Of a stretch of DNA of 64,000 bases, positions 1 through 64,000 are shown piece by piece. The notes under the pieces were generated by a model. It was not told the DNA's origin. It worked only from the letters and a program-made list of their open reading frames with translations, and made no database searches. The DNA is taken from assembly GCF_016907695.1 (NCBI RefSeq), contig NZ_JAFBCK010000001.1, positions 2,659,001-2,723,000 of the forward strand, read 5' to 3'. How positions within the stretch are numbered: the stretch's first letter is position 1; the number at the start of each line of letters is the position of its first letter. Origin of the DNA: Actinokineospora baliensis. GTDB lineage: Bacteria; Actinomycetota; Actinomycetes; Mycobacteriales; Pseudonocardiaceae. Made by a program: the position numbers and the translations under genes.

Positions 1-930
1 GAGGCGATCACCCGGCTGGTGCGCGGCTACACCGAGGCCTACGTGCACCAGGTCCGCGAGTTCGCCTCCAAGTCCGGCGACGAGCTGTTCAGCCTGCGCC
101 TGGACAACACCGATGGCGCCATCAACCAGGTGCTGCTGCAGGCCAAGCTCGCGACCAGGGTCGCACTGCTCAACGAGACCACCAGCGTGCGCGACTTCGA
201 CCGAGTGTTCCGCGTCGGCCCCGGCGTGCGCGAGCTCGAAGACGAGGAGCGCGCCAAGGTCGAGGCCGCCTTCGAGAGCTACCTCGACACCATCCCCAGC
301 GGCAAGCGCGCCGCGAGCAGCCTCAGCTACAAGGTGAAGGACGTGGTGGGGCGCAGCGGGTTCGGCATCGGCTCCGCGGGTCTGCCCGCGTACAACGTGC
401 TGGTCGAAGGCCGTTCGCAGGCGCTGGAGAACGACGTCGTGCTGTCGATGAAGCAGGCCAACGTCGCCGCCCCCAGCCGGGTGGTCGACGACGAGGGCGT
501 CCGCTCGTACTTCCACCACCACGGCCACCGGACCGCGGTCTCGCAGCGCGCGCTGCAGGCGCACGCCGACCCGTGGCTCGGCTACACCGAGCTCGACGGC
601 ACCGGCTTCGTGGTCGCCGAGCTCTCGCCGTACGTCACCGACCTCGACTGGTCCGACCTCACCGAACCGGCCGACATCCTGCCGGTCGTGACCTACCTCG
701 GCCGGGCGAGCGCCAAGGCGCACTGCGTGTCGGACTCCGACTCCGAGCAGACCCTGGTCGACTTCCAGGTCGAGGAGGCCATCGCGGGGGCGATCGGCGA
801 CCGCGAGGGCCCGTTCGTCGACTCGGTGGTCGAGTTCGCGCACCGCTACGCCGAGCAGACCCGCCTCGACCACCGGCTCTTCGTGGAGGCCTTCCGCGGT
901 GGTGAGATCAAGGGCGTGGAATCCGTGTGA
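1..930 (+). CDS. DUF2252 family protein (5' end outside window)
   Basis: The reading frame is open to the first base of the window, so the N-terminus is missing; the GTG at 19 is probably internal. The visible 309 residues match the C-terminal two thirds of DUF2252 proteins, an uncharacterised family widespread in actinobacteria. Recognisable parts are VGRSGFGIGSAGLPAYNVLVEG, shown here only in its core GFGIGSAGLPAYNVL, then a lysine-containing LSMKQA strand, and the HGHRTAVSQRALQ and AKAHC segments. These are typical of the family, whose fold has been likened to protein kinases. No biochemical role is established. The next gene begins 51 bp downstream with its own strong RBS, so co-transcription is possible but not required. 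Confidence 0.8.
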   Translation, partial: EAITRLVRGYTEAYVHQVREFASKSGDELFSLRLDNTDGAINQVLLQAKLATRVALLNETTSVRDFDRVFRVGPGVRELEDEERAKVEAAFESYLDTIPSGKRAASSLSYKVKDVVGRSGFGIGSAGLPAYNVLVEGRSQALENDVVLSMKQANVAAPSRVVDDEGVRSYFHHHGHRTAVSQRALQAHADPWLGYTELDGTGFVVAELSPYVTDLDWSDLTEPADILPVVTYLGRASAKAHCVSDSDSEQTLVDFQVEEAIAGAIGDREGPFVDSVVEFAHRYAEQTRLDHRLFVEAFRGGEIKGVESV

Positions 931-981
931 CGCCGTAGCCGGATCGGGGTACGTAGCGCCGGGCGGAGACGAGGAGGATTC

Positions 982-2613
982 ATGCCTGATCTGCTGCTCG
1001 GTCCGGTGCTGCGGCACGTGGACTCGACTTCGGCGACGGTGTGGGTGGAGACCGACGCGGCCTGCGATGTCGCCATCGCGGGCCGCGTGGCCAGCACCTT
1101 CGAGGTGGCCGGGCACCACTACGCGCTGGTGGTGATCACCGACCTGGAGCCGGGGTCGGTCACCGAGTACGACGTGCGCCTCGACGGCGCCGTGCGCTGG
1201 CCAGAACCCGGCGACGACCTGCCGCCGAGCCGGATCCGGACGCTGCCCGACGGCGGCGACTCGGACTTCCTGCTGCTGTTCGGCTCCTGCCGCAAGCCCG
1301 AGAGCGACGACCCCAAGGAGCACGCGCTCTGGGGCACCGACGCGCTCGCCGCCTACGCGCTGCGCATGGCCACCCAGGAGGAGATCCGCTGGCCCGACTC
1401 GCTGGTGCTGCTCGGTGACCAGGTCTACGCCGACGAGACCAGCAAGGCGACCCAGGAGTGGATCAGGGGCAGGCGCGACACCAGCAGGCCGCCGGGCACC
1501 GAGGTCATCGACTTCACCGAGTACGTCCGGCTCTACCACGAGTCCTGGTCGACCCGGCTGGTGCGCTGGCTGTTCGCCACCGTCCCGGTGTCGATGATCT
1601 TCGACGACCACGACGTGCGTGACGACTGGAACACCTCGCAGACCTGGCGCGACGAGATCGAGCGCACCGACTGGTGGGCGGGCCGCGAACGCGCCGCCAT
1701 CGTCACGTACTGGATCTACCAGCACATCGGCAACCTCTCGCCTGCGGAACTGGCCGAGGACGAGACCTTCCGCAAGGTCACCGCCGCAGGCGGCGACGCG
1801 ACCCCGGTGCTCAGCGACTTCGCCGACGTGGCCACCCAGGAGTTCAACGGCCGCAAGGGCACCAGGTGGAGCTACCGGCGCGACTTCGGCAACGTGCGGC
1901 TGCTGGTCATCGACACCCGGTCCGGCCGCATCCTCAAGGACGGCCACCGGTCCATGGTCGGCGACGGCGAGTTCGAGTGGATCGAGGACAACGCCGACGG
2001 CGACTACGACCACCTGCTCATCGGCTCGTCGCTGCCCTGGCTCATGCCGCACGTGATCTCGCACGTGCAGTCCATGAACGAGGTCGCCTGCAGGCGCACC
2101 GACTGGCGCGGTCGGCTGGCGGAGAAGCTGCGCCAGGCCGCCGACCTGGAGCACTGGCCCTCGTTCCGCAAGTCCTCCGACCGGCTCACCCGGCTGATCC
2201 GGCGGATCGCCGAGGGCGACGCGGCCACCGTCTGCGTGCTCTCCGGCGACGTCCACCACGTCTACGCCGCCGAGGCCACCTTCGACCGCCCGGTCAACGC
2301 CCGGGTCTACCAGCTGACCTGCTCGCCGCTGCACAACGCCGTCGAGCGGTTCATGCGACCGCTGTTCCGGGTCGGGTGGTCGCGGACCCTCGCCGGGCTC
2401 CTGCGGCGGTGGATGTACCGGTCGCCCGAGATCGAGCCGCTGCCGGTGGACTGGCGCAAGGTGGCCGGACCGTACTTCGGCAACGCCGTGGCCACGCTGC
2501 GGGTGCGCGGCCGGGACGCGGATGTGGTGATCGAACAGGCGGGCGACGGCCCCGACGGGCCGTGGCTGCGGCCGCTGCCCAACGTCGCCCTCACGGCGGG
2601 GCGCCCGCGCTGA
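982..2613 (+). CDS. PhoD-like alkaline phosphatase / metallophosphatase
   Basis: 543 aa. It carries the metal-binding blocks of the PhoD-like superfamily in order: FGSCRKP (about residue 99), LGDQVYADE (about 146), IFDDHDVRDDWN (about 205) and LSGDVHH (about 418). The N-terminal 90 residues form the short beta domain usual in this family. I see no Tat or Sec signal, so this looks like a cytoplasmic phosphodiesterase/phosphatase rather than the exported PhoD of Bacillus. The ATG is preceded by GAGGAGG. The substrate cannot be told from sequence; phosphodiesters or phosphate monoesters are the family's known substrates. A Pst locus lies 16 kb away, but no PHO-like repeat precedes this gene. Confidence 0.85.
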   Translation: MPDLLLGPVLRHVDSTSATVWVETDAACDVAIAGRVASTFEVAGHHYALVVITDLEPGSVTEYDVRLDGAVRWPEPGDDLPPSRIRTLPDGGDSDFLLLFGSCRKPESDDPKEHALWGTDALAAYALRMATQEEIRWPDSLVLLGDQVYADETSKATQEWIRGRRDTSRPPGTEVIDFTEYVRLYHESWSTRLVRWLFATVPVSMIFDDHDVRDDWNTSQTWRDEIERTDWWAGRERAAIVTYWIYQHIGNLSPAELAEDETFRKVTAAGGDATPVLSDFADVATQEFNGRKGTRWSYRRDFGNVRLLVIDTRSGRILKDGHRSMVGDGEFEWIEDNADGDYDHLLIGSSLPWLMPHVISHVQSMNEVACRRTDWRGRLAEKLRQAADLEHWPSFRKSSDRLTRLIRRIAEGDAATVCVLSGDVHHVYAAEATFDRPVNARVYQLTCSPLHNAVERFMRPLFRVGWSRTLAGLLRRWMYRSPEIEPLPVDWRKVAGPYFGNAVATLRVRGRDADVVIEQAGDGPDGPWLRPLPNVALTAGRPR

Positions 2614-2642
2614 GCCGGGCGGTCGCTCCTAGACTTCCCGGT

Positions 2643-3698
2643 GTGGAATACCAGCTCACCGCCGATGTGAACCCGCCGTCGAACACCGACCTCGACCCGC
2701 TGCAGCGGCACGGTGTCGCCGCCCTGCTCGACGAGCAGTTGGACCTGCTGGCGGGCATCGAGGGGCCCGACGGCGTCGAGGTCGAGCCGCTGGACCACCG
2801 GGTCGTCGTGCACCCCACCGGGGCGGTCATCACCTGGGTGCTCGACGCGCCCGCGCTCTCGTTCGCCGAGGAGGCGGCCAGGCACGTGCTCACCGAGCTG
2901 CTGGCCACCAGCGAGCTGCTCGAGGGCTGGACGGTCGGCCGCTGCGAGGTCATCGCCTCCGACGACGACCTCGCCGCCGCGCTCGGCGAGGAGCGGCCCG
3001 AGCTGGAGGACGAGGACGACGACGGCGAGCTGACCGAGGAGGAGATCGCCGCGCTGCGCGACGAGCTGCTGGTCTCGGCAGACGCACTGCGCGCCTTCGG
3101 CCCCGAGGCGTTCGGCCACAACCCGGCCGACCCGGACTCGCCGGTCTCCGCCGAGGCCGCTCGCCTGGTCGCCGGTGCCCTGGTGCAGGCCATGGAGATC
3201 CTCACCGACGAGCTGTTCGCCGACGTGCAGGAACTGGAGGACGCCGAGGGCGCCGCCAGCGACGTCGAGGCGCTCAGCGTGCTCAACCAGCTCCCGCTGC
3301 GCTACGCCGAGCACTACGGCGCCCTGTTCGCCAAGCAGTTCCTGGTGGTCAGCGCGATCCTGGGCTACCGGCTGGCCCAGCCGGGCTGGACCCCGCCGCT
3401 GTGCACCGCCGAGGCGCTGGCCCTGCACGTGCTCAAGGCCGAGGCGGGCGTCCAGCTCGACCTGGCCGGTCTGCTCGACGAACTGCCGGTCAAGCAGATC
3501 TTCGCCGCCTTCGACGAGCACGCCTTCGCCGACCACGACCACGAGCGCCTCTACGACCTCGACGAGGAGACCGGCGAGGACGAGATCGACCTCCTGGGCA
3601 CCCCCGGCCTCGACATCGACGAGTGGTTCCTGCCCAAGGGCACCGACGTGCTGCACCCCTACCTGGCGGCGGAGCCCTCGGCCAGTCACGCCGAGTAG
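2643..3698 (+). CDS. Acidic conserved hypothetical protein
   Basis: A 351-aa protein starting at GTG 2643, 29 bp after the PhoD-like gene; the longer open frame upstream is only a shadow of that gene. The protein is strongly acidic, with a run of Asp/Glu near residue 120 (ELEDEDDDGELTEEE) and a mostly helical composition. It has no signal peptide, membrane segment or catalytic motif that I recognise. The C-terminal half holds LYDLDEETGEDEIDLLG and ends EWFLPKGTDVLHPYL. Spacing suggests it is translated from the same mRNA as the phosphatase. I do not recognise the family. Confidence 0.75.
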   Translation: MEYQLTADVNPPSNTDLDPLQRHGVAALLDEQLDLLAGIEGPDGVEVEPLDHRVVVHPTGAVITWVLDAPALSFAEEAARHVLTELLATSELLEGWTVGRCEVIASDDDLAAALGEERPELEDEDDDGELTEEEIAALRDELLVSADALRAFGPEAFGHNPADPDSPVSAEAARLVAGALVQAMEILTDELFADVQELEDAEGAASDVEALSVLNQLPLRYAEHYGALFAKQFLVVSAILGYRLAQPGWTPPLCTAEALALHVLKAEAGVQLDLAGLLDELPVKQIFAAFDEHAFADHDHERLYDLDEETGEDEIDLLGTPGLDIDEWFLPKGTDVLHPYLAAEPSASHAE

Positions 3699-3753
3699 TC
3701 CCACCCTCCGGACGCCGTTGACCAGCCACCCCCCGGCTGGTCGACTGATCGCC

Positions 3754-4248
3754 GTGCGTCCCTCACCGGTCACCGCGGGTACCGAACCGGCCCGCGTCAC
3801 CCTCACCGTCCACGTGACCGCCGAGGCCGACCGCATCCCGGAACTGACCGCGGGCCTGGTCAACGCGCTCACCACGCTGGGCCGCGACGAGCTCGCCGTG
3901 ACGGTCGACGGGCCGGTCGCCCCGGTGGTCTCGCTGCCCCGCCGCAGCGCCCCGCTGGTCGTGCAGGCCGACGCCAGGCGCGTCCTGTGGCAGGGCCGCG
4001 AGGTGGTCCTCACCCGGCTGGAGTTCGACCTGCTGCTCTACCTGGCGACCCACCCGAGCCGGGTGCACCGCCGGCGGGCGCTGATGACCCAGGTCTGGCG
4101 GACGACCTACGTCAGCGAACGCACCGTCGACGTCCACGTGCGGCGGCTGCGCGGGAAGATCGGCTTGGGCGAGGACCTGATCCGGACCGTGCGCGGCGTC
4201 GGCTACCAGTTCGCCGACGCCGGGCTCGTCGCGGTGGAGCGCGGTTAG
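3754..4248 (+). CDS. Winged-helix DNA-binding protein (OmpR/PhoB C-terminal type)
   Basis: 164 aa from GTG 3754. Residues about 70-160 form a canonical Trans_reg_C winged helix: the strand VVLTRLEFDLLLYLATH, the recognition region YVSERTVDVHVRRLRGKIG and the closing RTVRGVGYQF wing. The N-terminal 65 residues are not a receiver domain (no phospho-acceptor Asp pattern), so it is not a two-component response regulator. Such orphan winged helices are common single-domain regulators in actinomycetes. It could bind promoters near by, but nothing in the sequence says which. The 3' end is only 4 bp from the convergent DUF3467 gene. Confidence 0.8.
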   Translation: MRPSPVTAGTEPARVTLTVHVTAEADRIPELTAGLVNALTTLGRDELAVTVDGPVAPVVSLPRRSAPLVVQADARRVLWQGREVVLTRLEFDLLLYLATHPSRVHRRRALMTQVWRTTYVSERTVDVHVRRLRGKIGLGEDLIRTVRGVGYQFADAGLVAVERG

Positions 4249-4252
4249 TCCG

Positions 4253-4552
4253 CTACTGGCCCTGCTTGCGCCCGGTCTCCTCTTCCCACTTCGACAGCTG
4301 CTGCTCCAGCGCCTTCATGATCTCGAAGACCTGCGACGGCGGGATCCGCACGCGCGAGACGATCCGGGCCGGGGTGGCGATGAAGGCGGCGCCGTTGTCG
4401 TCCTGGCTGGGGTGGTTGGGGCCGACGACGGTGGCGAAGTCCAGCACGAAGGACTCCTTGTCGTGCCAGACCACGGCGAACGAGGCGTAGTGGCCGACCT
4501 CCTGCTCCGGGGGCAGGTTGACCATGAAGCGGGCGTCGAGCGGCTGGTTCAT
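4253..4552 (-). CDS. DUF3467 family protein
   Basis: 99 aa, ATG start. The sequence matches the small DUF3467 family: an N-terminal LPPEQEVGHYASFAVVWHD-like strand, FVLDFA, then ARIVSRVRIPPSQVFEIMKAL and a short helical tail rich in Glu and Gln. Family members are cytoplasmic proteins of unknown function found in many bacteria. It stands between two regulators, in tail-to-tail contact with the winged-helix gene and 33 bp downstream of the GlxA-type gene, and could be the distal gene of the latter's transcript. Confidence 0.75.
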   Translation of the reverse strand: MNQPLDARFMVNLPPEQEVGHYASFAVVWHDKESFVLDFATVVGPNHPSQDDNGAAFIATPARIVSRVRIPPSQVFEIMKALEQQLSKWEEETGRKQGQ

Positions 4553-4585
4553 CTGGCGATCCTCCCGGGGTGCGTGGCCCCGATG

Positions 4586-5521
4586 CTAACCACGTTCGTG
4601 GAAAGCGCGGCGGTAGGCCGAAGGGGAGGTGCGCATCGCCCTGGTGAAGTGGTGCCGGTAGGTCACCGGCGACTCGAACCCGACGGCGGCGGCGATCTCC
4701 GGGATCGGGTGTCCGCCGGTCTCCAGCAGCGCCAGGCTGGCCTGCACCCGCTGGGTGATCAACCAGCGGATCGGGCTGGTGCCGGTGGCCTGCTTGAACC
4801 GGCGCAGGTAGGTGCGCGGCGACAGGTGCGACCGGCGGGCCAGCGACTCGACGGTGATCGGTTCGGCCAGGTTCGCCAGCGCCCAGGTCATGCTGTCGGC
4901 CACCGCGTCCACCGACACCGCGGGCACCGGTGCCTCGATGAACTGCGCCTGCCCGCCGTCGCGGTGCGGGGCGACCACCAGTCGGCGGGCGACGGCGTTG
5001 GCGACGGTGGCGCCGTGGTCGGTGCGCACCAGGTGCACGCACAGGTCGATGCCCGCCGCGCTCCCCGCGCTGGTGAGGATGTCGCCGTCATCGACGTAGA
5101 GCACTTCGGCGTCCACCTCCACCCGCGGGTGGCGTTCGGCGAGCAGCGGTGCGTAGCGCCAGTGCGTCGCCGCGCGCCGACCGTCCAGCAGGCCCGCGGC
5201 GGCGAGCGCGAACGCGCCGCTGCAGATGGAGACCAGGCGCGCGCCGCGGGAGTGGGCCGATCGCAGCGCCGCGACCACCGGCTCCGGCACCGGGGCGCGC
5301 ACGTCGGAGACACCGGGGACGATCACCGTGTCGGCCGCCGCGAGGGCCGTCAGGTCGTTCTCCGCGTGCATCGTCGCGCCGCCGACCACCCGCACCGGGC
5401 CGTCCGCGCAGATCAGCAGCCGGTACCAGTCGATGTCGAGTTCGGGCCGGTGCAGGCCGAAGACCTCGGTCACGATGCCGAGTTCGAACGGTGACATGCC
5501 GTCGTAGGCCAAGACGCTCAC
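4586..5521 (-). CDS. GlxA/FtrA-type transcriptional regulator (DJ-1/PfpI + AraC)
   Basis: 311 aa, GTG start. Residues about 1-170 are a DJ-1/PfpI class I amidotransferase-like domain, with a nucleophile-elbow Cys in VSICSGAFALAAAGLLDGR. Residues about 205-305 are a tandem helix-turn-helix of AraC type, including ITVESLARRSHLSPRTYLRRF, GTSPIRWL and VGFESPVTYRHHF. This is the standard two-domain build of the GlxA regulators, which usually activate an adjacent operon in response to a small molecule. The rhodanese gene starts 81 bp away on the opposite strand and is the obvious candidate target. Confidence 0.9.
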   Translation of the reverse strand: MSVLAYDGMSPFELGIVTEVFGLHRPELDIDWYRLLICADGPVRVVGGATMHAENDLTALAAADTVIVPGVSDVRAPVPEPVVAALRSAHSRGARLVSICSGAFALAAAGLLDGRRAATHWRYAPLLAERHPRVEVDAEVLYVDDGDILTSAGSAAGIDLCVHLVRTDHGATVANAVARRLVVAPHRDGGQAQFIEAPVPAVSVDAVADSMTWALANLAEPITVESLARRSHLSPRTYLRRFKQATGTSPIRWLITQRVQASLALLETGGHPIPEIAAAVGFESPVTYRHHFTRAMRTSPSAYRRAFHERG

Positions 5522-5601
5522 GGTGTGGATGGCGAGATATTAGCGCATGGCGGCGTTGGCGCCACTTCCTCGACGTCCGGCCTGGCCGCAGGATCACAGC
5601 C

Positions 5602-6003
5602 ATGGACGCCATCACCCACTTCAGCACCCGCCTCACCTTCGAGACCGACGCCAGCGACGTGCACGCCGCCATGGGCACCGGGGCGCTGACCCTGGTCGAC
5701 ACCCGCTCCACCGAGGCGTGGGCGCAGGGCCACGTGCTCGGCGCGATCCACCTGCCGACCCGCGACATCGCCGCCCGCGCGGCCGAGGTCGTGCCCGAGG
5801 GCGCCGCGGTCGTCACCTACTGCTGGGGTCCTGGGTGTAACGGGGCGACCAAGGCCGCCCTGGAGTTCGCCAAGCTCGGCTACTCGGTGCGCGAGATGCT
5901 CGGCGGCTTCGAGTACTGGGCCCGCGAGGGGTTCCCGGTCGAGGGCCGCTCGGTGCCGGTCGACCCGCTCACCACGGTGGTCACCGGCGGCTGCGGCTGC
6001 TGA
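5602..6003 (+). CDS. Single-domain rhodanese-like sulfurtransferase
   Basis: 133 aa, ATG at 5602. It has one rhodanese fold: LVDTRSTEAWAQGHVLGAIHLP for the CH2A-like strand and loop, and the active-site loop CWGPGCNGATKAA, with two Cys in the loop. The C-terminus ends in a GGCGC tail with two more Cys. Rhodaneses move sulfane sulfur from thiosulfate or persulfides to acceptors. The CWGPGCN loop is shared by actinobacterial and proteobacterial rhodaneses found next to GlxA-type regulators, as here, which suggests regulated expression. The physiological sulfur donor is unknown. Confidence 0.85.
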   Translation: MDAITHFSTRLTFETDASDVHAAMGTGALTLVDTRSTEAWAQGHVLGAIHLPTRDIAARAAEVVPEGAAVVTYCWGPGCNGATKAALEFAKLGYSVREMLGGFEYWAREGFPVEGRSVPVDPLTTVVTGGCGC

Positions 6004-6118
6004 CACTCCACAGTGGACGCGTTGGGCCCAATGGCCCAACGCGCACCGGAAACCGTTTCACGCCCCGACGGCCAGGGTATCTACCCGGCATCACGCGATG
6101 TCCGGGAAGGAGAACCCG

Positions 6119-6742
6119 ATGTCAACAGGCGCGATCATCGGCATCGTCGTCGCGGTCGTCGTTGTAGTTGCCCTGGTAGCGGTGGCACTGCGCGCCCAAG
6201 CGCGCAGCAAGCACCTGCGGGAGCGGTTCGGCGGGGAGTACGAGCGCGCGGTGCACGCCAGCTCCAAGCGCGAAGCCGAGCGCGAGCTGCTGCAGCGCGA
6301 ACGCCGCCACGCCGAGCTCGACATCCAGCCGCTGTCAGCGGCCGAGCGGGAGAGCTACACGGCGCGCTGGTCGTTGGTGCAGGCCAAGTTCGTCGACCAG
6401 CCGGGTGCCGCCGTCGAGGAGGCCGACCAGCTGGTCAGCGCCGTGATGGCCAAGCGCGGCTACCCCGTCGACGGCGACCAGGACCAGCGCGTCGCCGACC
6501 TGTCGGTCCGCCACTCGTCCACTGTGGAGCACTACCGGCTGGCCCGTTCGGTGCGCGGCAAGCACACCGGCGACGGTGACGCCTCGACCGAGGAGCTGCG
6601 CGAGGCGATCGTGCGCTACCGCGCGCTGTTCGACGAGCTGCTCGCCGACGGCGCCGATGAGTCCCGTGTAGACGGTCAGGCCGACGGGCGGGCGCACCAC
6701 GCACCCCGGCGCGACACCGCCACCCGCCCGGCCACCCAGTGA
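6119..6742 (+). CDS. Small membrane-anchored protein, first of a paralogous pair
   Basis: 207 aa. An in-frame ATG exists at 6098, but GGAAGGAG lies just upstream of the ATG at 6119, so I choose that start. One N-terminal membrane segment (residues about 5-28, GIVVAVVVVVALVAVAL) is followed by a basic, helical cytoplasmic region. The core from about residue 75 contains YTARWSLVQAKFVDQPGAAV and ADQLVSAVMAKRGYP, and it ends with an arm like ELREAIVRYRALFDELL. The same core recurs in the next gene. The function is not known; the pattern is common in actinobacterial genomes. Confidence 0.75.
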   Translation: MSTGAIIGIVVAVVVVVALVAVALRAQARSKHLRERFGGEYERAVHASSKREAERELLQRERRHAELDIQPLSAAERESYTARWSLVQAKFVDQPGAAVEEADQLVSAVMAKRGYPVDGDQDQRVADLSVRHSSTVEHYRLARSVRGKHTGDGDASTEELREAIVRYRALFDELLADGADESRVDGQADGRAHHAPRRDTATRPATQ

Positions 6743-6783
6743 CCCGAGCGAGCCAACCCCCAGTCCCCACGGAAGGCCCAGTC

Positions 6784-7395
6784 GTGACCAAGCCGCAAGA
6801 CGACCGCAGGCTGCAGACCGAGGACCTGCTCGTCGCCCCCGACAACGACCCCGCCACCAACTCGCCCTACCACGACACCACCCACGACTCGGGCTACCAC
6901 GACAGCGGCACCGCCCGGACCGACCAGGACACCGCGCCCGCCGCCGACGAGCCGTTCGACCAGGACCGCGACGTGGACCGGCAGCCGGTGGACCAGGAAC
7001 CCGCGGACCAGGAGCCCAGAGGCGCCGACCCCGACTACACCGAGAACGCGCCGACCGAGGCGATCCCGGAGCAGCAGGTCGTCCGCGAGTCCGGTGTCCC
7101 GGTCGCGACCGACGCCGAGGAGCCCGCCGCGCAGCTGTTCACCGAGGCGGAGGTCGAGCGCTTCCGCGAGCAGTGGCAGGCGATCCAGGGCACCTTCGTC
7201 GACGACCCGCGCGACGCCGTGCGCGGTGCCGACCACCTGGTGGCCGAGGTGATGCAGGTGCTGGCGGCGACCTTCACCGAGCACAAGCGCGGCCTCGAGG
7301 AGCAGTGGCAGCACGGCGAGGACGCGCAGACCGAAGACCTGCGCCAGGCGCTGCGCCGCTACCGGTCGTTCTTCAACCAACTGCTGCACACCTGA
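6784..7395 (+). CDS. Soluble paralogue of the preceding protein
   Basis: 203 aa, GTG at 6784 with GGAAGG 8 bp before it; the start at 6739 lacks an RBS. The N-terminal 110 residues are low-complexity, rich in Asp, Pro, Gln and Thr, and probably disordered. The C-terminal 85 residues align with the core of the upstream protein: FREQWQAIQGTFVDDPRDAV, ADHLVAEVMQVLAATF, and LRQALRRYRSFFNQLL at the end. It lacks the membrane anchor of its neighbour. The 41-bp gap and shared domain point to tandem duplication followed by exchange of the N-terminal module. Confidence 0.75.
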   Translation: MTKPQDDRRLQTEDLLVAPDNDPATNSPYHDTTHDSGYHDSGTARTDQDTAPAADEPFDQDRDVDRQPVDQEPADQEPRGADPDYTENAPTEAIPEQQVVRESGVPVATDAEEPAAQLFTEAEVERFREQWQAIQGTFVDDPRDAVRGADHLVAEVMQVLAATFTEHKRGLEEQWQHGEDAQTEDLRQALRRYRSFFNQLLHT

Positions 7396-7477
7396 GCTGT
7401 TCCGAGGTCCCCGCGTCCGGCACACTTGCTGGTCGCGGGGATTTCGGCGTCCCCGGAGGTGGACGGAGGCGTTCGGT

Positions 7478-8005
7478 TTGGGCGGGTACGCACTGTTCGA
7501 CACGGCGATCGGCCGCTGCGGCGTCGCCTGGGGCGACAACGGGATCACCGCGGTCCAACTCCCCGAGCGCACCGAGGCCGCGACCGTCGCCCGCCTTGGC
7601 CGCTACGGCAGCGCCGCCGAACCACCCGCCGCCGTGACCGCCGCGATCACCCGGATGACCGCCCTGCTGCGCGGCGACCACGACGACCTCACCGACATCG
7701 CCGTCGACCCCGAGGGCATCCCCGAGTTCGACGGCCGGGTCTACGCGATCGCCCGCGCGATCCCGCCGGGCGAGACCCTCACCTACGGCGAGGTCGCCAC
7801 CCGCCTCGGCCTCCCCGGTTCGGCCCAAGCGGTCGGCCAAGCCCTGGGCAGGAACCCGTACCCGATCGTCGTCCCCTGCCACCGGGTGCTGGGCGCGAAC
7901 GGCAGGGTCGGCGGTTTCTCGGCGGGCGACGGCGCGGTGACCAAGCTGCGCATCCTGGGCATCGAGGGCGCCGCCCCCGGCGGTCAACCGTCCCTCTTCG
8001 ACTGA
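7478..8005 (+). CDS. ogt: Methylated-DNA--[protein]-cysteine S-methyltransferase
   Basis: 175 aa, TTG start preceded by GGAGG-like purines at 7455-7467. The active-site motif PCHR is intact (Cys134) inside the conserved NPYPIVVPCHRVLGANG segment, followed by GGFSAGDGAVTKLRIL. The winged-helix part, with GETLTYGEVATRLGLPGSAQAVG, is also complete. The enzyme removes alkyl groups from O6-alkylguanine in DNA in a suicidal transfer to Cys134. Length is normal for the Ogt/MGMT family. The downstream HTH gene starts 1 bp after the stop codon, so the two are probably co-transcribed. Confidence 0.92.
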   Translation: MGGYALFDTAIGRCGVAWGDNGITAVQLPERTEAATVARLGRYGSAAEPPAAVTAAITRMTALLRGDHDDLTDIAVDPEGIPEFDGRVYAIARAIPPGETLTYGEVATRLGLPGSAQAVGQALGRNPYPIVVPCHRVLGANGRVGGFSAGDGAVTKLRILGIEGAAPGGQPSLFD

Positions 8006-8006
8006 G

Positions 8007-8921
8007 ATGACCGACCAAGCCCGACTGCGGGAGGCCCTGGCGACGGGGCCGTTCAGCCTCGCTTTGCGCTTGGCGTTGCGGGCCAGCGGGCTCAGCCTGG
8101 ACCGGGTGCAGTACCGGCTGCGCGAGCGCGACGTCCCGATCAGCAAGACCGCGTTGAGCAACTGGCAGAGCGGCCGCACCCGTCCCGAGCGCCCGGAGTC
8201 GTTGCGCGCCTTGGCAGTCCTGGAGGACGTCCTCGGTCTGCCGGAGGCCGCGCTGTCGGCGTTGCTCGGCCCGCCGCGCCCCCGGGGCCGGTGGTTGACC
8301 AGGGCGCCGAACGACATGCGGGCCGACCAGGCCTGGGCCCGACCCGACGGTCTCCTGCGCACCCTCGACAGCCTCGGCACGACGTTGTCCGCCGTCGACC
8401 GCTTGTCCAAGGTGGCCTTGCAGATCACCGGCGACGTCGGACCCGACCGGGTGCTGCGCCGCATCGAACACCTCGTCGTCCTGCGCGCCGAACACGAGGG
8501 CGTCGACCGCTACACCGTCGCCTACCGCAGCGACCTCGGACCGCCCGAGATCACCGAGACCATGGGCTGCCGACCGGGACGCCGCCGCGGCGACCGGGAA
8601 ACCGGGTTCTCCACCTTCGAGTTGCTGCTCGACCGCGGCCTGGCGGCCGGTGAGCTGGTCACCCTGCGGTACACGATCACGCCGGGCTCACCCGAGGTCT
8701 ACCACTCGCAGCGGCTCGGCGCCTCGACCCGGGTGTTCGGGGTGCAGGTCCAGTTCCACGCGGAAGCATTGCCCGTCCGCGTGTACCGCCGCTTCCAGTC
8801 CTCCGTGAGCGAGACCGGCTCCGCGGAGGTCGACGTCCGACTCGGCACGACCCGCACCGCCCAGTACGCCGCGACCGACCCGCCGCCGGGGATCTACCGC
8901 ATCGGCTGGGACTGGGACTAG
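8007..8921 (+). CDS. Helix-turn-helix protein with C-terminal sensor-like domain
   Basis: 304 aa, ATG. Residues about 15-75 hold an XRE-like helix-turn-helix (LALRASGLSLDRVQYRLRER and ISKTALSNWQSGRTRPE). The C-terminal 190 residues form a beta-rich region I do not recognise, containing VYHSQRLGASTRVFGVQVQF and ending GIYRIGWDWD. Proteins of this layout are frequent, uncharacterised regulators in actinomycetes. It is nearly contiguous with ogt, but whether it regulates DNA repair is unknown. Its 3' end is 4 bp from the convergent FadR-type regulator. Confidence 0.7.
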   Translation: MTDQARLREALATGPFSLALRLALRASGLSLDRVQYRLRERDVPISKTALSNWQSGRTRPERPESLRALAVLEDVLGLPEAALSALLGPPRPRGRWLTRAPNDMRADQAWARPDGLLRTLDSLGTTLSAVDRLSKVALQITGDVGPDRVLRRIEHLVVLRAEHEGVDRYTVAYRSDLGPPEITETMGCRPGRRRGDRETGFSTFELLLDRGLAAGELVTLRYTITPGSPEVYHSQRLGASTRVFGVQVQFHAEALPVRVYRRFQSSVSETGSAEVDVRLGTTRTAQYAATDPPPGIYRIGWDWD

Positions 8922-8924
8922 CGA

Positions 8925-9617
8925 CTAGCCCCGCGCCGCCGCGATCCGGTGCCGGATCGGCGCGTAGTGCGCCGCCACCGCCTTGGTGAAACCAGGCAGG
9001 TCTTCCGCGCGCGCCGCGTCGACGATCCCCCGGTGCAGCGCGACGGTGTCGTGCTCGTCGGTCGGCAGCCCGAGGTGCGGCGCGAGGGTGGTGTAGACGT
9101 CCCAGAAGGCGTCGGTGAACTGGCGCACCAGTTCGTTGCCCAGCGGGTGCACCAGCAGTGCGTGGAACGCCCGATCGGCGCCCACGGTGTCCTCGCCCCG
9201 GTCCATCCGGTCCACGAGCTCGTCGAGGCACGCGAGGTGCTCGCCGTCCAACGCGTCCAGGATGCGCTCGGCGTTGCCCCGCTCGAACAGCTCCCGGACC
9301 TCGACCAGCTCCGAGAGCACCGCGAACTCGTCGTCCGGGCTCAGCAGCCCGCGGAAGGTCAGCCCCTCCACCAGGGCGGACAGGCTGAGCTCGCCGACGT
9401 AGGTGCCGTGCCCGTGCCGGACCTCGACGATGTCGAGCGCGTCCAGGGTCTTGATCGCCTCGCGGACGCTGGAGCGGGAGGCGCCCAGCGCCGCGCACAG
9501 CTCGTTCTCCGTGGGCAGCGGGGCACCCGGGCGCAGGCGGTTGTCGAGGATGTAGCGCTTGATGCGCTCGCTGACCTCCTCGCGCAGCAGCGACCGGCCG
9601 ACCCGTTCGTTGGACAC
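8925..9617 (-). CDS. FadR-subfamily GntR transcriptional regulator
   Basis: About 230 aa if translation starts at GTG 9617, which gives VSNERVGRSLLREEV; TTG 9629 is an alternative, and the open frame continues to 9845 in low-complexity sequence that does not look coding. The N-terminal winged helix has the GntR signature LPTENELCAALGASRSSVREAIKTL and HGHGTYVG. The C-terminal all-helical FCD domain carries the metal/ligand positions typical of FadR-type regulators (ADRAFHALLV ... HRGIVDAARAEDLPGF). It diverges from edd with a gap of about 250 bp, so control of the Entner-Doudoroff genes by gluconate or a phosphorylated sugar acid is the likely role. Confidence 0.85.
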   Translation of the reverse strand: MSNERVGRSLLREEVSERIKRYILDNRLRPGAPLPTENELCAALGASRSSVREAIKTLDALDIVEVRHGHGTYVGELSLSALVEGLTFRGLLSPDDEFAVLSELVEVRELFERGNAERILDALDGEHLACLDELVDRMDRGEDTVGADRAFHALLVHPLGNELVRQFTDAFWDVYTTLAPHLGLPTDEHDTVALHRGIVDAARAEDLPGFTKAVAAHYAPIRHRIAAARG

Positions 9618-9868
9618 CAACTCCGGCAACCCCTTCCCTCGACTGCGACACCCTCTCACGATCGGCGGTGCGCCCGCCCCACGGTCGCCGGGCGGTGGCA
9701 GGCCCACCGCCGGTGGCCCCCGGTTGGCCGGGGCGTGACCGGCGGGTGGCCGGTGCTGAATCGATTTTGACACCCGCTCCGGCCGGTCTGTAGCGTCGGA
9801 ACCACGGTGCGCGCCAGTGTCGTCGTTCGCCCTGGGGAAGATCATCGACGATGCCGGAGAGAGTGACC

Positions 9869-11722
9869 ATGAGCGTGCCGTTGAACCCGGTCGTGGCCGA
9901 GGTGACCGCCAGGATCGCCACCCGCAGCGCCGCGACCCGCTCCGCCTACCTCAGCCGCATGGCCGCCGCGGCGACCCCGCGGCCGATGCGCGCCGGTCTC
10001 GGCTGCAGCAACCTCGCGCACGGCTTCGCCGCCTGCGCGGGCCCGGACCGCTTGGCCGTCAAGGGCGCCAGCGTCCCCGGCGTGGCCATCGTGTCCGCCT
10101 ACAACGACATGCTCTCGGCGCACCAGCCGTTCCTCGAGTTCCCCGCCTGGATCAAGGACGCCACCCGCCAGGCGGGCGGGGTCGCCCAGTTCGCGGGCGG
10201 CGTGCCCGCCATGTGCGACGGCATCACCCAGGGCAGGCCGGGCATGGAGCTGTCGCTGTTCAGCCGCGAGGTCATCGCCATGGCGACCGGCGTCGCCCTG
10301 GCCCACGACATGTTCGACGGCGCCCTGCTGCTCGGCGTCTGCGACAAGATCGTCCCCGGCCTGCTGATCGGCGCGCTGGCCTTCGGCCACCTGCCCACGA
10401 TCCTGGTGCCAGCGGGCCCGATGGCCTCCGGTCTGCCCAACGCCGAGAAGGCCAGGGTCCGCCAGGCCTTCGCCGAGGGCAAGGCCTCCCGCGACGACCT
10501 GCTCGCCGCCGAGTCGGCCTCCTACCACTCGCCGGGCACCTGCACCTTCTACGGCACCGCGAACTCCAACCAGCTCGTCGTCGAGGTCATGGGCCTGCAC
10601 CTGCCGGGGGCGAGCTTCATCCCCCCGGGCACCCCACTGCGCCGCGCGGTCACCGAGGCGGCCGCCCGCCGGGTCGTGGAGATCACCGCCCAGGGTGACC
10701 AGTACACCCCGATCGCCCAGGTCGTCGACGAGAAGTCGGTGGTCAACGGCGTGATCGCGCTGCTGGCCACCGGCGGGTCGACCAACCACACGCTGCACCT
10801 GGTCGCCATCGCCGCCGCTGCGGGCATCCAGCTCACCTGGGACGACTTCTCCGACCTGTCGGCCGCGGTGCCGCTGCTGACCAGGGTCTACCCCAACGGC
10901 ACAGCCGACATCAACCACTTCGTCGCCGCAGGCGGCGTCCAGCTGCTCATCTCCGAGCTGCTCGACGCGGGCCTGCTGCACGCCGATGTGTCCACTGTGG
11001 CCGGACCGGGATTGGACCGGTACCGGCAGGAGCCGGTGCTCGACAACGGCGTCCTGCGCTGGCGGGACGGCCTGAGCCAGTCCGGTGACCTGGACGTGCT
11101 CAGGCCGTTCGCCGACCCGTTCGCCCCCGATGGTGGGCTGCGGATGCTCACGGGCAACCTCGGCCGCGCGGTGGTCAAGGTGTCGGCCGTGGCTGCGGAA
11201 CACCGCGTCGTCGAGGCGCCCGCCAGGGTGTTCACCACCCAGGAGGCCGTCGTCGAGGCGTTCCGCGCAGGCGAACTGGACCGCGATGTGGTGATCGTGC
11301 TGCGCCAGCAGGGGCCGCGGGCGAACGGCATGCCGGAGCTGCACGGCCTCACCCCGTCGCTGAGCGCGGTGATGAGTCGGGGGTACCGCGTCGCCCTGGT
11401 CACCGACGGCCGGATGTCAGGCGCCTCCGGCAAGATCCCGGCCGCCATCCACTGCACCCCCGAGGCCGCCGCGGGCGGCCCCATCGCGCTCATCCACGAC
11501 GGCGATCTGGTCCGCCTGGATGCCGAAGCGGGACGGGTCGACGTGCTGGTCGACGCCGATGTCCTGGCCGCGCGCCTCCCGGTTGACGCGCCACCGCTGG
11601 ACTCCGAGTGGACCGGCACCGGCCGTGACCTCTTCGCCGCGCTCCGCAGGTCGGTGGGCCCCGCCGACCACGGTGCGAGCGTTTTCGGCCCGGCCTTCCC
11701 CGACCTGGTGCCCGCTTCGTAG
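9869..11722 (+). CDS. edd: 6-phosphogluconate dehydratase
   Basis: 617 aa. An in-frame ATG lies at 9851, but GGAGAG sits 7-8 bp before the ATG at 9869, and the resulting start ([16 protein letters not shown]) matches the family. Conserved blocks include [46 protein letters not shown] and [15 protein letters not shown]. This is the [4Fe-4S] IlvD/Edd superfamily enzyme that dehydrates 6-phosphogluconate to [17 protein letters not shown] separates Edd from dihydroxyacid dehydratase. With eda 216 bp downstream it forms a complete Entner-Doudoroff branch. Confidence 0.93.
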
Positions 11723-11768
11723 GTTGTCTCGTTCCTGGTTGTCCCCTTTCCGGTCCTGCCCGCGGCTG

Positions 11769-11792
11769 CGCCCCACCGCGCGCCGTGGGGCG
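11769..11792. terminator. Hairpin after edd, possible terminator
   Basis: An 8-bp perfect stem (CGCCCCAC with GTGGGGCG) and 8-nt loop sit 47 bp after the edd stop. There is no T-tract, as is usual for actinobacterial terminators. It would separate edd from eda, leaving eda dependent on its own promoter or on readthrough. Confidence 0.4.
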
Positions 11793-11938
11793 GGACCACT
11801 ACCGTTCGTTCCGCCATTTGTCCGCGCACAGCAAAGGTACGACCGATCCAGGCGGGTCAAAGCGGGCACTTGTCGGCTGTGGATGGTCACAGGGGTTGTG
11901 GATAACTTCGGTGGGCCGGAACGGATGTGGAGTTCGAC

Positions 11939-12535
11939 ATGAGCTTGCTTGACCTGTCGCCGGTGGTGCCGGTCGTCGTCCTCGACGACGCGGCGGACGC
12001 CGTGCCGCTCGCGCTGGCACTGGTGCGGGGCGGGGTGCGGATCATCGAGGTCACCCTGCGCACCCCGGCCGCGCTGGAGTCGATCAAGCGGATCGCGGCG
12101 GAGGTGCCGGACGCCGTCGTGGGCGCGGGAACGGTGACCGCCCCGGAACACGCCGTAGCCGCCCAGGCCGCGGGTGCTCAGTTCCTCGTCACCCCCGGCA
12201 CCACCGACCGCGTCCTGTCCGCCGCCGCGGACACCGGCCTGCCCGTCCTCCCCGGCGCCGCGACCGTCTCCGAGGCCATGCGGCTGGCCGAGGCGGGCTA
12301 CACGGAGCTGAAGTTCTTCCCCGCCGAGGCCTCCGGAGGCATCGGGTTCCTCAAGTCGATCGCGGGTCCGCTGCCCGGCCTGCGCTTCTGCCCGACCGGC
12401 GGCATCAGCGCCGCCACCGCCCCCGGCTACCTCGCGCTGCCCAACGTCGGCTGCGTCGGCGGCAGCTGGCTCACCGCCGACCCGACCGACCTGGCGGGCG
12501 TCGAGCGGCTCGCGCTGGCGGCCGCCAGCCTCTAA
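11939..12535 (+). CDS. eda: KDPG / KHG aldolase
   Basis: 198 aa from ATG 11939 (GTG 11927 is in frame but less likely). The Schiff-base lysine is Lys125 in ELKFFPAE, and the catalytic Glu is Glu37 in IIEVTLRT, with Arg41 for phosphate binding. PTGGIS and GCVGGSWL complete the family pattern. The enzyme cleaves 2-keto-3-deoxy-6-phosphogluconate to pyruvate and glyceraldehyde 3-phosphate. It follows edd, with a non-coding gap of 216 bp that contains a hairpin and one DnaA-box-like 9-mer. The stop codon abuts a dre-like operator for the next operon. Confidence 0.93.
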   Translation: MSLLDLSPVVPVVVLDDAADAVPLALALVRGGVRIIEVTLRTPAALESIKRIAAEVPDAVVGAGTVTAPEHAVAAQAAGAQFLVTPGTTDRVLSAAADTGLPVLPGAATVSEAMRLAEAGYTELKFFPAEASGGIGFLKSIAGPLPGLRFCPTGGISAATAPGYLALPNVGCVGGSWLTADPTDLAGVERLALAAASL

Positions 12536-12551
12536 ATTGGTAGAGACCACT
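12536..12551. promoter_or_regulatory. DasR-type (dre-like) GntR operator
   Basis: ATTGGTAGAGACCACT is a near-palindrome that matches the Streptomyces dre consensus ACTGGTCTAGACCACT at 13 of 16 positions. DasR is the GntR/HutC repressor of amino-sugar catabolism. The site lies 80 bp before an operon whose genes fit amino-sugar breakdown. The match is by eye; the regulator itself is not in the window. Confidence 0.55.
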
Positions 12552-12630
12552 TGGTGGGCCGACTGCTACTCTTGCGCACAGCTGCATCATGGATGCTGTT
12601 AGCGCGCAGGTGTGAGCAGGAGGTTGGTCC

Positions 12631-13482
12631 ATGTCGTTCGTCACCGCGGAGATCGCGGGCCAGCCCGCGTGTTGGGAACGGGCGGTCGGCCAGCCGATCG
12701 CGCCGGGGGAGCGGGTCGCGGTCGTCGGCTGCGGCACGTCCTGGTTCATCGCTATGGCCTACGCGGCGTTGCGTCAGGCCACCGGCCAATGGACCGACGC
12801 GTTCCCCGCGTCCGAGGCTCTTGTCGACCGCGGCTATGACCGGGTTGTCGCCATCACGCGTTCCGGCACCACGACCGAGGTGATCGACCTCTTAGCGCGA
12901 GCAGCGGTACCGACCACTGTGATCACAGGCGTGGCTGGGTCACCGGCGACCCAGCACGCTACTGAGACTGTGCTGCTCGCCTACGCAGACGAACGTTCCG
13001 TAGTGCAGACCCAGTTCGCCACTACGGCTCTGGCCTACCTGCGGACCTCTCTAGGCGAAGATCTCACTCAAGCGATCGCCGATGCGCGCACTGTCTTGGA
13101 CCAAGACCTGGGCGACCTCGCTTCCGCTGAGCAGTTCACCTTCCTCGGTCAGGGGTGGACGGTCGGGCTGGCTCACGAGGCCGCTCTTAAGCTGCGCGAA
13201 GCGGCTGGCCTGTGGACCGAGTCTTACCCCGCCATGGAGTACCGGCACGGCCCGATCAGCATCGCTCAACCCGGGCGCGTCACGTGGGTCTTAGGCCAAG
13301 CGCCCCACGGGCTGCGAAAAGATGTGGAAAGCACCGGCGCGCAGTACCTCGACAGCGGCACACTCGACCCCATGGCGCACTTAGTGCTCGCTCAACGCGT
13401 CGCCGTCGCGGCAGCGCTGCGGCGCGGGCTCGACCCGGACCAGCCGCGCAACCTCACCCGTTCCGTCATCCTCGGCGCCTGA
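12631..13482 (+). CDS. SIS-domain sugar isomerase/deaminase (AgaS-like)
   Basis: 283 aa, ATG with AGGAGG 9 bp upstream. Two SIS domains: the first around VAVVGCGTSWFIAMAYA and TRSGTTTEVIDLLA, the second around FLGQGWTVGLAHEAALKLREAAGLWTESYPAMEYRHGPIS (family pattern, cut here: LAHEAALKLREAAGLWTE). This resembles GlmS C-terminal and AgaS proteins, which isomerise and deaminate galactosamine 6-phosphate or remove substrates of that kind. Together with the aldolase and kinase behind it, it would feed an amino-hexose phosphate into the triose pool. It contains three TTA leucine codons (12892, 13291, 13381), very rare in this window and suggestive of bldA-type control. Confidence 0.8.
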   Translation: MSFVTAEIAGQPACWERAVGQPIAPGERVAVVGCGTSWFIAMAYAALRQATGQWTDAFPASEALVDRGYDRVVAITRSGTTTEVIDLLARAAVPTTVITGVAGSPATQHATETVLLAYADERSVVQTQFATTALAYLRTSLGEDLTQAIADARTVLDQDLGDLASAEQFTFLGQGWTVGLAHEAALKLREAAGLWTESYPAMEYRHGPISIAQPGRVTWVLGQAPHGLRKDVESTGAQYLDSGTLDPMAHLVLAQRVAVAAALRRGLDPDQPRNLTRSVILGA

Positions 13483-13483
13483 C

Positions 13484-14338
13484 ATGCCCCTGGTCCCCAC
13501 CGCCGCCATCCTCGACGCAGCCGCCGGGCACGGCGTCGGCGCGTTCAACGTGATCCAGATCGAGCACGCCCAAGCCGCCGTCGCGGGTGCCGAGGCAGCC
13601 GGAGCCGCGGTGGTGCTGCAGATCAGCGAGAACTGCGTCCGCTACCACGGCGACCTCGAACCGATCACCGCCGCGACGCTCGCTGTGGCGCGCAGGGCGG
13701 CCGTTCCGGTGGCCGTCCACCTGGACCACATCGAGACCGCCGAGTTGGTCGACGAGGGCCTCCGCCTGGGCGTCGGCTCGATCATGTTCGACGCGTCCGC
13801 GCTGCCGTACGACTCGAACGTGGAGCGGACCGCGGCCGTGGTCCGCCGCTGCCACGACGCGGGCGTCCTGGTGGAGGCTGAACTGGGGGAGATCGGCGGC
13901 AAGGACGGCGTCCACGCCCCCGGCGCGCGCACGGACCCCGGCGAGGCGGCCGACTTCGTCGCGGCGACCGGGGTCGACGCGCTGGCCGTCGCGGTCGGGA
14001 CCTCGCACGCCATGCTGACCAGGGACGCGCGCCTGGACCTCGACCTGATCGCCGCCATCCGCGCCGCGGTCCCGGTCCCGCTGGTGCTGCACGGGTCCTC
14101 TGGCGTCCCGGACGACTCGCTCGCCGCCGCCGTGCGCGCGGGCATCACCAAGGTCAACATCGCCACCCACCTCAACGCCGTGTTCACCGCGGCGGTGCGG
14201 GCCGGGTTGGTCGACGCGTCCCTCGTGGACACCAGGAAGTACCTCGGACCGGCCCGCGCCGCGGTCGCCGTCGAGGTGGCCAGGCTGCTGGGCGTGCTGC
14301 GCGCGATCCCGGCGTGGAAGATCGGGACACCGGCATGA
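13484..14338 (+). CDS. Class II ketose-bisphosphate aldolase (GatY/KbaY-like)
   Basis: 284 aa, ATG 1 bp after the preceding stop. Zinc-ligand regions are present: VHLDHIE, VEAELGEIGGKDGVHAPGA, LVLHGSSGVPD and KVNIATHLN. Short length and the AFNVIQIEHAQAA start are typical of tagatose-1,6-bisphosphate aldolases rather than long-chain Fba. It would split tagatose (or fructose) 1,6-bisphosphate to dihydroxyacetone phosphate and glyceraldehyde 3-phosphate. The gene overlaps the kinase gene by 4 bp (ATGA), so translation is coupled. Confidence 0.85.
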   Translation: MPLVPTAAILDAAAGHGVGAFNVIQIEHAQAAVAGAEAAGAAVVLQISENCVRYHGDLEPITAATLAVARRAAVPVAVHLDHIETAELVDEGLRLGVGSIMFDASALPYDSNVERTAAVVRRCHDAGVLVEAELGEIGGKDGVHAPGARTDPGEAADFVAATGVDALAVAVGTSHAMLTRDARLDLDLIAAIRAAVPVPLVLHGSSGVPDDSLAAAVRAGITKVNIATHLNAVFTAAVRAGLVDASLVDTRKYLGPARAAVAVEVARLLGVLRAIPAWKIGTPA

Positions 14339-15240
14339 TCCTCACCGTCACCGCCAACCCCGCGCTCGACGTCAGCTACAGCGTCGACCGGCTGCGCCCC
14401 GGCCAGACCCACCGCATCGGCGCGGTCTTCGAACGCGCGGGCGGCAAGGGCTTCAACGTCAGCCGGGTTCTGCACGACCAAGGCATCTCAACTCGCGCTC
14501 TAGGCCCGGTCGGCGGCATCTTGGGCGATTCGCTGCGCGCCGATCTTTTGGACGCGGGTCTCCCGCACGACCTGCTCCCGGTCGCCGCCGCCACGCGCAT
14601 GACCATCGCGGTCCTCGCGGACGAGGCCACGATGTTCAACGAGCCCGGCGGGCCCTTGTCGGCATTCGACTGGTCACGGCTTCAGGACCTCGTCGATTCC
14701 TACCTGCCTCGCACCGAGGTCCTTGTCTGTTCTGGGAGTTTGCCTCTTGACGCTCCCGAGTCCTCTTACGCGGACTTCGTTACCTTGGCCGCCTCGCACG
14801 GGGTTCCTACTGTCGTTGATGTAGGCGGGGCTCCTCTTCGCGCCGCTGCGGAGGCGGGCGTGGCCATAGTCAAGCCGAACGCGGAGGAACTGGCTGCGGC
14901 GGTGGGGGAGGGCGATCCTCTTATTGGAGCGCGGTCGCTTCATTCTCTTGGCGCAAGAGCAGTGGTCGTGTCTCTTGGCGCTGACGGTCTCCTCGCGGTT
15001 ACCTCCGAGGGTGAGTGGCGCGCGACCCTGCCCGATCCCGTCGTGGGCAACCCCACGGGCGCGGGAGACGCCGCTGTGGCCGCCCTGGCCGACGGTCTTC
15101 GCCGCGACCTCCCGTGGCCCGACCGGCTCCGGCTGGCGGTCACCTGGGCGGGCGCGGCGGTGGCGGCCCCGGTGGCGGGCAGCGTTGACCACGACGTGCT
15201 GGCGGAGTTGTTCGACCAGGTGACCGTCGCCGCGCTCTAG
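14335..15240 (+). CDS. PfkB-family hexose-phosphate kinase (1-phosphofructokinase/tagatose-6-P kinase type)
   Basis: 301 aa from ATG 14335, which overlaps the aldolase stop. The N-terminal signature TVTANPALDVSYSVDRLRPG is that of the 1-phosphofructokinase/LacC group, and the C-terminal anion hole NPTGAGDAAVAALADGL carries the catalytic Asp. GGKGFNVSRVL binds the sugar phosphate. It should phosphorylate the ketohexose phosphate made by the SIS enzyme, giving the aldolase's substrate. Kinase, aldolase and SIS protein together form a tagatose-type pathway for an amino sugar; galactosamine versus another sugar cannot be decided here. Confidence 0.85.
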   Translation: MILTVTANPALDVSYSVDRLRPGQTHRIGAVFERAGGKGFNVSRVLHDQGISTRALGPVGGILGDSLRADLLDAGLPHDLLPVAAATRMTIAVLADEATMFNEPGGPLSAFDWSRLQDLVDSYLPRTEVLVCSGSLPLDAPESSYADFVTLAASHGVPTVVDVGGAPLRAAAEAGVAIVKPNAEELAAAVGEGDPLIGARSLHSLGARAVVVSLGADGLLAVTSEGEWRATLPDPVVGNPTGAGDAAVAALADGLRRDLPWPDRLRLAVTWAGAAVAAPVAGSVDHDVLAELFDQVTVAAL

Positions 15241-15332
15241 ATCAACTGGATCAAGCGCCCCCGATTCACAGCCTAGAGACGAGGTACGACAGAACGGACT
15301 GGCTGGCTGGCGCCCGGTGAGAGCCCCTCACC

Positions 15333-15498
15333 CTAGTGGCACGACCCAGAATGTCGACCATGTCTCGACCCGCCCACGACGCGCCTGGCGGCGTTGCCGA
15401 AACGACCGAGTACGCCCAGTACGAGGCCGTTCCGGCGCCTTGCCAGCCACGCCGTGGACGGGCCGATACACGGCCAACATTCTGGGTCGCACCACTAG
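15333..15498 (-). repeat. Long imperfect inverted repeat (hairpin, arms about 80 nt)
   Basis: The two halves of this 166-bp segment are reverse complements at most positions. The outer arm starts CTAGTGG and includes a perfect 13-bp block CGACCCAGAATGT (15342-15354) matched at 15477-15489. The centre holds GTAC repeats and a one-base slip. Nearly all mismatches in the outer 60 bp are C-A on the plus strand, which become G-U wobble pairs in a minus-strand transcript. It lies between the PfkB gene and the DUF202 gene, in a 284-bp gap with no other feature. Confidence 0.75.
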
Positions 15499-15524
15499 CA
15501 TGCGCACGAAAGGCGGTGGCCTCC

Positions 15525-15869
15525 ATGTCCGACGCTCCCGGAGACGAGCCCGACTACCGGTTCACCCTCGCCAACGAGCGCACTTTCCTCGCCTGGGTCC
15601 GTACCGCACTCGCGTTGGTCGCCGGTGGGGTGGCTGTCTGGCAGTACCTCCCCGACATGGGCCTACCGGTGCTGCGATCGGCTATAGGCATCGGCTTGGT
15701 CGTCCTTGGCACGGTCTTGGCGGGTCTTAGTCATCACCGCTGGCGGATCACGCAGCGGGCCATGCGACTGGGGCTGCCGTTGCCCGCGGGGCCGCAGGTG
15801 CCACTTGTGGCGGTCGGGGTCACCGCAGTGGCCGTCGCGGTGCTCGTGTTGGTTGTGGTCGGTCGGTGA
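15525..15869 (+). CDS. DUF202 membrane protein (YidH-like)
   Basis: 114 aa, ATG at 15525. The DUF202 signature RFTLANERTFLAWVRTALALVAGGVAV is clear (core FLAWVRTALALVAGG). It has three predicted membrane segments, the last being VGVTAVAVAVLVLVVV at the C-terminus. DUF202 proteins are small inner-membrane proteins of unknown function that often occur in pairs, as here. The next gene overlaps by 4 bp (GTGA). The promoter would have to lie in or after the long inverted repeat. Confidence 0.85.
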   Translation: MSDAPGDEPDYRFTLANERTFLAWVRTALALVAGGVAVWQYLPDMGLPVLRSAIGIGLVVLGTVLAGLSHHRWRITQRAMRLGLPLPAGPQVPLVAVGVTAVAVAVLVLVVVGR

Positions 15870-16138
15870 CCACTCAGGACCGGGGGCTGCAGTCCGAGCG
15901 GACGCGGTTGGCCTGGGGGCGGACCGCGTTGGCCTGTGCTGCGGTCGGGGCCTTGTTGCTGCACGGAGCCGAGGGAGCGGTGGGGCTGGCCGCGGGAGCG
16001 GTGACCTTGCTGTGCGCGGTGGCGATGGTCCTGTGTGGAGCGCGCCGCTACGGCGGGGTCCAGGATCTGCCCTGGTGGGTGGGGGTACTGGCCGTCACCC
16101 CGGGTTTGGTGGCCGCGGTCGCGCTCGTGCTGAGGTGA
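15866..16138 (+). CDS. Second DUF202 membrane protein
   Basis: 90 aa, GTG overlapping the previous stop. It keeps the short DUF202 pattern LQSERTRLAWGRTALACAAVGALLL, then two more hydrophobic segments. Together with its neighbour it probably forms a small hetero-oligomeric membrane unit; this is inference from coupling and shared family. A strong hairpin terminator starts directly after its stop codon. Confidence 0.82.
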   Translation: MTTQDRGLQSERTRLAWGRTALACAAVGALLLHGAEGAVGLAAGAVTLLCAVAMVLCGARRYGGVQDLPWWVGVLAVTPGLVAAVALVLR

Positions 16139-16170
16139 CCCGGGGCCGGTGCGGCACCACCGGCCCCGGG
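16139..16170 (+). terminator. Strong hairpin terminator after the DUF202 pair
   Basis: A perfect 13-bp stem (CCCGGGGCCGGTG with its complement) around a 6-nt loop begins one base after the stop codon. It is very GC-rich with no T-run, as expected for an actinomycete intrinsic terminator. Confidence 0.75.
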
Positions 16171-16480
16171 TTCGCACTCGCTCGGACCCGCCCCACCGCA
16201 GGAGGGGGGCGGAGGGCCTCGACGCGGATCCGTGAGCCTGGTGCTCGGGGCAGTATCCGCCGCTGCCCGGCGGGCGGTCCAGCCCTACCGGTCGGTAGTC
16301 GAACGGCGCAGCGCGGGCACGCACGGTGTAGTTCACCCGGTGTGGGCTCACTCGATGGTGGCACAGTCCGCTCGCGCGGGGTGCGCCGAAACCAAATGTG
16401 CGTAACGTGACAGCAATCGGGGAAACCCCAGGTCAGCGCGCTGTCACCGACAGGGCCTCCACACGGGACGGGGGAACGGC
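16171..16480. other. 310-bp gap, promoter region of the XRE gene
   Basis: No credible coding frame. The part nearest the XRE gene is less GC-rich (around 16380-16430, with AACCAAATGTGCGTAACGTG), which fits a promoter, but I cannot place -35/-10 boxes with confidence. Confidence 0.4.
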
Positions 16481-16957
16481 ATGGACGGTGTCGCCTACCA
16501 GCGCGCACTCGGTCGCGAGTTGCAGCAGCTGCGCATGCGACGCAGGTGGACGCGCGCCCAGTTGGTGCAACGACTGCCCAACGAACTCTCCGCGCAGGCG
16601 CTGGCCTCCTACGAGACCGGCACCCGGTCCTGCACCGTTGTCCGGTTCGTCCAGTTGTGCACCGCGCTGGAAGCCTCGCCGCACGACCTGCTGGAGCGGG
16701 TGCACGACCAGGTCAGCCACGAGGAGTACCCGGCGTCGCTGAAGGTCGACCTGACCGAGTTGGCCACCGACCCCCGGCCCGAGCTCGCCCCGGCCCGGCG
16801 GTGGGCGGCCACCGAGGTCGCCAGACACGCGGCCAGCACCCGCGACCTCGACATCGGCGCCCTCGAGTCGCTGGCCGCCCTGTGTGGACTGTCCACAGTC
16901 GAGCTCGTCAGGATGCTGCGCTCCGGCGGCAAGGTCGAGCAGGAGCAGGTCCAGTAG
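16481..16957 (+). CDS. XRE-family regulator with BldD-like HTH
   Basis: 158 aa, ATG after a GGGGGAA purine tract. Residues about 5-75 form a helix-turn-helix: LGRELQQLRMRRRWTRAQLV, then LASYETGTRSCTVVRFVQLC and TALEASPHDLL. The last part resembles BldD-type repressors (YE.G.R..TV.R). The C-terminal 80 residues are helical and end with LAALCGLSTVELVRMLRSGG, again a domain size near that of BldD. BldD binds c-di-GMP through arginine-rich motifs, which I do not see clearly here, so it is a relative and not BldD itself. It reads toward the oxidoreductase gene 13 bp on. Confidence 0.7.
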   Translation: MDGVAYQRALGRELQQLRMRRRWTRAQLVQRLPNELSAQALASYETGTRSCTVVRFVQLCTALEASPHDLLERVHDQVSHEEYPASLKVDLTELATDPRPELAPARRWAATEVARHAASTRDLDIGALESLAALCGLSTVELVRMLRSGGKVEQEQVQ

Positions 16958-16970
16958 CAGACTGGGCCCC

Positions 16971-18176
16971 GTGGAACTGCGCATCGGGGTCATCGGGTTC
17001 GGACTGCGGTCGACGTTGATCGACTACGCCCACCGGCCGGGCGGCGGAAGCCGGGTGGTCGCCGTGTGCGACCCCCGACCGGCGCGCCGGTCCGAGGCCG
17101 CGAGGCGGTACGGGGCCGCCACCTGCGCCACCGCGGCGGAACTGCTGCGGCACGAGCTCGATGCCGTGTTCGTGCTCTCCCCCGACCACCTGCACGCCGA
17201 ACACGCCGTCGCCGTGCTGGAGTCCGGGCGGGCGGCGTACGTGGAGAAGCCGCTGGCCACCACCGTCGAGGACTGCGACCGGATCCTGGCTGCGGCCGTG
17301 CGCACCGGCAGCAGGCTCTACGTCGGCCACAACATGCGGCACATGCCCGTTGTCACCGCCATGCGCGATCTGATCGCCGAGGGGGCCGTCGGGCGGGTCA
17401 CGGCGATCTGGTGCAGGCACTTCGTCGGGCACGGCGGGGACTACTACTTCAAGGACTGGCACGCCGAACGCGCCAAGGGCACCGGCCTGCTGCTGCAGAA
17501 GGGCGCCCACGACATCGACGTCATCCACTGGCTGGCGGGCGGGTACTCGCGCACCGTCTCCGCCATGGGCGCGCTGACCGTCTACGGCGACATTGCCGAC
17601 AGGCGAACGGAGTCCGACTACAAGGCGGCCTTCGACTACGACACCTGGCCGCCCGCCGCGCACACCGGGCTCAACCCGGTGGTGGACGTCGAAGACCTGT
17701 CCATGGTCACCATGGCGCTCGACAACGGCGTCTTCGCCACTTATCAGCAGTGCCATTACACGCCGGACTACTGGCGGAACTACACCGTGATCGGTACAGA
17801 AGGCAGGGTGGAGAACTTCGGCGACGGTCCCGGGGCGCTCGTGCGGGTGTGGAACCGGCGCCACCGCGGATACGCCGCCGAGGGCGACCTGGTGCGCCCG
17901 ATCGTCGAATCCGACGCCCGGGAAGCGGGCCACGGCGGCGCGGACCCGGCGATTGTCGCCGAATTCGTCCGCTTCGCCCACGCCGGTGGACCAACCGCCA
18001 CCTCGCCCGTCGCCGCCCGCAACGCCGTGGCCACCGCCTGTGCCGCAACGGATTCGCTGCGTGCCGGGGGCGCGCTCGCCGAGGTGCCCCGGTTGGCCGA
18101 CGGGCTGAGCGGGTACTTCGAGGCAAATGCGGACCCAGGTCCAAGCGGAAACGTTGCCTGCGGTCCGCGACCGTGA
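16971..18176 (+). CDS. Gfo/Idh/MocA-family oxidoreductase
   Basis: 401 aa from GTG 16971. The N-terminal Rossmann domain begins RIGVIGFGLRS and continues to VFVLSPDHLHAEHAVAVLESG and VEKPLATTVEDCD, where EKP is the family's catalytic/nicotinamide-binding motif. The C-terminal alpha/beta domain includes GTGLLLQKGAHDIDVIHWL with the conserved His. Family members oxidise or reduce hydroxyl groups of sugars, inositols or related compounds with NAD(P). The substrate is not evident. A short distance from the XRE gene suggests a shared transcript. Confidence 0.87.
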   Translation: MELRIGVIGFGLRSTLIDYAHRPGGGSRVVAVCDPRPARRSEAARRYGAATCATAAELLRHELDAVFVLSPDHLHAEHAVAVLESGRAAYVEKPLATTVEDCDRILAAAVRTGSRLYVGHNMRHMPVVTAMRDLIAEGAVGRVTAIWCRHFVGHGGDYYFKDWHAERAKGTGLLLQKGAHDIDVIHWLAGGYSRTVSAMGALTVYGDIADRRTESDYKAAFDYDTWPPAAHTGLNPVVDVEDLSMVTMALDNGVFATYQQCHYTPDYWRNYTVIGTEGRVENFGDGPGALVRVWNRRHRGYAAEGDLVRPIVESDAREAGHGGADPAIVAEFVRFAHAGGPTATSPVAARNAVATACAATDSLRAGGALAEVPRLADGLSGYFEANADPGPSGNVACGPRP

Positions 18177-18427
18177 CCGGATCGGCACGCAGCGTTCCGG
18201 TTTACGGCCTTTACCGGGGCCCGAGGTGGTGATTTTCCGCCAACTACCGTGATCTATAGCGGCTAAAGCGTTACGCGTGGTTTCCGAGTTGTGACAATTC
18301 GTTGCCCGTCGTCCGGCGTGAGCGTGATCGCAACCGGGCCGTCGCGCTGGATTTTTCTCCCGTACACCCGTGAACCAGACGATTCGCACTACACGTCGGG
18401 GTGTACCAGTTTGATGGGAGAAACCCG

Positions 18428-18781
18428 ATGGCGATCGCCCGCTTCCAGATCTACAGATCCGCCGACGACGCGGTGACGTGGCGGTTCCTCTCCGCCAACA
18501 ACCGCAGCCTCGGTCAGGCGGCTGACCGCTTCGTCGACGCCGACGCCTGTTCCCGCGCACTGCTGGAACTGCGCACCCGGCTCACCGAGATGTCCGCCAC
18601 AACGGCGCGGGAGACCCCTTCGCAGTTGTGGTCGTGGCGGGTTCGCCTGGCGGGAACCGATCTCGCGGTGTCCAGCCGCAAGTACCACCGCCGGGTGCAG
18701 GCCCAGTACGCGTGCCGCAGTTTTCTCGGCTTGGTCGCCAACTCCACGGTCGCGGACCTCCCGCGAGTGGTGCATTTCTGA
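18428..18781 (+). CDS. Small DUF1508-like (YegP-type) protein
   Basis: 117 aa; I choose ATG 18428 because GGGAGA lies 7 bp upstream. The first 45 residues, ARFQIYRSADDAVTWRFLSAN with following NRSLGQAADRF and C.RALLEL, match the YegP/DUF1508 pattern of a strand pair with a Trp, normally found as a repeat. Only one unit is clear. The C-terminal part is basic, with RKYHRRVQAQYACRSFL. Function unknown. The 250-bp gap before it shows no gene or clear signal. Confidence 0.6.
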   Translation: MAIARFQIYRSADDAVTWRFLSANNRSLGQAADRFVDADACSRALLELRTRLTEMSATTARETPSQLWSWRVRLAGTDLAVSSRKYHRRVQAQYACRSFLGLVANSTVADLPRVVHF

Positions 18782-18844
18782 TGCTTCCATCCGCCTATTC
18801 CAGGCGCAGCCATTCGGCCCATGCCTGCAGCGGAAAGCAAACCC

Positions 18845-18888
18845 GTTCGTTCGTTGTTCACACCGGCATCCGGCCTCGGTCAACTGGT
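18845..18888 (+). promoter_or_regulatory. PHO-box-like direct repeats upstream of pstC
   Basis: Phased 11-mers GTTCGTTCGTT (18845), GTTCACACCGG (18856) and, one unit further, GGTCAACTGGT (18878) resemble the actinobacterial PhoP box, which is a direct repeat of 11-nt units like GGTCAYYYRSG/GTTCACC. The gap unit at 18867 is poor. The position, 50-95 bp before pstC, fits PhoP activation under phosphate limitation. By-eye assignment. Confidence 0.45.
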
Positions 18889-18938
18889 CCGGCTTGGCTT
18901 GCGCGCGTAACGCAACCGTGGATCCGGAGCAACCCCAG

Positions 18939-19961
18939 ATGACCCAGTTGATGAGCGCGCCCGACCCGGTCGCCGCCGGTCGACCGGACGTGCCGCGCAG
19001 GCGGGTGTCCCCGCCGGGCGGGATGGACCGGGTCTTCCGGGCGGTGCTGCGCGGCGCGGGGCTCACCGTGCTGGCGCTGATGGTGACCGTCGGCGTCTTC
19101 CTGCTCATCCGCGGGCTCAGCGCCTTCTCCGTCGCCGGGTTCGGCTTCTTCACCACCGAGACCTGGCAGCCGGACTCCAAGAACTTCGGCATCGCCGCGG
19201 TGCTGGTGGGCACGCTGCTGATCGCCTCGGTCGCCCTGGTGGTCGCCTTCCCGCTGGCGCTGGGCATGTCGCTCTACATCTCCGAGTACGCGCCGCGGCG
19301 GCTCAAGCGGGCGCTCACCAGCATGATCGACCTGATGGCCGCGGTGCCCAGCGTGGTCTACGGCCTGTTCGGGTCGACCCTGCTGCAGTGGGAGGGCACC
19401 GACATCCCGCGCTGGTTGTCCATCCAGTTCGGCTGGATCCCGTTCCTGTCGGTGCCCGAGGCCGATCCGGACAACCCGCTCTCGCCCAACGGGGTCTACA
19501 TGACCTCGACCTTCTGGGCCGGTCTCGTCGTCGGGTTCATGATCATGCCGTTCATCTGCTCGGTGATGCGCGAGTCGTTCACCCAGGCGCCGCAGGGCGA
19601 GCGCGAGGGCGCCTACGCGCTGGGATCCACCCGCTGGGGCATGATCCGCAGCGTCGTGCTGCCCTTCGGCCGCTCCGGCATGATCGGCGGCACCATGCTC
19701 GGCCTCGGCCGGGCGCTCGGCGAGACGATCGCCGTCGCGATGATCATCTCGCCGGTCTTCGTCATCCAGCCGCACATCCTCGGCTCCGGCGCCAACTCGG
19801 TGTCCGCGCTGATCGCCCAGCAGTGGGGCTCGGCGAGCCCCTTCGGCCTCGGCGCGCTGATGGCGGCGGGCCTGGCCCTGTTCACGCTCACCCTGGTGGT
19901 CAACTTCGCCGCCTCCGCGGTGATCGCCCGCAGTCGATCCGGCCAGGGGAGTGACGCCTGA
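18939..19961 (+). CDS. pstC: Phosphate ABC transporter permease PstC
   Basis: 340 aa from ATG 18939 (GGAG 9 bp before). The six membrane segments and the permease EAA loop EREGAYALGSTRWGMIRSVVLP are clear. PSVVYGLFGS and LGRALGETIAVAMII are diagnostic PstC motifs. It forms the heterodimeric channel with PstA and is powered by PstB. The first gene of a pst set whose order is C-A-S instead of the usual S-C-A-B; pstA starts within its stop codon (TGATG). Confidence 0.95.
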   Translation: MTQLMSAPDPVAAGRPDVPRRRVSPPGGMDRVFRAVLRGAGLTVLALMVTVGVFLLIRGLSAFSVAGFGFFTTETWQPDSKNFGIAAVLVGTLLIASVALVVAFPLALGMSLYISEYAPRRLKRALTSMIDLMAAVPSVVYGLFGSTLLQWEGTDIPRWLSIQFGWIPFLSVPEADPDNPLSPNGVYMTSTFWAGLVVGFMIMPFICSVMRESFTQAPQGEREGAYALGSTRWGMIRSVVLPFGRSGMIGGTMLGLGRALGETIAVAMIISPVFVIQPHILGSGANSVSALIAQQWGSASPFGLGALMAAGLALFTLTLVVNFAASAVIARSRSGQGSDA

Positions 19962-21226
19962 TGTCCACTGTGGAAGCCCAGCCCGTGCCCGCGTACCCGC
20001 AACCGACCCAGCGGGTGCCGCAGCCCGTCCCCGGTCGCCACCGCGCGCCCCTGGCGCCCGAGGTCCGCCGCGACACCCGCTCCATCCGCCGCGCCGACAT
20101 CGTCGCGCTGATCGGCGCGCTGGTGGCCGCGGTGGCGCTGACCGGGGTGCTCTTCGACCAGATCGCCCCGTTCTCCGGCGTGGTCGGCTTCGTCGCCATC
20201 GCCTACCCGCTGTTCCTGGGGATCTACGCGCTGCTGGTGTCGCTGGAGGAGAGCGCGCTGACGGTGCGCGACAAGCTGGTCTCCGCGCTGGTGCACAGCA
20301 TCGCCGTGCTGGCCGTCGCGGCGCTGATCGTGATCATCGCATACCCCGTGGTCAAGGGCTGGCCCGCGCTGACCCACCTCAACTTCTTCACCGAGGACAT
20401 GGCCGACGCGGGCACCCTGGACCCGCTGGAGTTCGGCGGGATCCTGCACGCCATCGTCGGCACGCTCGAGCAGATCAGCATCGCGCTGGTGGTCACCGTC
20501 CCGCTCGGACTGGCCACCGCGGTGTTCCTCAACGAGACCAGGGGCGTGTTCACCCGGCTGGTGCGCACCGTCGTCGAGGCGATGACCGCGCTGCCCTCGA
20601 TCGTGGCCGGTCTGTTCATCTACGCCTCGCTGATCCTGCTGCTGGGCTTCCAGCGCTCCGGGTTCGCCGCGGGCTGCGCGATCAGCATCATGATGCTGCC
20701 GATCATGATCCGCGCCGCCGACGTGGTGCTGCGGTTGGTGCCCAGTTCGCTGCGCGAGGCCTCGCTGGCCCTGGGCGCGGGCCAGTTGCGCACGGTGTGG
20801 CACGTGGTGCTGCCGACCGCGCGCTCCGGTCTGACCACCAGCGTCCTGCTGGCCACCGCGCGCGGTGTCGGCGAGACCTCGCCGGTGCTCATCGCCGCGG
20901 GCTTCACCCCGTACCTCAACGCCAACCCGTTCGTCGACGCGCAGGTCTCCCTGCCGCTGGCCACCTACCAGATGGTGGCCTCGTCCGAGGAGACCATGCA
21001 GACCCGCGCGTTCGGCGCCGCCTCGGTGCTGATCCTGCTGGTGCTCATCCTGTTCGTCCTCGCCCGGGTGCTCGGCGGGCGCGAGGCGGGCGCCCTGTCG
21101 GCCGGTCAGCAGCGCCGCAGGGCCAAGGCGTCGGTGCGCGACCGCGAGCGGTTCATCGCCGCGGCCAACCACCGCCCCGGTTCCGGTTCCCCCCTCCCCG
21201 ACCCGCAGCAAGGAGCTCAGTCATGA
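19961..21226 (+). CDS. pstA: Phosphate ABC transporter permease PstA
   Basis: 421 aa, ATG overlapping the pstC stop. The last 290 residues are a normal PstA with ALPSIVAGLFIYASLILLLG, the EAA loop LREASLALGAGQLRTVWHVVLP and ARGVGETSPVLIAAGF. The first 130 residues are an extension: a proline-rich cytoplasmic head and two extra hydrophobic segments (IVALIGALVAAVALTGVLF and FVAIAYPLFLGIYALLV). Such N-terminally longer PstA proteins occur in actinobacteria. The gene overlaps pstS by 4 bp. Confidence 0.94.
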   Translation: MSTVEAQPVPAYPQPTQRVPQPVPGRHRAPLAPEVRRDTRSIRRADIVALIGALVAAVALTGVLFDQIAPFSGVVGFVAIAYPLFLGIYALLVSLEESALTVRDKLVSALVHSIAVLAVAALIVIIAYPVVKGWPALTHLNFFTEDMADAGTLDPLEFGGILHAIVGTLEQISIALVVTVPLGLATAVFLNETRGVFTRLVRTVVEAMTALPSIVAGLFIYASLILLLGFQRSGFAAGCAISIMMLPIMIRAADVVLRLVPSSLREASLALGAGQLRTVWHVVLPTARSGLTTSVLLATARGVGETSPVLIAAGFTPYLNANPFVDAQVSLPLATYQMVASSEETMQTRAFGAASVLILLVLILFVLARVLGGREAGALSAGQQRRRAKASVRDRERFIAAANHRPGSGSPLPDPQQGAQS

Positions 21227-22803
21227 CCCCCCAGGGACGCGCGCGCGGGGTCGGCCTGCTGGCCGCCCTCGTCGTGCTCGCCGCCGCCGTGGTCGGGTTC
21301 GCCCCGACCGCCGCCGCCCAGGGCTACGTGCCGATCAGCGGATCGGGGTCGACCTGGAGCTTCAACGCGCTCGACCAGTGGCGCAAGAACGTCCAGCAGT
21401 TCGGCATCCGGGTCAACTTCTCCGGCACCGGCTCCACCGACGGCCGCAACCAGTTCAAGGCCGGTCAGGTGGACTTCGCGGTGTCGGAGATCCCCTACGG
21501 CCTGACCGACGCCGGGGTCCGCGACGTGCCGCCGCCGGACGGCAAGTTCGCCTACATGCCGATCGTCGCCGGTGGCACCTCGCTGATGTACAACCTCAAC
21601 ATCGCGGGCAAGCGGGTGACCAACCTGCGGCTCTCCGGCGACACGGTCACCAAGATCTTCACCCGCAAGATCACCATGTGGAACGACGCGGCGATCGCGG
21701 CCGACAACCCGGCGCTGACCCTGCCCGCCCGCCAGATCGTGCCGGTGGTGCGCAGCGACGGCTCCGGCTCGACCGCGCAGTTCACCAGCTACCTCGCCGA
21801 CCAGCACGGCGCGGACTGGGACGAGTTCTGCCACAAGGCGGGCCGCGTCCAGACCCCGTGCGGTTTCACCTCCGCCTTCCCCTCCTACCAGGGGATCGTC
21901 GGCCAGGTCGGCTCGATCGGCGTGGCCAACTACGTGCGGCAGGCGCAGAGCGACGGCGCCATCACCTACGTCGAGTACTCCTACGCCAAGAACGCCGGGT
22001 TCCCGGTCGCCAAGCTGCTCAACAAGAGCGGCTTCTACATCGGTCCGACCGCCCAGGCCGTCGCCGTCGGGTTGCTCAAGGCCGAGATCGACCCCAACGA
22101 CCTGACCCAGAAGCTGCAGGGCGTCTACAACTCGACCGACGACCGCACCTACCCGATGTCGAGCTACAGCTACATGATCCTGCCCACCGCCATCAAGGGC
22201 ACCTTCAACGAGCTCAAGGGCAAGACGCTCTCGGACTTCTCGTACTACTTCCTGTGCGAGGGCCAGCAGCAGGCCGAGCGGCTGGGGTTCTCGCCGCTGC
22301 CGATCAACCTGGTGCAGGCCGGGCTCAAGCAGGTGGAGCGGATCCCCGGCTCGACAAAGAAGCCGACCGACATCAGCAAGTGCAACAACCCGACCTTCTC
22401 CACCAACGGCACCAACACCCTCGCCCAGACCGCGCCGCACCCGCAGGAGTGCGACAAGAAGGGCTCGACGGTCCAGTGCGACGCCACCGGCAAGGCGACG
22501 TCGAAGAAGGGCACCACCACCAAGACCACCGGCGCCGCCAAGCCCGGTGAGACCGCCCCCGGCGCCGGGGAAACCCCGGGGACCGACCCGGGTGCGACCG
22601 GCACCGAGGGCGACGGGGCCGCGACGGGGGACACCGGCGAGGGGGAGAGCACCGAGGGCGGCCTGTCCGCCGTCCCGGTCTCGGTGGACCTGCCGCAGGA
22701 CGACGGCACGTTGCTCGTCGTGGTCGCCGCCGTGCTGATGGTCGTGCTCGTCGCGGGTCCGCCGCTGGTGGCCCGGCTGATGCGGGGCAAGGGGGGATCA
22801 TGA
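21223..22803 (+). CDS. pstS: Phosphate-binding protein PstS with C-terminal membrane anchor
   Basis: 526 aa, ATG with AGGAG 8 bp before it. A signal peptide (about 1-32, ending TAAAQG) has no lipobox Cys, unlike most PstS lipoproteins. The binding domain covers about 35-375, with ISGSGSTWSFNALDQW, RSDGSGSTAQFTSYL and KITMWNDAAIAADNP. A Thr/Gly/Glu-rich linker of about 110 residues leads to one membrane helix (about 498-518) and a short basic tail. The protein is therefore held in the membrane by its C-terminus, displayed on a flexible stalk. It would deliver phosphate to PstCA. The next gene overlaps by 4 bp. Confidence 0.9.
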   Translation: MTPQGRARGVGLLAALVVLAAAVVGFAPTAAAQGYVPISGSGSTWSFNALDQWRKNVQQFGIRVNFSGTGSTDGRNQFKAGQVDFAVSEIPYGLTDAGVRDVPPPDGKFAYMPIVAGGTSLMYNLNIAGKRVTNLRLSGDTVTKIFTRKITMWNDAAIAADNPALTLPARQIVPVVRSDGSGSTAQFTSYLADQHGADWDEFCHKAGRVQTPCGFTSAFPSYQGIVGQVGSIGVANYVRQAQSDGAITYVEYSYAKNAGFPVAKLLNKSGFYIGPTAQAVAVGLLKAEIDPNDLTQKLQGVYNSTDDRTYPMSSYSYMILPTAIKGTFNELKGKTLSDFSYYFLCEGQQQAERLGFSPLPINLVQAGLKQVERIPGSTKKPTDISKCNNPTFSTNGTNTLAQTAPHPQECDKKGSTVQCDATGKATSKKGTTTKTTGAAKPGETAPGAGETPGTDPGATGTEGDGAATGDTGEGESTEGGLSAVPVSVDLPQDDGTLLVVVAAVLMVVLVAGPPLVARLMRGKGGS

Positions 22804-25271
22804 TCAACGATCGGGTGCGGGGCCTGCTGCTGGTGGTCCTGCTGCTGGCCACCGGCGGGGTGCTGCTGGTACCGAGCGCGGCCACCGCGGCGGTGCCCGA
22901 GACCTCGGCGGTGACGGTGCGCGGCGCTGGCGAGTTCGCGAGCACGCAGTTCACCGTCGCCCAGACCAGGGGGCTGATCAACCAGACCGTCCACCTGAGC
23001 TGGTCGGGTGCCGCCCCGACCGACTCCGGCCGCGGCTACAACTACCTGCAGATCATGCAGTGCTGGGGCGACGACGCGACCGGACCGCGGCGCGAGCAGT
23101 GCCAGTACGGCACGCCGCTGCAGGGCTCCTACAACTCCGACGCGCTGTGGTCGCGCTCGCTGCCGGTGAAGCCAGCCAAGCTGCCCAACGGCGAGGACCC
23201 CGCGCCCGACGGCAGGCTCATCGACCCGCTCGAGACCACGCCGATACAGACCGAGAAGCCCGGCGCGGCGACCTACCTGCCGTTCGTCCCGGTGCCTGCC
23301 TCCGGCCCGCCAACCACCTCCAGCGAGCCGGGCTACGGCCTGTACTTCGACGCCAGCACCACCAACGAGGTGCAGGTCGGGGTCACCCGCGAGGACGGCA
23401 AGGGCGACCTCGACTTCGAGGTCCAGACCACCCTGGAGGCGCCGGGCCTGGACTGCGGCCGGGTCCGCACCAGCGGCGCCGACGCGGGCAAGGCGCGCAA
23501 CTGCTGGCTGGTCGTGGTGCCGCGCGGCACCAAGGAGGTCAACGGCAAGAGCGTCGTCGTGCCGACCGACCAGGGCGGGCACATCCACGGCTACCTCGAC
23601 TCGTCCCCGCTGAGCCAGAGCAACTGGGACAAGCGGCTGCCGCCGATCCGCCTCGACTTCGAGCCCGTCGGCGACGCCTGCCCGCTGGGCAAGGCCGAGC
23701 GCGCGCTCAGCGGCAACGAGTTCGTCGCCGACGCGGTGCAGCGCTGGCAGCCCGCGCTGTGCGCCAACAACGGCCCGGTGTTCGGGTTCGTCCAGGTGCC
23801 CGACCGCCAGGCCCGCGACCTGCTCGGCGGCGAGGACCCCGGCATGGTCTTCCTGGCCAAGCCCGCCGCCAAGGGATCGATGATCGACGACCGGGCGCTG
23901 GTGTACGCGCCGGTGTCGGTCTCGGCCTACACGGTGGCGTTCATCATGGAGCGCCAACCGAAGATCGACGCCCCGGACAGCATCAGGGTCAAGGACGGCC
24001 AGCCGATCGACGAGCTCAAGCTCACCCCCCGGCTGGTGGCCAAGCTGCTCACCCAGTCCTACTCGGCCGCGGTCCCCGGGCTGCCGGACTACCTCAAGGA
24101 CAACCCGACCCGGCTCAGCCAGGACGAGGAGTTCCTCCAGCTCAACCCCGAGTTCCGCGACCACGCCTCGCTGAGCATGCTCACCGTGGACGCGTTGGCG
24201 TCCTCCGTGGACATGGACGCGACCGAGTCGCTGTGGGAGTGGATCCTCGCCGACGCCGAGGCGAAGGCCTGGCTGGGCGGCACCCCCGACCAGTACGGGA
24301 TGAAGGTCAACAAGAACTTCATCGGGCTGCCGATGCCCGCGCAGAACTTCCCCAAGGCCGACCTGACCTGCATCCAGCAGAAGATCCTGAACATGATCGC
24401 CGAGCTGTGCGCGGGCACCAGGCGGCCGCTGGCCACCGACCTGCACGAGGCGGGCCGCGCGGTCAACCGCGGCGACAGCCTCGGCCGCGAGCCCAACGGC
24501 CAGCGCGACCCGCTCGACCAGAACAAGCCCGCCTTCTCCAGGGTCGGCCGCTCGGTGGTCGGCAAGCGCGCGATGCTGGCCGTGGTCGACACCGCGACCG
24601 CCAAGCGCTACGGCCTCACCACGGCCAAGCTGCGCAACGCGGCCGGGCAGTTCGTCGCCCCCACCGACGAGACGGTCCTCGCGGGCGTCGCCGAGATGAC
24701 CGCGACCGACACCCCCGGGGTGAAGGTCACCAACCCCAAGGCGACCGCCGCCAACGCCTACCCGCTGCCCGCGCTCACCTACGCGGCCACCGCGCCGTCG
24801 ATGCTGACCAAGGACTCGGGCAAGGACTACGCGAGTTTCCTGCGCTACGTCAGCACCCTGGGCCAGGCCAGCGGCGAGGGCGTCGGCAAGCTCCCGGCCG
24901 GGTACGTCCCGCTGCCGCAGTCGATGCGCGAGCAGACCGAGGCCAACGCGAAGGTGATCGAGCGCGACGCGGGCATCAAGCCCCCCGTCGTTGCCGAGCC
25001 GGTCGAGCCGCAGGACAGCGCCACCGAGGACGAGACCCCGGCGGAGGTCCCCGCGCCCGAGCCCGCTCCGCAGCCCGCCCCCGCGCCCGCCCCGGCCACC
25101 ACCCCGGCTCCGGTGCAGAGCACCCCGGTCGCCCAGAGCAAGACGACCCAGGCCACCCCGGTCGCATGGGTGTTGCGCTACCTGCTGGCCGGACTGCTCG
25201 TCGCCGGTGGTCTCGCCACCGCCGCGGGCCCCGTGCTGACCCGGCTCGGCACGCGGGCGAGGATTCGATGA
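22800..25271 (+). CDS. Large exported, membrane-anchored protein of the pst locus (binding-protein-like)
   Basis: 823 aa, ATG overlapping the pstS stop. A signal peptide (about 1-31), a long extracellular part with several Cys, an Ala/Pro-rich linker (about 735-785) and one C-terminal membrane helix (about 792-812) with a basic tail. The central region contains KLTPRLVAKLLTQSYS, reminiscent of the phosphate-binding-protein fold, where PstS has a similar VTKIFTRKI step. Homologues seem to accompany this type of Pst locus in actinomycetes; the function is unknown. Coupled translation with pstS suggests equimolar production and a structural or phosphate-handling role on the outer face of the membrane. 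Confidence 0.75.
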   Translation: MINDRVRGLLLVVLLLATGGVLLVPSAATAAVPETSAVTVRGAGEFASTQFTVAQTRGLINQTVHLSWSGAAPTDSGRGYNYLQIMQCWGDDATGPRREQCQYGTPLQGSYNSDALWSRSLPVKPAKLPNGEDPAPDGRLIDPLETTPIQTEKPGAATYLPFVPVPASGPPTTSSEPGYGLYFDASTTNEVQVGVTREDGKGDLDFEVQTTLEAPGLDCGRVRTSGADAGKARNCWLVVVPRGTKEVNGKSVVVPTDQGGHIHGYLDSSPLSQSNWDKRLPPIRLDFEPVGDACPLGKAERALSGNEFVADAVQRWQPALCANNGPVFGFVQVPDRQARDLLGGEDPGMVFLAKPAAKGSMIDDRALVYAPVSVSAYTVAFIMERQPKIDAPDSIRVKDGQPIDELKLTPRLVAKLLTQSYSAAVPGLPDYLKDNPTRLSQDEEFLQLNPEFRDHASLSMLTVDALASSVDMDATESLWEWILADAEAKAWLGGTPDQYGMKVNKNFIGLPMPAQNFPKADLTCIQQKILNMIAELCAGTRRPLATDLHEAGRAVNRGDSLGREPNGQRDPLDQNKPAFSRVGRSVVGKRAMLAVVDTATAKRYGLTTAKLRNAAGQFVAPTDETVLAGVAEMTATDTPGVKVTNPKATAANAYPLPALTYAATAPSMLTKDSGKDYASFLRYVSTLGQASGEGVGKLPAGYVPLPQSMREQTEANAKVIERDAGIKPPVVAEPVEPQDSATEDETPAEVPAPEPAPQPAPAPAPATTPAPVQSTPVAQSKTTQATPVAWVLRYLLAGLLVAGGLATAAGPVLTRLGTRARIR

Positions 25272-25289
25272 CCCCTGCCCGCACGCACG

Positions 25290-25320
25290 GCGCCGCAGGT
25301 ATGCCCCACCGGGGCGGCGC
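25290..25320 (+). terminator. Possible terminator after the large exported protein gene
   Basis: A two-part stem: GCGCCG (25290) with CGGCGC (25315), enclosing GCCCC/GGGGC around a 3-nt loop. Interrupted by an unpaired stretch, so only a moderate candidate. Confidence 0.35.
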
Positions 25321-25363
25321 TGCCGAAGGCCCCGTTGTCCGCGCGGTGTGTAGTCCGACCGTC

Positions 25364-25420
25364 ACTGTCCAGACAGGACAGTCTGTTGCGAACGCCCTGT
25401 TCGCCGTCCGGTCATGTACC
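25364..25420 (+). promoter_or_regulatory. Inverted repeat plus PHO-box-like repeats upstream of second PstS-like gene
   Basis: A perfect 7-bp inverted repeat ACTGTCC-AGACA-GGACAGT (25364-25382) is followed by two abutting 11-mers, GTTCGCCGTCC (25399) and GGTCATGTACC (25410), that resemble PHO-box units. The rest of the 408-bp gap to 25679 holds no gene; a long leader (about 260 nt) would separate this site from the start codon. Confidence 0.4.
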
Positions 25421-25679
25421 GGTGCCGGGACCGACAACTTCGCCGCGATACACCCGGTGAGCGGTACTTCCGGCGGCGGGTCCGAGCCGCTGGGACGCCC
25501 GCGCGACGGGTCGGACGAGGGGGTGATGCGCCCGACCGGCCTGTGAGGGGGAGTCGCCACTCCCCGCCACAGACCGGACGGACAGATGCGTGGCCCGGTG
25601 GTCACGGCGTGGACCAGCCCACCGGGGGCGTGCTCGGACAACCAGTCCGCGCACCACTGCGAAGAAAAGGATACAGGTA

Positions 25680-26657
25680 GTGAGCAAGAAGCAGCGTTTG
25701 ATCGTTGTGGCCTCCGCCGCGCTCGCCCTGGCGGGCGTGTTCGCCGGTACCGCCCAGGCGGACCCGACCGGTGCGCCGACCTACCGCGAGCTGGCCGGTA
25801 CCGGCTCCGACACCACCCAGACGGTGATGAACGGCCTCGCCGACGCCATCACCATCAACGGCACCAAGGTGCTCGGTTCGTACGACGCCCGCGGCACCGC
25901 CCAGATCACGACGAAGGACGGCATCCCCGCCTGCACCTTCAACCGCCCGGAGAACTCCGGCGGTGGCGTGGCCGCCCTGAAGAACAGCATGACCACCGGT
26001 GACGGTTGCGTCCAGTTCGCGCGCTCCTCCTCGAACTCGGCGGCCGCCAACGCGGACATGAAGTTCATCCCGTTCGCGATCGACGCGCTGACCTACGCGG
26101 TCCGCAGCGACAGCGCGGTGCCCAAGAAGCTGACCAAGGCCCAGCTGACCGCGATCTACACCTGCACCAACACCGCGTTCAAGCCGCTGGCCCCGCAGTT
26201 CGGTTCCGGCACCCGCGCGTTCTTCATCCGCTCGGTCATGCCGACCGGCACCGTCGACTCGACGAACCTGTTCGGCACCAACGGCCAGTACTCCTGCGTC
26301 AACGACAAGGACGCGGCCAACGAGCCGATCCAGGAGCACGTCGGCACCTACCTGACCGACACCCGCCACCTGCTGCCCTACTCGATCGCGGTCTACAACT
26401 CGCAGGTCTACGGCAACGCCCCGGCCGCCCAGGGCAAGGCTGTTCTCGGCACCGTCGACAACATCCAGCCGACCAACCTGAACACCTCCTCGGTGTTCAA
26501 GCGCGACGTCTACAACGTGATCCCGGCCAACAAGCTCGAGGTCGCCCCGTACAACACCGTGTTCGTCGGCGCCAACTCGGCGATCTGCACCCGCGGCGAC
26601 GTCATCACCCGCTACGGCTTCGGTGTCGCGCCCAACTGCGGCGTCCCGGTCCAGTAG
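25680..26657 (+). CDS. Secreted PstS-like substrate-binding protein
   Basis: 325 aa from GTG 25680 with AAAAGG upstream. Signal peptide about 1-27 (AGVFAGTAQADP), no lipobox, no membrane tail, so it may be released into or beyond the wall. The start of the mature part, YRELAGTGSDTTQTVMNGL, replaces the PstS phosphate loop, and KLTKAQLTAIYTC with FGSGTRAFFIRSV gives the second lobe. Cys pairs (IPACTF/GDGCVQF, YTCTNT, YSCVND, ICTRG/PNCGVP) suggest disulfides. It starts a second transcription block of surface proteins. The ligand is probably phosphate or a phospho-compound, by location and fold. Confidence 0.82.
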   Translation: MSKKQRLIVVASAALALAGVFAGTAQADPTGAPTYRELAGTGSDTTQTVMNGLADAITINGTKVLGSYDARGTAQITTKDGIPACTFNRPENSGGGVAALKNSMTTGDGCVQFARSSSNSAAANADMKFIPFAIDALTYAVRSDSAVPKKLTKAQLTAIYTCTNTAFKPLAPQFGSGTRAFFIRSVMPTGTVDSTNLFGTNGQYSCVNDKDAANEPIQEHVGTYLTDTRHLLPYSIAVYNSQVYGNAPAAQGKAVLGTVDNIQPTNLNTSSVFKRDVYNVIPANKLEVAPYNTVFVGANSAICTRGDVITRYGFGVAPNCGVPVQ

Positions 26658-26706
26658 TCCTCCCCCTCTTCTTCGCGCTACCTGATCACGGAAGGTTTGC
26701 ACAACA

Positions 26707-28281
26707 GTGCGTACGAACGTCTTCACCCGCAGGCTGGTCGGCGGGGCCATCGCCTTCGCGGCAGCGACCGCTGCCACCCTCGGCGCGGCGGGCATCGCCG
26801 CCGCGGCGGCGCCCCCCGGAAACCTGGGCACCCTGAGCATCAACAAGACCTCCGGTCTTGACACCGACGCCCCCACCTTCACCACGTCCGCGGGCTGCAC
26901 CCCGGACTCCGACGGCTACAGCCTGTTCGTCTACGGGCCGGGTGCGTGGGACGCGGGCTTCACCGCGACCCCCGTCACCGACGTCGGCTTCTCGCAGAGC
27001 GGCGGCTTCCCGATCGTCCAGGGCCTGTCCTTCAAGGACATCGCGGTGGACAACGCCACCACGATCGTCCCGGGCAAGTACACCGTCGCCGCCTACTGCG
27101 TCGACCAGTTCGCCGCCGAGAACAAGGGCGCGTTCACCCGCGACATCTGGTTCACCTCCGCCACCGCGTGGCGCGACAGCGACCCGGCCGTGCAGAACCC
27201 CAGCACCACCGCGCTCTCGGTCACCCCGGCCGCCCCGGTCGTCTCGGGCACCAACGTGACCCTGACCGCCAACGTCACCCCGGCCACCGCCGCGGGCACC
27301 GTCCAGTTCAAGGACGGCGCAGGCGACCTCGGTGCCCCGGTGACCGTGGTCGGCGGTGTCGCGACCCTCTCCACCACCGCGCTGCCCACCGGTGCGCGTT
27401 CGCTGACCGCCTCCTTCTCGGGCGCGGGCTACGTCACCTCCACCTCGTCGGCCGTGACCTACCAGGTCAACGCCCCCGCGGCCGTCTCCACCACGACCGC
27501 CCTCGCGGTCACCCCGAGCGGTACCGCCGCCGCGTACTCGCCCGTCACCCTCTCCGCCACCGTGAACCCGGGTGCGGCCGCCGGTGCGGTGCAGTTCTTC
27601 GACGGTGCCAACGCCCTGGGCAACCCGGTCGCCGTGTCCGCCGGTGCGGCCTCGCTGACCACCTCCACCCTCGCGGTGGGCGCGCACAACTTCACCGCGC
27701 GCTTCGTCCCCACCAACGCCGCCGCCTACGAGCCCTCGGTCTCGCTGGGCGTCGCCCTCGAGGTCACCCCGTTCGCCGGTGTGACCGCGTCGCAGAACAT
27801 CACCACCACCGTGCTCGCCGGTGAGCTGCTCATCAGCGTCGCCAACCAGAACGTGGTCCTGCCCTCCCCGGTCATGGCCGCCGACGGTTCGCTGCTGACC
27901 ACCGCTGGCTCGCTCAACCCGATCAAGGTCACCGACACCCGCGCGGGCAACCCGGGCTGGAACGTCTCCGGCCAGGTGTCCGACTTCGTCAACGGCGCCA
28001 ACTCCATCAACGGCGCGAACCTGGGCTGGACCCCGAAGCTCGTCGACAAGTCCGCCCCCCAGGTGATCGCCGTCGGTGCGCAGGTCAACCCGGCCAACGC
28101 CATCGCCCCGGGTGCCACCGCGCCCAACGGCCTCGGCCTGGCCGCCGCCCGCGTTCTCGCCACCGCCGCCGCCCTCGGCGGCAACGGCACCGCGAACCTG
28201 TCGGCCGACCTCGCCCTCAACGTCCCCACCTCCACCGTGGCGGGCACCTACTCGGCGCTGCTGACCCTCACCGCCATCTGA
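26707..28281 (+). CDS. Secreted Ig-like / WxL-like cell-surface protein
   Basis: 524 aa, GTG start with GGAAGG upstream. Order: signal peptide (about 1-36); a domain of about 115 residues (LGTLSINKTSGLDTDAPTF ... AFTRDIWF) shared with two neighbours; two bacterial Ig-like repeats (about 160-255 and 260-352); and a C-terminal WxL-like domain (about 360-524) with NPIKVTDTRAGNPGWNVSG, NLGWTPKLV and an end like VAGTYSALLTLTAI. WxL domains bind peptidoglycan non-covalently in Firmicutes; this actinobacterial version has GWNV and GWTP instead of strict WxL. The next gene encodes a WxL-interacting-type protein, which supports the reading. Confidence 0.72.
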   Translation: MRTNVFTRRLVGGAIAFAAATAATLGAAGIAAAAAPPGNLGTLSINKTSGLDTDAPTFTTSAGCTPDSDGYSLFVYGPGAWDAGFTATPVTDVGFSQSGGFPIVQGLSFKDIAVDNATTIVPGKYTVAAYCVDQFAAENKGAFTRDIWFTSATAWRDSDPAVQNPSTTALSVTPAAPVVSGTNVTLTANVTPATAAGTVQFKDGAGDLGAPVTVVGGVATLSTTALPTGARSLTASFSGAGYVTSTSSAVTYQVNAPAAVSTTTALAVTPSGTAAAYSPVTLSATVNPGAAAGAVQFFDGANALGNPVAVSAGAASLTTSTLAVGAHNFTARFVPTNAAAYEPSVSLGVALEVTPFAGVTASQNITTTVLAGELLISVANQNVVLPSPVMAADGSLLTTAGSLNPIKVTDTRAGNPGWNVSGQVSDFVNGANSINGANLGWTPKLVDKSAPQVIAVGAQVNPANAIAPGATAPNGLGLAAARVLATAAALGGNGTANLSADLALNVPTSTVAGTYSALLTLTAI

Positions 28282-28320
28282 GGTAAGCCCGAGACCGGCT
28301 GATCGACCTCGATCGAGCCA

Positions 28321-28357
28321 GTGGGGCGGACCGGGCCAGGTACCCGGTCCGCCCCAC
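28321..28357 (+). terminator. Strong hairpin between the WxL-like and DUF916-like genes
   Basis: A perfect 15-bp stem (GTGGGGCGGACCGGG with its complement) and 7-nt loop, 40 bp after the stop. No T-run. It may terminate most transcription so that the Ig/WxL-like protein is made in excess over the downstream genes. Confidence 0.7.
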
Positions 28358-28386
28358 ACCCCTTGACCCTCTACTAAGGACTGACC

Positions 28387-29412
28387 ATGAAGCGGATCTG
28401 GCGCCGTGCGGTGCTCTCCGGTCTGCTGGCGCTGCTGGGCACCGGGCTGACCGGACTGGTCCCGGCGCACGCCACCACCGCCGCCGCGGCAGCACCCGCC
28501 ACCTTCGGCGTGCGCCCGGCGACCGCCCAGGCGCCGGACAACCGCCCGAACTTCAGCTACAGCGCGACACCCGGCGCGGTCGTGGTCGACCACGTCGCGG
28601 TGTCGAACGTGTCCAACGACCCGCTCTCGCTCAAGCTCTACCCCAACGACGCGTTCAACACCCCCGACGGCGGATTCGACCTGCTGGCTTCCAATGCCAA
28701 GTCGGTCGACGTCGGCGCCTGGGTCACCGTGGACTCCGGCCAGGTCGAGGTCCCCGGTCGCACCACCAAGATCGTGCCGTTCCGGCTGAGCATCCCGCAG
28801 AACGCCACCCCCGGCGACCACGTCGGCGGCATCGTGGCCGCGCTGGTCACGGAGGCCACCAACGCCGAGGGGCAGCGGGTCGCCGTCGAGCAGCGCGTGG
28901 GCGCCCGGGTGTACCTGCGCGTCTCCGGTGACCTCATGCCCAAGCTGAGCATCGAGGACCTCTCCGCCGACTACGAGCACTCGCTGTTCGGCCGCGGCGA
29001 CACCGTCGTCGAGTACACCGTGCGCAACTCCGGCAACGTCCGCCTCGGCGGCAAGCAGACGGTCACCGTCGAGACCCCCTGGGGCTCCGGGACCGCCGCG
29101 CAGAACCTGGCGGACCTGCCGGAACTGCTGCCCGGCAACACCTTCCGCGTGCGCACCGTCGTGTCCGGCGTGCTGCCCGCGGGCTGGCTCGACGCGCTGG
29201 TGCACATCGATCCGGTCGCGCCGCCAGGCCCGCAGCCCCAGGCGCAGGCGGTCGACGCGAGCGTCACCGCCGTCGCCGTTCCGTGGCTGCTGCTCATCCT
29301 CGTGCTCCTGGTCGTCGCACTGGTGCTGTTCCTGTTGTGGCGCAGGCGCCAACGCCGCGCGCGGCCCGTGGTCGAGCCGGAACCGCTGCCGGAGGTGGAA
29401 CATGCGGTCTAG
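28387..29412 (+). CDS. WxL-interacting (DUF916-like) membrane-anchored protein
   Basis: 341 aa, ATG. Signal peptide about 1-36; FGVRPATAQAPDNRPNFSYSATPGAVVVDHVAVSN is the start of the DUF916 / WxL-protein peptidoglycan-binding domain (core FSYSATPGAVVVDHVAV); VPFRLSIPQNATPGDHVGGIVAAL is its hallmark; a second beta domain follows (about 180-285). One membrane helix (about 298-318) and a basic tail end the protein. In Firmicutes such proteins pair with WxL proteins on the wall. It overlaps the next gene by 11 bp, so the two are co-translated. Confidence 0.82.
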   Translation: MKRIWRRAVLSGLLALLGTGLTGLVPAHATTAAAAAPATFGVRPATAQAPDNRPNFSYSATPGAVVVDHVAVSNVSNDPLSLKLYPNDAFNTPDGGFDLLASNAKSVDVGAWVTVDSGQVEVPGRTTKIVPFRLSIPQNATPGDHVGGIVAALVTEATNAEGQRVAVEQRVGARVYLRVSGDLMPKLSIEDLSADYEHSLFGRGDTVVEYTVRNSGNVRLGGKQTVTVETPWGSGTAAQNLADLPELLPGNTFRVRTVVSGVLPAGWLDALVHIDPVAPPGPQPQAQAVDASVTAVAVPWLLLILVLLVVALVLFLLWRRRQRRARPVVEPEPLPEVEHAV

Positions 29413-30136
29413 TCGCGTCCTGTTCGCCGCGCTCGTCGCGGTGGTACTCGGGTTGTTCCTGCCGGGCACGGCGTCGGCGGAGCGCATCGGCGGGCTGCTG
29501 GTCACCCCCGGCGAGAGCGTCGACCAGGTCCCCGTGCGGCTCAAGACCGAGAAGGGCTGCCCGCAGGGCGCCACCGGCTACATCGCGACCATGAAGGGCC
29601 ACGGCCTGGACAACGTCGTCGTGGTGCCGACCTCGGACGTGCTGATGTCGCACGACAAGGAGTTCATGGTCCCGGTCGCCAACACCTTCAGCGACTACGC
29701 CAAGGACAACAACACCACGCTGCAGGGCCGCTACGAGATCACGCTCAGCTGCGTCGACGCGTTCTCCCAGCAGAACTTCGGCGACTTCACCGCCTCGATC
29801 GACATCCCGGCCGCCGGGCGCTACGCGGCCGTCGGCGCGGCCAAGGGCCCGGCGCGCAACACCGACCCGATCGTCCCGCCGGAGCTCGGGCTGGGTGCCG
29901 AGGAGCCCGGCGCCGCACCCGCGCCGCAGGCCGGTGACCCGGGGCAGCAGCCCTCCGACGTCGCGCAGCCGGGGGCCGCCCCTGCCGACGTCGCCGAGCC
30001 CGACCGCTCCGGGTCGAGCTCCAACACCTTCCTCTACCTGGGTGGTGGCGTGGCGGTGCTGGTCGTGGCAGCGGCCATCGGCGCCCGAATCCGCAGGCGG
30101 GGACCCGCGACCACCACCGAGTCCGAAACCGAGTGA
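29402..30136 (+). CDS. Membrane-anchored surface protein with the locus-specific domain
   Basis: 244 aa, ATG overlapping the DUF916-like gene by 11 bp. Signal peptide about 1-26, extracellular part about 27-145, a Pro/Ala/Gly-rich linker, a membrane helix (about 213-232) and a basic tail. The extracellular part (LLVTPGESVDQVPVRLKTEKGC ... TTLQGRYEITLSCVDAF; cores quoted) aligns with the domain seen at the N-terminus of the WxL-like protein and twice in the next protein: Cys at the start, a Y..T/T.KG strand, then YxxxLxCVDxF. No known family comes to mind. Confidence 0.72.
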   Translation: MRSSRVLFAALVAVVLGLFLPGTASAERIGGLLVTPGESVDQVPVRLKTEKGCPQGATGYIATMKGHGLDNVVVVPTSDVLMSHDKEFMVPVANTFSDYAKDNNTTLQGRYEITLSCVDAFSQQNFGDFTASIDIPAAGRYAAVGAAKGPARNTDPIVPPELGLGAEEPGAAPAPQAGDPGQQPSDVAQPGAAPADVAEPDRSGSSSNTFLYLGGGVAVLVVAAAIGARIRRRGPATTTESETE

Positions 30137-30179
30137 CGCCGAACCCGGCCGCAGCTCACGAACTGGAGGCAGTGAACTC

Positions 30180-31745
30180 ATGCGTAAGCGCCAACTGATC
30201 GCGGCAGGCGCGGCGGTCCTCACCACGGCCGCGGTGGGCATCGTGCTCGCCGCGGGCACCAGCCAGGCCGAACCGCCCGCGGCGACCTTAGGGACGCTGA
30301 CCGTCAGCAAGCAGCTCGGTCTGGACACCGACGCGCCGACCTGGACGACCGAGGGCCCGTGCACCCCGGACTCCGACGGCTACACGCTGTGGATCTACGG
30401 GCCGGGCGGGTTCGCCAAGGGCCTGGTCGGTTCCCCGATCTCGGACGTCGGCTTCTCCACCACCGACCCGATCAGCGTCACCCAGGGCCTGACCTTCAAG
30501 GACATCGCGCTGGAGAACAGCACCACGATCCAGGCGGGCGAGTTCACTGCGGTCGTGTTCTGCCGCGACGGCTTCGGCGGCGTCGACACCGGCACGTTCA
30601 CCAAGAAGTTCTACTTCGTCGACCCGACGCACTGGCAGGTGCGCAACCCGGCGGACCCCACCACCACGTCGTCGACCACCACCACCACCACGACCATCCC
30701 GCCGACCACCACGTCGACCACCACCGTGGTGCCGACGACCACGACCACGACGGTCGAGCCGACCACGACGACCACCACGGTCGAGCCGACCACGACGACG
30801 ACCACGGTCGAGCCCACGACGACGACCACGACCGTCGAGCCGACCACCACCACGACCACGGTCGAGCCCACCACCACCACCACCACCACGACCACGACCG
30901 TCGAGCCGACGACCACCACGACGACCGTCGCGCCCACGACGACGACCACCACGGTGCAGCCGACGACGACCACCACCACCACGGTCAAGCCGACGACGAC
31001 CACCACCACGACCACGACGGTCAAGCCGACGACCACCACGACCACGGGTGGGGCGACCACCACGACCCCGTCCGGCCCGGTCCGGCTCGGCGCGCTGACC
31101 CCCAGCAAGACCAGCGGAGCCGCCAACGAGACCCCGCCGACCTACTTCACCGACGGCCCGTGCCCGAAGTCGACCAAGGAATACCTGATCAACGTCAAGG
31201 GCCCGGGTGACTGGCTCAAGGGCTTCCCCGGCGCGGTCGCCACCGAGACCGACATGTCCATGAGCGACCCCTTCACCGGCACCCAGACCTGGGGCTTCGC
31301 CGACATCGCCAAGGACAACAACGTCACCATCGCGCCGGGCACCTACACCGTCGAACTGCGCTGCGTCGACGCCTTCGGCCAGCTCGACCTCGGCTGGTAC
31401 GACGTCAAGCTGGAGTTCTTCGCCGCGGCGGACGGGGTGCGCTGGAAGCTCGCGCCGGGCACCGGCACGACGACCACCAACCCGTCGTCCACCACGACCA
31501 CCCTGCCCGGCGGTGGCACCACCACCACGACCGCGCCCGGTGGCGGCACCACCACGACCACCGACCCCGCCCCGCAGGGCAGCTCCGGCACCAGCGGCAC
31601 CGGTGGCCTCGCCAGCACCGGTGCGTCCGTGGGCCTCAGCCTGCTTGCCGGTACCGCGCTGATCGGGTTCGGCGCCCTCGCGCTCGTCGCCGCCCGTCGT
31701 CGTCGCGCCGCCGGTGCGCCCAGCGAGTGGCCGACCGAGAGCTGA
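30180..31745 (+). CDS. LAXTG cell-wall protein with threonine-rich stalk
   Basis: 521 aa from ATG 30180. Signal peptide about 1-30; a first locus-specific domain (about 35-155, with CTPDSDGYTLWIYGPGGF and AVVFCRDGFGG); a threonine stalk of nonapeptides TTTTTTVEP and longer variants (about 160-297); a second such domain (about 302-420, with YTVELRCVDAFGQ); a second Thr/Gly linker; and a sorting signal LASTG at about 477, followed by a hydrophobic segment and RRRR. LAXTG is the motif of class E sortases. The protein is expected to be fixed to peptidoglycan and to reach outward. The sortase-like gene follows, 70 bp away. Confidence 0.82.
   Translation: MRKRQLIAAGAAVLTTAAVGIVLAAGTSQAEPPAATLGTLTVSKQLGLDTDAPTWTTEGPCTPDSDGYTLWIYGPGGFAKGLVGSPISDVGFSTTDPISVTQGLTFKDIALENSTTIQAGEFTAVVFCRDGFGGVDTGTFTKKFYFVDPTHWQVRNPADPTTTSSTTTTTTTIPPTTTSTTTVVPTTTTTTVEPTTTTTTVEPTTTTTTVEPTTTTTTVEPTTTTTTVEPTTTTTTTTTTVEPTTTTTTVAPTTTTTTVQPTTTTTTTVKPTTTTTTTTTVKPTTTTTTGGATTTTPSGPVRLGALTPSKTSGAANETPPTYFTDGPCPKSTKEYLINVKGPGDWLKGFPGAVATETDMSMSDPFTGTQTWGFADIAKDNNVTIAPGTYTVELRCVDAFGQLDLGWYDVKLEFFAAADGVRWKLAPGTGTTTTNPSSTTTTLPGGGTTTTTAPGGGTTTTTDPAPQGSSGTSGTGGLASTGASVGLSLLAGTALIGFGALALVAARRRRAAGAPSEWPTES
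30658..31068 (+). repeat. Tandem coding repeat (about 27-bp unit, TTTTTTVEP)
   Basis: ACG/ACC codon runs broken by GTCGAGCCG or related triplets, in about 11 units. Unit lengths vary (six, seven, nine or ten Thr), as expected from slippage or unequal crossing-over. The spacer changes from VEP to VAP, VQP and VKP toward the 3' end. Confidence 0.85.
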
Positions 31746-31815
31746 TGACCGCCGACCGGTGCGCGCCGCGGGGTGACCCGCGGCGCGCACCGGCCGCCCG
31801 AGAGAGGACACCAGG

Positions 31816-32757
31816 GTGACCATGCTCGACACACCCCCGCCTGCCCCGCCGCCACCGGGCCTGCCGCCATCGGGCCTGCCGGAGCTGGGCCTGCTGGAAG
31901 GGAAGTACCGGCCGGAACGGCCCGCACTGCTGCTGGCCGGGCAGATGGTGGCCATCCTCGGCGCGGTGCTGCTGTGCTTCGTCGCCCAGCTCGTCTTCCT
32001 CGGCGCGCTCAAGCACGAGCGCGACCAGAACTCCGCCTACAACGCCCTGCGCACCGACCTGGCCAAGGCGACCGCGCCGGTGTCCGGGCTGACCGAGGAC
32101 GGCAGGCTGCTCGACAGCGGCACCCCGGTCGCGATCATCGAGATCCCGCGGCTGCGGCTGCAGGAGGTCGTCCTCGAGGGCACCTCCGCGCGCACCCTGA
32201 AGTCCGGGCCGGGGCACGTGCGCAACACGCCGCTGCCCGGCCAGTCCGGCACGAGCCTGATCTACGGCCGCAAGGCGGCATACGGCGGACCGTTCGCCCA
32301 GATCGACAAGCTGCGCCAGGGCGACGAGATCGTGGTCACCACCGGCCAGGGCGAGCACCGCTACATGGTGCAGGGCGTGCGCCGCGTCAACGACAAGGAG
32401 CGGGTCGCCCCCGCTGGCGAGGGGCGGCTGACCCTGGCCACCGCGGACGGGTCCTACTTCCTGCCGACCGACGTCATCCGGGTCGACGCCAAGCTGGTGT
32501 CGGAGGTGCAGGCCAAGACCAGGCAGCTGCCCGCGTTCGCGGTGCCCGACAACGAGCGCGCCATGGTCGGCGACCGCTCCGCGCTGGTACCGGTCGCGCT
32601 GTGGACGCTGATCCTCGCCGCCGCGGGGGTCGGCGCGGTGTACGTGCGCCAGCGGGTCGGCCGGTGGCAGGCCTGGGTGATCGGGGTGCCGGTGGTCGGC
32701 GCCGTCGCGCTCACCCTCGCCGACCACACCGCCGCCCTGCTGCCCAACCTGATGTGA
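31816..32757 (+). CDS. Class E sortase-like protein lacking catalytic His and Cys
   Basis: 313 aa, GTG 31816 (ATG 31822 is possible). Proline-rich head, membrane helix about 37-63, sortase fold about 103-232, then two more membrane helices (about 258-276 and 285-303). The fold is recognisable from [39 protein letters not shown] and [20 protein letters not shown]. In active class E enzymes the first block reads GHR..YG and the second TLTTC; here Arg152 replaces His and Ala210 replaces Cys, while Arg222 may be kept. The protein should not be a transpeptidase. It may bind or position LAXTG substrates or serve as a scaffold. It overlaps no gene; pstB follows 17 bp on. Confidence 0.85.
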
Positions 32758-32774
32758 CCGGAGAGGACCCCCGA

Positions 32775-33593
32775 ATGACCAGCGTGATGACCAGCCCCCT
32801 GCCCGTGCCCGGCGCCGAGCGGGCCAGCATCGACGCGCGCGAGGTGTCCGCCTGGTTCGGCGACCGCAAGGTCCTCGACCGGGTGTCGCTGCTGATGCCC
32901 GGCGGGTCGGTGACCGCGCTGATCGGCCCCTCCGGCTGCGGCAAGTCGACGTTCCTGCGCACCCTCAACCGGATGCACGAGCTGATCCCCGGCGCCTCGC
33001 TGGCGGGCGAGGTCCTGCTCTCCGGGGTCGACATCTACGACCCGGGCCGCAAGCTCACCGACGCCCGCAAGCAGATCGGGATGGTGTTCCAGAAGCCCAA
33101 CCCGTTCCCGGCGATGTCCATCTACGACAACGTGATCGCGGGCCTGAAGCTGACCGGGCTCAAGGTCGCCCGCTCCGAGCGCGACGACCTGGTCGAGCAG
33201 TGCCTGACCAAGGCGGGCCTGTGGGTCGAGGTCCGCGACCGGCTCCGCCAGCCGGGTGGCGCGCTCTCCGGCGGGCAGCAGCAGCGGCTGTGCATCGCCC
33301 GCTCGCTCGCGGTGCGGCCCAAGGTGCTGCTCATGGACGAGCCGTGCTCGGCGCTGGACCCGACCTCGACCAGGCGCATCGAGCAGACGATCGCCGAGCT
33401 CGGCCACGAGGTGACGATCATCATCGTGACGCACAACATGCAGCAGGCGGCCCGGGTTTCGCAGCAGTGCGCGTTCTTCCTCGCCGAGCAGGGCACCCCG
33501 GGTGTGATCGTCGAGGCAGGGCCGACGCAGCAGATCTTCACCTCGCCCAACGACCAGCGCACCTCCGACTACGTCAACGGCCGGTTCGGCTGA
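32775..33593 (+). CDS. pstB: Phosphate ABC transporter ATP-binding protein PstB
   Basis: 272 aa from ATG 32775. Walker [21 protein letters not shown], with the NRM hallmark of PstB; Q-loop [19 protein letters not shown]; signature [16 protein letters not shown]; Walker [15 protein letters not shown]-loop [13 protein letters not shown]. All are intact. It energises PstCA. The distance from pstA (over 11 kb, with the surface genes between) is unusual. It is placed right behind the sortase-like gene, so both are likely transcribed together. Confidence 0.95.
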
Positions 33594-33669
33594 TCAACCC
33601 GATCGTGGGGTCGTCGCGGGCCGGTCGGCGCGGGTAGCGTGGGTGTCCGGCACGGTTCGCGGTGGGGGT

Positions 33670-34002
33670 GTGGTGGATCTTCGGTTGGACCCGGCTCCGG
33701 CCCCCGGGGTGGTGCTGGTCGCGATCGGCGGCGAGGTGGACCTGGTCGCGGCGGGCATCCTGGAGCGGTTCCTGCTCGGTGCGGTCGCCGAGCAGCGCAG
33801 CAGCAAACCGGGCCTGATCGTCGACCTGTCGGACGCGCAGTTCTTCGGCTGCGCGGGCCTCAACGCCCTGCTGGCCGCCCAGCGCAGGCTCGAGCGCACG
33901 GGCGGCTGGCTGCGCTTGGTCGACGTCTCCGCCGCGGTGTCGCGCGTGCTCGACGCCAACGGCATGAACACCCACCTCAAAGTCACCACCTCCGGAGCCT
34001 GA
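33670..34002 (+). CDS. STAS-domain protein (anti-sigma-factor antagonist type)
   Basis: About 110 aa. GTG 33670 (or 33673) begins at the STAS domain and follows GGTGGGGG; GTG 33643 is a longer option. The fold is seen in VVLVAIGGEVDLVAAGIL, LIVDLSDAQFFGCAGLNALLAA and WLRLVDVSAAVSRVL. The usual phosphorylatable Ser of SpoIIAA-type antagonists (DSSGL) is replaced by Cys-Ala in FFGCAGLNAL, so phosphorylation control is doubtful. Partner unknown; no anti-sigma kinase is adjacent. Confidence 0.8.
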   Translation: MVDLRLDPAPAPGVVLVAIGGEVDLVAAGILERFLLGAVAEQRSSKPGLIVDLSDAQFFGCAGLNALLAAQRRLERTGGWLRLVDVSAAVSRVLDANGMNTHLKVTTSGA

Positions 34003-34004
34003 CC

Positions 34005-34829
34005 GTGCCGACCGCAGCCGATCCCGGATCCCGTTCCCCGCACCGGATCACGGCTTTCGCCGACCCCGCCGCCGAGTTCCTCGCGCACGCCTGCCTGACC
34101 TACGGCGCCGATGGTCCGGAGCGGATCGCGCACGCGTCGCGGCTGCTGGTCGACCACCCGTCGATCGTCGACGCCTCGTTCGCGGTCCCGGTGGTGCTGG
34201 GCGACCCGGAGCGGGTGCGGGAGTGGCTGGCCGCGGACCCGGCGGTGGCGGTCGCGCAGACCGGTCCTTTCGACTGGGAACCGTTGCTGTACCTGACCTA
34301 CGGCCGTCTCGGGGTGGGTGATCCGGTCGGGGTGGCGCAGCAGTTGCTCAACGCGGGGGCGGACCCGAACTCCGGGTACCTGTGGGAGGGGCTCTCGTCG
34401 CCGTTCACCGCGGTGACCGGCTGCTTCGGCCGTGGCGAAGGGGATCAGCCACCGCACCCGGCCGGTCTGGCGCTGGCGCGCCTGCTGCTGGCCGCAGGCG
34501 CCAGCCCCAACGACAGCCAGGCGCTCTACAACTGCCAGTTCCGCTCCGACGACGCGCACCTGCGGCTGCTGTTCGAGTTCGGCCTCGGGCGGGGCGAGCC
34601 GCCGTGGACCATGGCGCCGTCGACCCGGCGGATGCTGCACGACGTGCTGCTGTGGGCGGCGTCCACCGGGCAGCGGGACCGGGTGGCGCTGCTGCTCGAG
34701 CACGGGGTCGAGGCCGATCCGGGGATCGAGGGGCACCCGATCCACGGCGGCCGCTCGCCGGTCGAGGTGGCCAGGCACCACGGGCACACGGCGGTGGCCG
34801 AGCTGCTCGCGTCCTCTGTGGATGGTTGA
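34005..34829 (+). CDS. Ankyrin-repeat protein
   Basis: 274 aa, GTG start with GGAG 8 bp before it. Ankyrin-type units can be seen in VAQQLLNAGADPNSGYLWEG, LARLLLAAGASPNDSQALYN and VALLLEHGVEADPGIEGHPI, ending with GRSPVEVARHHGHTAVAELL. The N-terminal 90 residues are helical and may be degenerate repeats. No signal peptide, so it is a cytoplasmic scaffold or binding protein. It follows the STAS gene with 2 bp between stop and start and so is probably in one operon with it. Confidence 0.82.
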   Translation: MPTAADPGSRSPHRITAFADPAAEFLAHACLTYGADGPERIAHASRLLVDHPSIVDASFAVPVVLGDPERVREWLAADPAVAVAQTGPFDWEPLLYLTYGRLGVGDPVGVAQQLLNAGADPNSGYLWEGLSSPFTAVTGCFGRGEGDQPPHPAGLALARLLLAAGASPNDSQALYNCQFRSDDAHLRLLFEFGLGRGEPPWTMAPSTRRMLHDVLLWAASTGQRDRVALLLEHGVEADPGIEGHPIHGGRSPVEVARHHGHTAVAELLASSVDG

Positions 34830-34983
34830 CCGAGGGTTCGAACTCGATCACCCTGAGTCGCGGTTTCACCCTCGGTAGCCCCTTCGGGTGGTCCCGGTAT
34901 CCGCCGATCGGCCGGAGGGGTTGCGCTAGGGACTACGGTCTGAGCCCGACCCCAACGCGAAAACCCTTCCGCGGAGGCCAGCC

Positions 34984-35886
34984 GTGCGCCCGACCGACCC
35001 CACCGACGCACCCCCCGGCGTGCGCGCGAGCGCTGGTGATCCGGCGGTGTCCGCCCAGCTCGCGGCCTTCCTGGAGCGGTTCGTCGGCGACCGGGACCTG
35101 GCCGAGCGGCTGGCCGGGCGCGCGGGCTCCGGGCGCACCAGGGCCCGGGTGTTCAGCGCGGGCTTCCGCAGTGCGCTGAATCACATCCGCCGCGATGTCC
35201 CCATGGTCGAGTTGCCCGACCTGTTCGCCGACGACCACCAGGCCGACCACACCACCGCCGTCCAAGCCACCCAGCTCGTCTGGGACGCCGCGGCGACCAT
35301 GGACCCGCGCACCCTGGCCATCCTCGAACTGACCCTGCGCGATGGCCTCACCACCCGGGACCTGGCCCACGCCTTGGACGTCAGCCCCGTCCAAGCCGCC
35401 CGCCTGGCCCGCCGCGCCCGCACCACCTTCACCGACGCCGTCCACACGCACCTGGTCGCCCACGCCTACTGCCCCGGCCTGTCGACCACAGCGCCCACCG
35501 CGGTCGACCGCCACTTCCGCCGCTGCCCGCACTGCCGCGAACTGTCCAGCCGCCTCACCGCGCCGCTGGCCGTGCTCGCGGTGCTGCTCTCCGACCCGCA
35601 GCCCTCCACCGACGACCCCGCCTGGGCGCCGGTGGACCCGCGCCGCCACCTGCTCCTCAAGACCGCCATGACCCTGGCGCTCACCCTCGGTCTCACCGCG
35701 GTCCTGTCGCTGGTCCCGCACGACGCCATCCCGCCCGAATCAGCGGTTCCCGCCACGACCATCGAACTCCCGGCCGTCACCACCTCCGGGTCCGCCACCC
35801 CGACCACCACCGCGCCCAAGGGCTCGATCGCGGTGGACCCGCTGGTCGGCGGCGACGGCCCGCACTCGATCTCAGTCGACCGCTAG
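34984..35886 (+). CDS. Sigma-factor-like HTH fused to zinc motif and membrane helix
   Basis: 300 aa, GTG with GGAGG 9 bp before it. Residues about 20-160 resemble the sigma-70 region 2/4 arrangement of ECF factors, above all [34 protein letters not shown] (core [20 protein letters not shown]). A ZAS-like H-x3-C-x2-C motif follows (His177, Cys181, Cys184), and a membrane helix at about 221-241 precedes a Thr-rich tail outside the cell. Sigma and anti-sigma features therefore seem to share one chain, tethered to the membrane. It meets tex tail to tail with a 4-bp overlap. Confidence 0.65.
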
Positions 35887-38216
35887 CCCTTGTACCCCGC
35901 GCGGCGCAGGGCGTCCGCCAGGGAACCGCTGGCCGGGGCGGCGGCGGGCTTGGGGCGCCCGCCCTGGGACCGGTCGCCCTGGGCGCGGTTGGGGCGCGGC
36001 TTGTCGCGGCGCTGACCGGGATCACCCGGCGTGGGTAGTTCGTCGTCGAGGCGCAGGGTCAGGGAGATCCGCTTGCGCGGGATGTCGACCTCCAAGACCT
36101 TCACCCGGACCACGTCACCGGACTTGACCACCTCGCGGGGGTCCTTGACGAAGTTCTTGGACAGCGCCGAGACGTGCACCAAGCCGTCCTGGTGCACGCC
36201 GATGTCGACGAAGGCACCGAAGGCGGCGACGTTGGTGACCACGCCCTCCAGGGTCATGCCGGGGCGCAGGTCGCCGAGCTTCTCCACCCCGTCGGCGAAG
36301 GTCGCGGTCTTGAACTCCGGGCGCGGGTCGCGGCCCGGCTTGTCCAGCTCCGCGATGATGTCGGTGACCGTCGGCAGGCCGAAGGTGTCGTCGATGAAGT
36401 CCTGCGCGCGCAATGCCCGCAGCTTCGGCGAGTTGCCGATCAGCGCGGTCAGGTCGCCACCGGTGCTGGCCAGGATGCGGCGGACCACCGGGTACGCCTC
36501 GGGGTGCACGCTCGAGGAGTCCAGCGGGTCGTCGCCGGAGGGGATCCGCAGGAAGCCCGCGCACTGCTCGAACGCCTTCGCCCCCAACCGGGCCACGTCC
36601 TTGAGCCCCTTGCGGCTGCGGAACGGACCGTTGGCGTCGCGGTGGGACACGATGTTCTCCGCCAGCGTCGCCCCGATGCCCGACACCCGGGTCAGCAGCG
36701 GCGCGGACGCGGTGTTGACGTCGACACCGACGCCGTTCACGCAGTCCTCGACCACCGCGTCCAGCGAGCGCGACAGCTTCACCTCGGACAGGTCGTGCTG
36801 GTACTGCCCGACGCCGATCGACTTGGGGTCGATCTTCACCAGCTCGGCCAGCGGGTCCTGCAGCCGCCGCGCGATGGACACCGCGCCGCGCAGCGACACG
36901 TCCATCCCGGGCAGCTCCTGCGCCGCGTACGCCGACGCCGAGTACACCGACGCGCCCGCCTCCGACACCACGACCTTGGTCAGCCGCAGCTCGGCGTGCT
37001 TCTTGATCAGCTCGCCCGCCAGCTTGTCGGTCTCGCGCGAGGCGGTGCCGTTGCCGATCGCGACCAGCTCGACCCGGTGCTCGGCGGCCAACCGGGCCAG
37101 CTTCGCCAGCGACTCGTCCCAGCGCTGCTGCGGCACGTGCGGGTAGATCACGTCCGTGGCCACGACCTTGCCCGTCGCGTCGACGACCGCGACCTTCACG
37201 CCGGTGCGGAAACCGGGGTCGAGCCCCATGGTCGCCCGGGTACCGGCCGGCGCGGCGAGCAGCAGGTCGCGCAGGTTCATCGCGAACACCCGCACCGCCT
37301 CGTCCTCGGCGTTCTGCCGCAACCGCGAGCGCAGGTCGATGCCCAGGTGCACCAGGATCCGCGTGCGCCAGGCCCAGCGCACCGCGTCCGAGAGCCACTT
37401 GTCACCGGGGCGGCCCTGGTCCGACACCCGGAACCGGGCGGCGATGGCGATCTCGTAGTCGCTGCGCACCAGCGGCGACGGGTCCGCGTCGGGGTCCGGC
37501 TCCAGGTTGAGGTCGAGCACCTCTTCCTTCTCACCGCGCAGCATCGCCAGGATCCGGTGCGAGGGCAGCCGCTCGAACGGCTCGGAGAACTCGAAGTAGT
37601 CGGAGAACTTCGCGCCCTCCTCTTCCTTGCCCTCGCGGACCTTCGACGCCAGCACGCCCCGCTGCCACATCCGCTCGCGCAGCTCGCCGATCAGGTCCGC
37701 GTCCTCGGCGAAGCGCTCGACCAGGATCGACCGCGCCCCCTCCAGCGCCGCCGCCACATCGGCCACACCCTTGTCCGCGTCCACGAACCCGGCCGCCACC
37801 TCGCGCGGGTCGTGCGCCGGGTCGCCGAGCAGCTGGTCGGCCAGCGGCTCGAGGCCCGCCTCGCGGGCGATCTGCGCCTTGGTGCGCCGCTTCGGCTTGT
37901 ACGGCAGGTAGATGTCCTCCAGCCGCGCCTTGGAGTCGGCCGCCATGATCTGCGCGGTCAGCGCGTCGTCGAGCTTGCCCTGCTCGCGGATCGAGTCCAG
38001 GACCGCGGTCCGCCGCTCCTCCAGCTCGCGCAGGTACCGCAGCCGCTCCTCCAGGGTGCGCAGCTGCGTGTCGTCGAGCGCGCCGGTGACCTCCTTGCGG
38101 TAGCGGGCGATGAACGGCACCGTCGCGCCCCCGTCGAGCAGCTCGACGGCGGCGGTCACCTGCCGGTCGCGCACCCCGAGTTCCTCGGCGATGCGCTGGT
38201 GGATTGGTGCGGTCAT
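35883..38216 (-). CDS. tex: Tex-family RNA-binding transcriptional accessory protein
   Basis: 777 aa. I take ATG 38216 because GGGAGCGAGA lies just before it; GTG 38246 is in frame. Tex blocks in order: [30 protein letters not shown], the YqgF-like domain ([29 protein letters not shown]), [15 protein letters not shown], helix-hairpin-helix motifs ([33 protein letters not shown]), and an S1 domain ([20 protein letters not shown]). Tex proteins bind nucleic acid at transcribing polymerase and influence gene expression. The C-terminal 60 residues are a basic Pro/Arg/Gly tail. Confidence 0.95.
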
Positions 38217-38365
38217 CGCGTCTCGCTCCCACGTGTTGCCGGTCACTGCCCGTACCCATTCTTGCGGACCGGCACCGGGCGCGGGTGGCAGGGGCGCGCC
38301 CTGTGGACAACTCGGCGCGGCCGCGGCCCGGTCGTGGGATAAAGGTCCCGACGAGAGGAGGAGGT

Positions 38366-39055
38366 ATGCGGGTCGGGTTGTTCCTCACCTGCCTCAACGA
38401 CGCGCTGTTCCCGGCCGCGGGCAAGGCCGTGGTGCGGGTGTTGGAGCGGCTCGGGCACGAGGTCGTGTTCCCGGCCGGGCAGACCTGTTGCGGCCAGGCG
38501 CACTTCAACACCGGGTACCGCCGCGAGTGCGTCCCCCTGGCGCGCAAGTTCCTCGGCGACTTCGCCGGTCTGGACCACGTGGTGTCCCCGTCTGCCTCCT
38601 GCGTCGCCATGGTCCGGGAGAACTACCCGGAGTTGGTCGGCCAGTCACCGCCGGTGTTCGAGCTGACCGAGTTCCTGGTCGACGTCCTCGGCGTGACCGA
38701 TGTCGGCGCCGCCTTCCCGCACCGCGTCACCTACCACCCCACCTGCCACGGCCTGCGCCTGCTCGACCTGGGCGACCGGCCGACGGCCCTGCTGCGCGCG
38801 GTCCGGGGCCTGCGGCTGATCGACCTCCCGGACGCCACGCACTGCTGCGGGTTCGGCGGCACGTTCGCGGTGAAGAACGCGGACACCTCGGTGGCCATGG
38901 GCACGGACAAGGCCAGGAACGTGCTGGCCACCGGGGCCGAGGTCGTGGCAGCGGTGGACAACTCCTGCCTCATGCACGTGGGCGGCCTGCTCTCGCGGTG
39001 GCGCTCGGGCACCCGCGTCATGCACGTCGCCGAGATCCTTGCGAGCGCCCCATGA
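38366..39055 (+). CDS. lutA: L-lactate utilisation protein LutA (Fe-S, CCG domain)
   Basis: 229 aa, ATG with GAGGAGGAGG. Two CCG (DUF224) cysteine motifs, in [18 protein letters not shown] (core TCCGQ) and [15 protein letters not shown], plus [12 protein letters not shown] and [12 protein letters not shown]. LutA works with LutB and LutC to oxidise L-lactate to pyruvate. The gene overlaps lutB by 4 bp and diverges from tex, with a 149-bp promoter region between them. Confidence 0.92.
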
Positions 39056-40440
39056 GCGTCTGGCTGGGGATGCCGCCGTTCCCCGAAGCGGCGCGCGAAG
39101 CGTTGGCGGACACGCAGTTGCGGGCGAACCTGCGGGCCGCGACAGCGACGATCCGGGCGAAACGGGCCGCGGTCGTGGCCGAGCGGTCGGACTGGGAACA
39201 GCTGCGCGAGGCCGGTCGGGCGATCAAGGACCGGGCGCTGCGCGACCTCGACACGTACCTGCTCCAACTGGAGGAGCGGGTGACGGCGGCGGGCGGCACC
39301 GTGCACTGGGCGCGCGACGCGGCGGAGGCGAACCGGATCGTCATCGGACTGGTGCGCGCGGCGGGGGCAGACGGGGTCGTCAAGGTCAAGTCCATGGCGA
39401 CCCAGGAGATCGAGCTCAACGAGGCGCTCGCCGCCGCCGGGATCACCGCCGTGGAAACCGATCTCGCCGAGTTGATCGTCCAACTGGGACACGACAGGCC
39501 GTCGCACATCCTGGTGCCCGCCATCCACCGCAACCGCGCCCAGATCCGCGACCTGTTCCGCCGCGAGATGCCCGGCGCGGGCGAAGACCTGACCGACGAC
39601 CCGGTCGCGCTCGCCTCGGCCGCCCGCGCGCACCTGCGCCGCGAGTTCCTCACCGCCCGGGTCGCGGTCTCCGGCGCGAACTTCGCCGTCGCCGAGACCG
39701 GGTCGCTGGTGGTCGTGGAGTCCGAGGGCAACGGGCGGATGTGCCTGACCCTGCCGGAGGTCCTGATCAGCGTGGTCGGCATCGAGAAGGTCATCCCCAC
39801 CGAGGCGGACCTGGAGGTCATGCTGCAGTTGCTGCCGCGCTCGGCCACCGGCGAACGCATGAACCCGTACACGTCCATCTGGCGCGGCACCACCCCCGGC
39901 GACGGTCCCCGCGAGTTCCACCTGGTGCTGCTCGACAACGGCCGCACCACCGCCCTCGCCGACGAGATCGGCCGAGACGCCCTGCGCTGCATCCGCTGCT
40001 CCGCCTGCCTCAACGTCTGCCCCGTCTACGAACGCACCGGCGGCCACGCCTACGGCTCGGTGTACCCCGGACCGATCGGCGCTATCCTCACCCCCCAACT
40101 CCGAGGCCCCGACCCGGTGGCCGACAGCCTCCCCTACGCCTCCACCTTGTGCGGCGCCTGCTTCGACGCCTGCCCCGTGAAGATCGACATCCCCCGCGCC
40201 CTGGTGCACCTGCGGACCAAGGTCGCCCACCCCGCCACCGAACAATCCACCATGCGCGCCGCCGCCTGGACCCTGACCACCCCCCGAAGATTCGCCCTAG
40301 CCCGCCGCCTCGTCCCGTTGGCCACCCGCTTCGCCCGGCTCCCCGGCCCCTGGCGCAAGTGGACCCACACCCGCGACCTGCCCGCGCCGGAGGGCGAGTC
40401 GTTCCGTGAGTGGTGGCGGAGAAGGGAGGGCAGCCCATGA
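39052..40440 (+). CDS. lutB: L-lactate utilisation iron-sulfur protein LutB
   Basis: 462 aa from ATG 39052. The N-terminal two thirds are the LUD domain with VAETGSLVVVESEGNGRM (core AETGSLVVVESEGNG). The C-terminal ferredoxin-like part has two 4Fe-4S clusters' worth of Cys: CIRCSACLNVCPVY and LCGACFDACPVKID. It carries electrons from lactate oxidation. In most actinomycetes lutC starts at or near the lutB stop; here lutC is 819 bp away, separated by decayed copies of its own start. Confidence 0.92.
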   Translation: MSVWLGMPPFPEAAREALADTQLRANLRAATATIRAKRAAVVAERSDWEQLREAGRAIKDRALRDLDTYLLQLEERVTAAGGTVHWARDAAEANRIVIGLVRAAGADGVVKVKSMATQEIELNEALAAAGITAVETDLAELIVQLGHDRPSHILVPAIHRNRAQIRDLFRREMPGAGEDLTDDPVALASAARAHLRREFLTARVAVSGANFAVAETGSLVVVESEGNGRMCLTLPEVLISVVGIEKVIPTEADLEVMLQLLPRSATGERMNPYTSIWRGTTPGDGPREFHLVLLDNGRTTALADEIGRDALRCIRCSACLNVCPVYERTGGHAYGSVYPGPIGAILTPQLRGPDPVADSLPYASTLCGACFDACPVKIDIPRALVHLRTKVAHPATEQSTMRAAAWTLTTPRRFALARRLVPLATRFARLPGPWRKWTHTRDLPAPEGESFREWWRRREGSP

Positions 40441-41259
40441 GGAAGTGCTGGCTCGGCCCCGGCCCGCGCCAGACCCACATCGGGCGATCTCGGTTCGCCG
40501 CCGAATCGCTCGCGGTCCTCCGTACGGCGCCTTGGGCGACGGTGACCGTATCGGGAGGGGCGTGCTGTGGGCACCTGCGCGGCGTGAACGAGTCGGGAGG
40601 AGGCGTGCTGCGGATGCTCGTGAGGAGTTCTTGGCGCGGCTCCGTTTCCGCACCGAGCCAGCCCCGCCAGCCCAACCACTGGACACTCGGAAGCCGCCCA
40701 CCCACTGCTCGATGGGGCGGACCTGTTTTGCGTGGGGTGGCGGCGTCCGTAGCGTTGTGCGCTGCAGGGCCATGCTTTTCGGCCCCAGCTTTGCGGTCCT
40801 GCCACGGGCGGCGCAGGGGCCCCGCGCAAAACAGGTTCGCCCCATCGAGCCCACCGCACCACCGCAGACCCGGTCGCAAGGCGCGAAGCGACGAGCCGCC
40901 TGGGGCGGCCAACGGGCGCCCGTGAGGAGGCCCAGGCTCGGTCGGCGCTGGGATCGCGCCGGGCGGAGGTCGGCCGGAGCGTGGATTTTGATGCTGGGCG
41001 GGTTTCGATAGCAGGGAGGCTGTGGAGGCTCGTGAGGGGATCTTGGCGCGGGCCTGGTCCGCGCTGGGCCCTTGGCCCACGGGTCGGGCTCGCTGCCTGG
41101 GCGGCCAATGGGCGCCCGTGAAGAGGCCCGGGCTCGGGCGGCGCTGGGTTCGCGCCGGTTGGGTCGTGGGCGTCGATGCGGTGGCGGTGGTGACCAAGCA
41201 GGCCGCCGTCGGTGCGGGGCAGTGTGGCTGGGCGGGTTTCGGGAGCAAGGAGGTGTGTT
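40433..41259 (+). repeat. Decayed tandem copies of the lutC 5' end
   Basis: Five segments in this 0.8-kb gap translate to versions of the LutC N-terminus (DAREEVLARIRSALGPRR): about 40436 (HEEVLARPRPAPDP), 40613 (DAREEFLARLRFRTEP), 40917 (REEAQARSALGSRR), 41022 (VEAREGILARAWSALGP) and 41113 (REEARARAALGSRR). Copies at 40613 and 41022 keep a Shine-Dalgarno-like GGAGG before them. The stretches from 40899 and from 41092 form a tandem duplication of about 195-230 bp. None continues into a complete LutC. A dispersed repeat is inserted at about 40674-40878. Confidence 0.75.
40674..40878. repeat. Dispersed repeat with 31-bp terminal inverted repeats, copy 1
   Basis: The core (40707-40850, 144 bp) is bounded by inverted repeats of 31 bp with two mismatches, each starting GCTCGATGGGGCG from the outside. 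A second copy, in inverse orientation, lies at 56944-57211; similarity continues about 30 bp beyond the core on both sides. The core encodes no transposase. Size and termini fit a miniature inverted-repeat element. Confidence 0.75.
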
Positions 41260-41868
41260 GTGGACGCTCGTGAGGAGGTCCTGGCGCGGATCCGGTCCGC
41301 GCTGGGTCCGCGCCGTGAGCGGGTCGATGTCCCGCGCGACTACCGCCGCGAGTTGCCCGAGGGAACCGACGTCGTGGGGTTGTTCGCGGGGCGGGTGGCG
41401 GACTACCGGGCTGATGTCCGCCGGGTCCCCGGTGGCGCTGATGTCGCCGGGGAGGTGGGGCGGGTGGTCCGGGAGTGGGGGATCCGGTCGCTGGTCGTGC
41501 CGCCGGGGTTACCGGGGGAGTACCTGTCCGGGGTGGACGTCGAGTTCCGGGGTGACAGCCCGCCGTTGACCACCGCTGAGCTCGACGACTGCGATGCCGT
41601 GATCACCGAGTGCGCCGCGGCGGTGGCGGAGACCGGGTCGTTGGTGCTCGGCCGCGACCAGGGGCGGCGGGCGTTGACGCTCATCCCCGACCGGCACATC
41701 TGCGTCGTGCGGGCCGAGCGGGTCGTCGGCACCGTGCCCCAGGTCCTCTCGGTGCCGCCGCCGGTCACCTGGGTCAGCGGGCCGTCGGCCACCAGCGACA
41801 TCGAACTCCACCGGGTGGAAGGGGTGCACGGGCCGCGCACCCTGCTGGTGCTCATCGTGGGTTCGTGA
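41260..41868 (+). CDS. lutC: L-lactate utilisation protein LutC (LUD domain)
   Basis: 202 aa, GTG 41260 with AAGGAGG 6-11 bp before it. VDAREEVLARIRSALGPRR is the normal LutC start, and the LUD domain contains ECAAAVAETGSLVLGRDQGRR, LTLIPDRHICVVRAERVVG and PSATSDIELHRVEGVHGP, with the ending RTLLVLIVGS. This is the only complete copy in the gap region, so it is the functional third subunit of the LutABC lactate oxidation system, expressed either by readthrough or by its own promoter. Confidence 0.9.
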   Translation: MDAREEVLARIRSALGPRRERVDVPRDYRRELPEGTDVVGLFAGRVADYRADVRRVPGGADVAGEVGRVVREWGIRSLVVPPGLPGEYLSGVDVEFRGDSPPLTTAELDDCDAVITECAAAVAETGSLVLGRDQGRRALTLIPDRHICVVRAERVVGTVPQVLSVPPPVTWVSGPSATSDIELHRVEGVHGPRTLLVLIVGS

Positions 41869-42111
41869 GCCACTGACGTGACTGCGCGTCGCAGTGTCCA
41901 CAGTGGTGCAGCCCGCGCGCCCGATCGGTGTGGTCCACTCTCGACACTGTCGCGCCGGACAGCACGGGCTGTGGTCCACAGTGGCCACCGCGTCACCCGT
42001 TGGTATGCGGGGTGATACCCGGATTAGTGGTCTGCCCGTCGACCCATTGGCGAGTTGGCTGCGCCGCGCCCACGATCGGATGGGGGGAACCGCCATCCGA
42101 TAGGAGGACCT

Positions 42112-44025
42112 GTGCGCCTACTGCGAAATCCGGCCGGGACGCCGCTCGCTCTCGCTCTCGCCGTTTCCCTTGCGACAGTCGGCTTGGCCCCCACCCCGGC
42201 GACAGCGGCGCCACCGGGTGTCGTGCCCTCCACGGTGGACGTCGTGCTCACCCCGGGCGCGTCGACGACCATCACCAAGGTCGTGACCACCCCGACCATC
42301 CCCAACAACCCGGACGTGGTGTTCCTCGCCGACACCACCGGCAGCATGGGCGCGGCCATCGCCAACGTGCGGGCCAACATCGGCAGCATCACCGGCTCCG
42401 TGCTCAGCGAACAGCCGACCGCGCGCTTCGGCGTCGCGGAGTTCAAGGACATGAAGGACGCCGTCCCGTTCCGGGTCAACCAGCAGCTCACCGCGGACGT
42501 CGGCCTCGTGCAGACCGCCACCACCCAGTGGGTGGCCGGTGGCGGCTACGACTTCCCCGAGGACCAGATCAACGCCCTCTACCAACTGGCCAACGGGGCG
42601 GTGAACTTCCGCGCGGGCAGCACCCGGGTGATCGCCATGTTCGGTGACGCGCCCTCGCACGACCCCAGCGGCGGCTACACCCTCGACGACGCCATCGCCG
42701 TGCTGCAGGCCGCCAGGGTCCGGGTGATCGCGGTGAACGCCGCGGGCCTCGACAGCAAGAAACAGGCCACCGCCCTGGTCAACGCCACCGGCGGCAGCCT
42801 GATCAACAACGTCTCCTCGGCGGGCGTGCCGCAGGCCCTGGTCGACGGCCTGCGCGGGATCAAGGCGACCGTCAGCCCGACCGTCACCTCCTGCGCGCCG
42901 GAGCTGTCGGTCAGCACCACCCCGGTCGGCAGCGCCTCGGTCGCGGGCGGGCAGGCGGCCACCTTCACCGAGACCATCACGGTCAGCCCGAGCGCGGCCC
43001 CCGGCAACTACACCTGCGTTGTCGACTACCTCGTCGACGGCGTCTCGCTCGGCTACGTGCAGACCAGCACCATCCGGGTGCTCGGCCTGTCCATCAACGA
43101 CGTCACGGTGCAGGAACCGACCCTGCTCACCGTCGGCTCCGCGGTGTTCACGGTGACGCTGAACGCGGCGTCCACCTCGCCGGTCACCGTCAACTACGCG
43201 ACCGTCGCGGGCACCGCCACCCTCGCCGACTTCACCCCGGTCTCCGGCACGCTCACCTTCGCGCCGGGGGAGACGACCAAGACCATCGCGGTGCCGGTCT
43301 TGCCGGACCTGCTCGACGAACCGACCGAGACCTTCCAAGTCGTGCTCTCCGCCGCGACCGGGGCCGGGATCGTCAGGGCCACCGGCACCGCGACCATCGC
43401 CGACGGCAACCGCAACGGCAGCTACACCTGCCAGGCGACCGCGGCCAAGCTGATCATCCTCAACGCCATCGGCGCGTCGGCGGCGGTGGCCAACTCGGCC
43501 AACGACCCGTGCGCGGAGGACACGAAGACGCTGATCAACGCCAGCCTGCCCAACGGCATCCTGACCGTGATCACCGGTGACGTGGACGCCACCACCGACC
43601 TCATCCCGGACAACCAGGCCTCCGTGCCGGCCGCGGGTGACGGGGCGCGGTCGACGGCCAACGTCAGCAGCACCACGATCAGCCTGCTCGGCCTGGCCAA
43701 CATCCAGGTCGGCGCGGTGACCGCCACCGCGGGCTTCACCTGCACCGCCGGTGCGGGCGGGGTGCTCACCCCGGTGTTCAGCGCCTCGTCGAACGTGGCG
43801 TCGCTGCGGGTCAACGGGCTCACCGTGGCCGTCGGCAGCGGCACCCTGGTGATCCCGCTGGTCGTCGGTCAGCTGCGGATCAACGCGACCACGACCGTCA
43901 ACGGCGAGTACACCCGCCAGGCGTTCGCCCTGGACACCACGCTGGGCACGGTCGTGCTCGGTGAGGCGAAGGTCGGGGTGAAGGGCACGACGCTCAACAG
44001 CACCGGCAACCCCTGCGCGGCCTGA
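42112..44025 (+). CDS. Secreted von Willebrand A / Calx-beta protein
   Basis: 637 aa, GTG 42112 preceded by AGGAGG. Signal peptide about 1-32; vWA domain about 60-245, with a MIDAS-like DTTGSMG (about 74-80) and FGDAPSHDP; a Cys-bounded beta region (TSCAPELSVST ... NYTCVVDY); a Calx-beta-like domain about 325-425 (VTVNYATVAGTATLADFTP, DEPTETFQVVLS); and a C-terminal beta domain about 445-637 with several Cys. No anchor or LAXTG is seen. A metal-dependent adhesion or matrix protein released from the cell is likely. The 243-bp gap before it has no gene. Confidence 0.85.
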   Translation: MRLLRNPAGTPLALALAVSLATVGLAPTPATAAPPGVVPSTVDVVLTPGASTTITKVVTTPTIPNNPDVVFLADTTGSMGAAIANVRANIGSITGSVLSEQPTARFGVAEFKDMKDAVPFRVNQQLTADVGLVQTATTQWVAGGGYDFPEDQINALYQLANGAVNFRAGSTRVIAMFGDAPSHDPSGGYTLDDAIAVLQAARVRVIAVNAAGLDSKKQATALVNATGGSLINNVSSAGVPQALVDGLRGIKATVSPTVTSCAPELSVSTTPVGSASVAGGQAATFTETITVSPSAAPGNYTCVVDYLVDGVSLGYVQTSTIRVLGLSINDVTVQEPTLLTVGSAVFTVTLNAASTSPVTVNYATVAGTATLADFTPVSGTLTFAPGETTKTIAVPVLPDLLDEPTETFQVVLSAATGAGIVRATGTATIADGNRNGSYTCQATAAKLIILNAIGASAAVANSANDPCAEDTKTLINASLPNGILTVITGDVDATTDLIPDNQASVPAAGDGARSTANVSSTTISLLGLANIQVGAVTATAGFTCTAGAGGVLTPVFSASSNVASLRVNGLTVAVGSGTLVIPLVVGQLRINATTTVNGEYTRQAFALDTTLGTVVLGEAKVGVKGTTLNSTGNPCAA

Positions 44026-44032
44026 CGTGCGC

Positions 44033-44064
44033 GGGCCCCGCTCCGGATCTCCGGAGCGGGGCCC
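44033..44064. terminator. Bidirectional terminator between vWA gene and csp
   Basis: A perfect 14-bp stem (GGGCCCCGCTCCGG and complement) around a 4-nt loop lies between two convergent genes, 8 bp after the vWA stop and 17 bp after the csp stop. It can serve both strands. Confidence 0.85.
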
Positions 44065-44080
44065 GTTCGGTCGTGATCGC

Positions 44081-44284
44081 TCAGACCGCGGTCACGCCGG
44101 TGGCTTGCGGGCCCTTGGAGCCCTGACCGACCTCGTAGCGCACCTTCTGGTTCTCCTCCAGCGTCCGGAAACCGGTCGTCTGAATCTCCGAGTAGTGCAC
44201 GAACACGTCGGCGCCGCCGTCGTCGGGGGCGATGAATCCGTACCCCTTCTCCGAGTTGAACCACTTGACGGTGCCCTGGGCCAT
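44081..44284 (-). CDS. Cold-shock protein (CspA family)
   Basis: 67 aa, ATG. A complete cold-shock domain with RNP1 KGYGFI and RNP2 VFVHY, beginning [20 protein letters not shown] (20 residues). Length and ending ([10 protein letters not shown]) are standard for actinobacterial CspA-type proteins, which bind single-stranded RNA and DNA as chaperones. The 170 bp upstream would hold the promoter and a 5' leader; I see no clear cold-box. Confidence 0.96.
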
Positions 44285-44457
44285 GCTGATCTCCTAGCCG
44301 TCCTGCTGGAGGGTGACCGCTGGTGCGGACATCCCGGCCGCGCCACCACCGCCGCGGTGACGACCCCGGACACCCCGGTGGGCCCACCGGAGCGTCACCG
44401 GCGCGATGCGGGCGACCACAGCCAGTCAACCACAACGGACCGACAACGGGGAGCGGC

Positions 44458-44847
44458 TCATCTACCCCGGTCCGGTGCTCCCGCGGTCAGCGCCGAGAGC
44501 GCGCACAGCCCCGCCCACACCCCGGCCACCACCGCCGACTTCCGCCGAGCCTCGGCGTCGGGCAACCCGGTCCCGAACCCCACCGCATCCGCCACGTCCG
44601 CGGCCACCCGCACCGCGATCGCCGTACGAAGCGGTTTGCCAGCCGGGGCGACCGCCATCGCCAGCCCCGTGGCCACATCCCGCACCCCGATGCTCCTGGT
44701 CAGCACCGCCACCCCACGCGCGGGCTCCCCAGTAGAAGTCACCAACCCCGTCGGCCGCGCCATCAGGGCGGGCCGCACCGCCACCGCGGCCCCGTACAGC
44801 GCGGTCGCGATCCCCAGCACCCGCGGCACCCAACTCAACTTCACCAT
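44458..44847 (-). CDS. DUF4267-like small membrane protein
   Basis: 129 aa from ATG 44847 (a GTG start at 44865 would add six residues). Four hydrophobic stretches: VLGIATALYGAAVAV, VLTRSIGVRDVATGLAMAVA, IAVRVAADVADAVGFGTGL and AVVAGVWAGLCALSALTAG. The RSIGVRD.A.G element is typical of DUF4267/YoaK-like integral membrane proteins of unknown role. Its start region abuts decayed TetR copies, and no partner gene is evident. Confidence 0.7.
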   Translation of the reverse strand: MVKLSWVPRVLGIATALYGAAVAVRPALMARPTGLVTSTGEPARGVAVLTRSIGVRDVATGLAMAVAPAGKPLRTAIAVRVAADVADAVGFGTGLPDAEARRKSAVVAGVWAGLCALSALTAGAPDRGR

Positions 44848-44872
44848 GGCGGCGAGGCTACCCACGGTGGCC

Positions 44873-45276
44873 CCCGATCACCGCCCGAGAACGCGGCAGG
44901 CCCAGCGCCAGCCGCCTGGTAGGCCTCTGCGTGCAGGGGCGCCTGCGCGGCGATGCGTCGAAGTTGCCCCGTCGGGACGCGGCCGTTGTGGCGGCGAGCC
45001 TTCCTGTGGCGGCTGCCGATCACCGCCCGAGAGTGCCGTGCAAGGTCTCGGCGAAGGATTCCCGGGACGGCCCAGGCGTCGAGTGGTGGGCACCGCTGCG
45101 GCGATGCGGCTAAGGGTGATCCTGTCAAGGCGTGCGGCTAGGGCACTGCGTAGGTGGCGGCGAGCCTTCCCAAAGTGGGCACCGCCCGCGAACTCCCGCA
45201 GCGCCTCTGAGTTGGACGCCTTCGGTGCCCAGCGACATGGCGCCCGCGCAGGCGGCCTCTCCGCAGCGGCCGCCGA
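44873..45276 (-). repeat. Decayed tandem copies of a TetR gene's 3' end
   Basis: Three segments, beginning near 44873, 45014 and 45180, resemble the last 100-120 bp of the TetR gene that follows at 45277. Shared landmarks are GATCACCGCYCGAG near the stop, then GCCGTGCA..., and GGCGATGCG before GTC or CTC; GTGGCGGCGAGCCTTCC also recurs (44991 and 45152). All frames are broken. The 400-bp gap holds nothing else recognisable. Confidence 0.65.
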
Positions 45277-45840
45277 TCACCGCTCGAGGATGCCGTGCAG
45301 GGCCTCGGTGAAGGACTCTCGGAACCCCTCGGCGTCCAGCGGCATCGCGCCTGCTCCGGCGATGCGGTCGAAGATCATTCCGTCGAGGAAGGCGACCAGG
45401 GCTCGGCCCTGGCGTTGTGGGTCCTTGGCGCCTGCGGCCGCGAGTAGGTCCGCGGCCAAGACCCGGTAGCGCTCGCCGACCGCCACCAGGGCCTCGCGCA
45501 GTTCTGGGCGGCGGGTTGCCTCTATGGACAGCTCGTACCTGGCGACCATGCGGTCTCGGTTCACCGTCGCAGATCTCTCCGCCATGCCTGCCATCAGGGC
45601 GGCCAGGTGTTCGGCGGTGATCCGGGCGGGTACCGGGGTGACCGGGGCGAGTTCGTCGGCGTCCAGGTCGGCCAGTCGCTGGACGGTCGCGGCCAACAGG
45701 GCGTGGCGGGTGCGGAAGTAGTACGAGCAGGAACCCTCGGGCAGGCCCGCCGCCCGGTCCACGGCGCGGTGGGTCAGTCCTCGGAGGCCTTCGCGGGCGA
45801 GTGTGGCGATCGCCGCATCGGTGAGCTCGGTTCGTCGCAC
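45277..45840 (-). CDS. TetR-family regulator
   Basis: 187 aa from GTG 45840. The open frame runs to 45876, but that part is operator sequence, so the start at VRRTELTDAAIATLAREG fits the family. The HTH is GLRGLTHRAVDRAAGLPEGSCSYYFRTRHALL (core HRAVDRAAGLPEGSCSYYF). The C-terminal ligand domain is normal in length and ends FTEALHGILER. Twin palindromes overlap the start. It faces the FAD monooxygenase gene, which it most likely represses until a substrate binds. Confidence 0.88.
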   Translation of the reverse strand: MRRTELTDAAIATLAREGLRGLTHRAVDRAAGLPEGSCSYYFRTRHALLAATVQRLADLDADELAPVTPVPARITAEHLAALMAGMAERSATVNRDRMVARYELSIEATRRPELREALVAVGERYRVLAADLLAAAGAKDPQRQGRALVAFLDGMIFDRIAGAGAMPLDAEGFRESFTEALHGILER

Positions 45841-45873
45841 TCTACAAGTGTAGAGTGCTCTACAGATGTAGAG
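45840..45873. promoter_or_regulatory. Twin TetR operators
   Basis: Two 16-bp palindromes, CTCTACAAGTGTAGAG (45840-45855) and CTCTACAGATGTAGAG (45858-45873), are centred 18 bp apart in the gap between the TetR start and the monooxygenase. Both half-sites are CTCTACA/TGTAGAG. The arrangement fits two TetR dimers on nearly the same DNA face, with control of both genes. Confidence 0.85.
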
Positions 45874-45887
45874 CACGGGGAGGGGAT

Positions 45888-46958
45888 ATGCGGACAGCGG
45901 CGGTGGTGGGCGGCGGGATCGCGGGCCTGGCGACGGCGATCGGGCTCGCCGGGCGGGGTTGGCGGCCGACAGTGTTCGAGCGGGCGGCGGAGTTCGGCGA
46001 GGTCGGGGCCGGGATCTCGCTGTGGCGCAACGCGCTGCGGGCGCTGGACGCGATCGGTGTCGGCGACCAGGTGCGGGCCAGGGGGTCCAACCCGGGCAAC
46101 GGCGGACTGCGGGACAAGAACGGCCGCTGGTTGGCGCGGAGTTCGGCCGCGGACCTCGCGATGGTCCACCGCGCGGACCTGCTGGAGGTGCTGCTCAGCG
46201 CGGTCCCGCCGGATGTCCTGCGCCCTGGGACGCCGGTGGACGACCTGGCCGTCGTCGACGGCAAGCCTGTGGTCAACGGCTCGCGGTTCGACCTGCTCGT
46301 TGGCGCCGACGGCCTCCGCAGCACCGTTCGTGCCGCCTTCTGGCCAGACGCGCAACCACCGCGCCCCACGGGGCACACCGCGTGGCGCATGGTCCTACCA
46401 GCGCGAGACGTATCTGCCAGCGAGACCTGGGGTGACCGCCAGGTCTTCGGGATCTTCCCCATGAGCGACGACCGGGTCTATGCCTACGCGGCCGCCGTAG
46501 TCCCGCCGAACACCGCCTTCCCCGACGGCGACCTGGCCGAACTCCGGCGCCGTTTCGGCGACTGGCACGACCCCATCCCGGACTTGGTCAACCGCGCCGA
46601 GACCGTCTTAAGGCATGACCTCTACTACCTGCCCGAATTGCCCACATATGTACGTGGTCCCGTCGCTCTAGTAGGCGACGCGGCGCATGCAATGACCCCC
46701 AACATGGGCCAGGGCGGCTGTCAGGCGTTGGAGGACGCGGTCACCTTGGCGGCTCTAGCCGACGACCTGGCGCAGTACGACGCGGTGCGTAGGCCACGCT
46801 CGCAAGCCATAGCCCGCCGCTCCCTCACCACCGGCAAGCTCGTCCACAGCGGGGCGCCGTGGCGCAACACCCTGGTCCGCCTGCTCCCGACCGGCCTGCT
46901 CAACCGCGCCGTCGAGCGGACACTCGACTGGTACCCGCCGGTCACGCCGCTCGGGTAG
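45888..46958 (+). CDS. FAD-dependent aromatic-type monooxygenase (PHBH family)
   Basis: 356 aa from ATG 45888 with GGGGAGGGG before it. FAD-binding VVGGGIAGLATAIGLAGRG, the DG motif LVGADGLRSTVR and the GD motif ALVGDAAHAMTPNMGQGG are all present, as in salicylate/kynurenine-type hydroxylases. It uses NAD(P)H and O2 to hydroxylate an aromatic or related compound. It contains one TTA codon (46608). Regulation by the divergent TetR protein is strongly suggested by the shared operators. Confidence 0.9.
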   Translation: MRTAAVVGGGIAGLATAIGLAGRGWRPTVFERAAEFGEVGAGISLWRNALRALDAIGVGDQVRARGSNPGNGGLRDKNGRWLARSSAADLAMVHRADLLEVLLSAVPPDVLRPGTPVDDLAVVDGKPVVNGSRFDLLVGADGLRSTVRAAFWPDAQPPRPTGHTAWRMVLPARDVSASETWGDRQVFGIFPMSDDRVYAYAAAVVPPNTAFPDGDLAELRRRFGDWHDPIPDLVNRAETVLRHDLYYLPELPTYVRGPVALVGDAAHAMTPNMGQGGCQALEDAVTLAALADDLAQYDAVRRPRSQAIARRSLTTGKLVHSGAPWRNTLVRLLPTGLLNRAVERTLDWYPPVTPLG

Positions 46959-46972
46959 GGGAAGATCGGGGG

Positions 46973-47683
46973 GTGCACCCAGCCGCGACCAACGACCTCT
47001 GGCAACAGATCTTCGGCGACCAGTGGGAGCCGCCGAACACGATGGTGCTGGTCACCGCCGGTATCGCCCTGGTCCTGGTAGCGGTCAACGCGTTCTGGCG
47101 CCCCGCGCGCAACGTGATCACCATCGTGCACGAGGCGGGCCACGCCCTCATCGCCGTCCTGGCCGGTCGCCGCCTGGCCGGGATCCGCCTGCACTCCGAC
47201 ACCTCGGGTGTCACGGTCTCCCGGGGCAAGCCGGAGGGCCCCGGGATGATCTGCACCGCCCTGGCGGGCTACGTCGCGCCATCCCTGCTGGGGCTGGCCT
47301 TCGCCGCGCTGCTGGGCACCGACCGCGTGACCGCCGTGCTGGTGATCTGCGCCGTCCTCCTCTTCGCCGTCCTGGTCATGATCCGCAACGCCTACGGCGT
47401 GTTCACCGTGGTCGCCACCGGCGCGGTCCTCTTCGCCGTGTCCTGGCTGGCCACCGACGAGGTCCAGGGCGCCTTCGCGTACCTGATCGCCTGGTTCCTC
47501 CTGCTCGGCGGCCTGCGCCCCGTGTTCGAACTCCAGGGCAAACGCCGCCAGGGCCAGGCCCAGGACTCCGACGCCGACCAGCTGGCCCGCCTCACCGGCG
47601 CTCCCGCGTTCTTCTGGGTGGGCACCTTCGCCATGGTCAACTTCGGCTCGGTCCTGCTGGCGGCGGGCTGGCTCCTGCTCTAG
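46973..47683 (+). CDS. M50-like (site-2-protease-type) integral membrane protein
   Basis: 236 aa, GTG 46973. A zinc-site HEAGH occurs in NVITIVHEAGHALIAVLAGRRLAGI, followed by GMICTALAGYVAPSLLGLAF, and four to five further membrane segments. This is the M50B-like peptidase pattern with unusual compactness; no PDZ domain. The second metal ligand (usually NxxPxxxxDG) is not evident, and activity is uncertain. It starts 14 bp after the monooxygenase gene and may share its transcript. Confidence 0.75.
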   Translation: MHPAATNDLWQQIFGDQWEPPNTMVLVTAGIALVLVAVNAFWRPARNVITIVHEAGHALIAVLAGRRLAGIRLHSDTSGVTVSRGKPEGPGMICTALAGYVAPSLLGLAFAALLGTDRVTAVLVICAVLLFAVLVMIRNAYGVFTVVATGAVLFAVSWLATDEVQGAFAYLIAWFLLLGGLRPVFELQGKRRQGQAQDSDADQLARLTGAPAFFWVGTFAMVNFGSVLLAAGWLLL

Positions 47684-47759
47684 ACCGGGATCCACCCGTG
47701 TCCTGCCCACCCCCCGACCCGTTGTGCTCACTGAGACCCCCACCCGAAAGGTCGGCACC

Positions 47760-48386
47760 ATGACCGAGGCACAAGGGCGGCCCCAGCGACGCACCCAACG
47801 CGAGCGCCGCGAGGCCACTGTCGGCAAGCTTGTCGACGCGACGATCACCGCGATCTCCGAGGTGGGCTACGCCAGGGCCTCCGTCCAGGAGATCTGCGGT
47901 CGCGCGGGGGTCTCCCACGGTGGGCTCTTCCGGCACTTCGAGACCCGCCTGGACCTCATCGTCACCGTGGCCGAGGAGGTGGGGCGGCGGCAGATCGAGA
48001 ACTTCCTGGCCCGCGTGCACCCCTTCTTCGAAGCCGAGGGCAGCGACTTCCTCGAGGTCCTGCGCGCCATCCGCGAGGCGTCCCGCTCCCCGCTCAACAT
48101 CGTCTGGTTCGAGCTGCTGCTGGCCGCCCGCACCGACGAAGAGCTGCGGACCCGGCTCGCGCCGACCATCGAGTCCTACTCCAAGGACATCTACCTGACC
48201 GCGCTGCGCATCCCGGCGATCGCCGCCCAGCCGGACGAGATCCGGCAGGTCGCGGTGTTCACCGGCCTGCACATGTTCGACGGCGAGACCTTCGTCAACG
48301 CCGTCTACCCGAGGCCGGACCTCGACGAGAAGCGGCTCCAGCTCGTCGCCGCCTTCTACGCCTCGACGGTCCAACCGCACCACTAG
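47760..48386 (+). CDS. TetR-family regulator
   Basis: 208 aa from ATG 47760 (GAAAGG upstream). The HTH is YARASVQEICGRAGVSHGGLFRHFETRLDLI (core VQEICGRAGVSHGGLFRHF). The C-terminal ligand-binding domain has a helical pattern of the usual length. No palindromic operator was obvious in the 76-bp gap. The neighbouring M50-like gene or proA may be targets, but no evidence decides. Confidence 0.87.
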   Translation: MTEAQGRPQRRTQRERREATVGKLVDATITAISEVGYARASVQEICGRAGVSHGGLFRHFETRLDLIVTVAEEVGRRQIENFLARVHPFFEAEGSDFLEVLRAIREASRSPLNIVWFELLLAARTDEELRTRLAPTIESYSKDIYLTALRIPAIAAQPDEIRQVAVFTGLHMFDGETFVNAVYPRPDLDEKRLQLVAAFYASTVQPHH

Positions 48387-48429
48387 GGCAGACTGCACGC
48401 CTAGCGCGACCTAGGCGAAAGGATCGACC

Positions 48430-49671
48430 GTGACCGACCAGACCACCATCGGCGAACTCGTTTCCGCGTGCGCGACCAGGGCGTTCGCCGCGGCGCCGTC
48501 GTTGGCGGGGGCGGACGACGAGACGATCGACAACGCCATCGCCGAGATGGCGGCCCGGCTGTCCTCGGCGCGGGCCAAGGTGCTGGCCGCCAACGCCGAG
48601 GACGTCGCCGCCGCTGAGGCGTCGGGGATGAGCGGTGGTCTGCTCGACCGGCTGCGCATCACCGACCAGCGGCTCACCGACATGGCCGAGCAGTTGCGCC
48701 TGCTCGCCTCCGTGGCCCACCCGCAGCGGTCCCGCCAGATCGGCACCCTCGACGGCGGACTCAAGCTCGTCGAGCTGCGCAGGCCCGTCGGCGTCATCGG
48801 CGCCAACTACGAGGCCCGACCCAACGTCACCGTGGACGTCGCCTCCCAGCTGGTGAAGTCCCGCAACGGGGGCGTCCTGCGCACCGGTTCCGCCGCCCTG
48901 CGCTCCGCGACCACCCTCATCGAGCACGTCGTGGCCCCCGCCCTGTCCGACGCGGGCCTGGACCCCGACGCGATCCAGCTCGTCCCCAGCCCGGACCGCG
49001 AAGCCGCCGGTGCGCTGGTGGACCTGCCGCACCTCGTCCCCCTCGTGATCCTGCGCGGCAGCGGCGAGAGCACCCGCGAACTGGGCCGCCGCGCCGCCGC
49101 CTCCGGGGTGCGCACCCTCGCGCACGCCGACGGCGGGGGAGTCCTCTACTACGACACCAAGGCCGACCCGGCGGTCGCCGAGGACCTCATCACCCGCAGC
49201 CTCGACCGCCTCGGCGTCTGCAACCGGCTCAACCTCCTGCTGGTCCACCGCGACGTCTACGACTCCGCGCTGCCCGGCATCCAGTCCGCCCTGGCCGCGG
49301 CGGGCGTCACCGCCTCACTGGCGCCGCACGAGCACGCCATCGGCTACGAGTGGGCGCTGGACTCCGACCGCGAGGCCACCGTCACCATCGCCCAGGTCGA
49401 CGACCTCAAGCACGCGGCCGCCATCGCCAACACCGAGACCTCCGGCCTGGCCGCGGGCATCGTCACCACCGACCGCGCGCGGGCCGACGAGTTCATCGCC
49501 GCGTACACCGGAACGGGTGTCTTCTGGAACGCCCCCACCCGGCTGCTGGACGGGTTCAAGCTGCTCGGCGTGCCGGAGACGGGGATCAACATCGACCGCG
49601 TGCCCGGCCCGCGCGGCCCGGTCACCTTCACCGACCTGACCCTGCGCCAGTACGCCGTCCTGCCGGTGTGA
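48430..49671 (+). CDS. proA: Glutamate-5-semialdehyde dehydrogenase (gamma-glutamyl phosphate reductase)
   Basis: 413 aa, GTG. Aldehyde dehydrogenase fold of the ProA group: RRPVGVIGANYEARPNVTVD, the catalytic Cys in LDRLGVCNRLNLLL, and TGVFWNAPTRLLDGFKLLG near the end. ProA reduces gamma-glutamyl phosphate with NADPH in proline synthesis. It is somewhat divergent from textbook ProA (IGANYEARPNVT instead of IYESRPNVT, and WNAPTR instead of NASTRF), so it may be a second, specialised copy. No proB is adjacent. Confidence 0.8.
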   Translation: MTDQTTIGELVSACATRAFAAAPSLAGADDETIDNAIAEMAARLSSARAKVLAANAEDVAAAEASGMSGGLLDRLRITDQRLTDMAEQLRLLASVAHPQRSRQIGTLDGGLKLVELRRPVGVIGANYEARPNVTVDVASQLVKSRNGGVLRTGSAALRSATTLIEHVVAPALSDAGLDPDAIQLVPSPDREAAGALVDLPHLVPLVILRGSGESTRELGRRAAASGVRTLAHADGGGVLYYDTKADPAVAEDLITRSLDRLGVCNRLNLLLVHRDVYDSALPGIQSALAAAGVTASLAPHEHAIGYEWALDSDREATVTIAQVDDLKHAAAIANTETSGLAAGIVTTDRARADEFIAAYTGTGVFWNAPTRLLDGFKLLGVPETGINIDRVPGPRGPVTFTDLTLRQYAVLPV

Positions 49672-49813
49672 GCTGGGCAACTGCTGATCCACAGTTGTCC
49701 ACAGCACACCGTCCCCACCCGAGCCCGGGCCCACCGCCGGGGCTACGATCCCCCCAACGGGCCGTTCTGCCGGTCCGGACGAGGACGCCCACCACCAGCA
49801 GCAGGAGGCAGGA

Positions 49814-51589
49814 GTGACGGCAGTAGCCCCGCAGCCGATCGCCACGCGGCCCTACCCGGCGCGCGAGACGGCCAAGGGTTCGTACCTGCTGCGGCTGTTC
49901 CGCACCACGGACCACAAGCAGATCGGGATCATGTACCTGGTCACCTCGTTCGCCTTCTTCATGGTGGGCGGCGCGATGGCCATGCTGATCCGGTCCGAGC
50001 TGGCCGTGCCAGGCCAGCAGTTCCTGTCGCAGGAGCAGTACAACCAGCTGTTCACCATGCACGGCACGATCATGCTGCTGCTGTACGCGACGCCGATCCT
50101 GTTCGGGTTCGCCAACTTCGTGCTGCCGCTGCAGATCGGCTCGCCCGACGTGGCGTTCCCCCGGTTGAACGCGTTCTCGTACTGGCTGTACCTGTTCGGC
50201 GGCATCATCGTGATGTTCGGGTTCCTCACCCCCGGCGGTGCCGCTGACTTCGGTTGGTTCGCCTACACGCCGCTGTCGGACAAGATCCACTCGCCCGGCG
50301 TCGGCGCGGACCTGTGGATCACCGGTCTGGCGGTCGGTGGTCTGGGCACCATCCTCGGCGCGGTCAACATGCTGACCACCATCGTCTGCCTGCGCGCGCC
50401 CGGCATGACCATGTTCCGGATGCCGATCTTCACCTGGAACATCCTGATCACCAGCGTGCTGGTGCTGCTCGCGTTCCCGATCCTCACCGCGGCGCTGTTC
50501 GGGCTCTTGGCCGACCGCCAACTCGGGGCGCACGTGTTCGACCCGGCCAACGGCGGCGTCATCCTCTGGCAGCACCTGTTCTGGTTCTTCGGCCATCCCG
50601 AGGTGTACATCGTCGCGTTGCCGTTCTTCGGCATCGTCTCGGAGATCTTCCCGGTCTTCAGCCGCAAGCCGCTCTTCGGCTACCGCGGCCTGGTCTACGC
50701 GACCCTGGGCATCGCGGCGCTGTCGGTGACCGTGTGGGCGCACCACATGTACGCCACCGGCGCGGTGCTGCTGCCGTTCTTCTCCTTCATGACCTTCCTC
50801 ATCGCGGTGCCGACCGGCGTGAAGTTCTTCAACTGGATCGGCACCATGTGGAAGGGGCAGTTGACCTTCGAGACCCCGATGCTGTTCAGCGTCGGCTTCC
50901 TGGTCACCTTCCTCTTCGGCGGCCTCACCGGCGTGCTGCTGGCCGCCCCGGCGATCGACTTCCACGTCTCCGACACGTACTTCGTCGTCGCCCACTTCCA
51001 CTACGTGCTCTACGGCACGATCGTGTTCGCCACCTTCGCGGGCATCTACTTCTGGTTCCCGAAGATCACCGGCCGGTTCCTCGACGAACCGCTGGGCAAG
51101 CTGCACTTCTGGACCACGTTCATCGGCTTCCACGGCACGTTCCTGGTCCAGCACTGGCTGGGCAACGAGGGCATGCCGCGCCGCTACGCCGACTACCTGC
51201 CCAGCGACGGCTTCACCACGCTGAACACGATCTCCACCATCGGCGCGTACATCCTGGGCGCCTCGACGCTGCCGTTCATCTACAACGTGTTCAAGAGCTA
51301 CCGCTACGGCGAGATCACCACCGCCGACGACCCGTGGGGCTACGGCAACTCCCTGGAGTGGGCCACCAGCTCCCCGCCGCCGCGGCACAACTTCACCGAG
51401 CTGCCCAGGATCCGCTCCGAGCGGCCCGCGTTCGACCTGCACTACCCGCACATGCGGGAGGCGACCGAGGCGGACAAGTACGTGGGTCTGCTCGGTGGCC
51501 ACGGCCACAAACCGGCCCCTTCCGAGGTCATTGCCGAGAAGATGAACCCCGACGAGATCTCGAAGGGCGACCCCACGTTGCCCAATTGA
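49814..51589 (+). CDS. ctaD: Cytochrome c oxidase subunit I (aa3 type)
   Basis: 591 aa, GTG with GGAGG-like AGGAGGCAGGA just before it. Twelve membrane segments. The heme a ligand His is in [12 protein letters not shown]; the CuB/Tyr cross-link is in [16 protein letters not shown]; further CuB ligands in WAHHMYATG; heme ligands in [27 protein letters not shown] is typical of actinobacterial CtaD. It reduces O2 to water and pumps protons. Other cta genes are not nearby, as is common in actinomycetes. Terminators follow the gene. Confidence 0.97.
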
Positions 51590-51599
51590 GCGAACCCGG

Positions 51600-51685
51600 C
51601 CGCTCGGCGCTGACCGAGCGGAGCCGGTGGAAGGACTGAGACGGGTGGAGCCCAGGCGCGCGAGCTGCCTTCGCTCCACCCGTCT
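51600..51685 (+). terminator. Two hairpins after ctaD
   Basis: First, CCGCTCGG/CCGAGCGG (51600-51621; 8 bp, 6-nt loop). Second, AGACGGGTGGAGC and its complement (51639-51651 with 51673-51685; 13 bp, 21-nt loop). The second is the better terminator. The remaining 51686-51961 is GC-rich, with no credible gene, and should hold the serB promoter. Confidence 0.7.
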
Positions 51686-51862
51686 TCGCGTTTCCGGAAG
51701 ATCCACTGTGGACTTCCCGGCCCGGTCGGCGGCAGCCGAAGGTGTCTGCCACGGGCGCCGATCAGGGCAACTCCACGCGGTCCCTGCCCTGACGGCAGCC
51801 GACGACGCCTGCCGGGGGCGCACCAGCCCCGCCGGGGACCGCGGGCACCACCCCCGCCGTGA

Positions 51863-53191
<1,329 letters not shown>

Positions 53192-53232
53192 GGCCACCGG
53201 GTCCGCCGCTGGGAAGCGTGCTGTAATCAGCA

Positions 53233-53271
53233 GCGCTGGTCCGGGGAATCTCACCTTCCCCGGACCAGCGC
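53233..53271. terminator. Bidirectional terminator, serB / S1 gene
   Basis: A perfect 16-bp stem (GCGCTGGTCCGGGGAA and complement) with a 7-nt loop lies between convergent genes. It is the longest perfect hairpin of this type in the window. Confidence 0.9.
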
Positions 53272-53276
53272 CTACC

Positions 53277-53486
53277 TCACACCTGCTCCAGGCTGAACCG
53301 CTCCCGCTCGGGATCGATCGCCAGGATCCGGACCGCCACGGCGGCGCCGACGGGCAGGGTCTGCCCGTGCACCAAACCGGTGAACCCCGCGTACTCGACC
53401 CACGAACCGAAGTCGACGGTGCCGGTGACGACGCCATCGATGACGTCACCCGGCTTGTGCTGGGATGTGAAATCTGACCACTTCAT
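53277..53486 (-). CDS. Small single S1-domain RNA-binding protein
   Basis: 69 aa, ATG with AAGGAGGTGAG 7 bp before it, nearly the full anti-Shine-Dalgarno. One S1 fold: GDVIDGVVTGTVDFGSWVEY, GLVHGQTL, and a final PERERFSLEQV. Such short S1 proteins bind RNA and are found in actinomycetes. A 5'-leader hairpin (53503-53536) that could interact with translation precedes the RBS. Function beyond RNA binding is unknown. Confidence 0.85.
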   Translation of the reverse strand: MKWSDFTSQHKPGDVIDGVVTGTVDFGSWVEYAGFTGLVHGQTLPVGAAVAVRILAIDPERERFSLEQV

Positions 53487-53502
53487 TGTTTCTCACCTCC
53501 TT

Positions 53503-53536
53503 CCGCCACAAGGGATCCATCGAGAACCTGTGGCGG
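53503..53536 (-). promoter_or_regulatory. Leader hairpin just upstream of the S1 gene's RBS
   Basis: CCGCCACA and TGTGGCGG form an 8-bp stem around an 18-nt loop, ending 2-3 nt before the AAGGAGG. In the transcript it stands immediately 5' of the ribosome-binding site, and could mask or expose it, for example through the S1 protein itself. Confidence 0.4.
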
Positions 53537-53650
53537 AGGGGCGGGCCGCGGGCCCGCCGGGTGATCAAGCGGTCGCCGGGCGACCGTTCTGTGCGCGACG
53601 AATGTCGGACCCGGCAGTCATGGCGAAAATGCTAGCAGCACACGGGCCTG

Positions 53651-54346
53651 TTAGTCATGGGCCGGGTTGCAGGTCACCGATCCCAGCGTGATCGAGCCGC
53701 TGCCGGGGGCCGGGGGTCCCGCGGGGTCGGCGTCCGGGTAGAGCCAGATCTTGGCGGCGTGCACGGTGACCGAGCGGTCCGGGGCCTCGGCCTCGACGAC
53801 GTCGTTGAGCACGACCTTGGCGATCGGCGGGTCCTCGGGGAAGAAGCCCGGGACGAGGATGGTGAGGTTCGGCGGGATCTCCTCCGGGACCTGCAGGCCG
53901 GTGATGCCGCCGAGGGTCACCGAACTGGTGACGCCGCCCTCGTCGTTGGTGGCGCACGAGACGGAGAAGGTGGCGATCTTGAGCGCCGGGATGCCCGCGA
54001 CGTTCTCCCGGTTGAGCTGGAACTGGCGGCCGTTGACGGTGGCCGACGCCGAGCCGGTGGCCGGGTCGTAGGAGCAGGTGCTGCTGCCCATGCCGTAGCT
54101 GACCAGGCCCTTGTCGGAGGTCTGGCCGGTGGTGGTGCCGATGCCCGGGCCACCGGCGGCGCACGGCGCGAGCGGGCCGATGTCGATCGCCTCGGTGCCG
54201 ACCAGCGCCATCGCCCCGCCGACCGTGCCGCTGCTGTCGGCGGGAACGCTGTCGGCGGCGACGCTGGCCGCGGCTGGTGCCGCGAGCGCGAGCAGGCTGG
54301 TCGCCGCCGCCAACACGCCAGTGCGCAGTGCCCTGACCGGTGACAT
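53651..54346 (-). CDS. Secreted beta-rich protein of unknown family
   Basis: 231 aa, ATG. Signal peptide about 1-30 (LLALAAPAAASVAADS). The mature part has four Cys, at about LAPCAAGGPG, SSTCSYDP, SVSCATND and VTCNPAHD, which may form two disulfides. It closes with GSGSITLGSVTCNP, an ending I have seen in other actinobacterial secreted proteins with a 'choice-of-anchor' type fold; this is recollection, not proof. No sorting signal or membrane anchor. Function unknown. Confidence 0.7.
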   Translation of the reverse strand: MSPVRALRTGVLAAATSLLALAAPAAASVAADSVPADSSGTVGGAMALVGTEAIDIGPLAPCAAGGPGIGTTTGQTSDKGLVSYGMGSSTCSYDPATGSASATVNGRQFQLNRENVAGIPALKIATFSVSCATNDEGGVTSSVTLGGITGLQVPEEIPPNLTILVPGFFPEDPPIAKVVLNDVVEAEAPDRSVTVHAAKIWLYPDADPAGPPAPGSGSITLGSVTCNPAHD

Positions 54347-54528
54347 GTCGAACTCCCTCCGCGAAGTGAACGATCCTCTCGTTCCGAGTGGATCGCGTGC
54401 GCGGGCCAGGTGCCAGGTGGGGGGCGAGAGTCACCCTGGAGAACCGGACCGCCACCCGGACAGGGGACACCGGCGGCCGGGTGGGACTGGGAACGGGACT
54501 GACGGGCCCCACGGGTACCGTCTCCGCC

Positions 54529-56553
54529 ATGCCCGACTCCCTGCCCCCGCTGCGCGAGCTGCTCGCGACCGCGGTCGAGTCGGTCGGCGGGGCGGAGCGC
54601 ACCGGTCAGGTCGAGATGGCCGAGGCGGTGCACGCCAGCATCCGCACCGGCGACCACCTCGCGGTCCAGGCGGGCACCGGCACCGGCAAGTCGCTGGCCT
54701 ACCTGGTGCCCGCGATCCGGCACGCGGTCGCCAACGGCAAGTCCGTCGTGATCTCCACGGCCACCATCGCGCTGCAGCGCCAACTGGTCGACCGCGACCT
54801 GCCCCGGCTCGCCAAGGCCCTGGCCAAGCCCCTCAAGCGCACCCCGACCTTCGCCATCCTCAAGGGCAGGCGCAACTACCTGTGCCTGCACCGCCTGGAC
54901 GGGCCCGCCGACGAGCCGGACGACCAGGTGCTGTTCGACCCGTTCGCGGTGTCGCGGCTCGGGCGCGAGGTCGGCAGGCTGCGCGAGTGGGCCAGCGACA
55001 CCGAACTCGGCGACCGCGACGAACTCGTGCCCGGCGTGTCCGACCAGGCGTGGCGGCAGGTGTCGGTGTCGGCGCGCGAGTGCCTCGGCGCGTCGCGCTG
55101 CCCGATCGGCACCGACTGCTTCGCCGAGCGGGCGCGGGCCGAGGCGGGCAAGGCCGATGTGGTGGTCACCAACCACGCGCTGCTGGCCATCGACGCCCTG
55201 GGCACGGCCCAGGTGCTGCCCGAGCACGACGTGGTGATCATCGACGAGGCGCACGACCTGGTCGACCGGGTCACCTCGGTGGCCACCGGGGAGCTGTCGG
55301 CGACGGCGGTGTCGATCGCCGCGCGGCGGTCGGGGAAGCTGGTGACCGACGAGGTCGCCGACCGGCTCATCGAGGCTGGTGAAGGCCTCGCGATGCTGCT
55401 CTCGGAGGCGCCCGCGGGCCGGGTCGACGACCTGCCGGAGCCGGTGGCCGTCACGCTGCAGGCGATCCGCGACGCCGCGCACGGGTGCGTCACCGCGATC
55501 GGACCGGACCGCAAGGACGACCCCGAAGCGGCGACCTCGCGCAAGCTGGCACTCTCAGCGCTTGAAGAGGTCCACGACACCGCCGTGCGGATCCTGGAGG
55601 CGTTCGGCGCCGAGGACGGCAAGCTGCGCGACGTCGTGTGGGTGAGCGGGGACATCAACGCCGCCGGACCTCGACCGGTGTCGCTGCGGGTCGCGCCGCT
55701 CGGCGTGGCCGGGCTCCTGCGGGAGAAGCTCTTCGGCGAGAACACCACAGTGCTGACCTCGGCGACCCTGACCCTCGGCGGCACCTTCGACGCCCTGGCC
55801 AAGCAGTGGGGCCTGCCGGGCAAGCAGCGGGTGGGCGTCAAGGCCGAGGGAACGGCGACGGACAAGGAACCCACCGACGACATCCGGTGGAGCGGCATGG
55901 ACGTCGGCTCCCCGTTCGACCACCCCAAGTCCGGCATCCTCTACACCGCGCGGCACCTCCCCCCACCAGGGCGCGACGGGCTCCCACCCGCGTACCTGGA
56001 AGAGCTGCGCGAACTGGTCACCGCGGCCGGTGGCCGCACACTGGGCCTGTTCTCCTCGATGCGCGCCGCCAAGCAGGCCACCGCCGAGTTGCGCAACAAG
56101 GTCGACGTCGACATCTTGTGCCAGGGCGACGACTCCACGGCCCTGCTGGTCAAGAAATTCGCCGAGAACCCGCCCACCTGCCTGTTCGGCACGCTGTCGC
56201 TGTGGCAGGGGGTGGACGTGCCGGGACCGTCGCTGACGCTGGTCGTGATGGACCGGATCCCGTTCCCCCGCCCGGACGACCCGCTGGCCTCAGCCAGGCA
56301 ACGCGCCGTGGAGTCCAGGGGCGGCAACGGGTTCCTGACGGTCGCCGCCACGCACGCCGCGCTGCTGCTCGCCCAGGGCGCGGGCAGGCTGCTGCGGTCG
56401 ATGGACGACAAGGGGGTGGTCGCGGTGCTCGACCCGCGCCTGGCCACCGCCCGCTACGGCGGGTTCCTGCGCGCGTCCCTGCCCCCCTTCTGGCCGACGA
56501 CCGATCCCGAGGTCGTGCGGGCCGCGCTGCGCCGACTGGCGGCGGCGAGCTGA
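54529..56553 (+). CDS. dinG: DinG/YoaA-family ATP-dependent helicase (XPD-like)
   Basis: 674 aa from ATG 54529. Walker A AGTGTGKSLAYLVPAI (about 48-63), DEAH box VVIIDEAHDLVDRV (about 237), and Fe-S Cys: CLHRLDG, then CLGASRCPIGTDCF just before the motif KADVVVTNHALL. C-terminal motifs V/VI (GTLSLWQGVDVPGPSLTLVV, AQGAGRLLRS) are present. XPD-like 5'-3' helicases of this sort unwind D-loops and R-loops. Diverges from the secreted-protein gene; the in-frame region upstream of 54529 is promoter. Confidence 0.9.
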   Translation: MPDSLPPLRELLATAVESVGGAERTGQVEMAEAVHASIRTGDHLAVQAGTGTGKSLAYLVPAIRHAVANGKSVVISTATIALQRQLVDRDLPRLAKALAKPLKRTPTFAILKGRRNYLCLHRLDGPADEPDDQVLFDPFAVSRLGREVGRLREWASDTELGDRDELVPGVSDQAWRQVSVSARECLGASRCPIGTDCFAERARAEAGKADVVVTNHALLAIDALGTAQVLPEHDVVIIDEAHDLVDRVTSVATGELSATAVSIAARRSGKLVTDEVADRLIEAGEGLAMLLSEAPAGRVDDLPEPVAVTLQAIRDAAHGCVTAIGPDRKDDPEAATSRKLALSALEEVHDTAVRILEAFGAEDGKLRDVVWVSGDINAAGPRPVSLRVAPLGVAGLLREKLFGENTTVLTSATLTLGGTFDALAKQWGLPGKQRVGVKAEGTATDKEPTDDIRWSGMDVGSPFDHPKSGILYTARHLPPPGRDGLPPAYLEELRELVTAAGGRTLGLFSSMRAAKQATAELRNKVDVDILCQGDDSTALLVKKFAENPPTCLFGTLSLWQGVDVPGPSLTLVVMDRIPFPRPDDPLASARQRAVESRGGNGFLTVAATHAALLLAQGAGRLLRSMDDKGVVAVLDPRLATARYGGFLRASLPPFWPTTDPEVVRAALRRLAAAS

Positions 56554-56583
56554 ATGCAGTTCGAGATCCCTAGCGGAGGACGC

Positions 56584-56925
56584 GTGTCTGTCATTCCCGG
56601 CGACGGCTCTGCCATGCCCGACCGCGGCATCACCGTGGACGACACCGGCGTGCGCAGAACGCTGGCCGACGGCACCGAAGAGGCGGTGAGCTGGACCGAC
56701 CTCGCGGAGGTCGCGATTCGGACGACGCCTGAGGGGCCGTGGAAGGAAGATGTGTTCTTCCTGCTGATGCGGGCTGGTGGGGGCGGGTGTGCGGTTCCTG
56801 CTGGGCATCCGTCGGCGGATGACCTGATGGCGCGGTTGCAGTCGCTGCCGAACTTTGACAATGACGCGTTTGTTGAGGCTATGACGACTACTGAGGATGG
56901 GCTGTTTGTGATCTGGCAGCGGTGA
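56584..56925 (+). CDS. Small protein of unknown function
   Basis: 113 aa from GTG 56584, which GGAGGA precedes by 5 bp; ATG 56554 is a longer possibility that touches the helicase stop. The sequence has beta-strand-like GITVDDTGVRRTLADGTEEAVSW, then LAEVAIRTTPEGPWKEDVFFLLM, and a helical end FVEAMTTTEDGLFVIWQR. Codon use drifts to lower GC in the last 150 bp. I do not recognise the family, though similar PH-like small proteins of about 115 aa are common in actinomycetes. Downstream lies a dispersed repeat. Confidence 0.65.
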   Translation: MSVIPGDGSAMPDRGITVDDTGVRRTLADGTEEAVSWTDLAEVAIRTTPEGPWKEDVFFLLMRAGGGGCAVPAGHPSADDLMARLQSLPNFDNDAFVEAMTTTEDGLFVIWQR

Positions 56926-56943
56926 TCTTCGGCTCACCTTCGG

Positions 56944-57211
56944 CATTGCGACCGGACCCGTGGTGGTCCAGTGTGCTCGATGGGGCGCGGTCGGCTTTGC
57001 GCTGGATCCGCGGTGGTCCGGGGTGCTCGATGGGGCGAACTTGTTTTGCGCGGGGCCCCTGCACCAGCCGTGGCAGGACCGCAAAAGCCGGGGCCGAAGA
57101 GCATGGCCCTGCAGCGAGGCAAGGCTACGACTGCCGCCACCCCACACAAAACAAGTCCGCCCCATCGAGCATTTCGGGTGGGCGGCTTCCGAGTGTCCAG
57201 TGGTTGCTACT
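56944..57211. repeat. Dispersed repeat with terminal inverted repeats, copy 2 (inverse to copy 1)
   Basis: The core (57025-57170, 146 bp) has ends GCTCGATGGGGCGAAC and their inverted match, with about 90% identity by eye to the reverse complement of 40707-40850. Flanks also match: the left flank GCGACCGGACCC and the right flank GGCTTCCGAGTGTCCAGTGG. In this copy the left flank is duplicated (56966-56996 and 57011-57036). No transposase. Confidence 0.75.
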
Positions 57212-57244
57212 GGCGTCGGGGTAGGGGCTCTGTACTTCGTGGAG

Positions 57245-58021
57245 TCAAGGGCGCCATTGGGCTATGACGGTGACTGTTCCTGGGGCTACTTCGGTGAAGC
57301 CGGCGTCGCGGACGGCTGTGGTGCGTTGGGTTTGCCAGGCTTTGTCGGGGTCTGGGCCGGGGTGGAGTTGGTGCCAGTGGGCGGTGGTGGGGGTGCGGAC
57401 CGCGCAGTGGAAGTTGGTGGTGGACCAGGACTTCAGGTCGTCGGCGCGGTTGGTGGCGTGGAGCAGGGCGGCCAGCAGCATGGTGGCGTGGCCGACCTGG
57501 GCGGCGGCTTTGCCGACGGTCATGGGGACGTCGGGGTTGAGCCAGAGGATGGGGGTTTCGGGCGGGACTGGGCCGGGGGTGTCCTCGGGGAGTTCGCTGC
57601 CGGAGATTTGTAGGCGGGACAACACTTTTGGGGATTCGGCCACTAGGCCGGGGACCAGGGCGCGGGCTTCAGCGCCGTCCACGGAGATGGTGATGCCGGG
57701 GAGGTCTTGGACGGCTTCCCAATGAGCGCCACGGGCTCGGCGGGCGACTTTGCGGATGCGGCTGCGGACCCAGATGTCGACTTCGTTGTGCCAGGGGGCT
57801 TCTGGTGTAGCGGCGCGGTCGTCCAGGCAGACGGCGAGGGCGGCTGCGGCGGCGGCTTCCAGGAGCGGGGTGCGGGCTGGCTGGGGGTCGCGCTCGACGC
57901 GCAGGACTATGGGCATGGCGCGGACCAGGGCGGGGTCCTCGTCGCCGGTGTCGTTGGTGGCTTCGGCGGGCAGGCGCAGCCACGTGGCGTAGCGGGCGGC
58001 GAGGGGATCCAGGATGGTCAT
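57245..58021 (-). CDS. Peptidyl-tRNA hydrolase (PTH2)-like protein
   Basis: 258 aa, ATG. The C-terminal 110 residues hold the PTH2 pattern, MTVGKAAAQVGHATMLLAALL and VRDAGFTEVAPGTVTVIA (core of each quoted), in which G-K-A-A-A-Q-x-G-H-A is the hallmark. The N-terminal 140 residues are helical and of unknown function; most PTH2 enzymes have only about 120 residues. Long versions of this kind occur in actinomycetes. Activity on peptidyl-tRNA is inferred from the fold. Confidence 0.72.
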   Translation of the reverse strand: MTILDPLAARYATWLRLPAEATNDTGDEDPALVRAMPIVLRVERDPQPARTPLLEAAAAAALAVCLDDRAATPEAPWHNEVDIWVRSRIRKVARRARGAHWEAVQDLPGITISVDGAEARALVPGLVAESPKVLSRLQISGSELPEDTPGPVPPETPILWLNPDVPMTVGKAAAQVGHATMLLAALLHATNRADDLKSWSTTNFHCAVRTPTTAHWHQLHPGPDPDKAWQTQRTTAVRDAGFTEVAPGTVTVIAQWRP

Positions 58022-58033
58022 TGTGCGGCCAGC

Positions 58034-58939
58034 CTACTCGGGAACACCGACCGGGACGGGGGTCGCGGCGCGGGGCCTGTGGACAACCGGCTTCGGCGAC
58101 GGGGTGCTGACCGCGCCCGCGCAGGCGGCGACCACGAGGCCGATTGCGGCGATGTCGGTGAGGGCGAGGGTCTGGTCCAGCAGGAAGAACCCCGCTGCGG
58201 CAGCGAGAGCGGGCGCCAGGCTGGTGAGGACGGCGAAGGTCGCGGGGGTGAGTTTGCGCAGTGCCAAGAGTTCCAGCGTGTAGGGCAGCGCGGACGCCAG
58301 CACGGCGACTGCCGTACCGATGACCAGGACGACCGGGTTGAGCAGCCGGGTTCCGGCGTCGGCGATCCCGACGGGCAGGCTGATCGCGGCGGAGACGGCG
58401 AGGGCCAGGGCGATTCCGTCGGTCTTCGGGAACCGGGAGCCGGAGCGGGCGGCGAGCAGGATGTAGCAGGCCCACAGCGCACCCGCGACGAGCACGAACC
58501 CGACCCCGATCGGGTCGAGTTCGTCGAACCCGCCGCGACCGAGCAGGGCAACGCCACCAGCGGCCAGCGCGGCCCACATCCAGCTACTCGCCCGCTTCGA
58601 CGCAACCACAGACAGCGTAAGAGGGCCGAGCACCTCTAGAGCGACAGCCGCGCCAAGAGGGATGCGGGCGATGGCTTGGTAGAAGCACAGGTTCATGCAC
58701 GCGAGCACGGCGCCGAAGCCCAAGATGACCTGCCAGTCCGCTCGGCGGTAGCCGCGTACTTTCGGCCTGCAGATCAAGCACATCAGCACGGCGCCCAGGC
58801 CGAGCCGCAGCCCGACCATGCCCGCCGCCCCGGCCTGCGGGAACACCCGCGCGGCCAACGCGGCACCGACCATCTGCGACACCAGCGCGCCCAACACCAG
58901 GCCAACACCCACGGCGTCCCCGCCTCGCTCATTGCTCAC
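58034..58939 (-). CDS. EamA-family exporter (RhtA-like)
   Basis: 301 aa, start at 58939. Ten predicted membrane segments in two EamA repeats, with an RhtA-like FYQAIARIPLGAAVALEVLGPL (core ARIPLGAAVALEVLGPL) and LTPATFAVLTSLAPALAAAAGFFLLDQTLALTDIAAIGLVV (family-typical end of repeat 2). RhtA relatives export threonine/homoserine; the substrate here is unknown. Divergent from a LysR regulator 69 bp away, which probably controls it. Confidence 0.88.
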   Translation of the reverse strand: MSNERGGDAVGVGLVLGALVSQMVGAALAARVFPQAGAAGMVGLRLGLGAVLMCLICRPKVRGYRRADWQVILGFGAVLACMNLCFYQAIARIPLGAAVALEVLGPLTLSVVASKRASSWMWAALAAGGVALLGRGGFDELDPIGVGFVLVAGALWACYILLAARSGSRFPKTDGIALALAVSAAISLPVGIADAGTRLLNPVVLVIGTAVAVLASALPYTLELLALRKLTPATFAVLTSLAPALAAAAGFFLLDQTLALTDIAAIGLVVAACAGAVSTPSPKPVVHRPRAATPVPVGVPE

Positions 58940-59008
58940 GGCACCGACGCTACGGACGCGAAATCCGCAGGTGAAATGCTATTCCAGCAGCGGTTATGCT
59001 CTACAGAC

Positions 59009-59869
59009 ATGACCGTGGAGTTGCGGCACCTGCGGGCCTTCCTGGTGATCGCCGAGGAAGGCAACATCACCCGCGCGGCGGCCCGGCTGCACACGGGTCA
59101 ACCCGCGTTGTCGCGCACGCTGCAGGCCCTGGAGTCGCACCTGGGCGTGCGGCTGGTCGACCGCTCCACCCACCACTTGCGACTGACCGACGCGGGCCGG
59201 GACTTCCGCGCTCGGGCCGCCACAGCGGTCGCGGCGGTCGACGCGGCACTCGACCCGGCCAGAGCGGGGACCTGGCCGCTGCGCCTAGGCCATTCCTGGT
59301 CCGCCTTGGGTCAACACACGGCGACGGTCCTGCGGCTGTGGCACCGAGCCCACCCCAAGATGCCGCTGGAGCTGTTGCGCATGGACGACCGGTCGGCAGG
59401 GCTGGCGTCCGGTCGGGTCGACGCCGCCCTGGTCCGGGCCCCCTTGCGAAGCCCCGGCGTCCGCAGCACCCACCTCTACGACGAACCCCGAGTAGCCGCC
59501 GTCTCCGCCGACAGCCCCCTGGCCGACCGCGACACCCTCACCCTCGCCGACCTGGCCACCCACCCCGTCATCGTCAACCCCGCCACCGGCACCACCACCG
59601 TCGGCCTGTGGGGCGCGACCCACCGCCCCACCACGGTCCTGGAGGTCGACAACACCGACGACTGGCTCGCGGCCATCGCCGCCACCCAAGGAGTCGGTGT
59701 CAGCTCCGCCGCCACCGCCACCATCCACCCCTTCCCCGGCGTCACCTACAAACCCCTCACCGACGCCCCCGCCCTCCCCCTCCACCTGGCCTGGAACGAC
59801 CCGCCGAGCCACCCGGCGGTCACCGACCTGGCCGCCTTCATCCGGCGGGTCGCACAACCCGCGGGTTGA
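59009..59869 (+). CDS. LysR-family transcriptional regulator
   Basis: 286 aa from ATG 59009. N-terminal HTH LRHLRAFLVIAEEGNITRAA and RLHTGQPALSRTLQALESHLG, with the effector domain of normal length beyond residue 90. The promoter gap of 69 bp shared with the EamA gene includes TTATGCT, near the ATG, and an AT-rich GAAATGCTATTCC, where a LysR site may lie. Likely regulates the divergent exporter. Confidence 0.9.
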   Translation: MTVELRHLRAFLVIAEEGNITRAAARLHTGQPALSRTLQALESHLGVRLVDRSTHHLRLTDAGRDFRARAATAVAAVDAALDPARAGTWPLRLGHSWSALGQHTATVLRLWHRAHPKMPLELLRMDDRSAGLASGRVDAALVRAPLRSPGVRSTHLYDEPRVAAVSADSPLADRDTLTLADLATHPVIVNPATGTTTVGLWGATHRPTTVLEVDNTDDWLAAIAATQGVGVSSAATATIHPFPGVTYKPLTDAPALPLHLAWNDPPSHPAVTDLAAFIRRVAQPAG

Positions 59870-59905
59870 GCTCCCCCGGACACTCCTGGTCGCATGAACC
59901 TCGGA

Positions 59906-59922
59906 ATAATCTCGTGTATTAT
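59906..59922 (+). promoter_or_regulatory. Promoter/operator of the ImmA/IrrE gene; leaderless start likely
   Basis: A -10-like TATTAT (59917-59922) ends 7 bp before GTG 59930, so the transcript may begin at the start codon. ATAAT and ATTAT (59906-59910, 59918-59922) form an inverted repeat with 7-nt spacer that overlaps the -10, a plausible operator for the gene's own XRE domain. The surrounding sequence is strikingly AT-rich for this genome. Confidence 0.5.
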
Positions 59923-59929
59923 CGGCGAG

Positions 59930-61045
59930 GTGAGTGACTCGCTGTGGCCGGACGAGCCGGGGGTGAACCCTCAGGTGCTGGTCGCGGCCCGAGAAGCGCT
60001 CGGGTGGACGCAAGGGCAGTTGGCCGATCGGCTGAGTGAGCTGTCCGGGGCGCGGCCGAAGATCAGCCAGGGGTACGTGTCCCGCGTCGAGAAGGGGGTC
60101 TTGTCCGCGCAGGCGGACCGGGCCGAGTTGTTCGCAGCGGCGCTGGGGTGCACGGTAGACCTCCTCGTCAGCGAAGCGAAGCTGTGGTCGCTGGGTGATG
60201 GGTGCCTCTACCACCGCAATCGCACTTCGACGAAGTCATCAACTTTGCGCAGGCTGCACGCCCAGGTGAACCTGGTGCGGCTCGCTCTGCACCGGCTCGC
60301 GGCCGCGGTCGGGGTTGAACTCCCCGTGTTCGACATGACCCCGATGCCGGTCGGTGGTCTTTACGGGCCCAGCGACGCGGCCAGGGCGGTGCGGGAGTCG
60401 TTGGGGCTGGGCAAGGGCGCCGTTGAGTCGGTCACTGGCGTCGCAGAACGGCTCGGCGTGCTGGTCGTCCCGATGTCGTTGGGGGGCCGGGAAGTCGACG
60501 CGACAAGCCTCCACCCGCCGGGTGAGGCGCCGATTTTCGTGGTCAACACCGATGCGCCCACGGACCGCCAGCGGTTCACCCTCGCGCACGAACTCGGCCA
60601 CCTCGTCTGCGCACCCGAGGTGGACCTCGATGTGGAGGAGATGGCGCAGGCCTTCGCCGCCGAACTGCTCGCGCCCGCCCGAGAGGTGCGAGTCGACCTG
60701 GCCGCTGCCCCGATCACGCCCGCCCGACTGCTCCAGTTGAAATCGGTGTGGCGGGTCTCGGCCGCCGCCTTGTTGCGGCGCGCCGTTGATCTCGCGGTGG
60801 TCACCGACTCGCGGTACCGCACGGTGAGCGCGCAGATGTCCGCGTTGGGGTGGCGGTCGACCGAACCGGACCCACTGCCGCGGGAGCGAACTCGGGTCGT
60901 CCCCGCCCTGCTGGCGTCTTCGGTGGCCGACCTCGGTGGGCCACGAGCGGCGGCAGGCGTCGCAGGTGCTCCGCTCGAGGTGCTGCGAGGAGCTTTCGGT
61001 GTTGGCTTGGTTGACGGGGAGCCTTCGGAAGGGAGTGGGACGTGA
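59930..61045 (+). CDS. XRE-HTH / ImmA-IrrE metallopeptidase regulator
   Basis: 371 aa from GTG 59930. XRE domain about 12-75 (AREALGWTQGQLADRLSEL, PKISQGYVSRVEKGVLS). ImmA/IrrE peptidase domain about 170-290 with HELGH (220-224) and a downstream E in FAAELLAPAREV for the zinc site. Such fused proteins (the IrrE/DdrO- and ImmA/ImmR-like logic) cleave or sense a repressor after a stress. It overlaps the next gene by 4 bp (GTGA), so the two make a tight unit. The ORF's AT-rich promoter suggests autoregulation. Confidence 0.88.
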   Translation: MSDSLWPDEPGVNPQVLVAAREALGWTQGQLADRLSELSGARPKISQGYVSRVEKGVLSAQADRAELFAAALGCTVDLLVSEAKLWSLGDGCLYHRNRTSTKSSTLRRLHAQVNLVRLALHRLAAAVGVELPVFDMTPMPVGGLYGPSDAARAVRESLGLGKGAVESVTGVAERLGVLVVPMSLGGREVDATSLHPPGEAPIFVVNTDAPTDRQRFTLAHELGHLVCAPEVDLDVEEMAQAFAAELLAPAREVRVDLAAAPITPARLLQLKSVWRVSAAALLRRAVDLAVVTDSRYRTVSAQMSALGWRSTEPDPLPRERTRVVPALLASSVADLGGPRAAAGVAGAPLEVLRGAFGVGLVDGEPSEGSGT

Positions 61046-62211
61046 CCGATGCGGATGCTCTTGCGGTGAGTCTGGCCACGAGGACTGGCCCGATCCGGCC
61101 CGGTGGACCCCACGACGACCTGTACGACCGCATGCTCGTCTACACCCGACCCCAGCAGGTTTCGGCCGTCCTTCCGCACTTGAGTGCTGCTCGTGGCGGT
61201 TTGGTTCTCGCGGGTGCCAACGTGTATCGCCGTGCTCGGAAGCTGCGGGATGGCGGGTTCGTCGGTCCGTTGCTGATTGATCCGGCTGAGTACGAGACGA
61301 CTTTTGCCACGCCCGGGCAGCCGTTCGTCGGACCTACCGGCTGCCTTCTGGTACCCCCCTTGTCTGAATTGCTTGACCGTCAACGCTTGGCAGGCGCTAC
61401 AGCCGTGCTGACTCCCACCGGATACATCGCGGCGGGTGAGGTCGACACTCTCCGCGCCGCGGTTCGCCAAGTGCGGGCACTGGGACGCGACGACGTCATC
61501 TTCGTCGTCCCGATGGACATCTCGTTGCTCGGTCGTGCGTTCTTCGCCCAGACCAAAGCCATCCTCGCGGCGGCCGGATGTCCGATCGCGCCGATCTTGG
61601 GCGGGCAGTTCGACCCCATCGGCCATGATCCGAAGCGGGTCATCCCGAACTTGCGCGAGCTCGCGGCTGCGGTCCCCCTGCTCCCGTTGCGCACGGATTT
61701 CAACGCGTTCGACCTGATGGCGCACGGCGCGTTCGCGGCAGCGATCGGCACGGGTGGGTCAGTTCGCCACACCGTGAGCCCAGCCGAGAAGCCCAAGTCC
61801 TTCGGTGGCGGCAAGGACAGGTCGCCGAGCGTGCTCTTTCCCGAACTGGCGTGCTGGTGGCGGGGTAGCAAGATCGCCACACTCTACGGTGCCCGCCCGA
61901 ACATCGCCGCTCGCTGCCCCTGTGCGGTGTGCGGGCAGCGCAGGCTGACCCGGTTCACCGGACAGGCGCACCAGAACGAGGCGCTGGCACACGCCGTCGC
62001 GGTGTGGTCCGGCTGGGCGGACGACATGCTCGCCGCCACCTCCATGAACGGCCGGGCGCAGTACTGGCGAAACGTGTGCGCGGGAGCGGTGCACCACCAC
62101 GAGATGATCGCTACCCAGCTCGGTAGGCTTGAGCCGCTCGAACCGCAGAAAGCATTGCGGCACTGGGCCGAACTCCCGTTGTGGCCAAGCGACACCGCAG
62201 CCGTGCGGTAG
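61042..62211 (+). CDS. TGT-like (tRNA-guanine transglycosylase fold) protein
   Basis: 389 aa, GTG overlapping the preceding stop. The C-terminal zinc motif C-x-C-x2-C (Cys292, Cys294, Cys297 in ARCPCAVCGQRRL) with a later His is that of tRNA-guanine transglycosylases. Further TGT-like elements are PMDISLLG, PILGGQFDPIGHDP and LRTDFNAFDLMAHG. The rest is divergent from TGT of queuosine synthesis; DpdA, which puts deazaguanine into DNA, belongs to the same superfamily. Base exchange on tRNA or DNA is possible, but the substrate and target are unknown. No preQ0 genes lie nearby. Confidence 0.65.
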   Translation: MTDADALAVSLATRTGPIRPGGPHDDLYDRMLVYTRPQQVSAVLPHLSAARGGLVLAGANVYRRARKLRDGGFVGPLLIDPAEYETTFATPGQPFVGPTGCLLVPPLSELLDRQRLAGATAVLTPTGYIAAGEVDTLRAAVRQVRALGRDDVIFVVPMDISLLGRAFFAQTKAILAAAGCPIAPILGGQFDPIGHDPKRVIPNLRELAAAVPLLPLRTDFNAFDLMAHGAFAAAIGTGGSVRHTVSPAEKPKSFGGGKDRSPSVLFPELACWWRGSKIATLYGARPNIAARCPCAVCGQRRLTRFTGQAHQNEALAHAVAVWSGWADDMLAATSMNGRAQYWRNVCAGAVHHHEMIATQLGRLEPLEPQKALRHWAELPLWPSDTAAVR

Positions 62212-62214
62212 CGG

Positions 62215-62868
62215 TCAACCGGCCAGCTCGTGGAAGATTGCCTCGCTGAACCACCATGCTGCCGCGGTCGGTTGCCAATCGGCCACGGCCTCCGGTTCGA
62301 CGATGACCTCGGCCTCTCGGCCGAAGCTCACAGCGAGCCCGACCCCACCCCGACGTGCGAGCGCCACCGCTGGGCCGATGTCCTCCGGCGCCGACCGCAG
62401 AAGCGTGAGGCGCGAGCAGTAGGCCGCGAACCTGGACGCGCGCAGGAGGCCAGTGCGCCAGTGGTCGGTCCGGACGATCGCCAGCAGCGGGTTGAGGACT
62501 GGGACTGCCGCTCGCACGACCTGCCCGTCGCCGATGTCGACCACACCAGGTGGCATCCGGCGCAGCGCCGCCCGGGTGGTCGCGTCCAGCGACCCCATCG
62601 GGACCGGCAGACCGGCCGGAAGTGTCATGAGCGTGTCGATGAGGTTCAGATCATGGAGTCCGGACAGCCCGTGGGCGGCCCTGCGTCCGCGCTCGTGGTC
62701 GTCTACCTGGCAGGCGAACCAGGCGCTGGTGTCGAAAACCCGGGCTCGTACCCAGGTCAACCCCGGCCTGGCCCAAGCGGGCAGGAGGGTTGGTTCCAGG
62801 TGCGACAGCGCGGAGTAAGCGTTCAACGATCCACCCCGGCTACCCCAATCCGCTCCGCGAGCACCCAT
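62215..62868 (-). CDS. Protein of unknown function, convergent to the TGT-like gene
   Basis: 217 aa, ATG 62868 with GAGAAG just upstream (weak). The motif VFDTSAWFACQVDDHERG near residue 45 has an isolated DTSAW, a PIN-like metal position (D-x-S-x-W), and ADWQ/EPEAVADW comes later. The remaining acidic residues expected of a PIN nuclease are not clear, so I do not claim one. The 3' end is 3 bp from the TGT-like stop. Possibly part of the same island on the opposite strand. Confidence 0.6.
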   Translation of the reverse strand: MGARGADWGSRGGSLNAYSALSHLEPTLLPAWARPGLTWVRARVFDTSAWFACQVDDHERGRRAAHGLSGLHDLNLIDTLMTLPAGLPVPMGSLDATTRAALRRMPPGVVDIGDGQVVRAAVPVLNPLLAIVRTDHWRTGLLRASRFAAYCSRLTLLRSAPEDIGPAVALARRGGVGLAVSFGREAEVIVEPEAVADWQPTAAAWWFSEAIFHELAG

Positions 62869-62958
62869 CTTCTCGCACGGGCCCGTGTCCCGCGCGATCA
62901 GCGCACGACTCAGCCTAGCGGAGTTCTGTCTGGTGAAGGGCCAATGTGGACAGTAGTG

Positions 62959-64000
62959 TTAGTGGTCCAAGGACACGACGCCGCCGCGGGCTTCTTCGTT
63001 GCGGCGGGTTTTGCTCCAGCCGTTCTGGCCGCGGACCAGGCGGGTCACCGCGCGCCAGGACGTGATGTAGAAGGTGTAGATGTACACGGCGTAGGCCAGG
63101 CCGTACCCCAGTGATCGCAGCAGGCCCTTGCCCGGTTCGCACCGCCGCCGGTAGATCGGGCCCCAGATCACGAAGGGCAGCAGGCCGAACGCCCCGTAGG
63201 TCAGGAACAGCAGCCACGCGCCGCCGGTGAACCACGACCACACGGCGTCGAAGTCGGTGGCGGCTCGCGCGCCGAGCAGCAGGAACGGGATCGGGTAGAT
63301 CAGCGTTCCCAGCAGCTGCATCCAGGGCTGCGCCAGGTAGTAGAGCATCTCCGCCGCGCCGAGCGTGGACAGGTGGGTGGAGTCGAAGATCCGGCGGACG
63401 TAGCGGCCGCACTGCATCGTGCCCTGGCCCCAGCGGGTGCGTTGGGCCAGGAACCGGCGCAGGCTGTAGAGGGCTTCCTGGTCCACGTGCGTGTCCATGG
63501 TGAACCCGGTCTTCCAGCCCGCGGTCAGCAGGTGCACCCCGAGTTCGAAGTCCTCGAGCAGCGCGCCCCGCCACGGCCCCAGCGCGTGGGTGATCGAGTC
63601 GAGCGCGGACAGGCGGGTGAACTGGCCGTTGCCGCCCATGGCGATGGTGCCGGTCTTGCCGCGCGACATCTGGATGGCGGCGATGGCGCTGCGGAACTCC
63701 AGGTCCTGCATGCGCACCATGGCCTGGCCGAACTTGCGGGACCAGTAGGACCCCTCCGGCGGGGCGGTTCCCCGGTTGCTCATCCGGACGTCGACCTGGA
63801 CGGCCCCCACCTTCGGGTCGCCGAAGAGGTGGTCGGCGGCGCAGACGGACAGGCAGTTGGCGGCGGGGCGGCCGTCGGCGTCCACCACGATGATGACGGC
63901 GCGGTCGGTGTCGGCGTGCTTGCCCATCCAGCTCTTGAGCGCCCGGTACGCGGAGTTGAGGGCCGCGCCCTTGCCGGTGCGGGCGTTGGGCAGCCTGCGG
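62959..64000 (-). CDS. Family-2 glycosyltransferase (5' end outside window)
   Basis: Frame open to the window end; 347 codons visible including the stop, C-terminal part. The first visible residues include ARTGKGAALNSAYRALK, the GKG.ALN motif before the metal site. The metal-binding DxD equivalent is VVDADGRP, the acceptor-site aspartate is LLEDFELGVHL, and QRTRWGQG is the QxxRW motif of processive synthases such as hyaluronan or cellulose synthase. Four membrane segments follow (about residues 195-320), with a basic end. Likely makes a beta-linked polysaccharide. Product unknown. Confidence 0.88.
   Translation of the reverse strand, partial: RRLPNARTGKGAALNSAYRALKSWMGKHADTDRAVIIVVDADGRPAANCLSVCAADHLFGDPKVGAVQVDVRMSNRGTAPPEGSYWSRKFGQAMVRMQDLEFRSAIAAIQMSRGKTGTIAMGGNGQFTRLSALDSITHALGPWRGALLEDFELGVHLLTAGWKTGFTMDTHVDQEALYSLRRFLAQRTRWGQGTMQCGRYVRRIFDSTHLSTLGAAEMLYYLAQPWMQLLGTLIYPIPFLLLGARAATDFDAVWSWFTGGAWLLFLTYGAFGLLPFVIWGPIYRRRCEPGKGLLRSLGYGLAYAVYIYTFYITSWRAVTRLVRGQNGWSKTRRNEEARGGVVSLDH

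What the first reader, a model, noticed from the sequence alone, without database searches (positions are those of the whole stretch)
18939..33593. Pst phosphate transporter interleaved with a WxL/DUF916/LAXTG cell-wall protein set
pstC-pstA-pstS is followed by a large exported protein, a second PstS-like protein, an Ig/WxL-like protein, a WxL-interacting-type protein, a membrane-anchored protein, a threonine-stalk LAXTG protein and a sortase-fold protein, and only then pstB. Overlapping starts (pstC/pstA/pstS/next; DUF916-like/next) and short gaps tie these into few transcripts. Known pst operons do not contain a peptidoglycan-spanning assembly. WxL and DUF916 proteins are established as a wall complex in Firmicutes. 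Inference: a structure that crosses the thick wall to catch phosphate or a phospho-polymer and pass it to PstS/PstCA.
Basis: partly seen in the sequence, partly recalled or inferred. Interest (0 to 1): 0.85.

Follow-up and report, generated by a model that had tools for sequence, protein, structure and literature searches.

The report
Phosphate importer with cell-wall arm
This soil bacterium carries, beside its ordinary phosphate pump, a second pump whose genes are locked together with wall-type surface proteins, an altered phosphate-binding protein and a dead sortase; the same set recurs across many actinobacteria and looks like an undescribed way of gathering phosphate through a thick cell wall.

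Summary
In 58 of 58 complete loci (57 fetched relatives plus the window, several actinobacterial families) the order PstC-PstA-PstS1-BIG-PstS2-(surface genes)-sortase-like-PstB is kept (BIG, PstC and PstB were selection criteria). WxL and WxLIP (DUF916) genes are present together in 38 of 58 and absent together in 20.

The large exported protein (BIG) is a PstS fold without the phosphate-binding loops. The sortase-fold protein has Arg for the catalytic His, and Ala, Gly, Thr or Ser for the Cys, in 63 of 63 covered locus rows and in the 120 best of 713 database rows: a conserved pseudo-sortase. PstS1 keeps its ligand residues. The genome has a separate canonical pstSCAB, and a PHO-box-like element precedes pstC as it does the canonical pstS.

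Best reading: a second, probably PhoP-controlled Pst-type importer with membrane- and wall-held capture proteins, the pseudo-sortase and degenerate PstS being structural subunits. A phosphate relay through the wall is inferred only. WxLIP genes also occur away from pst, beside heme and zinc importers among others. Our searches of the held library found no paper on this operon.

The parts
18428..18781 (+). 117-aa protein without Pfam match; relatives lie upstream of pstC in most loci (possible accessory member)
   Evidence: no family at E <= 0.1; 47 of 68 pstC genes have a relative within 1.5 kb upstream, same strand
18845..18866 (+). PHO-box-like pair of 11-nt direct repeats (GTTCGTTCGTT GTTCACACCGG), 94 bases before pstC
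   Evidence: the canonical pstS of the same genome has GTTCACCCGTT GTTCAC at -120; box definition from passages of PMC9019756 and PMC4415409
18939..19961 (+). PstC permease
   Evidence: TIGR02138 252.5 bits, cut-off 196.45
19961..21226 (+). PstA permease
   Evidence: TIGR00974 219 bits, cut-off 193.45
21223..22803 (+). PstS1: phosphate-binding protein without lipobox, with a C-terminal transmembrane segment behind a low-complexity linker
   Evidence: TIGR00975 212.2 bits, cut-off 205; ligand residues kept; C-terminal TM in 66 of 66 and lipobox-like pattern in 0 of 66 family members (crude patterns)
22800..25271 (+). BIG: 823 aa; N-terminal part (about 38-296) barely tested, degenerate PstS domain (about 298-725), Pro-rich stalk, C-terminal TM
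25399..25415 (+). weak second PHO-box-like match in the 408-base gap before PstS2 (3 mismatches of 13 scored positions)
   Evidence: tentative
25680..26657 (+). PstS2: exported PBP_like_2 protein without visible anchor, keeping ARSSS and GSGTR loops
   Evidence: PF12849 32.9 bits, cut-off 27; conserved columns
26707..28281 (+). X domain + two Big_3_5 Ig domains + WxL-like domain
   Evidence: PF16640 93.6 bits; WxL 21.2 bits, below cut-off 25; AlphaFold2 pLDDT 86.6, pTM 0.42, almost all-beta chain
28387..29412 (+). WxLIP (DUF916 / PF06030) protein with C-terminal TM
   Evidence: 37.1 bits, cut-off 27.3
29402..30136 (+). X domain with C-terminal TM anchor
30180..31745 (+). two X domains joined by a Thr-rich stalk, C-terminal LASTG sorting signal + TM + RRRR
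   Evidence: sequence; NF058583 26.8 bits, below cut-off 65
31822..32757 (+). pseudo-sortase: membrane sortase fold with Arg for the catalytic His and Ala for the catalytic Cys (alternative GTG start at 31816)
   Evidence: PF04203 70.5 bits, columns corrected
32775..33593 (+). PstB ATPase
   Evidence: TIGR00972 339.7 bits, cut-off 343.2; PF00005 112.5 bits

Best explanation
A second, probably PhoP-controlled phosphate importer of the Pst type whose binding side has been extended into the cell wall. Shown by sequence: PstC, PstA, PstB and a TM-tethered PstS1 with kept ligand residues form the importer; a second binding-type protein (PstS2) is exported without a visible anchor; a degenerate PstS (BIG) and a dead sortase (Srt) are conserved partners with membrane segments; and in 38 of 58 loci a WxL-like/WxLIP pair is added, with X-domain and LAXTG proteins. 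Inferred: PstS2 captures phosphate in or beyond the wall, the WxL/WxLIP and LASTG proteins hold the outer parts to peptidoglycan, PstS1 receives the ion at the membrane and gives it to PstCA, and BIG and the pseudo-sortase are structural subunits that keep the binding proteins at the permease.
For: Same order in 58 of 58 complete loci, with PstA, PstS1, PstS2 and Srt in all 58. Distances of the partners correlate (BIG-PstS2 r 0.87, BIG-Srt 0.73; the ten pairs range from 0.61 to 0.87; shared ancestry not corrected). PstS1 keeps the PstS ligand residues: Arg135-equivalent in 65 of 66, Ser139-equivalent 65 of 66, a carboxylate at the Asp56 position in 66 of 66 (Glu 59, Asp 7) (PstS1 genes of 450-700 aa). 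PHO-box-like element: 3 or fewer mismatches to the 17-mer of the genome's canonical pstS in 12 of 68 pstC upstream regions against 1 of 1144 other genes of the loci. The pseudo-sortase is present also in the 20 loci without WxL, so it belongs to the core. Domain fusions: PstS2 with Ig domains, WxLIP with X. Parallels: WxL/WxLIP pairs beside heme and zinc importers; in Corynebacterium diphtheriae, loss of the membrane protein ZnuE of a zinc ABC locus with wall proteins lowers growth in low zinc (PMC12445094, abstract and discussion).
Against: No expression, binding or uptake data. 8 of the 12 good PHO-box matches are from Actinokineospora (window included), and 56 of 68 pstC genes have more than 3 mismatches. 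WxL/WxLIP are absent in 20 of 58 loci. Asp56 is Glu in most PstS1, so specificity may differ. The 408-base gap before PstS2 may separate two transcripts. Wall attachment of the WxL-like protein rests on a sub-threshold match whose motifs read WxV and WxP. In the zinc parallel, removal of the wall proteins ZnuF and ZnuG did not lower growth in low zinc and even restored it in a znuABC mutant (PMC12445094 abstract). Phosphate is a small ion that may not need a relay. 6 of 16 genomes of the genus lack BIG, so the system is accessory.
Confidence: 0.55

Rival explanations
1. The surface proteins store or sequester phosphate (or bind phosphate-rich polymers or minerals) at the wall, and are merely co-regulated with the importer rather than part of a relay.
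For: The authors of PMC12445094 discuss ZnuF and ZnuG as possible sequestering or storage proteins, and their removal did not lower growth in low zinc. WxL modules are dispensable here (20 of 58 lack them).
Against: PstS2 and BIG, not only the WxL set, are invariant between the permease and ATPase genes.
Confidence: 0.22
2. The operon imports another phosphorus compound (pyrophosphate, phosphite, sugar or teichoic phosphate) or a better-discriminated phosphate, rather than plain phosphate like the canonical system.
For: Glu replaces Asp at the Asp56-equivalent in 59 of 66 PstS1; a canonical-type PstB is already present in 16 of 16 genomes of the genus; BIG has about 260 extra N-terminal residues.
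Against: The Arg and GSG/T ligand loop are kept, and PstC, PstA and PstS1 pass phosphate-specific equivalog cut-offs.
Confidence: 0.2
3. The locus is chiefly a surface structure (adhesion or wall architecture) whose Pst part is a phosphate sensor rather than a nutrient pump.
For: Most of the coding length is exported protein; Pst systems also signal through PhoU/PhoR (established knowledge).
Against: A PhoU-like gene was found in only 2 of 81 loci (L024, L026; two-component genes were not searched for), and PstB and both permeases look intact.
Confidence: 0.1
4. The sortase-like protein is a regulator, lid or decoy for true sortases that anchor the LASTG protein, not a transporter subunit.
For: It keeps the sortase fold, and the genome has four other sortases with His and Cys.
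Against: It is present in 13 of 58 loci with no X-domain protein at all, and in the Cellulomonas and several Streptomyces loci flags no LxxTG protein between PstS2 and Srt.
Confidence: 0.15

Closest known systems
Canonical PstSCAB phosphate importer
   Same: PstC, PstA, PstB and a ligand-competent PstS; PHO-box-like element upstream
   Different: Order C-A-S-(insert)-B; PstS1 with a C-terminal TM instead of a lipobox; two more PstS-type proteins, a pseudo-sortase and wall-type proteins; PstB just under the equivalog cut-off; a canonical copy exists elsewhere in the same genome
Csc / WxL-DUF916-LPXTG clusters of Firmicutes (PMC1534035, PMC9772566; passages read)
   Same: DUF916 protein with C-terminal TM, a large WxL-like protein and an LPXTG-type protein side by side
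   Different: No separate small WxL protein, no DUF3324 match at E <= 1, WxL motifs read WxV/WxP, and the set sits inside an ABC importer operon; PMC9772566 states that over 91% of 938 WxL sequences are in Firmicutes, and its text held none of the searched words actinobact, ABC transporter, phosph
Anchored repeat-type zinc ABC importers (TIGR03769-TIGR03773) and the C. diphtheriae znuAECB-znuFG locus (PMC12445094)
   Same: ABC importer encoded with membrane- and wall-held substrate-binding surface proteins in actinobacteria
   Different: Different binding domains and substrate; no pseudo-sortase was mentioned in the parts read; none of the ten window proteins scanned matched these models
HmuTUV/HtaA heme uptake (PMC12494546, abstract read)
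   Same: Surface binding domains feeding an importer; in this genome a WxL/WxLIP pair stands beside such a locus (L099)
   Different: Heme-specific CR/HtaA domains; no PstS paralogues
Class E sortases
   Same: Fold and membrane setting (NF033747 84.1 bits, under its cut-off of 160)
   Different: Catalytic His and Cys replaced throughout the family

Membership tests
Pst phosphate ABC importer (PstSCAB) | PstC and PstA permeases over equivalog cut-offs | tested here: met
   252.5 vs 196.45 and 219 vs 193.45 bits
Pst phosphate ABC importer (PstSCAB) | PstS over equivalog cut-off with phosphate ligand residues | tested here: met
   212.2 vs 205 bits; residues kept in the family, with Glu for Asp56
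Pst phosphate ABC importer (PstSCAB) | PstB over equivalog cut-off TIGR00972 | tested here: not met
   339.7 vs 343.2 bits; the canonical copy of the genome has 376.3. Hence filed as a variant, not as canonical PstSCAB
Pst phosphate ABC importer (PstSCAB) | transports phosphate | not testable with these tools
   needs uptake and binding assays
Csc / WxL cluster | DUF916 (PF06030) protein | tested here: met
   37.1 vs 27.3 bits
Csc / WxL cluster | WxL domain at Pfam cut-off with two W-x-L motifs | tested here: not met
   21.2 vs 25 bits; W418 invariant and W441 in 90% or more of 43 rows, but motifs read WxV and WxP
Csc / WxL cluster | separate small WxL protein | tested here: not met
   among the ten proteins scanned only 26707-28281 matched WxL
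Csc / WxL cluster | LPXTG-type protein | tested here: met
   LASTG + hydrophobic stretch + RRRR at the end of 30180-31745
Sortase enzyme | sortase fold | tested here: met
   PF04203 70.5 vs 26.6 bits
Sortase enzyme | catalytic His and Cys | tested here: not met
   His column Arg in 63 of 63, Cys column A 57, G 5, T 1 of 63 covered rows; His column Arg 120 of 120, Cys column A 81, T 34, S 3, G 2 of 120 database rows (window's own included); no Cys within 6 residues in any of these rows
Sortase enzyme | catalytic Arg | tested here: inconclusive
   the C-terminal strand could not be aligned reliably with true sortases
Anchored repeat-type ABC importer | TIGR03769/03770/03772/03773 matches | tested here: not met
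   none among the ten window proteins at E <= 1
PhoP regulon | two 11-nt direct repeats near GTTCACC upstream | tested here: met
   degenerate first repeat (GTTCGTT)
PhoP regulon | PhoP binding and induction by low phosphate | not testable with these tools
   needs gel shift and RNA-seq

The most novel reading that the evidence does not exclude
An importer class found across many actinobacterial families and, as far as our searches reach, undescribed, in which two dead proteins, a sortase stripped of His and Cys and a PstS stripped of its ligand loops, have become fixed structural subunits of an ABC importer, forming a membrane-to-wall column that carries phosphate from wall-bound receptors to PstCA; the WxL/WxLIP pair is a portable wall adaptor that actinobacteria plug onto phosphate, heme and zinc importers and onto surface phosphatases.
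Probability: 0.4. Interest if true: 0.9.

Novelty: new variant of a known kind. Interest (0 to 1): 0.77.

Why it matters
How thick-walled bacteria bring scarce nutrients through the wall is best known for metals and heme. A conserved phosphate system with dedicated wall parts would extend this to a nutrient that often limits soil and freshwater life and that governs antibiotic production in actinobacteria. It would also be a sortase fold kept as a non-enzyme subunit; a search for pseudo- or inactive sortases listed 2 papers on lactococcal pili, not opened, and no such family. It also corrects database labels: relatives of the pseudo-sortase that carry a name in the listing are called sortase, class D or E sortase, peptidase C60 or LPXTG-site transpeptidase although they lack both the His and the Cys.

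Tried and rejected
Chance neighbours: rejected, 58 of 58 complete loci keep the order. Recent insertion of surface genes into pst: rejected for the core; on the BIG tree the WxL set needs only 3 changes over 58 loci (quick tree, LG+G4). A working dedicated sortase: rejected. BIG as an enzyme: no sign; its best structural matches are PstS, but the N-terminal 260 residues were barely tested. WxL match as proof of wall binding: not accepted, sub-threshold. Structure search of the Ig/WxL-like chain was filled by Ig and Fn3-like arrays; the X and WxL-like domains were not resolved by it, which says nothing about their folds. A GTTCACC pair scan was too loose (23 of 69 against 31 of 332 at 11 or more of 14) and was replaced. 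In one search the strictest bin went the other way (1 or fewer mismatches: 0 of 69 against 4 of 412). My gene caller merged or missed genes in some loci (L025, L059, L064 have no BIG call); counts were therefore taken from six-frame domain hits, where 23 of 81 loci were dropped as incomplete. hhalign of PstS1 against PstS2 was weak (31%). An error of mine: the column that I called His was the Gly before it; one search recounts it (Arg throughout), and the Arg column is withdrawn as unreliable. Papers: searches listed nothing on this operon; the review PMC7866108 has no occurrence of 'sortase' or 'second pst' (term search only). Only a library of open papers was searched. Confidence was lowered slightly on this check, because the zinc parallel is weaker than first written and WxLIP is mostly away from pst in the order-wide draw.
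Full report
What is there. Eleven genes on the + strand from 18939 to 33593 read PstC, PstA, PstS1, an 823-aa exported protein (BIG), PstS2, an X-Ig-Ig-WxL-like protein, a WxLIP (DUF916) protein, an X-domain membrane protein, a Thr-stalk protein ending in LASTG, a sortase-fold protein and PstB. The first four overlap by 1 to 4 bases, the WxLIP gene overlaps the next by 11, and the other gaps are 17 to 105 bases except for 408 bases before PstS2. The window lies in a 7.68-Mb genome; the nearest named relatives of BIG are Actinokineospora, so the genus is very probably Actinokineospora.

A second system. The same genome has an ordinary pstS-pstC-pstA-pstB run at about 1.043-1.047 Mb, with a lipobox-type PstS and the best PstB match of the genome (376.3 bits, over the cut-off), and a PhoU gene some kb away. 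A PstB over the cut-off occurs in 16 of 16 genomes of the genus; BIG in 10 of 16. The operon in the window is therefore an accessory second Pst-type system.

Conservation. A scan of species genomes with the BIG profile found 219 coding places, of which the best 80 were fetched. With six-frame domain models, 58 of 81 loci (80 plus the window) hold PstC, BIG and PstB on one strand in range; BIG was the query and PstC and PstB were selection criteria, so these three are present by construction. In 58 of 58, PstA, PstS1, PstS2 and the sortase-like protein are also present, in one order. WxL and WxLIP occur in exactly the same 38 of 58; X domains in 45 and Ig domains in 54. The 20 loci without WxL are from Cellulomonas, Microbacteriaceae, Streptomyces and a relative, Nanopelagicales and Motilibacter; in many of them PstS2 carries two or three Ig domains at its C-terminus, and in Streptomycetaceae loci with WxL the WxLIP protein is often fused to an X domain. 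On the BIG tree the WxL label needs 3 changes, against 16.6 on average in shuffles. In one further genome of the order the same parts stand in another order (L117; PstC and PstA lie outside the stretch fetched).

The binding proteins. PstS1 keeps the ligand positions in the family: Arg in 65 of 66, the GSG/T loop in nearly all, a carboxylate in 66 of 66, but Glu instead of Asp in 59. A C-terminal membrane segment was found in 66 of 66 and a lipobox-like pattern in 0 of 66 (crude patterns). PstS2 is a weaker family member (PF12849 32.9 bits) with conserved ARSS and GSGTR loops and no visible anchor.

The pseudo-sortase. The sortase fold is clear (the best solved relatives listed are sortases and sortase-like proteins). 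Aligned with the genome's own four other sortases (L118, L119, L120, L122), which have the His, the protein has Arg in its place; the Arg is found in 63 of 63 covered rows of the loci and in 120 of 120 database rows (the best 120 of 713, the window's own included). The Cys column reads Ala 57, Gly 5, Thr 1 of 63 and Ala 81, Thr 34, Ser 3, Gly 2 of 120, with no Cys within six residues in any of these rows (one of 64 locus rows is truncated). All four other sortases have a TC motif. In 4 rows (3 of the loci, 1 of the database) a His lies within four residues of the mutated position, just after it. Because the protein is in 58 of 58 loci, including those without WxL or LxxTG partners, it belongs with the transporter. 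What became of the catalytic Arg could not be settled.

Control. The canonical pstS of the genome has GTTCACCCGTTGTTCAC at -120; pstC of the window has GTTCGTTCGTTGTTCAC at -94. Three or fewer mismatches to that 17-mer occur in the 250 bases before 12 of 68 pstC genes and before 1 of 1144 other genes of the loci. 8 of the 12 are Actinokineospora (window included); the others are two Amycolatopsis, one Paractinoplanes and one Propionibacteriales genome. Taking the first gene of the run and scoring 13 positions, 15 of 69 against 11 of 412 controls have 2 or fewer mismatches (Fisher 1.2e-7, rows not independent), while 1 or fewer gives 0 of 69 against 4 of 412. The box as two 11-nt repeats with GTTCACC, and a similar motif in Actinosynnema, were read in passages of PMC4415409 and PMC9019756. 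This is support, not proof, for phosphate control.

The wall module elsewhere. The second WxL/WxLIP pair of the genome stands beside a heme-type importer with an HtaA protein that ends in an LAATG-type signal (L099). In a draw of 61 genomes of the order, PF06030 had 12 matches in 7 genomes (10 over the cut-off), and 2 of the 12 lie in a pst operon. I looked at 18 WxLIP loci outside the 80 (own second copy, 8 in the genus, 9 from that draw). 7 lie beside heme-type importers (L099, L101, L102, L105, L106, L107, L110), 2 beside anchored-repeat zinc importers confirmed by NCBIfam (L103, L113) and 1 in the rearranged phosphate operon (L117). In 2 the neighbour that matches my locus-built WxL model is an alkaline or a purple acid phosphatase (L104, L112); Pfam's own WxL model did not match these two. 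The rest: an M14 peptidase with a WxL-like domain (L116), a GH43 neighbour (L114), one with the layout of L103 but not confirmed (L108), and three unclear (L109, where my models missed the gene, L111, L115). So WxL/WxLIP is a portable surface module, in this sample often tied to nutrient uptake and not special to phosphate.

Mechanism. Shown: composition, order, loss of catalytic and ligand residues, kept ligand residues of PstS1. Reported for relatives: in C. diphtheriae a zinc ABC locus has wall proteins with a zinc-associated motif, and its membrane protein ZnuE is needed for full growth in low zinc, but removal of the wall proteins alone did not lower growth (PMC12445094); surface domains of graded affinity take up heme (PMC12494546, abstract). 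Inferred: PstS2 and the wall proteins gather phosphate, PstS1 receives it, BIG and the pseudo-sortase hold the assembly to PstCA. The strongest single doubt is whether so small an ion needs a relay; storage or display functions remain open.

Verdict. The finding is real and conserved, the Pst-type core is secure, the wall-relay idea is plausible and untested, and the dead sortase and the degenerate PstS are the most surprising parts.

Noticed in passing
L099:7277-14826 (own genome, 3.697-3.705 Mb) and L101, L102, L105, L106, L107, L110: WxL-like and WxLIP genes lie beside heme-type ABC importers with HtaA proteins; in L110 HtaA and a (sub-threshold) WxL domain are one protein.
   Followed up: partly
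L104:7174-9012 and L112:9720-11630: An alkaline phosphatase (PF00245) and a purple acid phosphatase-like protein match the locus-built WxL-like model (not Pfam's WxL) and sit next to WxLIP genes: possible wall-held phosphatases.
   Followed up: partly
window 18428-18781: A 117-aa protein without Pfam match has relatives upstream of 47 of 68 pstC genes; its function is unknown.
   Followed up: partly
window 25272-25679: The 408-base gap between BIG and PstS2 holds a weak PHO-box-like match, also seen at similar distance in L012, L014 and L015: possible second promoter.
   Followed up: partly
G002:C17:97816-104353 and G011:C62:5053-11444: Two genomes of the genus carry a second, distant BIG copy (32-35% identity) with a PstB-type gene a few kb away.
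   Followed up: no
L117:4751-18001: In another family of the order the same parts stand in a different order (PstS1, BIG, Srt, PstS2, WxL, WxLIP, then a PstB-type ATPase).
   Followed up: partly
L024:2644-3333 and L026:3702-4379: A PhoU-like gene lies upstream in these 2 of 81 loci only (L024 confirmed by Pfam).
   Followed up: partly
L036: A record titled Bifidobacterium breve MAG holds part of the operon (BIG to an X-domain gene); possibly a misbinned contig.
   Followed up: no
window 33643-34002 and 34005-34829: A STAS-domain protein and an ankyrin-repeat protein follow pstB; whether they belong was not examined.
   Followed up: no
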